Positions 1-37,522 of a stretch of DNA of 37,522 nucleotides are shown one piece after another. Under the pieces are notes generated by a model. The model was not told the DNA's origin. It searched no databases and saw nothing but the letters and a program-made list of their open reading frames with translations. The position numbers and the translations under genes are program-made. Source of the stretch: Desulfonema limicola. Lineage in GTDB: Bacteria > Desulfobacterota > Desulfobacteria > Desulfobacterales > RPRI01. Numbering within the stretch: the first letter of the stretch is position 1; each line of letters opens with the position of its first letter. Where the stretch lies: positions 1 through 37,522 of the forward strand of contig DYJH01000013.1 of assembly GCA_020723255.1 (NCBI GenBank). The letters run 5' to 3'.

Positions 1-318
1 AAGCCCTGTATCATTAATATCATCTTTATCCGTTAAGCGATATAAATCAATATGGAAAAGAGGAATGCGCCCAGGATATTCATGAATAATTGAGTAAGTC
101 GGGCTTGTAATATAAAATTTACCCGGCACTTCAAGCCCTTTGGCAAGACCCTGTACAAAGGAAGTTTTTCCGCTTCCAAGCTCTCCGGACAATGCAATTG
201 TAATTTTATCAATAATTTTTTCCCCGACTTTTTCTCCCAGATTTTGTGTTTCCTTACAGGAGTCAGTGGTCACATCTACAATTAGATTATTTGTGTTCAG
301 GTTGCATAACGTGACCAT
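1..318 (-). CDS. tsaE: TsaE, tRNA threonylcarbamoyladenosine biosynthesis ATPase (partial, 3' end outside window)
   Basis: TsaE is the small P-loop ATPase that works with TsaB and TsaD to make the t6A37 modification of ANN-decoding tRNAs in the cytoplasm. The visible 106 codons start at an ATG 6 nt downstream of the nnr stop. They show the Walker A loop GELGSGKTS, followed by the family segment SPTYSIIHEY and then HIDLYRL, which is the usual TsaE order. The reading frame is open to the window edge, so the C-terminal third is missing from view and nothing can be said about its end. The short gap to nnr indicates one transcript; a tsaE-nnr pairing is common in bacteria and in some lineages the two are fused. 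Confidence 0.93.
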   Translation of the reverse strand, partial: MVTLCNLNTNNLIVDVTTDSCKETQNLGEKVGEKIIDKITIALSGELGSGKTSFVQGLAKGLEVPGKFYITSPTYSIIHEYPGRIPLFHIDLYRLTDKDDINDTGL

Positions 319-323
319 ATTTA

Positions 324-1886
324 TTAGTCTCCGAAAGATTTTATTGAATGAATTCCTATTTGTGCTGGAAGAATTTTTAACATATCGGATGCAAGGAAGC
401 CAAAAGGCCCCATGCTTTCTGAAAGATCATCTCCGGCGGCTCCGTGAAGGTAAACTCCCAGTTTTACAGCGTCTTCTGCTGAATAATTCTGGGCGATAAA
501 TCCGGCAATAATACCGGTTAAAATATCTCCCATTCCCCCGGATGCCATGCCTGAATTTCCTGTTGAATTTATAAATACACTGCCATCCGGATGTGCAATT
601 ACAGTTCCTGCGCCCTTCAGAACCAGATGAACGTTGTACTCTGCAGCAAATTCCCGGGCGCATGCAACTCTGTTGTTTTGAATCTGTAAAACCGTTTTTC
701 CTGTGAGCCTCGACATCTCACCCGGATGAGGAGTCAAAACAGCCGGTGACTTAAGCTTTTTGAGCTCATTTGTTTCTCCGGCAAGCAAGTTGAGGCCATC
801 TGCATCAAGAACAACAGGGAGTTCTATCTCACAAAGCAATCGGATAATAAGCTTTTTAGTAGAAGGATCGGTTCCTATCCCCGGGCCAATTGCAAGGCAT
901 TTCTTGCCTGTGACATTGTGCATAACTGCATCAAAAGAGGACTCAGAAAGAAATCCCTCAGAATTTTCAACAAGCGGGCAGGACATGACTTCAAGTGTCG
1001 ATGATTCAATCACGTTATGGAGGCTTTTGGGCACACCGAGCGTGACAAGCCCGGCGCCTGCTCTCATTGCCGCCAGAGCAGTCATTGCGGCAGCTCCGGT
1101 TTTTCCGGGAGAGCCGCCGATGACCAATACATGGCCTGTGCTTCCCTTGTGTGCATCTTTTCTTCTTGGCTTAAGAATAGAGCATATCCTTTCATGTTTG
1201 AGCAGGCTCTGTTTCGGCGCAATTTTATCGGCAATAATATTTGGAATGCCGATATCTACAATTTCAATTTCACCTGAATATTCTGCGCCGGGATAAATAT
1301 AATGCCCTATTTTTGCATATCCGAAAGTTGCCGTAACATCAGCGCGAATACATTCACCGTGTATCTGTCCGGTATCCGAATCGATCCCGGAAGAAATGTC
1401 AACTGCAAACACAGGTTTTTCCAGGCTGTTTATAAAACTTATAACATCTTTAATATTCCCATCTATATTTGATTTCAGACCGGTTCCGAATATTGCATCC
1501 ACCCAAATATCCCTGTCTCGCATAATAATCTGATTAGCGATAAAACTTTTTCTCTCCGTTATTTCAAAAACCGGAATTTCCAGCGGGTAAAGCAGCTTGA
1601 GATTTTCAAGGGCATCTCCTTTTACAAGAGATGCTTTGGCCAGAAGATACACGTTTACATCAATTCCTTTCTGGGCAAGACGCCTCGCTATCACAAAACC
1701 ATCACCGCCGTTATTTCCACGTCCTGCCAGAATGCCAACTTTTTTTATACTATTTGCGCAAAATCTTTCAAGGAGTATTTGCGCAGCGCCACATCCGGCA
1801 TTTTCCATGAGCACCCTGCCGGGAAGTCCAAAATCTATAGTGCTTTTATCCATCTGCTGCATTTCGCTTGCTGTTACGATATACAT
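324..1886 (-). CDS. nnr: Bifunctional NAD(P)H-hydrate epimerase / ADP-dependent NAD(P)H-hydrate dehydratase
   Basis: This is the cytoplasmic repair enzyme for hydrated NADH and NADPH. The N-terminal YjeF_N half epimerises the R and S hydrates, and the C-terminal ribokinase-like half dehydrates the S form using ADP. The sequence shows GRGNNGGDG at about residues 55-63 (epimerase) and GNSGMASGGMGD from about residue 443 (the nucleotide-binding anion hole of the dehydratase). Its 520 residues match full-length bifunctional Nnr. It lies between mltF (31 nt upstream) and tsaE (5 nt downstream) on the same strand and is probably co-transcribed with them. No disabling change is seen. Confidence 0.97.
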   Translation of the reverse strand: MYIVTASEMQQMDKSTIDFGLPGRVLMENAGCGAAQILLERFCANSIKKVGILAGRGNNGGDGFVIARRLAQKGIDVNVYLLAKASLVKGDALENLKLLYPLEIPVFEITERKSFIANQIIMRDRDIWVDAIFGTGLKSNIDGNIKDVISFINSLEKPVFAVDISSGIDSDTGQIHGECIRADVTATFGYAKIGHYIYPGAEYSGEIEIVDIGIPNIIADKIAPKQSLLKHERICSILKPRRKDAHKGSTGHVLVIGGSPGKTGAAAMTALAAMRAGAGLVTLGVPKSLHNVIESSTLEVMSCPLVENSEGFLSESSFDAVMHNVTGKKCLAIGPGIGTDPSTKKLIIRLLCEIELPVVLDADGLNLLAGETNELKKLKSPAVLTPHPGEMSRLTGKTVLQIQNNRVACAREFAAEYNVHLVLKGAGTVIAHPDGSVFINSTGNSGMASGGMGDILTGIIAGFIAQNYSAEDAVKLGVYLHGAAGDDLSESMGPFGFLASDMLKILPAQIGIHSIKSFGD

Positions 1887-1917
1887 TTATTTCTCCGAAA
1901 ATGAAAAGCTTAAGTTC

Positions 1918-3324
1918 TCAATGCGTTGTTTTACCGCTATGGCGCTTTTTCTTCTGATATTTTATAGCATCCTTTTTCAGGATTTCGAAATAGTTCATAA
2001 TCTGGTTAATATGATACACTGTTTCTGATCCTCTGCAATATCCGTATTTTGCTTTGGAATAATACCTTTGTTCGCTCAATAAGGGAAGAATTTTAGAAAT
2101 AGATGCCCAGCAATTCGGATCCATATTTTTTTTTACCGCAAGATTCATGGCGTCCGCTATATGAGCTTCACCTACATTATAAGCGGCAAGAGCGATAAGG
2201 AGTCTGTCCGATTCCGCTGCCATACCATAGTAATTATACAAATTTTTTAAATGCCTTATGCCCGTATAGATGTTTTGTTCAGGATCGAATATGTCCGTTG
2301 ATCCTAAGCTTATCGCTGTTTCAGGAGCTATCTGCATGAATCCGTATGCTCCTGCATGGCTTTGTGCAAAAGGATCAAACTGGGATTCCTGATATGCAAG
2401 AGCTGCTATCAGCCTCCAGTCAAAACCGTAAGCGCTTGAGGCTTCCTTTATAAACTGACTGTAAATAGGAAACCTCGTTTTCATCATTGTATAAAAAACA
2501 GTTACATCATTGTAGTCGAAAGAATCAACCCCGGAATAATACCTGCTGTAAATTGCGGCATATTTCCCATTTTTTTTTATCGTATCAAAGAAATTGTTCA
2601 TACGTTCCAAAAGAGTTTTGGAATTGCGTTCAACAGCCCATCCTACCGGCTCTGTTTCACTTATCGCACACGCAACTTCAATCTGCGGATAATATCTTCT
2701 GTTAAGAACGGCTATATTTGAGTATGCAACGGTGATCTTAATCTTGTTCTGAGCGACTTCTTTTATCAATTCCTCGTCATTGGTGTTTTCGCCGGATATT
2801 ATATTGAGTTTAATCCCCTTCTCTTTCAACTTGTTAAGCTGATTTTCATAGGATGATCCTTTTCTCACATAAATGTTTTGTCCTGCAAGATCATCCGGGT
2901 TTTGTATGAACTTCCTATTGTTTTTTCTTATAATAATATGCTGGCGGATGTCCATGTAGCTATTTGAAAAAGCGGCTTCTTTTTCCCTTTCGGGAGATAT
3001 TGTGATATTTGCTGCAATAAAAGCTTCTTTGTTTTTTATCAAAGCAGGTATCAAGTCTTCCGATTTTTCCACTACCTGCACGTTAAGATTTACACCAAGA
3101 TAATTTGCAAAAGCTTTGGCCAAATCATATTCAAACCCCATAGGATGATCTTTATAAAAATAATAGCTATGAGCATTGTTCTGTGTAATTACCGTTATTT
3201 TTCCGTACCTTAAAATATTTTTAAGGTTAGTATTTTCAGAAGTCTTTTCCCAGATTGTATATATGCAGAAAAAAATATACATAAATACAATAACTGTGTT
3301 GTAAAGACGGGGCATCGTTATCAT
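1918..3324 (-). CDS. mltF: MltF-like membrane-bound lytic murein transglycosylase
   Basis: The protein starts with a hydrophobic stretch at about residues 8-24 that should act as a signal anchor. An extracellular solute-binding-protein-like domain follows (about 40-265), then a lysozyme-like SLT domain (about 290-430). The SLT domain shows YQESQFDPFA, with the likely catalytic glutamate at E313, and then the GAYGFMQI block. This two-domain order is that of MltF, which cleaves the MurNAc-GlcNAc bond of peptidoglycan to give 1,6-anhydro ends and is regulated through its binding-protein domain. Length (468 aa) is within the MltF range. It sits between a small unknown gene 12 nt upstream and nnr downstream, on the same strand. 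Assignment to MltF rather than another SLT protein rests on the domain order. Confidence 0.9.
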   Translation of the reverse strand: MITMPRLYNTVIVFMYIFFCIYTIWEKTSENTNLKNILRYGKITVITQNNAHSYYFYKDHPMGFEYDLAKAFANYLGVNLNVQVVEKSEDLIPALIKNKEAFIAANITISPEREKEAAFSNSYMDIRQHIIIRKNNRKFIQNPDDLAGQNIYVRKGSSYENQLNKLKEKGIKLNIISGENTNDEELIKEVAQNKIKITVAYSNIAVLNRRYYPQIEVACAISETEPVGWAVERNSKTLLERMNNFFDTIKKNGKYAAIYSRYYSGVDSFDYNDVTVFYTMMKTRFPIYSQFIKEASSAYGFDWRLIAALAYQESQFDPFAQSHAGAYGFMQIAPETAISLGSTDIFDPEQNIYTGIRHLKNLYNYYGMAAESDRLLIALAAYNVGEAHIADAMNLAVKKNMDPNCWASISKILPLLSEQRYYSKAKYGYCRGSETVYHINQIMNYFEILKKDAIKYQKKKRHSGKTTH

Positions 3325-3336
3325 ACAATCATGCCG

Positions 3337-3726
3337 TTAAAAGGCTCCAAGCTGGCACTCTTTTATTTTTATTCCAAGAGTTTCGCAGGCACAGCTTACA
3401 GAAAACCTTGACAAGTTTAAAGCGCCGGCAATTTCCCATGCGTTAATGCATAAAATTTTGCCGTTATCAAGACGGTTGTGTATGGCAGCTTCAAGATCTT
3501 TTGATATAAAATCGTTTACTTTTACAATTTTTTTATCCGGTCTGTGCCCAAACAGTCCAAGCTGGCACTTTACAATTTTATGATTAAGCCGGTCTGCAGC
3601 TGATCCTACATCGCGAGCCGGTATTTGTAATTTCCATGCAACCTCAAAAGCATCGGGGCAGGAAAGCTCATTATCCATGGCTCGGCTTAAAATCTCTCTT
3701 TCAATTACACTTTCTTTGACAACCAT
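3337..3726 (-). CDS. Small conserved-looking protein made of two HTH-like repeats ending in CQLG-x-F
   Basis: I do not recognise a named family. The 129-residue protein is an internal duplication. Residues about 8-60 and 75-129 align with each other, each with a short helical segment (AFEVAWKLQIP / AWEIAGALNLS), a second helix, and a closing motif KxCQLGxF (KCQLGLF and KECQLGAF). The helix-loop-helix pattern resembles a winged or tri-helical DNA-binding fold, but this is only an impression. Conserved cysteines in the closing motif could bind metal or form a disulfide. It is the first gene of the minus-strand set with mltF, nnr and tsaE, with 12 nt to mltF. A TetR- or MarR-like regulator is not supported. 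Confidence 0.72.
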   Translation of the reverse strand: MVVKESVIEREILSRAMDNELSCPDAFEVAWKLQIPARDVGSAADRLNHKIVKCQLGLFGHRPDKKIVKVNDFISKDLEAAIHNRLDNGKILCINAWEIAGALNLSRFSVSCACETLGIKIKECQLGAF

Positions 3727-3771
3727 AAAAATATTCCCTTCTTTTATATATGAAATCAGAAACCATAAAAG

Positions 3772-3941
3772 TCAAATTTGATGCCTTCGTAAAAAGTCAA
3801 AAACGACTTTTTACTCAGCTGGAGAGGGTTTCTCCTCTCCAGCCATTTGAAGTAAATTCAAGTGGTTCCACCCTCACCCCAGGCCGGAGCTTAACCGCTC
3901 TCGGCCTGTTGATGGACTTCTTACGAGTCCATCAAATTTGA
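3772..3941. repeat. MITE-like element with outer inverted repeats and three internal hairpins
   Basis: The ends form an imperfect inverted repeat of about 27 nt: TCAAATTTGATG at the left, and the mirrored CATCAAATTTGA at the right, both followed inward by CTTCGTAAAAAGTC-like sequence. Three further hairpins lie inside: GTAAAAAGTC/GACTTTTTAC (3789-3814, perfect), GCTGGAGAGG/CCTCTCCAGC (3818-3843, perfect) and AGGCCGGAGC/GCTCTCGGCCT (3881-3907, one bulge). There is no transposase or convincing gene inside; the 63-codon open frame across it is explained by the repeat. The structure is that of a non-autonomous miniature element or REP-like unit. Related TTCGTAAAAA-type ends occur in the second element at 10786-10909. 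Confidence 0.75.
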
Positions 3942-4107
3942 TACTTTCTTTAGACTTTTTGCATTTTCATTACTATTGATGTATATTAGGATTATAGACT
4001 AAACAATTAATCAAATCAAACCGAATATGAAATAACTACTTGAAAATCAAATATTGTGCTTTATTTGCAGCAACAAGCAGGTTAGGCTAGTTTATAAAAT
4101 CAAACAA

Positions 4108-5532
4108 ATGAAATCTTCGATAAGAATATTTTTTACATATATCATAATTTGTTTTCTTGTATTCTCTTCAGTCAGTCCGAATGCTTTTTGTATGACTGTT
4201 AAAGAAGAAGAAGATCTTTCGAGTGAATTTATGAAATCGGTTTCAGAGCATTATGAAATTGCAGATGATCCGGTTATTGTAAAATATATCAACGATATCG
4301 GGGCTAAAATACTAGATGCTGCCACGCCTCAGCCATTTGTCTACCACTTTTATGTAATCAGAGATGAAAATTACAATGCATTCGCAGGACCGGCAGGCAA
4401 TATATTCATTCATAGCGGACTTTTTGAGGCTATGGATAATGAGGAAGAACTTGCAGGCATACTTGCTCATGAAATCAGCCATGTAATTTGCCGCCATCTT
4501 TCCGAACGGTTTGAAAAATCAAAAAAAATCGGTATTGCAACTCTCGCAGGAATGGCTGCCGGCATACTTCTTGGTGCAGGCGGAGCAGGAGAGGCTACTA
4601 ACGCTTTAATCATGGGCTCGGCTGCTATGGGTCAGTCTCTTTCCCTTGCTTACAGCCGTGAAGATGAAATGCAGGCCGATCAGATCGGATTGAATTACCT
4701 TAGAAAGGCTGGATACACCGGAAAAGGAACGTTGAGTATGTTAAAGAAAATCCGTGACAAACGGTGGTTTGATCCATCTGAAATTCCTGTTTATCTTTCA
4801 ACTCACCCTGCGGTTGATGACCGCATAAGCTATCTTAGCGGCAGAATAGAAAAACATCCTGAAGTTTCAGACAAAAAACCGTCTTCAAAATATAATAATT
4901 TTGAAAAGACCCATATAAGGCTTACCGTTTTGTACGGTAATAAAGAAAATGTTTTACAAAAGTTCAAACAGGATGTGACAAATAAGCCAAAAGATTATAT
5001 GGCGCAATATAAATATGCACTGATTTTGGCTGAAACCGGTGACAGATCAGATGCTATTGCCTATTTTAAAAAAGCACTTGAGGAAAACCCTTTTAGCTCT
5101 GAAATTTTAAGGGATCTCGGAAAAACATATTTTCAGGATGGACGTTATCCTGAAGCGCAAAAAACTCTTGAAGGTGCGGCAAGTCTTGCACCGGATGACC
5201 CTGAAATTCTTCTGTTTTTGGGGCGCATCAAAGCGGAAACAGGAAAACTTAAAGAAGCAACGGAATTATTTCTAACTATTACAGAAAAATACCCATATTA
5301 TAAACGGGCATTATATCTTCTTGGCGAAACTTGCGGGAAAATGGATAATGTAGCAGACGCCCATTATTATTTGGGTTTATACTATAATGACAAAGAAGAT
5401 TTTAAAAATGCCCGCTTCCACCTTGAAAAGGCATTACAGAAAACAAACGACAACAACAGAAAAGCTGAACTAGAAGAGATTCTTAAAAAAATTAAAAAAG
5501 ACTCCGGAAAAGAATCCAAAACCACACAGTAG
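4108..5532 (+). CDS. M48 family periplasmic metalloprotease with C-terminal TPRs (BepA/YfgC-like)
   Basis: The protein begins with a signal peptide (about residues 1-28: basic start, hydrophobic core, SPNAFC end). The M48 peptidase domain carries the zinc motif HEISH at about residues 121-125 and the downstream glutamate in SREDEMQAD, the third zinc ligand region. A glycine/alanine-rich hydrophobic segment lies between them. The last 170 residues form at least three TPR units. In the BepA family this layout serves quality control of outer-membrane proteins and LPS-assembly factors in the periplasm. I start at the ATG at 4108, because an upstream in-frame ATG at 4054 would place 18 unrelated residues before the signal peptide. 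It is monocistronic, and convergent with the deaminase gene downstream. Confidence 0.92.
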   Translation: MKSSIRIFFTYIIICFLVFSSVSPNAFCMTVKEEEDLSSEFMKSVSEHYEIADDPVIVKYINDIGAKILDAATPQPFVYHFYVIRDENYNAFAGPAGNIFIHSGLFEAMDNEEELAGILAHEISHVICRHLSERFEKSKKIGIATLAGMAAGILLGAGGAGEATNALIMGSAAMGQSLSLAYSREDEMQADQIGLNYLRKAGYTGKGTLSMLKKIRDKRWFDPSEIPVYLSTHPAVDDRISYLSGRIEKHPEVSDKKPSSKYNNFEKTHIRLTVLYGNKENVLQKFKQDVTNKPKDYMAQYKYALILAETGDRSDAIAYFKKALEENPFSSEILRDLGKTYFQDGRYPEAQKTLEGAASLAPDDPEILLFLGRIKAETGKLKEATELFLTITEKYPYYKRALYLLGETCGKMDNVADAHYYLGLYYNDKEDFKNARFHLEKALQKTNDNNRKAELEEILKKIKKDSGKESKTTQ

Positions 5533-5594
5533 TTGCACTGCTTATGTCTTTGGGCAAGTAATAAACAATGCTGTACCGGAGCTTATGGTTCAGA

Positions 5595-6191
5595 TCAATT
5601 TTCACCAGATTCTCGTGCATTATAGATTTTTCCTCCTTGTAAAAAATAGTCAAGTAGAACTTTTGCCGCTTCTTGCTGTTTGACATCGCATATTACTGAT
5701 ATTCCTCTTTTCTCAAGCTCGCTTCTCCAATCAATAATTTTTGGGCCTTCATCAAAACCGATTTTTCTAGCATCATAATCATTAGCACCTGTAATGACTC
5801 TTCTTACTCCGGACCATACAATTGCCCCCAAACACATGGCGCATGGTTCTGTGCTTGAAACAAGTTCATGGGCAGGCAAGTTTTCCCCGCCAAGGTCATA
5901 GGCGCCGACTTTTTTCTGTGCGAGCGCAAAAGCTACCAATTCTGCATGAAGAAAAGATAAGCCTTCAGAAATAACCAAGTTTACGCCGAGGGAAACTAAT
6001 TTTCCGGAATCAGATTCAAATATAGCAGCTGCAAAAGGGCCGCCGGCACCATTTGAAACATTGATTTTAGAAGCTTCGATCACAAAAGACATACGGTCTT
6101 CGATAGATGAAATATTAGATGGGTACCTATTGATAAAAGTATCCATCCAATCAGGTAATTGAATTTCTATAACTTTTTGTTGGAATGCCAT
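5595..6191 (-). CDS. Nucleoside/guanine deaminase-like zinc enzyme
   Basis: This belongs to the cytidine/deoxycytidylate deaminase superfamily. The zinc site is visible as H82-A-E84 and PCAMC with C117 and C120, the usual HAE...PCxxC order, with E84 as the proton shuttle. The segment around GGPFAAAI at about residues 50-57 and the overall length of 198 aa fit small-molecule deaminases of the guanine deaminase/nucleoside deaminase branch better than the tRNA-editing TadA branch, which is shorter. The substrate is not certain. The gene stands alone, convergent with the M48 protease gene and divergent from the glycosyltransferase gene at 6337. Confidence 0.88.
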   Translation of the reverse strand: MAFQQKVIEIQLPDWMDTFINRYPSNISSIEDRMSFVIEASKINVSNGAGGPFAAAIFESDSGKLVSLGVNLVISEGLSFLHAELVAFALAQKKVGAYDLGGENLPAHELVSSTEPCAMCLGAIVWSGVRRVITGANDYDARKIGFDEGPKIIDWRSELEKRGISVICDVKQQEAAKVLLDYFLQGGKIYNARESGEN

Positions 6192-6336
6192 ATCAGTTTA
6201 CCTATACCATTAATAATAAATCTAATAAAGATTCTTGAACGACAAAGAAAAAAATTATACAAGCTGAAATTATCATATATATGAATATATCACTAATGTT
6301 AACTTTCAGAATTTAGATAGACAATAATATCATAAT

Positions 6337-7236
6337 ATGGAACCTGAAATCAGCATTTGTATTCCTACCTACAACCGCAAAGAGTATTTAAAAGAAACTC
6401 TAAAAAGCATTTTTGCTCAGTCATATAATAATTACGAAATAGTTGTTGTTGATGATGGTTCAACCGATGGCACTGAACAAATGCTTAAAAAATCAGGTTA
6501 TCCTGTTTGTTACCACTGGCAAAAAAACAGCGGTGATGCAAGCGCCAGAAATAAACTGATTGAGCTTGCAAACGGCAGGTATATAACCTTTATTGACTCT
6601 GACGATTTATTAATTTCGGATGCTCTTGAACGTATGGTTGAAGCTGTTAAACAAGAGCCGGATGATGTTGTTGTTTACGGTAGTTACATCGGTATAGACG
6701 AGCATGGAAACGAAACAAAAAAAAGCAGGCGAAAGCTATATAGCGGAAATGTTACAAAACATCTTTTTCGGGACATTTTCATTCATTCCTGCGGATCAAT
6801 GTTTCCCAGGCATATTTTGGACAATATAGGTGGATTTGATACAAGCCTTCGTGTTTGCTCAGATTACGACTTATGGCTTCGCCTCTCGCTCAAATGCCGG
6901 TTTATTGCTCTTTCCGAGCCTACATTTAAACGAAGAAGACACAGCAGCAATCTTTCAGCGGCTTCTTTCAATAACATACTGACCGAACTTAAAATGCTTG
7001 AAAGGTTCTATTATGAATATGGCGGAAAGGAAGCGGTGCCGGAAAAAACAGCAATGAAAAGGCTGGCAAGAGAAGGATATAGAGCCGCTAAATCAGCTAT
7101 GCATGAAAGAAATTATCAGCAGGCAAAAAATTTACTGCGGCAGTCATTAAAGCGACACATCAACTTTAAAGCGGCTTACCTGTATGCCTTAATATCTGCC
7201 CGGCAATTATTATCCGTGTATGTTGTTATCAGCTGA
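6337..7236 (+). CDS. Family 2 (GT-A fold) glycosyltransferase
   Basis: The N-terminal half is a classic GT2 domain. It opens with EISICIPTYNR, followed by VVVDDGSTDGT with D39-D40 (nucleotide binding), and then FIDSDD with the D87-x-D89 metal-binding motif. Such enzymes transfer a sugar from an NDP-sugar to lipid or polysaccharide acceptors at the cytoplasmic face of the membrane. There is no membrane segment. The last 60 residues are basic and helical, with a TPR-like look (AAKSAMHERNYQQAKNLLRQSLK). The partner gene for a polysaccharide pathway is not visible, apart from the convergent membrane glycosyltransferase at 7322-8890. Donor and acceptor cannot be predicted. Confidence 0.93.
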   Translation: MEPEISICIPTYNRKEYLKETLKSIFAQSYNNYEIVVVDDGSTDGTEQMLKKSGYPVCYHWQKNSGDASARNKLIELANGRYITFIDSDDLLISDALERMVEAVKQEPDDVVVYGSYIGIDEHGNETKKSRRKLYSGNVTKHLFRDIFIHSCGSMFPRHILDNIGGFDTSLRVCSDYDLWLRLSLKCRFIALSEPTFKRRRHSSNLSAASFNNILTELKMLERFYYEYGGKEAVPEKTAMKRLAREGYRAAKSAMHERNYQQAKNLLRQSLKRHINFKAAYLYALISARQLLSVYVVIS

Positions 7237-7321
7237 ATGGCTTAATAATAAGAGCTGGCTTGTGTCGTATATTTCATGCCTGTAATATTTGGCAAAAAAT
7301 CTTTGATAAATTTATGATCTG

Positions 7322-8890
7322 TCACTTGTTTGGAAGGCCTCTATAGAAAGATGAAGAGCATAATACATAGGCATTTTTGTCTTTACCGGTAAATTCTTTT
7401 AGTCTTGTATAATATGAAAAATTATTTAACAAAGCTTTTTCTTTTACCGGAACTTTTATAATTAAAATATCCACCTGATTTTGTAAAGCGTATTTCTCCA
7501 TAGCGCTAAAGTCGTATTTGTCTTTTTCAAAATAAAGATAATCACCCATTTTTCTTTCAGCAAAAAAAGCAGCTCTATTATCATTAACTAGCAATTTTGC
7601 CCCATAAAATTTCTCATTTGCAGCCAGCCATTTGCCCGTTTCCCGAAGGATATTATCTGATTTTGCAATTTCATATACACTTTTCGAAATAGGCAATACT
7701 ATAAAAATGACTATAATAACTGAAAAACATATTTGTGGCATTGAAGATGATTTTAAGCGGTTAATCATCTTTTCCATTCCCAGACCAACCTGGATATATG
7801 CCAGAGATACTGGTGCAAATAAAAACCTTAATTGCATTAAATCTTTCTCGATTAATACGTAATAGATCAAGAGAAGGTAACATAGCACAAGCGCAAATAT
7901 ATAAGCTTGCCCCTGTTCAGAAGGGTACTTACAAGCCCATATCATGGGAATAATATATAAGGGAAACATCACCATAACAAATGCATTTAACAGGCTCAAT
8001 AAATATATGATAGGAATAAATTTCTTTGCTGTTTCAGCGAAATTCTCAGTTTGATGGTGTTGAAGAGATACCTTTTCCATATCTTTAAGCTGAGTATATA
8101 TCCTATGGTAGTTATCAAGAAAATTTAACTTGAATATACCTTCTGTTTTTTCTGTGACTTCAATAATCCTGCTGAAAGGTTTCCCGCCCATCTTTGTTAC
8201 CAGAAAAAAAATACCGGCAAAAAATACACAAAAAGTCGTAAATATTAAAATACCTTTGATTAAAGAGGCTCTTTCTTTCTTTTTTAGTACAATCAGGCCG
8301 GTTGTAAAGAAAAAGAAAAATGGAATAAGGACGATACCCTCTATTCTTATTAGATTGGAAATACAGGAAAAAAAAGCGGTTAGAAGAAAAAATACCGGAC
8401 GTTTTGATCTAAAGGCATTTTCTGCAAAATAAACAGACCATAAAACCAATAAAACAAAAACAGGATCGCGAATTACATCAACAGCCCATTCATTTGGCAA
8501 GGGTGAAACAGCAAAAGTAATTGAAGCCCAAAAGGCAGCCTTGCGATTGAAAATATCGGCGGTCAAGAGGTATAGAGGTATAGTTGCCAGAACTATACTG
8601 GTTAAGGAGATGAGTTTTCCGGCTATTTCCCAATCAGGTACAAAAAAATGAACAAAAGTAATAATTAAAGAGAATAATGGCATTGGGTAAAGGGCTAACC
8701 CATCCGTAAAATTTCCGGATGCAAAATTTTGCGCTGCATTGATATAAAGAGTCCCGTCATGGCTAAAAGTCTTATTAAACAGCATCAAAATAATTTTCAG
8801 AGTTGCGGATAAAAAGATTGCAAAAATAAGCCCGTTTTTATTTTCATACCATGTTAAAGTTCTTTCAAATGTATTGTTTTGTTTGTTCAT
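7322..8890 (-). CDS. Polytopic membrane glycosyltransferase (GT39/ArnT-like, PMT superfamily)
   Basis: The 522-residue protein has about ten to twelve hydrophobic segments, and ends in a soluble C-terminal domain of about 110 residues. Near the start, after the first membrane helix, it has the loop FSHDGTLYINAA, where the aspartate matches the catalytic acidic residue of the first periplasmic loop of PMT/ArnT-type GT-C enzymes. These use polyprenyl-phosphate sugars to glycosylate lipids or proteins outside the cytoplasmic membrane. It lies 70 nt downstream of the YcaO-TPR gene on the same strand. Acceptor and donor are unknown, and annotation as a generic glycosyltransferase family 39 protein is the safest call. 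Confidence 0.85.
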   Translation of the reverse strand: MNKQNNTFERTLTWYENKNGLIFAIFLSATLKIILMLFNKTFSHDGTLYINAAQNFASGNFTDGLALYPMPLFSLIITFVHFFVPDWEIAGKLISLTSIVLATIPLYLLTADIFNRKAAFWASITFAVSPLPNEWAVDVIRDPVFVLLVLWSVYFAENAFRSKRPVFFLLTAFFSCISNLIRIEGIVLIPFFFFFTTGLIVLKKKERASLIKGILIFTTFCVFFAGIFFLVTKMGGKPFSRIIEVTEKTEGIFKLNFLDNYHRIYTQLKDMEKVSLQHHQTENFAETAKKFIPIIYLLSLLNAFVMVMFPLYIIPMIWACKYPSEQGQAYIFALVLCYLLLIYYVLIEKDLMQLRFLFAPVSLAYIQVGLGMEKMINRLKSSSMPQICFSVIIVIFIVLPISKSVYEIAKSDNILRETGKWLAANEKFYGAKLLVNDNRAAFFAERKMGDYLYFEKDKYDFSAMEKYALQNQVDILIIKVPVKEKALLNNFSYYTRLKEFTGKDKNAYVLCSSSFYRGLPNK

Positions 8891-8960
8891 AGTATTTGTG
8901 AATTTACTCTGGCGCCACCCTATGTAGTTTGCGGTTTGATTGATCCCTTTTACAAGTCTG

Positions 8961-10691
8961 CTATATCTTAAGCAGCTTATCTATATTAATTTTTGCGAAT
9001 TCTATTGAAGGGTCAAGCTCAAGAGCTGTTCTGTAATAGTGTATTGCTTTTTCTTTGTCTCCCATGTCGCGGTAATTTGAAGCAATATTGGCATAATCGA
9101 TTGCGGAAGCGGGATTTATTCTTAAAACTTTCTTAAAATTCTCTATAGCCATATCATGTTCTTTCAGCATGAAGTGGCAAAATCCCATCAGATTGAAAAT
9201 ATCGGTTCTTTCATTGTCATGCTTTTCACCTTCTTTTAGGGCATAAAGAGCCTGCCTGTATTCTCCCGTTTCTTTATAACAAACTCCGATATAAGAATAT
9301 ATGCTGGCTATATCCTGCTTTGACGGGTCTAAATCGAGAGCATGTTTGAAATAAGGCAGAGCTGAGGCAGGGTCTTCCAGCAAAATGTATATCTGGCCGA
9401 TATAAAACTTTATGAAATACTTCCCGGGAAGCAACTGATCCATACGCCTTAATTCATCAAGAGCCTTTTCGTGTTCATAGTTTTCAACAATAATTTTGGC
9501 GCAGAATAAGCCGGTGCTTGCGTTGACAGCTCTTTCTCTGAAATGAGTCCCTGGCACTATAGTGTAAAATGCGGGTATCTTAAGCTGAGGGTGCATCGTA
9601 TTTATAACAATTACTTCCATGTTGTTTGCGGAAAGCGCCGAAATAAGGTTTTCGACCTCAACTTTAATATTATTATTGGAAATATCAGGCAGGCTTTGAA
9701 TGTTTTTTGCTGTTTCAGCTTCAATTATAAATCCGGCTTTGTCAACAGTATCAAATTTCGGAAGGCCGCTAGCAACATAATTAGACGAAGTATTAAAATC
9801 TCCCGCAAGCTGGGCTACTTCGGTGAGAGCCCTGCTCAGAGCTTTTTGAGGATCAGGGGTGGTTCCGGCAGTCCATACTATTTCGCTTTTTTCCGGAAAG
9901 GTTGACGGATCATAGGCAAGTACTCCGACAGTTGGGATTCCAAGTTCTAAAGAAAAATCCGAAATATACAGCTTTATTCCTGCTGTACGGTATTTTTCTA
10001 TCATTTCAACAACCATGCGATCAGTTGCAGAATCAGGATTGATCATAGGAACCTTCAGGTTATTTGCGCTGACCAATGATGAAACATGCCTCTCAACGAT
10101 TTCGCATATTCCCTGGCACAGCGCCTCTTCAACGCAGTTTCCTGCCGATGGGCCGTTAAATTCGTTAATCATATAAAACCAATTAAACGGGATAAGCACT
10201 TTTTCTTTTCTTGTCAGGTTATATGCCCATGTCCATTCCAAGGTTAAATTTTCATATATCTTTCGTGTTATATCAAGATCCTGGGAAGAATCATGAACAG
10301 ACTTTGCAATCATTTCAAAGGAGATTGCAGATTCTTTAATGTTTACAGGTTTTTCATAGAAAAAATTATCGGAATTTTTACAAAAAGAAAAAAAACTGAA
10401 TCTTTCGGCAAGTTCCATAACGGCGCTTGCCTCGGCCTGTGAAGGAGTTGCACCTTTTCCCATCTGTTTTTTCGTTCCCGTAACACTTGATGCATCTTTA
10501 CCACATACACTGAAATAAACTGGAATTCCAAGTCTTCCGTTATCTATTCTTAACGTGCTTTCAAGTATATCAATATCAAGTCCTTTAAGTTTTTCTTTAA
10601 AGCTTTTGATCGTTTCCTCCGGTGTTTTGATCTTGTCCTGATCAAGCGTAAAACGCTTGAAAGCATCATTTAAGATAACCTCATAACTCAT
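8961..10691 (-). CDS. YcaO-domain protein with C-terminal TPR repeats
   Basis: The first 400 residues form a YcaO domain. The ATP/Mg-binding signature MGKGATPSQAEASAVMEL at 77-94 leads into AERFSF, and the second signature EEALCQGICEIVERH follows at about 180-200. YcaO enzymes activate amide backbones with ATP (azoline, thioamide and amidine formation in peptides), and the E. coli protein affects S12 methylthiolation. Residues about 415-576 hold four or more TPR units. The C-terminus has no proline-rich PxPxP tail, and no TfuA, leader peptide or other RiPP gene is nearby, so a peptide-modification role is unsupported. The start is the ATG preceded by GGAGG with good spacing. Confidence 0.92.
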   Translation of the reverse strand: MSYEVILNDAFKRFTLDQDKIKTPEETIKSFKEKLKGLDIDILESTLRIDNGRLGIPVYFSVCGKDASSVTGTKKQMGKGATPSQAEASAVMELAERFSFFSFCKNSDNFFYEKPVNIKESAISFEMIAKSVHDSSQDLDITRKIYENLTLEWTWAYNLTRKEKVLIPFNWFYMINEFNGPSAGNCVEEALCQGICEIVERHVSSLVSANNLKVPMINPDSATDRMVVEMIEKYRTAGIKLYISDFSLELGIPTVGVLAYDPSTFPEKSEIVWTAGTTPDPQKALSRALTEVAQLAGDFNTSSNYVASGLPKFDTVDKAGFIIEAETAKNIQSLPDISNNNIKVEVENLISALSANNMEVIVINTMHPQLKIPAFYTIVPGTHFRERAVNASTGLFCAKIIVENYEHEKALDELRRMDQLLPGKYFIKFYIGQIYILLEDPASALPYFKHALDLDPSKQDIASIYSYIGVCYKETGEYRQALYALKEGEKHDNERTDIFNLMGFCHFMLKEHDMAIENFKKVLRINPASAIDYANIASNYRDMGDKEKAIHYYRTALELDPSIEFAKINIDKLLKI

Positions 10692-10785
10692 TTAACAAAC
10701 CTCCGCTTTATTTATACCCTCCTTTATCATTTTGCCGTCTAAATATAAATCTATTTTTGATGAACTCTTAAAAAGTCATAATTTG
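10692..10785. other. Intergenic leader of the YcaO-TPR gene
   Basis: This short AT-rich stretch holds the GGAGG ribosome binding site of the minus-strand YcaO gene at its left end. No other structure is seen before the repeat element begins. Confidence 0.5.
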
Positions 10786-10909
10786 GACGGCTTCGAAAAA
10801 GCTTCATATGCAAGGCGCGCAAATCTTGAGGAATAAAGAGTAGTTATAGTACGCTGCAATGACGAAAGATGAAGCGCAACACAACAGAGGGAGTTTTTAC
10901 GAAGCCGTC
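10786..10909. repeat. MITE-like repeat with GACGGCTTCG-type terminal inverted repeats
   Basis: The element begins GACGGCTTCGAAAAAG and ends GTTTTTACGAAGCCGTC. These are imperfect inverted repeats of about 16 nt around a 90-nt core without coding content. The ends resemble short repeats that are widespread in Desulfobacterales chromosomes (recalled, not searched). It lies 49 nt upstream of tRNA-Ala, at the boundary between ordinary and accessory sequence. The internal TTCG(T)AAAAA motif is shared with the element at 3772-3941. Confidence 0.75.
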
Positions 10910-10958
10910 ATTTTTAAATTGACCGGCATTTTGCAATTTGATATTAAAACATCGTTGT

Positions 10959-11034
10959 GGGGATGTAGCTCAGTTGGGAGAGCGCGGCGTTCGCAACGCC
11001 GAGGCCAGGGGTTCGACCCCCCTCATCTCCACCA
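10959..11034 (+). tRNA. tRNA-Ala (anticodon CGC), CCA encoded
   Basis: A complete cloverleaf can be drawn. The acceptor stem GGGGATG/CATCTCC contains a G3-U70 wobble pair, the classic alanine identity element. The D arm is GCTC...GAGC, the anticodon stem CGGCG/CGCCG encloses the loop TTCGCAA, and the T arm is AGGGG-TTCGACC-CCCCT. The anticodon is CGC, reading GCG codons. The discriminator base is A, and CCA is encoded at 11032-11034. The 3' end lies only about 35 nt from a decayed regulator gene that opens the accessory region, so this tRNA may mark an old insertion boundary. Confidence 0.96.
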
Positions 11035-11067
11035 TACTAACATCAATGAATTACGTGTGATTTAAAA

Positions 11068-11400
11068 GATAGAAATGTTCCATTAGAGATGATGTTCGAT
11101 TTTGCTTCTTTAGGCCATATATTATATTCAGGGCTGGGGCATGTTTTTGTTTATTTGCCATACTTTATTCCCTTTTTACACCGGTAAGCTTTTTCAAAAG
11201 TTAAATACCCGCCAACGATTAATTCCCCATAGTTAATGTTTTATCTTTGAAGTATTCACGTCAAGGACGACGATAATGATTCGCTTATGAAAGCTGGTCG
11301 TTATAATATCATATGTTAAATATTATTGATAATATAGAACATTCAATATCTATAGAATGTTGCATCAGAGGAGGAAATGTATTTTCCTTGTGATGTGTAT
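11068..11400 (-). pseudogene. Decayed, internally deleted copy of the XRE/zinc-ribbon regulator
   Basis: Read on the minus strand, 11374-11400 gives QGKYISSSDATFY followed by a stop. This matches QGKYISASDTIFYK at the start of the intact regulator at 20873-22327, and the 20 nt at 11375-11394 are identical to the corresponding DNA there. Further down, 11074-11265 aligns with the DNA for about residues 333-384 of the intact gene, including shared runs such as AACGTTGGCGGGTAT-like sequence and CATCTCTAATGGAACAT. It has stop codons and frameshifts. Roughly 300 codons between the two parts and the C-terminal zinc-ribbon/HTH end are missing. The orientation is divergent from the glycyl radical enzyme gene, mirroring the intact regulator's position before its operon. 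Confidence 0.85.
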
Positions 11401-11677
11401 TTTTTTAATTTAAAATTACACAAAATCAGACCGTAAAGATGAAAATATTACTCTTCTGTTTTCCTTTCAAAATCTTCAAACTGATTGGGGTTGTGCTATT
11501 CCGGTGTGATCTTTCAAACGACCAATGATGGCGAGATCTGGCAGGAGCAAACAGCCCCGTAACGAGGCTTAGTGGTTGGTTTTGGCATTAAAGAAAAGAA
11601 TTAGAGGATTTCTTGCCCACTCTCATTTAGGATTGATTTTTATCTTTTAAAAAAGATTTATAAAGGAGGAATAATCA
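11401..11677 (+). promoter_or_regulatory. Leader region of the glycyl radical enzyme operon
   Basis: No gene is seen in these 277 nt. Near the 3' end a 7-bp inverted repeat ATCTTTT/AAAAGAT (11642-11657) sits directly before the strong ribosome binding site AAAGGAGGA (about 11662-11670), 8 nt from the ATG. It could form a small hairpin affecting translation or mRNA stability. A weaker imperfect hairpin AGCCCCGT/AACGAGGCT spans 11553-11569. No promoter hexamers could be chosen with confidence. The operon promoter should lie here, because the next gene upstream on this strand is the tRNA. Confidence 0.4.
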
Positions 11678-14095
11678 ATGAAGACAAACGTAATGCTAAA
11701 AGAAAAGGAGATCGGGTCTTATCAGGTAGCCGATAAACCAATGCTGAGTGGCAGGGTGCAAAGACTGAAGGAGAGCTTTAATGAAATAGAGGTTCGGACT
11801 TCCTTGGAGCGTGCCAAGTTTCTACTGGAGGTTTATCAAGAGGCAGGGGGTGAACCTACCATTATTACGCGGGCCAAGGTATTGGACAGGTACCTCCGTG
11901 GGATGACAATCTTCATTGACGAAAATCCCATCGTTGGCACTCTCACGCAATTCCGGAGGGGTGTTAATCCATGCCCGGATTATGATATTACGACAAAGCT
12001 GATCAGCAGCTTTGGTGATGTTATTTTAAGCGATGAAGAAAAAGAACTTTTCGAGCGCGTAGATGAGTTCTTTCGGAATAAGAGTCATCTTGCTCGAACA
12101 AATGAGATATTTCAGGAACTAACCGGGGTAGATCGAGTTTATTTAAGGGATAACGCTTTTTGGATGGATATTGTGGGTTTTCCACTTGGCTATTTGTTGC
12201 CTCCTTACGAAAAGCTTCTGAGTAAAGGATTGAGAGAACTGATTCAAGAAGCAGAGCAAGCTTTGGAAGGGATAAATGTTCTCAATTATAGGGAATTTAA
12301 GAAAAGAGATTTCTATCAGGCAGCCATAATCAGCTTAAATGCCGTCATTGCCTGGGCAAACCGCTATGCCGATTTAGCTGAAAAGATGGCCGAAAAGGAA
12401 AATAATGCCGAAAAGAAAGCTGCTTTTCAGGAAATTGCCAGTACCAGCAGAAGGGTGCCGGAATATCCCGCACGTAATTTCCGTGAGGCGCTGCAATTCT
12501 ATTGGTTTATCCACGCCGCATTGTGGATTGAACAGCCTTCGGCAGCCATTGTTCCGGGACGTTTCCCTCAGTATATGTACCCTTACTATAAAAAAGATAT
12601 GGAGCTTGGCAAAATTACAGAAGAAGATACAATCGAGCTTTTGGAATTACTATGCATCAAACTTTCCGAAATCGGTGTGCAGAACCCAAGCAAGACGCTT
12701 ATGAAGGGGGGGCAACAGCATACTGCTCAGAGTTTTGTTCTGGGTGGGTTTACCCCGGACGGAAAGGATGCAACCAATGATATTGATTTCCTCTGGCTTG
12801 AGGCGGAAAAGCGGGTGCGTATGATTCAACCAAGTACAGTAGCAGTCCTTCACAATAATATATCAGACGCTTTTCTCATGAAATGTATGGATGTTATAAA
12901 GATTGGTCTGGGTAAGCCTGCTCTTATCAACGGCCATATGGCGGTGGTGCGTAACCTTGATCGTTGGAACTGTTCGTTGGAGGAAGCATATGACTTTACG
13001 GTTTTCGGCTGCAGCCAGAGTTTTCCCAGGCACAGCACTGATGGTTCATGGGGGGGCTTGTTAAATACCCCCAAAATTCTGTCGTTAACCCTCAATAACG
13101 GGATTGATCCCTTAACAGGCAGGCAAGCAGGATTAAAAACAGGTGATGCACAAGACTTCAAGACCTACGAAGAATTTTATGAGGCTTTCATGAAACAGTT
13201 CCTATACTTTACGGGACTGATCCGCAAGCTGCACACTATATCCGATAATGTTCATGCCAAATATTATCCCGTACCTTTAGCCTCGGTTTTTACGGATGAT
13301 TGCATGAAAAGGGGCAAGGATCGTTATAATGGCGGCGCAAAATATGCCGGCGATCTCGATTGTCCTGCGGGGGTTGTGGATACTGCAAACTCACTAAGGG
13401 CTATCAAGCAGATCGTATTTGAAGAAAAAAAGGTTACTATGGATACGTTGAACCAGGCACTGAAGGCGAACTTTGTTGGTTATGAGGAATTACAGCACAG
13501 GCTCTCAGGCGTAGTAAAATACGGCAATGAAGACGATTCTGTGGATAGGATCGTAAGAAGCCTTTATGACGAGTTCGCGAAGGAGGATCTCTCTTATGAA
13601 AACCGTCTGGGTAAAGATCATAAAGGGGGCCGGCCTTATGCGATTGTAGTATCAGGTCACGGTAATTTTGGCGCTCACGTAGGCGCTCAGCCTAACGGCA
13701 GAGCTTGTGGGTCCTTGACAGACGGCACGGTATCGGCTACGCCCGGCACGGACCGCAAAGGTCCTACGGCCTTGCTCCGCTCCGCTTCAGGCGCTATTGA
13801 TATGAGAAAATACGCCGGCAATATCTTCAATATGAAGTTGCATCCCACAGCACTGGCAACCGAATCGGATCAAAAAAAATTAATAGCCATGATCAAGACT
13901 TATATGGACATGGGGGGATATCATATCCAATTCAATGTGGCCAGTGCCAAATTATTGAAGGAGGCGCAGAAACATCCTGATCAATATCGGAATTTGGTGA
14001 TCCGAGTGGCAGGATTTAGTGCCTTCTTTGTGCTTCTCGATGCTGACATCCAGAATGAGATTATTGCCCGCACCGAATACAGTAGCTGCTGCTGA
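11678..14095 (+). CDS. Glycyl radical enzyme of the pyruvate formate-lyase superfamily, unassigned reaction
   Basis: The 805-residue protein has the PFL-like domain and the C-terminal glycine-radical domain. The radical loop reads RVAGFSAFF with the likely radical-bearing glycine at G779. The thiyl cysteine is C445 in the loop FGCSQSFPRHS. Glycyl radical dehydratases and hydroxyphenylacetate decarboxylase have Cys-x-Glu here, but this protein has Cys-Ser-Gln, so the usual carboxylate acid/base is missing. It also lacks the paired Cys-Cys of PFL. The chemistry is therefore probably neither diol/choline-type elimination nor formate-lyase; an arylalkyl-type radical addition or another C-C reaction is possible but unproven. 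It is the first gene of the operon, and no activating enzyme with CxxxCxxC lies nearby. Length and both radical loops indicate an intact, functional enzyme. Confidence 0.93.
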   Translation: MKTNVMLKEKEIGSYQVADKPMLSGRVQRLKESFNEIEVRTSLERAKFLLEVYQEAGGEPTIITRAKVLDRYLRGMTIFIDENPIVGTLTQFRRGVNPCPDYDITTKLISSFGDVILSDEEKELFERVDEFFRNKSHLARTNEIFQELTGVDRVYLRDNAFWMDIVGFPLGYLLPPYEKLLSKGLRELIQEAEQALEGINVLNYREFKKRDFYQAAIISLNAVIAWANRYADLAEKMAEKENNAEKKAAFQEIASTSRRVPEYPARNFREALQFYWFIHAALWIEQPSAAIVPGRFPQYMYPYYKKDMELGKITEEDTIELLELLCIKLSEIGVQNPSKTLMKGGQQHTAQSFVLGGFTPDGKDATNDIDFLWLEAEKRVRMIQPSTVAVLHNNISDAFLMKCMDVIKIGLGKPALINGHMAVVRNLDRWNCSLEEAYDFTVFGCSQSFPRHSTDGSWGGLLNTPKILSLTLNNGIDPLTGRQAGLKTGDAQDFKTYEEFYEAFMKQFLYFTGLIRKLHTISDNVHAKYYPVPLASVFTDDCMKRGKDRYNGGAKYAGDLDCPAGVVDTANSLRAIKQIVFEEKKVTMDTLNQALKANFVGYEELQHRLSGVVKYGNEDDSVDRIVRSLYDEFAKEDLSYENRLGKDHKGGRPYAIVVSGHGNFGAHVGAQPNGRACGSLTDGTVSATPGTDRKGPTALLRSASGAIDMRKYAGNIFNMKLHPTALATESDQKKLIAMIKTYMDMGGYHIQFNVASAKLLKEAQKHPDQYRNLVIRVAGFSAFFVLLDADIQNEIIARTEYSSCC

Positions 14096-14177
14096 GGAGA
14101 GTAGATCAAGGCGGAACGAGCTTATAAGGGGGGGGGAATTAATTATAACAATAACTGGGAAAGAGGAGAATGAGAAG

Positions 14178-15488
14178 ATGAAACGAATAAGAATTTTAAA
14201 GTTTTTTAGATTATCATTGTTTTCTTTGTTAGTTCTGTTTTTGTGCGGTAGTATAGGACAGGCTATGGATTTGCCGGATGTGATCGACAAGACAAACTGC
14301 AGTCATTACAAAGATATGCTTATCCCAGCTATGTACCGTGCGATTGAAAGGGGCGACTATTCTATTACACCTGGTAAATTAAACTTCAAATACAAACATA
14401 CTGACGGCTTTCTTGCAGCAAGCGCAAAAAATGAAGGGAAATACGACGTAACTCCTGAGGGCGATTTGATCGATAAAAGCACCGGAAAATACCCAGAAAA
14501 CGTTTATGGTTATCCTTTTCCCAACTTAGATATTAAAGATCCCAAAGCCGGGATAAAGATCATATTAAACTTCAATTTTCAGAGATACCGCTTTATGGGC
14601 TCAAGAGAATATGTCCATCTCATGTGGATAGACAAAAAAGGAGAGGAACGTTCTTTATTAGGCTTGGATCAACGCCTTTATATGAATGGTCGGCCACCGG
14701 GTCAGGAAATAAAAAATTCTGAAAAGTTTCTGTCCTTCGAATTTCGGAGAGTTTTGGAACCGATGAGCGGTAGAGGTACCAATACAATGACCTGGTTTTA
14801 TATGGATGCAAGGGATAATACCAGTTATGCCTATGTTCCTGCAATTCGCAGGATTCGCCAAACTCCCACAACATCAAGGTCTGACCCATACATGGGCTCT
14901 GACTCATGGATGGACACAAATTTTATGTGGTTTGGAAAAGATAACACCATGAAATGGAGCTACGTGGGAGAAAAGACAATTCTTGTTTCTTTTACCAGTC
15001 CGGATATGCTTCCTGTACAGGAATTGCCGGATGGAAGAATAACCAAAGTGTTTCCCTATACTGGTTCTCACCCCATATTTGGCTATCAAGACCCAAAATG
15101 GAAGGGCGTATCGTGGGCGCCTCTTAATATTACCTATGTTCCAAGAAAAGTATGGATTGTGGAACAGATGCCAAAAGACCCGTATTATAATTGGGGGTTA
15201 CATGTAAATTATGTCGATCAGGAAACCTATACCATATGGTACAAAGAAGTATATGAAAAATCCGGTGAATTCCGCACGTGGATCACAACTTTATTACATT
15301 ACAGCGAGAGCCCAAGCGGTAAAAACAATACAGGAGATTTTGATACTCAGCTCTATACTGATGAAAAAGTTCGTCATACTACAGCTCTATGCCGATCAGC
15401 GTCATCGGAATCATTCTTATATATGCCCGCTTCAATGCTGGGGCCCAGATTTTTTAGCGTGGATAATTTCCTCATGTTATCTAAATAA
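14178..15488 (+). CDS. DUF1329 family secreted protein (LolA/LolB-like outer-membrane-associated)
   Basis: It begins with a signal peptide (basic MKRIRILK, hydrophobic core, cleavage near GQA-MD). The mature 410 residues match the DUF1329 pattern: early SITPGKLNFKYK, many Tyr/Trp-rich beta strands, the central FRRVLEPMSGRGTNTMTWFY, then the region with PYMGSDSWMDTNF. DUF1329 proteins have a lipoprotein-sorting (LolA/LolB-like) fold and nearly always accompany DUF1302 outer-membrane proteins in clusters for hydrophobic substrates such as steroids, terpenoids or hydrocarbons. I use the ATG at 14178 with the RBS GAGGAG, not the upstream in-frame ATG inside the preceding gene. A run of nine G (14128-14136) lies in the gap before it. 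Binding of a hydrophobic substrate in the periplasm is inferred. Confidence 0.85.
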   Translation: MKRIRILKFFRLSLFSLLVLFLCGSIGQAMDLPDVIDKTNCSHYKDMLIPAMYRAIERGDYSITPGKLNFKYKHTDGFLAASAKNEGKYDVTPEGDLIDKSTGKYPENVYGYPFPNLDIKDPKAGIKIILNFNFQRYRFMGSREYVHLMWIDKKGEERSLLGLDQRLYMNGRPPGQEIKNSEKFLSFEFRRVLEPMSGRGTNTMTWFYMDARDNTSYAYVPAIRRIRQTPTTSRSDPYMGSDSWMDTNFMWFGKDNTMKWSYVGEKTILVSFTSPDMLPVQELPDGRITKVFPYTGSHPIFGYQDPKWKGVSWAPLNITYVPRKVWIVEQMPKDPYYNWGLHVNYVDQETYTIWYKEVYEKSGEFRTWITTLLHYSESPSGKNNTGDFDTQLYTDEKVRHTTALCRSASSESFLYMPASMLGPRFFSVDNFLMLSK

Positions 15489-15534
15489 GGCGGTTGTGAA
15501 AAGACGTCACCCTTTTTATAGAAGGAGAAAAAAT

Positions 15535-17121
15535 ATGAGAAAAAGAAGATGGGGTAGAGCAGCTTTTTGTGTGTTTGTTATATTGGTAATGTTTGGAGTT
15601 TTATCTTCAAATGCAGCGGCGGAAATGACTACTAGTTTTCATGGTAACTTTGAATCCAATTTTATTTTACGGGATAAGGATGGTATTCAGTACGGTTTTT
15701 TCGATGAAGCTTATGGAGTTCAACAGAGAAATACCTTAAAGTTCGATATTGACGTTGAACCTGGATTGGTATGGGGTACTGTAAGTGTGGAAAAAGTCCA
15801 TTTGACTTATCGGGGCGCCTATGATTCGATTTTTGATTTTCGTGCACATGCATATAATATTAAGGATAATATAGGTGCTTCCAGATTCGATTATGGTCTA
15901 AGAGACATCAGGTTCGAGAATGATTTAAGAGAAGCTTTTATTGATTTTGTTTATAGAGGCGATTCTGAGGGGGGGTTCTTCAGGCCTGGAAGACAGATTG
16001 TTTCCTGGGGTGAGGGCCTGCTTGAAACTCTTAATGATGTTATAAACCCACCGGATCAATCTTATGCTATGTTTTTTCAAAGTCCGGATGATGTTAAGAC
16101 ACCTCTTTGGATGTGCCGGTTAAATTACAGCGTACCCCGTTTTAGTAATATCGGACTTAATTTTGATTTATTGTGGGTTCCTGACATCAGGCCGACTCAG
16201 TTTTCGGTAAGGGACAGTGTTGCGGGCAACCGTACAGCAGGTTTAGAGGCCCCTTATATTAGTATTTTACCTTTTGTTGATTTTAGGGGTCTCGACGTCA
16301 GGGAGGATGTTCCTACCAATGAAAATGAATATGGCGCAAAAGTAAATGCTCAAATCGGAGAACGGCTTAATATTTCTCTGCTTTATTTCAGGGATGTGGT
16401 TAATGATCCTGCAGTCCAGCTTAAGAACTGGATAATAATAGGTGGTCGACCGATACCCACGCTGGCTTCTTTTACACACAACAAACAACATGTTTATGGC
16501 GGTTATTTTAGCTATCAATTATTGGCATTTGGTACGGAAGCTATTATAAGAGGCGAGATATCACACTATACAGCTTATCCGATCAATATTGTAAGTGCAG
16601 ATACCATTCTGAATGGACCAGCAGCGAGGTTGCCTCCTATCCAGTGGGTGGGTATTACATATCTTTTAAAGCCGGTAACAAAAACTACGCTATCGATTGA
16701 CAAGGAATTGCGTATAAGATGGCTATCTAAAGACCTTACAAAAGTTTCATTTGAATGGCTGCATAAGGTGATCAATGAGTGGAATAATCGTTTGGATAAC
16801 AGGTGGTATTATACCGGATCAACTACCAGGATAAGGCAGGACCGCAGAAACATAAGAGAGCAGGATGTGTTCATGGCTCAGGCGCAAACCTATTGGTGGG
16901 CATCCAGGCTTAATCCTTCGTTCACAGTGGCATACAATCCAGGAAAGCATGGAGAAGGTGGAACGGGAATGATTGCTCCTTCAATAAAATGGTATATTAC
17001 TCCCAGGACTTATAGCGATCTGAAACTGCAGGCATTTTTCGGAGATACGAAATCCAGCTGGGGTTTTGGAACTCTAATTCCCACAAGTGATGTAACATTC
17101 AAATTAGGGTATGAGTGGTAA
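15535..17121 (+). CDS. DUF1302 family outer-membrane beta-barrel protein
   Basis: The start at 15535 follows GAAGGAG, and gives a 30-residue signal peptide (RKRRW..., hydrophobic core, SNAAA-E). The 500-residue mature part alternates polar and hydrophobic residues with many aromatic residues, as in a transmembrane barrel. It ends in the segment DVTFKLGYEW, a typical C-terminal strand with a terminal aromatic residue for BAM recognition. The segment FFRPGRQIVSWGEG is characteristic of DUF1302. Together with DUF1329 it probably forms an uptake or export route for a hydrophobic compound. No RND/MMPL transporter, which often completes such sets, is present. An in-frame ATG 324 nt upstream is rejected because it lies within the DUF1329 gene. 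Confidence 0.85.
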   Translation: MRKRRWGRAAFCVFVILVMFGVLSSNAAAEMTTSFHGNFESNFILRDKDGIQYGFFDEAYGVQQRNTLKFDIDVEPGLVWGTVSVEKVHLTYRGAYDSIFDFRAHAYNIKDNIGASRFDYGLRDIRFENDLREAFIDFVYRGDSEGGFFRPGRQIVSWGEGLLETLNDVINPPDQSYAMFFQSPDDVKTPLWMCRLNYSVPRFSNIGLNFDLLWVPDIRPTQFSVRDSVAGNRTAGLEAPYISILPFVDFRGLDVREDVPTNENEYGAKVNAQIGERLNISLLYFRDVVNDPAVQLKNWIIIGGRPIPTLASFTHNKQHVYGGYFSYQLLAFGTEAIIRGEISHYTAYPINIVSADTILNGPAARLPPIQWVGITYLLKPVTKTTLSIDKELRIRWLSKDLTKVSFEWLHKVINEWNNRLDNRWYYTGSTTRIRQDRRNIREQDVFMAQAQTYWWASRLNPSFTVAYNPGKHGEGGTGMIAPSIKWYITPRTYSDLKLQAFFGDTKSSWGFGTLIPTSDVTFKLGYEW

Positions 17122-17167
17122 ACGCTATATTAATTTGCTGGAAGATCGTATTAGAAAGGCTAAAATA

Positions 17168-17953
17168 ATGACCAACTTTGAAGACATTATTTATGAAAAA
17201 AGGGATGGGGCAGCTAAGATCACCTTCAACCGGCCGGAGGTTTATAATGCTATAAGACTAAAGACGATAGAGGAGCTGATTATCGCCTTTGAGGATGCAG
17301 ACAGGGATAACAGCTTAGTAGCAGTAGTGGTTACCGGTAAAGGAGATGCCTTTTGTGCCGGGGGAGATCTTTCACTTTTTAAAGATTTTTCTCCTGAAAA
17401 CGGAAGGGAGTTAGCCGCCCAATGTCTTAAGCTGGCTAACTTGATGAGGGGCATAGGTAAGCCCGTTATTGCGGCGGTAAATGGCTTTTGTATGGGTTGG
17501 GGACTTGAATTTGTTGTTTTTTGCGACCTTGCCGTTGCCTCGGATAATGCCCAATTTGAGCAGCCTGAACTTAGAGTAGGAAGCTGCCCTATGTTTGGGG
17601 CTACTCAGATGTTTCCCTTGATCATGGGAGATAAAAGGGCAAGAGAGGCAGTTTTTCTCTCAAAAAGATATGATGCAAAAGATGCGGAAAAGGCTGGATT
17701 GATAAACAAAGTAGTTCCTGAAAATAAACTGGAAGAGGCGGTGAATGCCTGGTGTAAGCGGCTCTCTGAGATGAGCCCCCAGGCCGTGAGAACTGCGAAG
17801 GTTGCCCTGGGAGTTATTCCCGATCTCCTTCACAGTGCTTTAAGACATGGCTTGATTTTAGCGCCAATGCTTTGGGAAACTCAGGAATCCAAAGAGGCAA
17901 TGACAGCCTTTGTGGAAAAGCGCAAAGCGGACTTTTCTTCGTTCAAAAAATGA
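17168..17953 (+). CDS. Enoyl-CoA hydratase/isomerase (crotonase) family protein
   Basis: The 261-residue protein is a complete crotonase: FNRPEVYNA near the start, CAGGDL (CoA/oxyanion-hole loop), NGFCMGWGLEF, and FEQPELRVG. Both acid/base glutamates of enoyl-CoA hydratase are present with the correct 20-residue spacing (E114 in GLEF and E134 in QPEL, matching rat E144 and E164). Hydration/dehydration of an enoyl-CoA is therefore plausible, although ring-hydrolase relatives such as BadI share the fold. The start is placed at 17168 behind GAAAGG. An ATG at 17111 overlapping the DUF1302 stop would add 19 residues unlike the family. It is translated in series with the dehydratase-type pair 9 nt downstream. 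Confidence 0.93.
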   Translation: MTNFEDIIYEKRDGAAKITFNRPEVYNAIRLKTIEELIIAFEDADRDNSLVAVVVTGKGDAFCAGGDLSLFKDFSPENGRELAAQCLKLANLMRGIGKPVIAAVNGFCMGWGLEFVVFCDLAVASDNAQFEQPELRVGSCPMFGATQMFPLIMGDKRAREAVFLSKRYDAKDAEKAGLINKVVPENKLEEAVNAWCKRLSEMSPQAVRTAKVALGVIPDLLHSALRHGLILAPMLWETQESKEAMTAFVEKRKADFSSFKK

Positions 17954-17962
17954 CGGGTATCT

Positions 17963-19108
17963 ATGATAAAGAGTCTGGAAAAACTGCGAACAATAACTGG
18001 ACATTTTTACAACAATTATCTTAAGGAGGCCAAGGGGAAGGGGCAAAAGATTATCGGTTGGCTGTGCAACTATGTCCCCGTGGAAATCATCGAGGCGGCA
18101 GGAATGGTTCCGCTCAGGGTAATGGGAAAACCCGGAGAAATAAAGATGCATGAGGCAACAGCCTTTCTCAATCTTTATTCATGTTCCTTTACACGGACGG
18201 TTTTGCAGCTTGTGCTGGATAAACAGTATGATTTTTTAGATGGCTTCATAAATTGTGCTACCTGTGACGGGATGAGGAGGCTGGGAGATGCCTTGCCTTA
18301 TCATACAAATCTTCCTGTTTTATATACTTTGTCTGTCCCCCATAAAATGGACGAGGAAGCGGTAAGGTTCTTTACTGATGAGCTGGAGACAATCCGCCGG
18401 AAGTTTGAAAAGACCTTCGGAGTCAGCATTACCGATGATGCCCTGATAGAAGCCATCAAAACCTCAAATCAAGCCAGACGGCTGCTGGCAAGGCTCTATC
18501 TGATGCGAAAAAAAAATAATCCTCCTCTTACAGGTTCAGATGTGCAGGAAATATTGAATGCGATGACGGCTATCCCTATGAAAGAATTTCTCCCCCTGTT
18601 GGAGGGTATTCTTTCAGAGATGGAGGACAAAGCCCCTGATAAAAAAAACGGGGTCAGGCTGATGCTGAGCGGCAGCATCTTAAACAACTATGAATTTATT
18701 AAGGGGATTGAGGAATTAGGCGGCCTGGTGGTAATTGACGCCCTGTGCAGCGGGACCCGGCACTGGTTAGGAGAAATCGATCTTCAGAGTTGCAACAGCC
18801 CTCTTGGAGCTCTTGCAGCGTATTACCTGAAAAAATTTCCTTGCCCCAGGATGTATCCTTCCGAAGACCGCTTCCAAACCATAACCGATCTGGCCATGGA
18901 GTACAGAGTTCAGGGGGTGATCTCCACGGTTATCCGCTATTGCTCTATTCATATCTTTGATGCCCCCCGGTTGAGGGACAGATTATTAGATCTCAATATC
19001 CCGCTTCTTAACCTGGACATGGAATATGGTGCCAATATCAGCGGACAGGTGAAAACACGGGTCCAAGCCTTTATCGAAATGCTCGAGGAGAGTGTTGAAA
19101 ACCCATGA
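17963..19108 (+). CDS. 2-hydroxyacyl-CoA dehydratase / benzoyl-CoA reductase family subunit (BcrC/HgdB-like)
   Basis: These enzymes take very-low-potential electrons through [4Fe-4S] clusters to dehydrate 2-hydroxyacyl-CoAs or reduce aromatic acyl-CoAs. The 381 residues show the family pattern: GWLCNYVPVEIIEAAG near the start (cluster-ligand cysteine followed by P-E-AAG), then NCATCDGMRR, ALCSGTR, and IRYCSIHIFDAPRL towards the end, giving the expected cysteines. The length is that of BcrC (about 380 aa) and of HgdB/FldC. The next gene starts inside its stop codon (ATGA), so the two are translationally coupled and should form a heterodimer. The ATP-dependent activator (HgdC/FldI or BcrA/BcrD) is not encoded in this window. 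Substrate unknown. Confidence 0.92.
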   Translation: MIKSLEKLRTITGHFYNNYLKEAKGKGQKIIGWLCNYVPVEIIEAAGMVPLRVMGKPGEIKMHEATAFLNLYSCSFTRTVLQLVLDKQYDFLDGFINCATCDGMRRLGDALPYHTNLPVLYTLSVPHKMDEEAVRFFTDELETIRRKFEKTFGVSITDDALIEAIKTSNQARRLLARLYLMRKKNNPPLTGSDVQEILNAMTAIPMKEFLPLLEGILSEMEDKAPDKKNGVRLMLSGSILNNYEFIKGIEELGGLVVIDALCSGTRHWLGEIDLQSCNSPLGALAAYYLKKFPCPRMYPSEDRFQTITDLAMEYRVQGVISTVIRYCSIHIFDAPRLRDRLLDLNIPLLNLDMEYGANISGQVKTRVQAFIEMLEESVENP

Positions 19109-20373
19109 GAAAGATCATTGAGGTTGACAATAGTATATGGGATAAAGGTATCGATGTCTGGAAGTCGATCCTGAACTACCGGAAGGAGAAGAAAAATCCT
19201 AGCAAGAGTCAAGTCGCCTATTTTGAGCTTTATATCAAATACCTCGAAAGATTAAGATCTGCACGTGGCAAAGAATTTGCACATGCTACAAGTGTTCCGG
19301 CGGAGATATTTTACGCTATGGACATGGCGCCGGTTCTTCTTGTGGGCACCTGTTTTGCCATCACCCAGTGTATTAAAGAATATCCAAAAGCCATGGAGAT
19401 ATACCGGCAGTACGGCACAGCCGAGGAGATTTGCAGCGCTCATAAAAATGTTATCGCCCATTGCGTTTCAGGCTGGCTGCCCAGGCCAAACGTTTTTATC
19501 GATGTAGGAGGCGGGTGTGATGCCTTTGCCAATTCCATGAAAATTGGGGCTGAGCTTTATGGAGTTCCTCATTTTCAGGTAGATACACCCTACTACAAAA
19601 ATCAGAAATCGATTAATTACCTGGTTACGGAGTTTAAAAAGTTAATTACTTTTCTTGAAGATCAAAGCGGCAGGAAGATGAATTGGGATAAATTGAGTGC
19701 ATCTATGATTTATTCCCAGAAGATGATTGATTTATGGTGGGAGGTTTGGGAGTTGAGAAAAGCCTTTCCAAGCCCAATGGACAACCGTCGGTCATGGGAG
19801 ACCAACTGGATCAACTGGTTTTTTGCCGGGACGCCTGAAGGAGTTTATTACTGGGAGGTTTTAAGAAATGAGCTTTATGAGAGGGTCAAAACAGGAGTAG
19901 GCGCTTACCCTGAGGTCAGAGAGAAATACCGCCTCTTCGACCTCTTTATGGCTCCGGCCTGGGATTTGGGGATTCTGGAGTGGATGCAGCAGGAATATGG
20001 GGCCAATATAGTCCTGGAGGGACTGATTATGTATGATAGAGGCTTAGTGATGGATCCGGACAAGCCGCTGGAATCCATGGCCAAACGCTGGTATTATGGC
20101 CCTCTTATGAATGTTTTGCAAGGACCCACTGAGGACTATATTCAGGACATAGTTAGCCAGGTGGATGAATTTAAGCCTGATGGAGCAATCTGGTGGGACG
20201 GTTTTAGCTGTCGCCAGGCCGGTGCGGTTGATCTGATGGCCAAGTCCCTCGAAAAGATCGGCATCCCCACCATCAGAGTCAAATGTGACACCACCGATCC
20301 GGCCTTTGTCAGCAAGGCGGAGATGCGCCGGCAGTTGTCCGATTTTTTTGAGATGCTTGATTCAAGAAAATAG
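19105..20373 (+). CDS. 2-hydroxyacyl-CoA dehydratase / benzoyl-CoA reductase family subunit (BcrB-like)
   Basis: This is the second, larger member (422 aa) of the FeS dehydratase/reductase pair. Family segments include SVPAEIFYAMDMAPV near residue 65, the cysteine block SAHKNVIAHCVSGWLPRP, VGGGCDAFANSMK and, near the end, WWDGFSCRQAGAVD and RVKCDTTDP. The sizes (381 then 422 aa) and the order recall bcrC-bcrB of class I benzoyl-CoA reductases, but the A and D ATPase subunits are absent, so phenyllactyl-CoA-type dehydratases (FldBC) are an equally good comparison. Overlap of 4 nt with the upstream gene implies coupling. The tryptophan- and tyrosine-rich middle (residues about 215-265) may shape an unusual substrate pocket. 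Confidence 0.92.
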   Translation: MRKIIEVDNSIWDKGIDVWKSILNYRKEKKNPSKSQVAYFELYIKYLERLRSARGKEFAHATSVPAEIFYAMDMAPVLLVGTCFAITQCIKEYPKAMEIYRQYGTAEEICSAHKNVIAHCVSGWLPRPNVFIDVGGGCDAFANSMKIGAELYGVPHFQVDTPYYKNQKSINYLVTEFKKLITFLEDQSGRKMNWDKLSASMIYSQKMIDLWWEVWELRKAFPSPMDNRRSWETNWINWFFAGTPEGVYYWEVLRNELYERVKTGVGAYPEVREKYRLFDLFMAPAWDLGILEWMQQEYGANIVLEGLIMYDRGLVMDPDKPLESMAKRWYYGPLMNVLQGPTEDYIQDIVSQVDEFKPDGAIWWDGFSCRQAGAVDLMAKSLEKIGIPTIRVKCDTTDPAFVSKAEMRRQLSDFFEMLDSRK

Positions 20374-20421
20374 TTGTCCCCGGCTCAAGAGACTATCTAT
20401 TACAAATTATGGAGAGAAACA

Positions 20422-20868
20422 ATGGAACCTATATCCCCAAGAACACAAGCACCGGTTATTGGTGAGTGGAGACTCATTTCGTTTGAGATGCAAACAGGAA
20501 ATGAAGTCATCTACCCTTTTGGTAAACATGTGCAAGGAACAATTATGTACACTGCATCCGGGCGGTTTTTCGGACAAGTTATGCCCGGAGGCCGCCCTGC
20601 TTTTGCATCTGACGACCTGATGAAGGGAACAGACGAGGAAATGGCCGGCTATAGAGGATGCCAGGCGTATTACGGAAGTTATGAACTTGAAGGAGAAAAT
20701 GTAGTCATTCACCATGTGGAAGCCTCTTTATTTCCAAACTGGGAAGGGACATCACAAAGGCGGCTATTTGAGGTGTCAGGAAACCGGCTCAAGATTCGAA
20801 CACCGCCAATGCAGTGGGATGGCAGTGAGGTCAGCTCTGTTATTTTGCTTTTTGATCGGATCGTGTAG
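20422..20868 (+). CDS. Lipocalin-like domain protein (Lipocalin_5 type)
   Basis: The 148-residue protein has no signal peptide and shows the Lipocalin_5 pattern: IGEWRLISFEM at about residues 13-23, GTIMYTASGRFF at about 39-50, the central YYGSYELEGENVVIHHVEAS, then FPNWEGTSQRR, and closes with ILLFDRIV. Such domains form a small beta barrel that often binds a hydrophobic ligand; many sit in catabolic or polyketide operons without known function. The ATG at 20422 has GGAGAG upstream, while an in-frame TTG at 20374 is less likely. It is the last gene of this operon and converges with the regulator, whose stop is only 4 nt away. A decayed paralogue ends the second operon at 30523-30787. Confidence 0.85.
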   Translation: MEPISPRTQAPVIGEWRLISFEMQTGNEVIYPFGKHVQGTIMYTASGRFFGQVMPGGRPAFASDDLMKGTDEEMAGYRGCQAYYGSYELEGENVVIHHVEASLFPNWEGTSQRRLFEVSGNRLKIRTPPMQWDGSEVSSVILLFDRIV

Positions 20869-20872
20869 AACA

Positions 20873-22327
20873 CTAGAAACGCTTTTTTAAGATCTCTATC
20901 TCAATTGGGGATATCTTCAATTGCTCCATCAGTAAGGGATCTAAATTTCCACTCTGTCCGGCAATAAGCATGAGCCAGTTGCGGATCGTATGGTGATCAA
21001 CACCTATGATCTTTGCTGCGCCTCGTAAGGATATTCCTTGCAATAAAAGCTTAAAGGCACTGATAACCTTTTCTTGCGGAGAACGGAGTCCGGAAAAAAT
21101 ACTCCTTGCTCTGCTGCAGAAAGATCTGCCACATTCCTTACATAGAAACCTGCGGACCATCGTTCCGTCCTTGGTTCGGTATGTTCCATTAGAGATGATA
21201 TATGATTTTCCTCCTTCAGGCTGTAAATTGCATGCAGGATTCGGGCAAGTATTTTTTTCTTTGCCATATTGCTGCCCCCAATTATTCCGGTGTCCTTTTT
21301 CAACGGATGAATACCCGCCAACGGTTAGTTCCCCATCGGTTTCTGTTTTATCGGTATGTGCTTTTATCTTACTCTCATTATGCATTACAATTCCTAACGC
21401 CCCGAAAGGACCAAGAATCCGCGACATCTCAACTAATTCTATTTCATAAATATTAGAATGAATTTTACCGGGCAGGCAATTATGCTTTCCAGCAAGTCTG
21501 AATCCTAAGCTCGAAAGATGTATTTGCCCCTCCTCTGTAGCAGAATTGATAGCAATCAAATAATTTTTCTTATGCGTAATTTTTCTAAAATATTGTACGT
21601 TAGTTACATTGTGTCTATATCCTACATTCAAGCTTGCAGAAAAGATGGAATAAGTAAAAAAAACGCCTTGCTGAAAGGTCAGAATATTGCTTAACCTGTC
21701 GGGAGTCAGATGTCCTTCGAAAGTTCCCTTTTTAATGATCTCTGCGTAAACGTCCTTTGCTATGGGTAAACAGATTTGATGCCCCACATAATGTCCCCAG
21801 CAGTCAAAAACAATGCGATTCAATTCAGGCAATAACCTTATAGCAGCCTTGATAACATCTTCCCCCATGGGTTTCTCGTCGCCGTAAATATCATGATGAC
21901 AGGCAAGCATCATGCTGATATGTTTGTCCTTGGTAATCTTTTCATTATACAAGAGATCGGCATCAACGGACTGCTCATGGTTCACACATGAATCTTTTGA
22001 GTGAAATAATTTGTTTTCCATTAATGACAGGGCAAAGCGCCTTTTCTGTATTGAGTACCAAACGGGCTCATCGGCGTTAAGGACGATGCAAACCTGCATT
22101 GGAATTCCGGTGACTTCAGCAATATCATGCAGATTGTCAAGCCGTACCCTATTCCGATTAGTCTCCCAATTCCGTAGTTGCCGGACGCTGACTCCGAGCG
22201 ATGAGGCAAAACTCTCCTGACTTATCTTACGCCATTCTCGGTAATCTTTAATCAGAGCACCCAGTGATTTGTAAAATATTGTATCACTAGCGGAAATGTA
22301 TTTTCCTTGTGGAATAGACCGCTTCAA
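20873..22327 (-). CDS. Regulator with N-terminal XRE HTH and C-terminal zinc ribbon plus transposase-type HTH
   Basis: Residues about 22-80 are an XRE-type HTH (SQESFASSLGVSVRQLRNWE). About 280 residues of unrecognised domain follow, probably the ligand sensor. The C-terminal part has a four-cysteine ribbon (C361-x4-C366 ... C396-x2-C399) and a second HTH, SLRGAAKIIGVDHHTIRNW at about 433-451. This ribbon-HTH unit resembles the N-terminal part of IS1/InsA-type transposases, but no catalytic domain is present, so a regulator is the better call. It starts at TTG (22327), with AAGGATT upstream and no better codon in frame. It is divergent from the carboxylase operon, which it probably controls; a decayed paralogue lies in the same position before the glycyl radical enzyme operon. 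Confidence 0.8.
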   Translation of the reverse strand: MKRSIPQGKYISASDTIFYKSLGALIKDYREWRKISQESFASSLGVSVRQLRNWETNRNRVRLDNLHDIAEVTGIPMQVCIVLNADEPVWYSIQKRRFALSLMENKLFHSKDSCVNHEQSVDADLLYNEKITKDKHISMMLACHHDIYGDEKPMGEDVIKAAIRLLPELNRIVFDCWGHYVGHQICLPIAKDVYAEIIKKGTFEGHLTPDRLSNILTFQQGVFFTYSIFSASLNVGYRHNVTNVQYFRKITHKKNYLIAINSATEEGQIHLSSLGFRLAGKHNCLPGKIHSNIYEIELVEMSRILGPFGALGIVMHNESKIKAHTDKTETDGELTVGGYSSVEKGHRNNWGQQYGKEKNTCPNPACNLQPEGGKSYIISNGTYRTKDGTMVRRFLCKECGRSFCSRARSIFSGLRSPQEKVISAFKLLLQGISLRGAAKIIGVDHHTIRNWLMLIAGQSGNLDPLLMEQLKISPIEIEILKKRF

Positions 22328-22456
22328 TTCTATAATCCTTTTTATAATCCTTACATAATTACTAAGTACTAATTTTATATGATTTTATATCATTTTTTAA
22401 GAGAATGCAAATTGATTCTGTTAGTTACTATGCGAATTGAGAAAGGAAATCATAAG
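22328..22456. promoter_or_regulatory. Divergent promoter/operator region between regulator and carboxylase operon
   Basis: This 129-nt AT-rich gap carries several small repeats: TATAATCCTT twice with a 12-nt period (22331-22352), TACTAAG/TACTAAT in tandem (about 22360-22373), and an inverted ATGAT/ATCAT pair (22379-22391). One or more of these are good candidates for the regulator's binding site, and the TATAAT copies could also be promoter -10 elements. The ribosome binding site of the next gene, GAAAGGAA, lies at about 22441-22448. The assignment is by position and repetition only. Confidence 0.5.
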
Positions 22457-24616
22457 ATGGCGGAAGATAAAAAATATCTCATTTATTTAGATACAGGTGG
22501 GACCTTTTCTGATTGTGTCATCATAAAAGAGGACGGATCATTTGTGAGCGGCAAGGCATCCACGACGCCGGATAACTTAGCAACATGTTTTTTTAATTGC
22601 ATTGAAAACGCGGCACAGCAACTTGGAAAGGGACTAATAGATGTGCTTAAAAATTGCAAACTATTAGGCTTCGGCACTACAGCCGGGACTAATGCCTTAT
22701 TAACTCTTCAGGGACCGAAATTAGGTCTGATTACCACAGCCGGGTTTGAGGACACGACTATCATGATGCGGGGTGTAGGTCGATGGGCAGGTATTCATCC
22801 GTCAATAAGCATGCATGTGCCTGATACTGATAAGCCCCAGCCTCTGGTTCCCAGGTCATTGATCAAGGGCGTGACTGAACGTATAGATAACATTGGTGAA
22901 GTTGTTATCCCTCTCAATGAGCATGATGTAGTAAATGCGGTCAAGGAATTGATTAAGGAAGAAGTGGAAGGGATAGCCGTATGTCTGCTCTGTTCCTATG
23001 TCAATAGCGCCCATGAAAAGAGAATCGGCGAAATTATTGAGCAAATAGCCCCGGACATGCAGGTTTCTTTATCGTATGTGGTTTCGCCCCTGATCAGGGA
23101 ATATTCACGTTCAAACAGCACTATTGCCGACCTTTTTGTGGGCAAGGCCGTTAGAAGGCTTTTTAAAAACATCAAACATAAATTGGACGATTATGGGTAT
23201 GATCGTCCCCTTCTGGTTATGCAGGCCGCGGGTGGTCTCTCCCGCTCCGAGGTAGTCAGACCAATAACGACCCTGCATTCCGGGCCGGTTGGTGGGCTCA
23301 CGGGTGTAGAGTCTTTCATGAAGCTATATGGATATAAGAATGGAGTCGGAAGTGACGTGGGTGGCACCAGTTTTGATGTCAGCATCGTTCCGGAAGATGG
23401 CGCCAAGTTTTTAAGAGAGCCGGTGGTCGGTCGTTACAACCTTCAGAATCCAATGCGTGAGATATTAACATTCGGCGCCGGCGGAGGAACTATTGCATAT
23501 ATTGACAAGTTGAGCGGCACCCTGCGTGTAGGGCCTAAAAGCGCAGGATCAACTCCCGGCCCCGTCTGTTATGATAAAGGCGGGACTCAACCCACGGTCA
23601 CAGATGCGGATGTTATCATGGGCAGGATAGACCCCGATTATTTCCTGGGCGGAACCATAAAACTAAATAAAGAAAAAGCAGTCCGGGCTATGAAAGAGAT
23701 AATAGCTGATCCTTTGGGAATGACAGTATTAGATGCTGCGGAAGCAATTTGTCTTGTTGTAGATTCTTATATGAAGGATGTCCTGAACACGGCTTTTACA
23801 ACAAGGGGTTTGGATCCGAGGGAGTTTATACTATTTGCTTTTGGAGGCGCCGGGCCGGTGCACTGCGCAGGATACAGCAAAGACCTTGGTTTTCAAAAGG
23901 TAATCTCTATGCCATATTCGGCCACCTTTTCTGCGTTTGGAGCTTCTACCGCCAATGTCCTGCACCGTTACGAGAGTTCTCCCTTTGCCGTTATGACGAA
24001 CATCGAATTTGACAAATCGACACGACGGTTTAGGATTGCTGGTTTGGAAAGGCTTCCAAGAGAGGATATCGAGAGGTTCAACCGTATGTATAAAGACCTG
24101 GAGCGTCGCTGCTTTGAGGACATGGAGGCGGAGGGTTTTGCCAAGAAGGCTGTGAAGCTTGTTTATCCTGTTCGAATAAGATACGGCGGACAGCTTGATG
24201 AGGTGGAATTCATGTCTCCTGTGAATCAGATAAATACAACTGATGATTTAAAGGCAATACTTACTGCCTTTGAATCTGAATACGTCAGATTATTTTCGGA
24301 AGGAGCGCTATATCCTGAAGGCGGTGTTGAAATTATGGGTATAGCGCTGCAAGGATCGGCGGTTGTCACAACGCCTGTAATACCTGAGAAACACTTTGTG
24401 AGTGATGACCCCGGGCCTGCTATAAAGAGTGAACGAGATGTTTATTTTAACGGCAAGAATATATCCGCCCGCGTTTTTGATATGAATAAGGTACAAGTGG
24501 GGAATATAATTTTTGGTCCGGCCATAATTGAGGGGGTTGACACTAACCTTGTCGTTCCTCCGGACAGAAAGGTTACTATCGATCAGTATATGAATATGGT
24601 GATGGGAGATATTTGA
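22457..24616 (+). CDS. Hydantoinase A/acetone carboxylase beta-type subunit (ATPase subunit)
   Basis: The protein of 719 residues closely matches the length of acetone carboxylase subunit AcxA (about 717). It has the HyuA/oxoprolinase actin-like ATPase layout: DTGGTFSDC at residues 12-20 (phosphate 1), GSDVGGTSFDVS at 298-309 (phosphate 2), and FGGAGP at 462-467 (adenosine region). In acetone and acetophenone carboxylases this subunit phosphorylates the enolised ketone and/or bicarbonate. I start at 22457 behind GAAAGG; an upstream in-frame ATG at 22379 would add 26 unrelated residues. It heads the second operon. Hydantoinase or oxoprolinase activity is possible, but the fused gamma-like domain on the partner and the CoA ligase after it favour a ketone carboxylase. 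Confidence 0.88.
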   Translation: MAEDKKYLIYLDTGGTFSDCVIIKEDGSFVSGKASTTPDNLATCFFNCIENAAQQLGKGLIDVLKNCKLLGFGTTAGTNALLTLQGPKLGLITTAGFEDTTIMMRGVGRWAGIHPSISMHVPDTDKPQPLVPRSLIKGVTERIDNIGEVVIPLNEHDVVNAVKELIKEEVEGIAVCLLCSYVNSAHEKRIGEIIEQIAPDMQVSLSYVVSPLIREYSRSNSTIADLFVGKAVRRLFKNIKHKLDDYGYDRPLLVMQAAGGLSRSEVVRPITTLHSGPVGGLTGVESFMKLYGYKNGVGSDVGGTSFDVSIVPEDGAKFLREPVVGRYNLQNPMREILTFGAGGGTIAYIDKLSGTLRVGPKSAGSTPGPVCYDKGGTQPTVTDADVIMGRIDPDYFLGGTIKLNKEKAVRAMKEIIADPLGMTVLDAAEAICLVVDSYMKDVLNTAFTTRGLDPREFILFAFGGAGPVHCAGYSKDLGFQKVISMPYSATFSAFGASTANVLHRYESSPFAVMTNIEFDKSTRRFRIAGLERLPREDIERFNRMYKDLERRCFEDMEAEGFAKKAVKLVYPVRIRYGGQLDEVEFMSPVNQINTTDDLKAILTAFESEYVRLFSEGALYPEGGVEIMGIALQGSAVVTTPVIPEKHFVSDDPGPAIKSERDVYFNGKNISARVFDMNKVQVGNIIFGPAIIEGVDTNLVVPPDRKVTIDQYMNMVMGDI

Positions 24617-24639
24617 AAAAAGAAACGGAGGAAATACTA

Positions 24640-26982
24640 ATGAACAATTGCATACATATAGATCCGATCGAATATGAACTTTTTTACAACAGGCTCCATG
24701 AAGCTTTGTTTGATGCAAAGGAGGCCATCAAGCTGCTTTCGGCATCCGAGATTGTCAGGGAAGCAAATGAGGCAATGCAGTGCGTTTGCCGGCCCGATGG
24801 AGAAACAATACTTATGTCTGCCGGACTTTTGGCTCATGTGGCAAGTATTACTCACAACATTAGATATATCATAGCAGATAAATATGAGGAGGATATCGGT
24901 ATTTATGAGGGAGACCAATTTATATGCAATGATTGCCATCTTGGCGGGATGCACATCCCTGACATGATGATCATCGCCCCATTATTCTATAAAGACAAGC
25001 ATATCGGCTGGCTTGGGAACGGCACCCATGTTCCGGAAGTGGGAGCCATTGAGCCGGGTGGCATGCCAGCCACAGCAACCGAATTCTGGCATGAGGGCAT
25101 ATGCCTCCCCGGTGTAAAAATAGTTGAAAGGGGCAAGGTAAAGCGTGACATAATGAATATGATGAGGCGCGCTGTCCGCGACCCGCGAGGCATAGATATA
25201 GACACCAGAGCAAAAATTGCCGGCAATGAAAGGGCGAGAACCCATATTATAAAAATCATTGATGAGTTCGGCATTGACTTTTATATGGCCGCTTCCAGTC
25301 AACTGGTCAAAGATGCCGAGGCCCAGGCTAAGCGGAAAATAAAACAACTGGCAAAAGGAAAATTCAGAGCCAGGTGTTTTACGGATTGTGTAAACTCAAC
25401 ATTGCAAAAGCTGAGGATGGTTGAACTGGCGATTGAGATTACAGAAGATGGCATGATGAACATAACGGCGCCTGTGGTATCTCCCCAGGCGGCAGGCTAC
25501 AATAATGCCGCCTATCCGGCTTTAGAGGGACTGATATTCTGCACTCTTCTGTGGCAGCTATTTTATGACGCCAGATGGAATACAGGTTGTCTGAAGGCGT
25601 TGAACATCGATATTCCTAAAGGATCTATGATCTCCGCTGATCAGAGCGCGGCTGTTGCCTATGCCCCTGTCGGAATAGGAATGCAGGTTATGGGCATTGT
25701 TAATGAATTGATTACACGCAGTTCTTTTATCGCAAGTAATTTTAACGATATGATTGCGCCGTGCGCATTTCTTAATGTCATACTGGCTGGAGGACTGGAC
25801 AGGTATGGCAGGAATTGTGCCGCCGCCATAACAAGCTGCATGATGACCGGTGGAGGTGCGCGATATGACAAAGACGGGCAAGACACTAGCGTAACTGAAT
25901 GGAATCCATGGACGGATTTTGGGGATGCGGAAGGCAACGAGGTCAAGGTGCCAATCTTTCATCTCGGCAGAAGGCACATCGTCGATTCAGGGGGGGCAGG
26001 CAAGTACAGGGGCGGTTCTGCCGGCGAGACAATCGTTTCCGTTCATGCATCTCCTTTCGCGGTTGTCGGCCATCTCGGTTCCGGTGGATATGTCAGCGGC
26101 GTGCAGGGAATATACGGCGGGTATCCGCCGGCTAAGGCCAGTTTGTTTATAGCCAGAGATGCGGATTTCCGGGAGAGGGGAAAAAGAGGAGAATCAATAC
26201 CTCATTCCACAGAAGAATTACTCCAGATATACGGAAACAAGGTTCAGAAACCCTATCCGGCCTATCCTATGACACCTGCAAGTGAGAACGATATAATAGC
26301 ATCTCAGTGCTGGGGCGGAGGCGGATCAGGTGATCCCCTTGAGAGGGACACTGAGGCTATAGTCAATGATATCCGAAACAAATTAACCTCATTAGATATG
26401 GCAAAAGATGTATATTGCATCGCTGTTGATCCTGAAACTTTAGAGGTGGACAAAGTTGAAACGCAGAAGATGAGAGCGGCAAAAAAGAAAAAAAGACTTT
26501 ATGAGGGAATTCCCGGACAAAAGTTTGTTTCCCAGATGGTGGAGAAAAGGGAAAAAAGAGATTTCTCTAAGCCGGTGCTGGATTTTTTTGATGAGATAAG
26601 TGCTTATTCGGATGGCTTTAGAGAGCAACTGACATTTGAGAAGGAGTTTGCCAAAAAAGAACTGTCAAAACCGGATGTAAAGCCGGTAAGGGAAGTTCTT
26701 AAGCTGACCCCTTATGTAAAGATTGTGGAGGATGCTAAGGGCGATAAATATGCTGCCTGCAGCAATTGCTCTCATGTCTATTGTTCAGCCTATGAGAACT
26801 TCAAGTTGTACGCTCTGATTTATGACAGGGACCCCAAGGATATCCAAAGGGATTATCTGGGACCGGACAAGGATTGGATGATATACCGGGAGTTTTACTG
26901 TCCAGGATGCAGCAGTCAGATAGAGGTGGAAGCCACGCCTTCCTGCACACCGATTCTACACAATATAGAGATTAAATTATAA
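24640..26982 (+). CDS. Hydantoinase B/acetone carboxylase alpha-type subunit fused to a gamma-like zinc ribbon
   Basis: Residues 1 to about 640 form the HyuB/AcxB domain, with ICNDCHLGGMHIPDM and NGTHVPEVGAIEPGG (metal and substrate regions) and the later glycine-rich CWGGGGSGDPLERD block. The last 90 residues are a separate unit with a CxxC pair at C707/C710 and another at C754/C757 (YREFYCPGC...IEVEATP). This resembles the small zinc-binding gamma subunit (AcxC/ApcB type), normally a separate gene. The fusion supports a carboxylase over a hydantoinase. The ATG at 24640 is preceded by GGAGG 8 nt away; the in-frame TTG at 24613 overlapping the upstream stop is less likely. The pair probably carboxylates a ketone with ATP. 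Confidence 0.88.
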   Translation: MNNCIHIDPIEYELFYNRLHEALFDAKEAIKLLSASEIVREANEAMQCVCRPDGETILMSAGLLAHVASITHNIRYIIADKYEEDIGIYEGDQFICNDCHLGGMHIPDMMIIAPLFYKDKHIGWLGNGTHVPEVGAIEPGGMPATATEFWHEGICLPGVKIVERGKVKRDIMNMMRRAVRDPRGIDIDTRAKIAGNERARTHIIKIIDEFGIDFYMAASSQLVKDAEAQAKRKIKQLAKGKFRARCFTDCVNSTLQKLRMVELAIEITEDGMMNITAPVVSPQAAGYNNAAYPALEGLIFCTLLWQLFYDARWNTGCLKALNIDIPKGSMISADQSAAVAYAPVGIGMQVMGIVNELITRSSFIASNFNDMIAPCAFLNVILAGGLDRYGRNCAAAITSCMMTGGGARYDKDGQDTSVTEWNPWTDFGDAEGNEVKVPIFHLGRRHIVDSGGAGKYRGGSAGETIVSVHASPFAVVGHLGSGGYVSGVQGIYGGYPPAKASLFIARDADFRERGKRGESIPHSTEELLQIYGNKVQKPYPAYPMTPASENDIIASQCWGGGGSGDPLERDTEAIVNDIRNKLTSLDMAKDVYCIAVDPETLEVDKVETQKMRAAKKKKRLYEGIPGQKFVSQMVEKREKRDFSKPVLDFFDEISAYSDGFREQLTFEKEFAKKELSKPDVKPVREVLKLTPYVKIVEDAKGDKYAACSNCSHVYCSAYENFKLYALIYDRDPKDIQRDYLGPDKDWMIYREFYCPGCSSQIEVEATPSCTPILHNIEIKL

Positions 26983-26994
26983 AGGTATTGCAAA

Positions 26995-28380
26995 ATGTCA
27001 GAGAGAAAATATTGGAACGAGGAAATGGAGACAAAATCTTATGAGGAGATGAGTGATATTCAATTTGGAAAGCTGAAGAACCAAATTCATTATATCTACA
27101 ACAACTCTCCTCTTTATTATAAAAAGAAATTTGATGATGCCGGAGTGAAACCGGGTGATGTTAAAACGTGGGAGGATTTTTATAATTTGCCGATTATGGG
27201 CAACAAAGAAATGGAGATAAAAAGCCAGAAAGAGTCTCTTGACAGAGGAGATGGCCATCCATTTGGCACATTCCTTTGTGCGCCTGTTGAAAAAGTTATA
27301 GGAATGACAGCTACAGGAGGTACCACAGGCGATCCCACCTTTTCTTACATATATACAGTAAAAGATCTTCGTATCAATGACGAAGTCTGGGCTCGTGTTT
27401 TTTGGAAAGCCGGTATAAGGCACGGTAATTTTGTGGCTAATATATTTGCTCAAAGCATGCATGCCGGCGGCTGGCCGGTAAATCATGCATTGACCTCTTA
27501 TGGCGCTTGTTCCATTCCTGTCGGAGCAGAGGCAGGCACGGATCGGATTTTGCGGATGCTAAATTTATTCAGGCCTGCAGCCATTGTAGGCACTGCGCCA
27601 TTAATGGAGCATCTGATAGAGAGATGTCCGGAGGTATTGAAAAAGAGCATAAGTGAACTTGGGATTAAGATACTTTTGTGTGCCGGTGCGCCGGGAGCCG
27701 GGATTCCTTCGGTCAGGAAAAAACTTGAAGATGCCTATGGCGCAAAAATATTTGATTCTGCCGGCGGTGGCCAAGGAGCTCACATGGTTTCGTGTGATTC
27801 AAAAGAATATTACGGCATGCACATGAACTGCGCAGACTATTTCATCTGGCCGGGAGATCTTATTGATCCTGAGACAGGCAAGGCTATTCAAATTGCGGAA
27901 GGCGTGATCGGACACGCCATTTTCACTGCTCTGGAACAGGAGGCCAAACCTTTTTTCAGATACGCCTGGGGTGATTTACACCAGGTTTTCACAAAAGAAT
28001 GCCCTGGATGCGGCTTTAGAGGGCTTAGAATCAGAATTGTCGGCAGAGCGGATGAAATGCTGATAGTAAAAGGCGTAAATATTTATCCCACGGCCGTAAA
28101 GGGAATTGTAAATACATTCTTCCCTCGGGTGACAGGAGAAATGCGCATTATTCTGGATGAGCCTGGTCCTGATGTAAAACCTCCCCTGAAGCTTGAGATC
28201 GAACATGCCGGTTTAAGCCAAAGTGAGTTGCCGGCACTCAGAGATATTATAATTCAGGAGATAAGAAATAAGCTGGAGGTGCGACCGGATGTCAAACTTG
28301 TAGCAGCCGGCACTTTTGAAAGGGCAGGTGGAGTTTCGGCTAAAGGGACCTTGATTGAAAAGCGTTATAAAAACAGTTAG
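26995..28380 (+). CDS. Phenylacetate-CoA ligase (PaaK) family acyl-CoA ligase
   Basis: This is an AMP-forming ligase of the PaaK branch of the ANL superfamily. The phosphate-binding loop is T107-GGTTGDP-114 and the adenine-side motif FDSAGGGQGA follows. The hinge is seen in GLRIRIVGRADEML, and VKGVNIYP with AKGTLIEKRY occurs near the end, where the C-terminal lysine is expected. The 461 residues fit PaaK (about 440 aa). It lies 12 nt after the carboxylase alpha subunit. That order, carboxylase then ligase, matches the acetophenone route (Apc carboxylase then benzoylacetate-CoA ligase), so the likely role is CoA activation of the beta-keto acid made upstream. Substrate is not deducible. Confidence 0.9.
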   Translation: MSERKYWNEEMETKSYEEMSDIQFGKLKNQIHYIYNNSPLYYKKKFDDAGVKPGDVKTWEDFYNLPIMGNKEMEIKSQKESLDRGDGHPFGTFLCAPVEKVIGMTATGGTTGDPTFSYIYTVKDLRINDEVWARVFWKAGIRHGNFVANIFAQSMHAGGWPVNHALTSYGACSIPVGAEAGTDRILRMLNLFRPAAIVGTAPLMEHLIERCPEVLKKSISELGIKILLCAGAPGAGIPSVRKKLEDAYGAKIFDSAGGGQGAHMVSCDSKEYYGMHMNCADYFIWPGDLIDPETGKAIQIAEGVIGHAIFTALEQEAKPFFRYAWGDLHQVFTKECPGCGFRGLRIRIVGRADEMLIVKGVNIYPTAVKGIVNTFFPRVTGEMRIILDEPGPDVKPPLKLEIEHAGLSQSELPALRDIIIQEIRNKLEVRPDVKLVAAGTFERAGGVSAKGTLIEKRYKNS

Positions 28381-28416
28381 CCAATATTGTGTCAATATCA
28401 AGAAAGGAGGCAAAAA

Positions 28417-29703
28417 ATGGAATATAAATTTCTCGAGTCAAAAAGAAAAGAGGAGTTTGATATTGTTTGTCAAAAGCATCCGAATGCGCCTAGGTCATTT
28501 CTCCTCAAGACCGATCTCCTCAGAAGGGGTTTAGCGCCGACAGAACCGGCTATGAAAAGGCTCCAAGACCCTTATTATGAGCATTGTCCTGAAGTCCTGT
28601 TCCAATGGCATCATGCGGATCGGACAACCGATTATAAAGTGCCGGGCCCTTTTTGTTTTAATGATGGAACGTGTGTCTGGTTTATCCTTAGTCCCCCGCC
28701 ATACGATCCTTACACCCTTGATCTTATTAATGATGAATTCTGGATATTATCAGATGGAGAGCCCTTGGAAGAGGTTCATTTTTTTAAAAAACCGGAATAT
28801 TATGATAAAATGACAACAAGCGGCGTTCCGATGCAAAAAGTTGCCAACCTCGGCGGTCCTGATATGTTTTATTTCTGTCAATCCCGTCACTGCCACTCCT
28901 GGAGCGAAGGGCTTCAGTGTAAGTTTTGCGATATGGATTATAATGCAAAACATCAGATGAAGATGGGAAGAGGTTTTAAGATACGGATAACCCCTGACGA
29001 GATTTATGAAACAACCTGCGAGGCCTTGAAGGAGAAGGGGAGATGGCGTTTTATGTTCCTCACGGGAGGGGCAGATCCCCGGGAGAAATTCGAGCGTGAA
29101 CTGGAAATAAATATTAGTCTGATAAAGGCAATAACCAAAGCGGGGAAGGAAATCTTAGGGGTAGATCGTCTTCCCCTGAATATCATTATGACACCCCTGG
29201 AGGAGGAGCAAAACCGCAGGTTATTCGATGCAGGTATTTCCGGTCTTGGGAATTATATCGAGGTCTGGGATAAGGAAAAGTGGAAACTCACATGCCCTGG
29301 AAAAGAAAAGAATATAGGATATGACAAGTGGATCGAGAAAACCTTAAAAGCAGTGGATATCTTTGGCAAGGGCAATGTGGTTTGCGGTTTTGTTCCGGGA
29401 ATAGAAATGGCTCCTCCTCCCTATGGATTTACAGACATTGATGAAGCCGTAAACTCCAGCTTAACCGGCTATGATTTCTTGCTCAAAAATGGTGTAATTC
29501 CCGTAGGAAGCAACTGGTCGGTCATGCCGGGCACAGAGTTTTTCAAGATGGGAGCAACACCGCCCCCTTTGGAGTTTTATGCGAAACTGGACATCGGCAG
29601 GTATGAACTCATGAAAAAGCATGAAATAGGAATTCTTGCCCATCAGTGGTATTACAAACACCAACCCTTAGCAGGTCATGTGGATTGGCTTAGGCTTTTA
29701 TAG
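28417..29703 (+). CDS. Radical SAM-type protein with non-canonical cysteine spacing
   Basis: The start at 28417 follows an excellent AGGAGG site; an in-frame ATG 30 nt upstream lacks one. The 428-residue protein has a TIM-barrel-like radical SAM layout. A cysteine cluster is followed by FLTGGADP (the GGE-like SAM motif in altered form), then LPLNIIMTP and VCGFVPGIE strands. The cluster cysteines are C154-x4-C159-x8-C168-x2-C171, so the signature is CX8CX2C or CX13CX2C rather than CX3CX2C. Expanded loops of this kind are known, for example CX14CX2C in a Burkholderia QueE. A domain of 150 residues precedes the core. It could activate or modify a partner in this operon, or act on the substrate itself. 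Not a standard glycyl-radical activase. Confidence 0.8.
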   Translation: MEYKFLESKRKEEFDIVCQKHPNAPRSFLLKTDLLRRGLAPTEPAMKRLQDPYYEHCPEVLFQWHHADRTTDYKVPGPFCFNDGTCVWFILSPPPYDPYTLDLINDEFWILSDGEPLEEVHFFKKPEYYDKMTTSGVPMQKVANLGGPDMFYFCQSRHCHSWSEGLQCKFCDMDYNAKHQMKMGRGFKIRITPDEIYETTCEALKEKGRWRFMFLTGGADPREKFERELEINISLIKAITKAGKEILGVDRLPLNIIMTPLEEEQNRRLFDAGISGLGNYIEVWDKEKWKLTCPGKEKNIGYDKWIEKTLKAVDIFGKGNVVCGFVPGIEMAPPPYGFTDIDEAVNSSLTGYDFLLKNGVIPVGSNWSVMPGTEFFKMGATPPPLEFYAKLDIGRYELMKKHEIGILAHQWYYKHQPLAGHVDWLRLL

Positions 29704-29715
29704 GAAGGAGCAAAC

Positions 29716-30174
29716 ATGAAGATATCATTGGAACTAAAAGGACTTTTAGAAGATCCTGAGTCGGTTAAGCTTCTGACCACTACCGATAAGGATGGTGTTC
29801 CCCACACAGTTTTAAAGGGTTCTCTTGCAGCCTTAGATGAAGATTTCCTGGCCTATGTCGAATTGTTTGAAGGCTCTCGGTCTCAGAAGAATATGCTGCA
29901 TAATCTTTGGTTTAAGAAGCTGGTTACAATAGCCGTTTGTAAAGGGGGTTTAGCCTATCAAATCAAAGGAGAACCTTATAGATTTATAATAGAAGGAGCT
30001 TTGCGCGACAGCTTTTTCAAGGAGGTCTGGAAGCGGATGCCGGAGGCCAATCCCAGCGGAGTATGGTTGATAAGGCCTAAAGAGGTTATCGATGAGAGCT
30101 ATGAAACACAACTAAAGAAAGAACAAGATAGAATTAATTACTCCATCTGGTTTCAATATCTTGGAAGGCCTTAG
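29716..30174 (+). CDS. Pyridoxamine 5'-phosphate oxidase-like FMN-binding split-barrel protein
   Basis: The 152-residue protein has the split-barrel pattern of PPOX-like flavoproteins: KLLTTTDKDGVPHTVLKGS at the start (first two strands), FLAYVELFEGSRSQKNMLHN (flavin phosphate-binding S/R-rich turn before a helix), then strands KLVTIAV and YQIKGEPYRFIIEG. Related proteins bind FMN, F420 or haem, and act as small reductases or in storage. Within this operon it may supply a flavin-dependent reduction or handle electrons for the radical SAM protein 12 nt upstream. The ribosome binding site GGAAGGAG is strong. The cofactor cannot be confirmed from sequence. Confidence 0.8.
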   Translation: MKISLELKGLLEDPESVKLLTTTDKDGVPHTVLKGSLAALDEDFLAYVELFEGSRSQKNMLHNLWFKKLVTIAVCKGGLAYQIKGEPYRFIIEGALRDSFFKEVWKRMPEANPSGVWLIRPKEVIDESYETQLKKEQDRINYSIWFQYLGRP

Positions 30175-30186
30175 AAAGGAGGAAAG

Positions 30187-30492
30187 ATGGAAGAGAAGAG
30201 AGGAGAAGAATACATAATATTTAGCTACCTGAGTGATCTGGAAGAAGCGGTGATGTTGGCCCAAAATATAGTAATAAGTGGGGGGACAATCAAGGAAATC
30301 GAATCGGCTCATGATGACTTGGTGAAATTAGGACCACTTCTAAACAGTGAGGCCGACTATAAACGCCTAAAGGAGGATGTAGGGGGATTGGTCGGGAGTC
30401 TTGTTAATAATGCCAGAGAAGGTAACGAAGGCCTTACGTTAGGTTGTGTGCGACAGCTAAGGGATAAGTTGAGGATGTTCAAAACCGAATGA
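30187..30492 (+). CDS. Small helical protein of unknown function at the end of the carboxylase operon
   Basis: I do not recognise a family. The 101 residues are charged and mostly helical, with no membrane segment, signal peptide or cysteine cluster (one cysteine, in LGCVRQL). The gene follows the FMN split-barrel gene by 12 nt, with GAAAGGAGG before the ATG and the same strand and spacing as its neighbours. This makes it a real, co-translated gene. The periodic leucine/valine pattern in KLGPLLNSEADYKRLKEDVGGLVGSLV suggests a short amphipathic helical pair, perhaps a subunit or partner of a neighbouring enzyme. Confidence 0.75.
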   Translation: MEEKRGEEYIIFSYLSDLEEAVMLAQNIVISGGTIKEIESAHDDLVKLGPLLNSEADYKRLKEDVGGLVGSLVNNAREGNEGLTLGCVRQLRDKLRMFKTE

Positions 30493-30522
30493 TTTGTATA
30501 TTTTAATATAAGGGGAATATCT

Positions 30523-30787
30523 ATGTCATCAAACGATAGCCAGTTTATTCTTCGCCGTCTAATAGGCACGTGGAGATTGCTGTCTTTTTACGTCAAGACA
30601 CCGGACAAGCAAGTCGCATCCCTTCGGCCGAGATGCTATAGGCTATTACATTTTATTCCCAAACTGGACCGGTGTTGACCAAGTACGCTTTATCAAACTG
30701 ATTGACAATACTTTGACATTGAGCTCGGCCCCACTATTGTTGCGGTGGATGCAGCAGACTGCATCTCTGTCCTGGGAACGTGTTTGA
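30523..30787 (+). pseudogene. Decayed lipocalin-like gene (internal deletion and frameshift)
   Basis: From the ATG at 30523 the reading frame gives LIGTWRLLSFYVKT, matching VIGEWRLISFEMQT near the start of the intact lipocalin-like protein at 20422-20868. The frame ends early at 30676-30678. In another frame, about 30649-30787 reads LFPNWTGVDQVRFIKL and later DNTLTLSSAP, matching LFPNWEGTSQRRLFEV and GNRLKIRTPP of the same intact protein up to its last residues. The middle (about residues 31-102) is deleted, and the two parts are out of frame. The copy sits at the end of the carboxylase operon, just as the intact gene ends the glycyl radical enzyme operon. Confidence 0.85.
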
Positions 30788-30962
30788 AGAACCAGTACTT
30801 TTTCTGATTGTGCAGGTCTACTTCTGGTAAAGTATTTATATCACTGACGGGATATATTGCATAATTTGAGCCTGACTAAGTAATCGGCCAAAAGGGGTTA
30901 TTATGCAAAGGTCTCATACTGAATGTAAAGGTGTAAGTAAACGGTAGATAATCCGGGTGAAA
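30788..30962. other. Intergenic stretch at the right edge of the accessory region
   Basis: I see no gene, tRNA or clear terminator here, and no copy of the tRNA-Ala 3' end that would mark an attachment site. Confidence 0.4.
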
Positions 30963-32291
30963 TTAGCTTTCATTACATGCTGTTTTTTGATCGCCACAGG
31001 CTTTTGCGTATTTATTTAAAATTTCCATAATTTTATCATGCACAAGACAGTTTGGTTCGCACTTTATCCGGCCTTCCCGTACTGCTTCGTACTGAGCGGG
31101 CATGTATTGACTGAGAAGCGGTAGAGGAATCCCATATTGCGCAAGATTTTGGAACAGCAATGTTATAGTATCCGAACATCTGGGATGTGACCAGTAATAT
31201 CGTATCCTGTCACTGAAGCCGTAAGCGGTTATATATCGCAAATATGCCTTGCCGCCATGATAGTGCTTATGCCAATGAGTCCGGTCTGCGTGCGCAAGTT
31301 CTTGCATCAACTCAGGAAGCCGCGATAGAATAACCCTGCGCCGCCTTCCCAGCCATTCTCGCTCGATATATGACAGGGCATAAAGAGCTTCTCTTGCTGC
31401 AAACGTAAGCCACGGGCCAACCTTAAGAATTGCACAATGGTCTCCGACCATCCTGATGAGCGCTTGCTGAGTCTGGAAATCAGTGGAATGGGCTTCAAAA
31501 ACCATACTTTCATGTTTTTCCATAAACAATTTAAGATCTTCGAATTTTTTGCCGTCATAGTCGTATATTGCTTCCTGGCCAAATGTTGCACCAGTCTCCA
31601 CAACAAGCGCTAAACAGCGACCCCAAGCGGACTCAAGCCCTCTTTCAATGAACGCTCTCCGCATGCTGTCTATCGTTTCTTTAACGCTTTTGACGGATGA
31701 AACGCACAAATTACTATTTACTTCATGCACTCCGCCGGAAGCCGGCACTTCCGCACCAATGATATATACGAGTTTGTCTTTTTCTTCTTGCCGGGCTTTG
31801 GAAGCCTTTTCGGCAATTTCGCAAAGAGAAGCCGTCCTGTCCGCTATAGTTTCCAGGCTAAGATATGGACGGCCGTCATAAATATCATCCCGGCAAGGCA
31901 CGCTGGGATCCAAATGCAACTTCCGGTAGCCGGCTTGAACACAATGTCGTATCAATTCCTTTGCCTTCGACATAGCTGAGTCCGAATTCTCGAAATGCCA
32001 GGCGCCCGGTCCCAAATGGTCTCCTCCCAAAATTATTTGGTCTTCACCAAGCGACTTTTTTTTCAAAACCTGTCTGACGTATTGGGCGAATTGCTTTGGC
32101 TTCATACCGGTGTAGCCGCCAAATTGATTAACCTGCTGTCCCGTCGATTCTATGCAAACAGATTGATTTTGTTTTTGTGCGTGTTCCAGAGCGGCTCTGA
32201 TAACAAATAAGTTAGCCGAACATATTGAAGTGATTCCAACGGCTCGTCCCTGTTTTTGATCTCTCACTATTTTATATAGATAATCCGACAT
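30963..32291 (-). CDS. GatZ/KbaZ-type protein (class II D-tagatose-bisphosphate aldolase, non-catalytic subunit family)
   Basis: The 442-residue protein shows the GatZ/KbaZ pattern throughout: GITSICSANLFVIRAAL at the start, IESTGQQVNQFGGYTGM, ILGGDHLGPGAWHFE, KLHLDPSVPCRDD, GAEVPASGG, and EAHSTDFQTQQAL followed by ILKVGPWLTFAAREAL. In enterobacteria these proteins support the aldolase GatY/KbaY. No GatY, kinase or galactitol/N-acetylgalactosamine transport gene is nearby, so the role here may be in another sugar-phosphate or carbohydrate pathway. The length matches the family (about 420-440 aa). It is on the same strand as the right-flank housekeeping genes but separated from them by 56 nt, and adjoins the accessory region. 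Confidence 0.9.
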   Translation of the reverse strand: MSDYLYKIVRDQKQGRAVGITSICSANLFVIRAALEHAQKQNQSVCIESTGQQVNQFGGYTGMKPKQFAQYVRQVLKKKSLGEDQIILGGDHLGPGAWHFENSDSAMSKAKELIRHCVQAGYRKLHLDPSVPCRDDIYDGRPYLSLETIADRTASLCEIAEKASKARQEEKDKLVYIIGAEVPASGGVHEVNSNLCVSSVKSVKETIDSMRRAFIERGLESAWGRCLALVVETGATFGQEAIYDYDGKKFEDLKLFMEKHESMVFEAHSTDFQTQQALIRMVGDHCAILKVGPWLTFAAREALYALSYIEREWLGRRRRVILSRLPELMQELAHADRTHWHKHYHGGKAYLRYITAYGFSDRIRYYWSHPRCSDTITLLFQNLAQYGIPLPLLSQYMPAQYEAVREGRIKCEPNCLVHDKIMEILNKYAKACGDQKTACNES

Positions 32292-32347
32292 GTTATCTCG
32301 TTACAATCTTGAAATGATTTCTGCATCAGGTTCAAGCTTACAAACTA

Positions 32348-33169
32348 CTAGCTGCAGTATGAGGCCTTAATAATTGCCCCGCATCTGTCCTGGCGTGCGA
32401 CATCGATTCTGGCTTTGCAGTGTGTTAAGGCGCAACCTACAACACTTATAGCTTTTTCCGGCGTATTGTTTGTTTCGCTTATATGGGACAAGATCACATG
32501 TTCAAGATTATCATGTACAATATCTTGCAGAAGCACTTTTGAATCTTCATTTGACAAATGGCCTGATCTGCTTTTTATCCGCTGTTTCAAAGGCCAGGGG
32601 TAAGGTCCGTTTGCGAGCATATCAGGATCGTGATTTGCCTCAATGATTAATACGGAACACATCTTAAGATTTTCTTTTACCATTGCGGTTGCAATCCCGA
32701 GATCCGTTGCTATTCCTATTTTTGTTTTGTTTTTTGATACCGTAAATCCGGCTGTATCTCTTGCATCATGTGATAATGAAAAAGGATGAAAATGGATATC
32801 ATTTATATTAAATCCCGTACCGCATTCAAAATTCATAAATTCATCGATTCTTCCGAGAAACGAAGATGCTGCTTTTTGGGTTTTATGGCTTATATGGACA
32901 GGAATGGAAAACCGGCGGGAAAGAACTCCTACTCCGTGTATGTGATCGGCATGTTCATGAGTTACAATAATTGCATCAAGATTTTCAGGCGCAAGATTGC
33001 TCGCTTTCATCCTCCGTTCTATCTCAAGCCCGGATAGTCCGGCATCTATGAGAACTGATGTGCAGCCGTCTGAAATATATATTGAATTTCCTTTGCTGCC
33101 GCTTGCAAGCATGCAAAGCTTAAGACCAGACGGTTTGCCGGCTTTTATGGAAGATGTGTTTTTATTCAC
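32348..33169 (-). CDS. MBL-fold metallo-hydrolase (YycJ/WalJ-like)
   Basis: The family signature LASGSKGNS is at the start of the domain, and the metal site THEHADH follows (H71, H73, D75, H76 in this numbering). Later ligands are in SLSHDARD and IIEANHD, the latter typical of the YycJ/ComEC-related group, which includes phosphodiesterase/exonuclease-like hydrolases. I choose the GTG at 33169. It lies one base after the dut stop, with GGAG 6 nt upstream, and yields 273 aa. The ATG 51 nt further upstream would overlap dut by 50 nt and add unrelated residues. It is last in the rpsO-pnp-M16-dut set. The exact nucleic-acid or small-molecule substrate is unknown. Confidence 0.87.
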   Translation of the reverse strand: MNKNTSSIKAGKPSGLKLCMLASGSKGNSIYISDGCTSVLIDAGLSGLEIERRMKASNLAPENLDAIIVTHEHADHIHGVGVLSRRFSIPVHISHKTQKAASSFLGRIDEFMNFECGTGFNINDIHFHPFSLSHDARDTAGFTVSKNKTKIGIATDLGIATAMVKENLKMCSVLIIEANHDPDMLANGPYPWPLKQRIKSRSGHLSNEDSKVLLQDIVHDNLEHVILSHISETNNTPEKAISVVGCALTHCKARIDVARQDRCGAIIKASYCS

Positions 33170-33170
33170 A

Positions 33171-33629
33171 TTATACTCCGGTGTGGCCGAAGCCTCCTTT
33201 GCCGCGCTTTGTATCTTCAAGTCTGTCGGCGATTTCTATTGCTGCTTGATATACCCGCTTAACAAGCATCTGGGCAATTCTGTCTCCACGATTAAAAATA
33301 TAATCCTTTTTCCCGTGGTTAATCACCGCTATTTTTATTTCACCGCGATAATCCGAATCTATTGTGCCGGGAGAATTTATAATGCCTATCCCATGCGTAA
33401 CTGCGAGCCCGCTTCTCGGACGTATTTCTATTTCAAATCCTTCCGGTATCGCAACTGCCAGACCGGTTGGTATCAGAGCGATATCTCCCGGATTAAGAAC
33501 AAATTTTTTTTCAAGGCAGGCGCATACATCCATGCCTGCACTGTAAGGCGTCATATAGCGCGGTAGCGGGATGTCGGAATCCTTATCGCCATTTAACCGC
33601 AAAAATCGGATCACAGGAGTATTTCCCAT
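33171..33629 (-). CDS. dut: Deoxyuridine 5'-triphosphate nucleotidohydrolase (dUTPase)
   Basis: The enzyme hydrolyses dUTP to dUMP and diphosphate, keeping uracil out of DNA and feeding thymidylate synthesis. All five trimeric-dUTPase motifs are present in order: AGMDV (31-35), RPRSGL (70-75), GTIDSDYRGEI (88-98, with the catalytic D91), GDRIAQ (115-120) and RGKGGFGHTG (142-151, the phenylalanine lid over uracil). The length of 152 aa is typical. The start codon overlaps the stop of the M16 peptidase gene by one base (TGATG), so they are coupled. No oddities seen. Confidence 0.97.
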   Translation of the reverse strand: MGNTPVIRFLRLNGDKDSDIPLPRYMTPYSAGMDVCACLEKKFVLNPGDIALIPTGLAVAIPEGFEIEIRPRSGLAVTHGIGIINSPGTIDSDYRGEIKIAVINHGKKDYIFNRGDRIAQMLVKRVYQAAIEIADRLEDTKRGKGGFGHTGV

Positions 33630-34903
33630 CAGATGGACTTTAAAATATCCTCAAACTGTTTTTTATCTGAAACAGGCCCAAGAATGGTTAGTGATAAATT
33701 GTCGAAGTTAAAAAGCAAATTTGCAAGATCAAATACTTCATCTTTTGTAACCGATTCAATTTTGCCGATTACTTCCTGAAGCGGAACATGGCGATTTAAA
33801 TTTATTTCATTTTGCGCCTGCCTGAACATCTGATTATCAGTACTTTCGGATGCAAGAATCAAACAGCCTTTAGAATATTCAACGGCATCTTTGATCTCAA
33901 AATCATCTATAGGACGCTTTTTGATATTTTCAACTTCCTTTATTATTAAATCCGCCGCTTCCAAGGCATTGCCAGGATCAACAGCGGCATATGCGCATAG
34001 CATGCCTGTATCAATATAAGACGAGACAAAAGAATAAACCGAATAAGCAAGCCCTCTTTTTTCACGTATTTGCTGGAAAAGTCTTGAGCTCATATTGCCG
34101 CCGAGTATAGTATTTATAAGCGAATAAGCATACCTTCTTTCATCTGTGAGAGACAATCCTTTATATAAAGCACATATATGAACCTGTTCTAAATCCTTGC
34201 CAAAAATATTTAAGCCTTTTTGCGCATCAGGAGTTATCCGTTCAGGGGGAAACGAGGTATTTTCATAAGATTCAAAAACAGGGCCAATAATATCTAAAAT
34301 TTGATTGTGTTCTATGTTGCCGGCAACCGAAATAACAATGGCAGAAGGCTGGTAACGGATTTTGAAAAACTCTTTTATTTTTTCGGGCTTAAAACTAATG
34401 ATATTTGAGCGTGTTCCAAGCACTGAAGATCCTAGTGGATTGTTTTTAAAAAAGCATTGGTCTGAAAGAAGATGTATATATTCTTCAGGATTATCTTCAA
34501 CCATTCCTATTTCCTGAATTATGACGGGACGCTCTTTTTCAATTTCATTTATATCAAATGTAGAATTTAAGAAAATATCAAAAAGAAGGTCGGCTGCGGT
34601 ATTAATATGAGATGTTATTACTTTTGTATGATAGCAGGTTGTCTCCATGGAAGTAAATGCATTCGCATTCCCGCCCATGGCATCGAATTCCTTTGCGATC
34701 TGAAATGCAGACCTTTTGGTTGTGCCCTTAAAGAGCATATGTTCGATAAAATGGGAAAGACCGCTTTCTTCCTGAGATTCATCACGGGCGCCGGCAGTTA
34801 CCCATATACCCATTGAGACAGAGCATGAGTGGGGCATATTATTGGTGATTATTCTAACGCCGTTTGAAAGTACAGTTTTGTTTTCAGGCCGGTACATTTT
34901 CAT
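33629..34903 (-). CDS. M16 family zinc peptidase (mitochondrial-processing-peptidase-like)
   Basis: The inverted zinc motif HFIEH lies at residues 51-55 (H51, E54 catalytic, H55), and the third ligand glutamate E131 in [10 protein letters not shown] is about 76 residues on, as in pitrilysin/MPP-type peptidases. At 424 aa it is the single-unit form that dimerises to make one active chamber. The later segment [25 protein letters not shown] is the conserved substrate-binding R/Y region. It overlaps the end of pnp by 20 nt and the start of dut by one base, so it is part of one operon. Linkage of this peptidase to pnp is common in many bacteria. Cytoplasmic; its natural substrate is unknown. Confidence 0.95.
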
Positions 34904-36977
34904 CTTCTAGAACGGCTTTATGGCTTAAGCGGATTTTGCCGTCTTTAGATATTTCAAGAACCTTAACTTTTAATATATCTCCTTCTTTTACTATATCAGA
35001 AACCTTGGTTACCCTTTTGTTTGCAAGCTGCGATATGTGCACAAGCCCGTCCGTACCGGGCAGTATCTGCACAAAAGCGCCAAAATCCATGATCTTAACC
35101 ACTGTTCCGTCATAAACTGCGCCAACTTCAGGCTCAAGGGTTATCTTGTTTATAAGATTGAGCGCCGCCGCTCCGTCTTCTTTCGACATGGCTGCAATCT
35201 TTACAAGGCCATAATCATCAATTTCGACACGGGTATTCGTTTCGCTCTGAATAGACCTGATAGTTTTTCCACCCGGGCCTATAATTTCCCTTATCTTATC
35301 CGGATGAACTTTTAAAGTTATTATAGCCGGGGCATGCGGTGATATTTTTTCGCGGGGCCGGCCGATAGCTTCCAGCATTTTTTCAAGGATAAAAATTCTT
35401 CCTGTGCGTGCCTGTTCCAGAGCTTTTTCCAGAATAGCTCTGGACAGCTCGTGTATTTTTATATCCATCTGAAGAGCTGTTATTCCGTCTCTGGTTCCGG
35501 TAACCTTAAAATCCATATCTCCGGAATGATCTTCATCTCCTAAAATATCGGAAAGAATTACAACCTGATCGCCTTCTTTGACAAGCCCCATCGCAATGCC
35601 TGAAACCGGCGCTTTAATAGGAACTCCGCCATCCATCAAGGCCAGGGTGCCTGAACAGACAGTTCCCATAGATGAGGAGCCGTTCGATTCAAGAACTTCG
35701 GAAACAAGGCGAATTGTATAATCAAACTCTTCTTTGGGAGGAAGAACTTTTTCCAGAGCGCGGGTTGAAAGCCCTCCATGTCCGATATCTCTTCTGCTCG
35801 GCCCTGCAAGGCGTTTGGTTTCACCGACTGAAAAAGGAGGAAAATTATAGTGGAGCATAAACGGCCTTAACTCTTCACCGCTTAAAGTTTCAACTCTTTG
35901 TTCATCAGGGCCTGAACCAAGAGTTAGCACTGCCAGCACCTGTGTTTCACCCCGTGTAAAAAGAGCGCTGCCGTGAGGCCTCGGAAGCAAACCAACTTCG
36001 CATGTAATGGGCCTTATCTCGTCAAATTTTCTGCTGTCTATGCGCCGTCCCTCTTTAATTATGAGGTTTCTGCATATTTTTTTCTGAAGCTCATAAAATA
36101 TCTCGAAATATTCTTCCTTGCGATCAGCATATTCACTGCCAAGCTGCTCAAACAATTCGGTCTTTAAAGCTCGCAAAGCGGTATGTCTTTCTGTCTTTCC
36201 GGGAATAAGAAGATCTTCGCGCATACGGGAGGTGGCAACGGCTTCAACTTTTTCTTCAAAAGCAGGGTCTTTTTTCTTTTCTGTGAAATTTCTTTTCGGA
36301 ATCCCGTTTGTTTCTTTCAGTTTATGCTGAATATCTATGATCGGTTGCATAGCTTCATGGCCGCAAAATATGGCTTCAAGCATATCTTTTTCGCTTACTA
36401 CGCTGCTAGCTCCTTCAACCATGACAACACCGGTTTTTGAACCTGCGACAATTATATTGATATCACTGCCATCACACTCTTTTATGGTCGGGTTTATAAT
36501 ATATTGACCGTCTTTTCTGATTACTCTGACACTGGCAATCGGCCCGGCAAAAGGTATGTCGGATATTTCGAGAGCGGCTGATGCGCCTATCATAGCAAGC
36601 ACATCAGGATCATGTTCATGATCCATAGAAAGAACTGTCGCAATTATCTGGATTTCACAACAGTAAGTTTTGGGAAACAAGGGCCTGATAGGCCTGTCAA
36701 TCAAACGCGAAGTCAGAGTTTCTTTCTCTGAAGGCCTTCCGATTTCACGCCTGAAATAATTTCCTGGGATACGCCCTGCGGCATATATTTTTTCCTGATA
36801 TTCAACGGAAAGAGGTAAAAAATCACCTGGTCGTTCTTCATATGAAGAAACTGCGGTAACAAGCACAACAGTATCACCGTATTGAACTGTTACTGAGCCA
36901 GATGCCTGCTTGGCCAGTTTGCCTGCCTGTATGCTAAGAGTTTTTCCCCCTATATCAACTCTATATGTGTTTATCAT
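34884..36977 (-). CDS. pnp: Polyribonucleotide nucleotidyltransferase (polynucleotide phosphorylase)
   Basis: PNPase degrades RNA from the 3' end using phosphate and can add tails. The 697 residues hold two RNase PH domains (about 1-230 and 310-540), including [13 protein letters not shown] and [20 protein letters not shown] domain follows with the GxxG loop IIGPGGKTI, and then an S1 domain ([18 protein letters not shown]...GLVHISQL). Length and domain order are those of bacterial PNPase. It lies 91 nt downstream of rpsO, the usual order, and the gap contains a hairpin that may have a role in mRNA processing. The 3' end overlaps the peptidase gene. Confidence 0.98.
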
Positions 36978-37007
36978 AAAAATCTCCTAAAAATTACCGG
37001 AATTATA

Positions 37008-37023
37008 ATTGCCGGCAGGCAAT
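37008..37023 (-). promoter_or_regulatory. Hairpin in the rpsO-pnp intergenic region
   Basis: ATTGCC/GGCAAT form a 6-bp perfect stem with a 4-nt loop, between the rpsO stop and the pnp start. In the gene direction it is not followed by a U-run, so it is not a clear intrinsic terminator. In E. coli the pnp leader is a structured RNase III target, and this hairpin could have a comparable processing role, but that is only an analogy. Confidence 0.4.
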
Positions 37024-37068
37024 ATTTTTCGGCTCGAAGGGTTCTGCCTTTTGAACTGATCAAATAAT

Positions 37069-37338
37069 TTATCTTCTCAACCCAAGAGAATCAATGATTG
37101 TTCTGTAACGTTGTACATCCTTGTTTTTAACATAATTCAATAACCTTCGCCTTTTTCCTACAAGCATAAGCAGGCCTCTTCTTGAATGATGGTCCTTATC
37201 ATGAACCTTCAAGTGTTCGGTAAGATAAGATATCCTATGGGTTAACAACCCTACCTGAACCTCGGGAGAACCCGTATCATTTTCATGTAACTTGTATTTT
37301 TCGATCAACTTCTTTTTATCATCTGTTTTTAAAACCAA
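37069..37338 (-). CDS. rpsO: 30S ribosomal protein S15 (TTG start)
   Basis: S15 binds the central domain of 16S rRNA and the ribosomal subunit bridge. The 89 residues are a full-length match to the family: [48 protein letters not shown], ending in LGLRR. The start is TTG at 37338. It is preceded by AGGAGG with 10 nt spacing, and no ATG lies in a position that would keep the conserved N-terminus. A TTG start can lower translation and is a possible point for autoregulation, as S15 is known to control its own message in several bacteria. Confidence 0.97.
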
Positions 37339-37522
37339 TTTCTCTTTGCCTCCTGTTTTCTTTCTAACATATCTATTTTTTTATAAATCGGCGCACCCAT
37401 TTTAATTGAAATAAACCACTCTATTGCCTTTTATATACATATATAAATACAAACAAACAACATAATTTCCCAAAATCCGCTATTGATTTTTGTAAAGGTA
37501 CCATTTTGGCTTTATCAAATAA
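37339..37522. other. Upstream region of rpsO
   Basis: This AT-rich stretch holds the AGGAGG ribosome binding site of rpsO at about 37347-37352. No gene fragment or clear promoter hexamers could be supported further upstream. Confidence 0.4.

Follow-up and report, generated by a model that had tools for sequence, protein, structure and literature searches.

Anaerobic attack on unfunctionalized or hydrophobic compounds depends on few chemistries, and glycyl radical enzymes (GREs) cover several of them. In two GREs, replacing the glutamate of the Cys-x-Glu (CxE) motif with glutamine left no activity: HypD E436Q (PMC7077986) and IslA E470Q (PMC8473560). In monoterpene-degrading Castellaniella defragrans, a transposon insertion in ameB, which encodes a DUF1329 protein, reduced growth on monoterpenes (PMC6394551).

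Here we describe a GRE gene that carries glutamine at the CxE position and is followed by a DUF1329 gene. It lies in a window of 37,522 nucleotides, the whole stretch of Desulfonema limicola DNA that was analyzed. As read from its sequence, the open reading frame encodes an intact GRE, an oxygen-sensitive radical enzyme, of a clade without a characterized member, and it probably performs a step in the breakdown of a hydrophobic compound.

An intact glycyl radical enzyme and its paralogs

The gene (Table 1) has a ribosome site, AAAGGAGG, immediately 5' of its ATG and is translated into an 805-amino-acid product without an internal stop. The PFL-like and Gly_radical domains of Pfam span this product. 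An AlphaFold2 model (18 sequences) has the GRE fold with a pLDDT of 81 and a pTM of 0.86, and among PDB entries it is most similar to 1,2-propanediol and glycerol dehydratases (TM of ~0.86). The marks of the superfamily are present: G779 in the RVxG[YF]S loop, here RVAGFS, and a mid-chain thiyl cysteine in the PFL-like barrel, C445, which is followed by S446 and Q447 in the motif FGCSQS. The statement in the earlier note that the radical glycine and the thiyl cysteine are both intact is thus borne out by translation, domains, and predicted fold.

TABLE 1 Features of the window around the GRE gene
Feature	Position	Strand	Basis
TPR-repeat protein with a YcaO domain, upstream of the island	8961-10691	-	
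XRE-family regulator remnant, between tRNA-Ala and the GRE gene	11067-11231	-	55 aa aligned at 51% identity; one stop
Glycyl radical enzyme (GRE), CSQ clade, 805 aa	11678..14095	+	Pfam PF02901 (PFL-like) 520 bits, PF01228 (Gly_radical) 96 bits; tree; AF2 model
C445 (thiyl), S446, Q447 (site of the CxE glutamate) codons	13010..13018	+	
G779 codon (glycyl radical site, RVAGFS)	14012..14014	+	
DUF1329/LolA-like periplasmic protein, signal peptide	14178..15488	+	PF07044 107 bits; start by signal-peptide reading; mechanical ORF from 14019
DUF1302 outer-membrane protein, signal peptide	15535..17121	+	PF06980 47 bits; start by signal-peptide reading; mechanical ORF from 15211
Crotonase-fold protein, closest to MenB/BadI and enoyl-CoA hydratases	17111..17953	+	Below all curated cut-offs
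HGD-D protein 1 (2-hydroxyacyl-CoA dehydratase/benzoyl-CoA reductase family; nearest solved BzdN)	17963..19108	+	PF06050 290 bits
HGD-D protein 2, pairs with protein 1	19105..20373	+	PF06050 175 bits
Lipocalin-like protein	20374..20868	+	PF13924 105 bits
XRE-type regulator	20873..22327	-	PF01381
Hydantoinase A/acetophenone carboxylase gamma-like subunit, divergent operon	22379..24616	+	
Hydantoinase B/acetophenone carboxylase delta-like subunit fused to acetone carboxylase gamma domain	24613..26982	+	
PaaK-like CoA ligase (AMP-binding)	26995..28380	+	
Radical SAM protein, NF045502 variant type	28387..29703	+	200 bits, cut-off 125
Small PNPOx-like protein, weak match	29716..30174	+	21.7 bits, below cut-off

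The genome to which the window belongs (3.67 Mb, 217 contigs, 87% complete) encodes four close paralogs with 78, 61, 60, and 60% identity to the window GRE as well as one distant GRE, and a genome of the same genus encodes one GRE with 58% identity. The glutamine two residues after the cysteine, pointed out in the earlier note, is real: GCSQS is found in all six enzymes (the window GRE, the four close paralogs, and the same-genus protein), which shows that Q447 is not an error. His452 and Asp455 of the Cys loop are likewise invariant across these six. The distant sixth GRE of the genome (L006/L013) has a GCSD motif, 33% identity, and a long branch, and a regulator of the window XRE family is adjacent to it.

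No GRE activase was found within the window, and the radical SAM protein in Table 1 was rejected as a candidate after the activase model gave no match to it. Exactly two GRE activases were found in the genome (87% complete), each adjoining a paralog (loci L010 and L011). Five paralogs in one genome and a window copy without an adjacent activase might point to a decayed or regulatory protein that does not catalyze a reaction. However, all five copies have whole Cys and Gly loops and are free of stops and frame shifts, and both genomes share the pocket motifs, so that we consider decay very improbable.

Phylogenetic placement and family scores

A maximum-likelihood tree was calculated for 48 GREs comprising the set from this genome, relatives from other genomes, and references (GD, PD, HpsG, the N-methyl-hydroxyproline dehydratase 8id1, CutC, HypD, YbiW, MasD, and BssA) taken from PDB alignments or annotated records. 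The window GRE falls within a 20-member clade (support of 100/99) that contains none of the characterized enzymes. The sampled characterized CxE eliminases form their own clade (96/96), and BssA and MasD form a third; both are separate from that of the window GRE. A group of GREs with Tyr two residues after the cysteine (L037, L038, L041, and L042; Asp in L055) is sister to BssA/MasD (100/98) and has no characterized member among the rows used.

Family scores were in keeping with this placement. None of the NCBIfam GRE models that matched the window GRE, the broad PFL2-3 model included (542 versus 678 bits), did so above its curated cut-off. The window GRE scored 460 bits against the IAD model (cut-off of 1100), which gave 460 to 552 bits among the clade members scanned, and 391 bits against the HPAD model (cut-off of 1150); no PhdB model was among those matched. 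HPAD, IAD, and IslA, which were compared by score alone, score no closer to the window GRE than the dehydratases do. Pyruvate formate-lyase identity is remote both by score (TIGR01255, 92 bits versus a cut-off of 994) and by motif, GCSQ rather than Cys-Cys. A BssA/AssA-type identity was ruled out by clade placement and motif, as the enzyme has neither CMSP nor the fumarate-binding Arg. A literature search returned no paper on this clade. The earlier note had named placement inside a characterized clade with Gln at this position and a known substrate as the outcome that would overturn its proposal; the window GRE was placed elsewhere, in a tree drawn without HPAD, PhdB, IAD, and IslA.

The residue two positions after the cysteine

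In the alignment, this residue is Glu in the CxE eliminases and Ser in BssA and MasD. The earlier note had named glutamate for the GRE dehydratases and hydroxyphenylacetate decarboxylase and Cys-Cys for PFL. Cys-x-Glu does mark eliminases and arylacetate decarboxylases, but BssA and MasD (Cys-Met-Ser) had been omitted, so the contrast does not extend to all non-PFL GREs. Within the 20-member clade the position is occupied by Q, S, P, G, or E, with Q in 12 rows, and the Chloroflexota sisters (L015 to L018) keep CxE. A single clade of all CxQ rows was marginally rejected (p-AU of 0.035), so Q probably underwent repeated gain or loss.

The simplest reading of the alignment is that the usual CxE acid/base has been lost from the window GRE; His452 or Asp455 could act as acid/base in its place. 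Glutamine was discarded as a unique marker of a new reaction: the position varies in the clade, CxQ monophyly is marginally rejected, and the Chloroflexota members have Glu. The proposal of a new reaction class therefore stands in part. The window GRE lies outside every characterized clade placed in the tree and appears to have lost the CxE acid/base, and a new class is possible, but Gln by itself does not signal one.

Other changes in the pocket

Pocket residues were read from the alignment and compared with 27 other GREs (the distant sixth GRE was left out), most of which are themselves uncharacterized. Asp297 is present in 27/27 of these, Arg390 in 26/27, and Asp419 in 26/27, and all three are absent from 20/20 clade members. 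We infer that the three residues form a buried charge network. Furthermore, Tyr780 of the glycyl loop is Phe in 19 of the 20 clade members. Residues H164, H281, and S282, which we take to be substrate-site residues of glycerol dehydratase, align with Y172, A289, and A290 of the window GRE, so the diol-dehydratase substrate residues are lost. Here the H164 position (H160 in HypD) is Y, F, or L, and the H281/S282 pair is replaced by A/G and A/S. Judged from the alignment, the loss of D297, R390, and D419, the Tyr780Phe exchange, and the loss of the diol-dehydratase residues are stronger signatures of the clade than Gln447. This comparison separates general features of the GRE active site (Cys and Gly) from those that are not general (the CxE glutamate, D297, R390, and D419).

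These residues bear on whether the window GRE could be an ordinary eliminase of the diol-dehydratase type, in which Gln for Glu has little effect and the substrate is a somewhat larger alcohol or ether. Among solved structures, propanediol and glycerol dehydratases come nearest to the window GRE, and Gln could still hydrogen bond a hydroxyl group. However, the Glu-to-Gln variants of HypD and IslA are inactive, the His that tunes the glutamate (HypD H160; GD H164) and the H281/S282 pair are both replaced, and the window GRE scores below all eliminase models. We therefore regard an ordinary eliminase as quite improbable.

Genomic context

The GRE gene leads a co-directional run that continues with the DUF1329, DUF1302, crotonase, HGD-D (two genes), and lipocalin-like genes; domain profile matches agree with the earlier description of an uptake pair, a crotonase, and a dehydratase-family pair. 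The XRE regulator is convergent to this run, and the hydantoinase A/B, PaaK-like ligase, and radical SAM operon is divergent from the regulator. All three elements of an acetophenone/acetone carboxylase set (HyuA, HyuB, and the zinc gamma/ApcB domain) are present, each below the equivalog cut-offs, and this ketone carboxylase operon, divergent from the GRE operon, may be unrelated to the GRE. A tRNA-Ala gene lies directly upstream of the GRE gene and housekeeping genes lie on both flanks, so the island looks catabolic. The YcaO-domain gene and the regulator remnant are found on its upstream side.

The crotonase retains both hydratase glutamates in an alignment read by eye, and a BadI-like retro-Claisen role is not favored on that account. 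A benzoyl-CoA pathway was likewise set aside as a sink, as no ring-opening hydrolase scored above cut-off in the 87% complete genome. A search for sigma-54 promoters gave fewer matches than chance.

DUF1329 genes recur next to the paralogs. One was found within 5.6 kb of the GRE in 4/4 cases with enough flanking sequence, counting the window GRE and paralogs. With the 32 DUF1329 genes scoring above cut-off spread at random over 3.67 Mb, the four chances multiply to 8e-6, and Fisher's method gives a P of ~0.003. At one paralog locus (L009), genes for MMPL, YCF48, DUF1302, and DUF1329 proteins stand in a row. AmeABCD of C. defragrans is composed of this set, and the "Nanopod" cluster of the benzene degrader "Ca. 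Anaerobenzenivorax" (PMC13101534) is similar to it. In L009, two transposase genes (1661-4810) separate the regulator from the GRE. At another (L007), SDR and aldehyde ferredoxin oxidoreductase (AOR) genes are adjacent. The XRE regulator family is present at most GRE loci of the genus (L007, L009, L012, L013, and L030). DUF1329 and DUF1302 near the GRE, together with an AmeABCD-like set beside one paralog, suggest a hydrophobic substrate.

The genome also contains about 30 paralogs of the window XRE regulator. The DUF1329/regulator modules hold AORs, FAD-binding oxidoreductases, molybdenum enzymes, HGD-D pairs, and BcrAD-type ATPases and represent a marked expansion for hydrophobic-compound catabolism. 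Because there are about 30 such modules and many AORs, the neighbors are only weakly specific to the GRE. A dsrA match above cut-off identifies the organism as a sulfite-reducing anaerobe.

In a distant genome of the same phylum (G267), clade members are found amid genes for acyl-CoA dehydrogenases, a crotonase, an activase-like protein, and 2-oxoacid oxidoreductase. This 2.8-Mb genome has 23 GRE matches, with at least three full clade GREs on one 19-kb contig (L029). The Chloroflexota relatives have other neighbors (UbiD and a TRAP transporter). Since these relatives keep CxE and their neighbors differ, the clade may hold several reactions.

Proposed function

We propose, with a probability of about 0.5, that the window GRE is a rewired enzyme derived from an eliminase and that it converts a hydrophobic substrate into a carbonyl product. 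The DUF1302/DUF1329 pair would bring in the substrate, probably a terpenoid, alicyclic, or aryl-alkyl compound. A radical SAM activase whose gene adjoins that of a paralog would form the G779 radical in trans, C445 would be converted to the thiyl radical, and this would abstract hydrogen from the substrate. The substrate radical would then undergo rearrangement or cleavage in the absence of the customary glutamate, whose role as base His452 or Asp455 may take over. The carbonyl product would enter a route to a CoA thioester, possibly through ketone carboxylation and CoA ligation by the divergent operon in the window and through SDR and AOR at other loci. The reading of the product as a carbonyl compound is supported by these neighbors: ketone-carboxylase-like proteins and a CoA ligase here, SDR and AOR elsewhere.

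Several of the same observations would also suit a GRE that does not eliminate and instead makes or breaks a C-C bond (non-fumarate addition, ring opening, or decarboxylation), a new class that, like BssA and MasD, does without a base at Cys+2. The residue at Cys+2 is non-Glu, as it is in the fumarate-adding enzymes (Ser), the context is one of hydrophobic uptake, and the neighbors belong to CoA pathways. D297, R390, and D419, which eliminases and fumarate-adding enzymes share, are lost, and this may be a sign that the chemistry or the architecture differs. On the other hand, the window GRE has no Arg aligned with the fumarate-binding R508 of BssA or R492 of MasD (~15 residues after the Cys), and no small Fe-S accessory subunits like those of BssA/MasD were noticed nearby. 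Fold and sequence are closest to diol dehydratases, and the CxE sisters in the Chloroflexota suggest an eliminase ancestor. Such C-C bond chemistry in a non-eliminating GRE appears rather unlikely to us.

It is possible, though less likely than not, that the clade carries out a GRE reaction so far undescribed, such as a radical rearrangement or C-C cleavage that acts on a terpenoid, alicyclic, or steroid-like compound and needs neither the CxE base nor D297, R390, and D419. One sulfite-reducing genome, rich in uptake modules for hydrophobic compounds, carries five GREs of this clade with its rewired pocket, and these enzymes are a place to seek a new activation reaction.

Comparison with known systems

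The B12-independent glycerol and 1,2-propanediol dehydratases (1r8w, 5i2a, and 9rco) share with the window GRE the fold (TM of ~0.86), the Cys and Gly loops, and ~31% identity. In contrast to them, the window GRE has Gln for Glu, does not keep H164/H281/S282, lacks D297/R390/D419, and belongs to another clade. The fold is also common to HypD (6vxc, trans-4-hydroxy-L-proline dehydratase) and the N-methyl-hydroxyproline dehydratases (8iof and 8id1). HypD, with Gln at position 390, is the only compared enzyme outside the clade that also lacks Arg there. However, its residues H160, D278, D339, E436, and Y450 are all replaced in the aligned window GRE, and HypD and 8id1 sit in the eliminase clade.

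HPAD (2y8n) and IAD (7e7l, as its depositors name it) belong to the same superfamily, and the IAD model scores fairly high in the clade. Both enzymes keep Glu at Cys+2, and the window GRE scores far below their cut-offs of 1100 to 1150 bits; they are compared here outside the tree. Benzylsuccinate synthase (BssA, 4pkc) and (1-methylalkyl)succinate synthase (MasD, 9o8u) resemble the window GRE in their non-Glu residue at Cys+2 and hydrophobic context and differ from it in their CMSP motif and separate clade.

The window has DUF1302 and DUF1329 alone of the components in the AmeABCD system of C. defragrans and the "Nanopod" cluster, and the available parts of those two reports describe no GRE with these modules. 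The set of DUF1302, DUF1329, YCF48-like, and MMPL/RND proteins that they have in common is also found beside the GRE paralog at L009.
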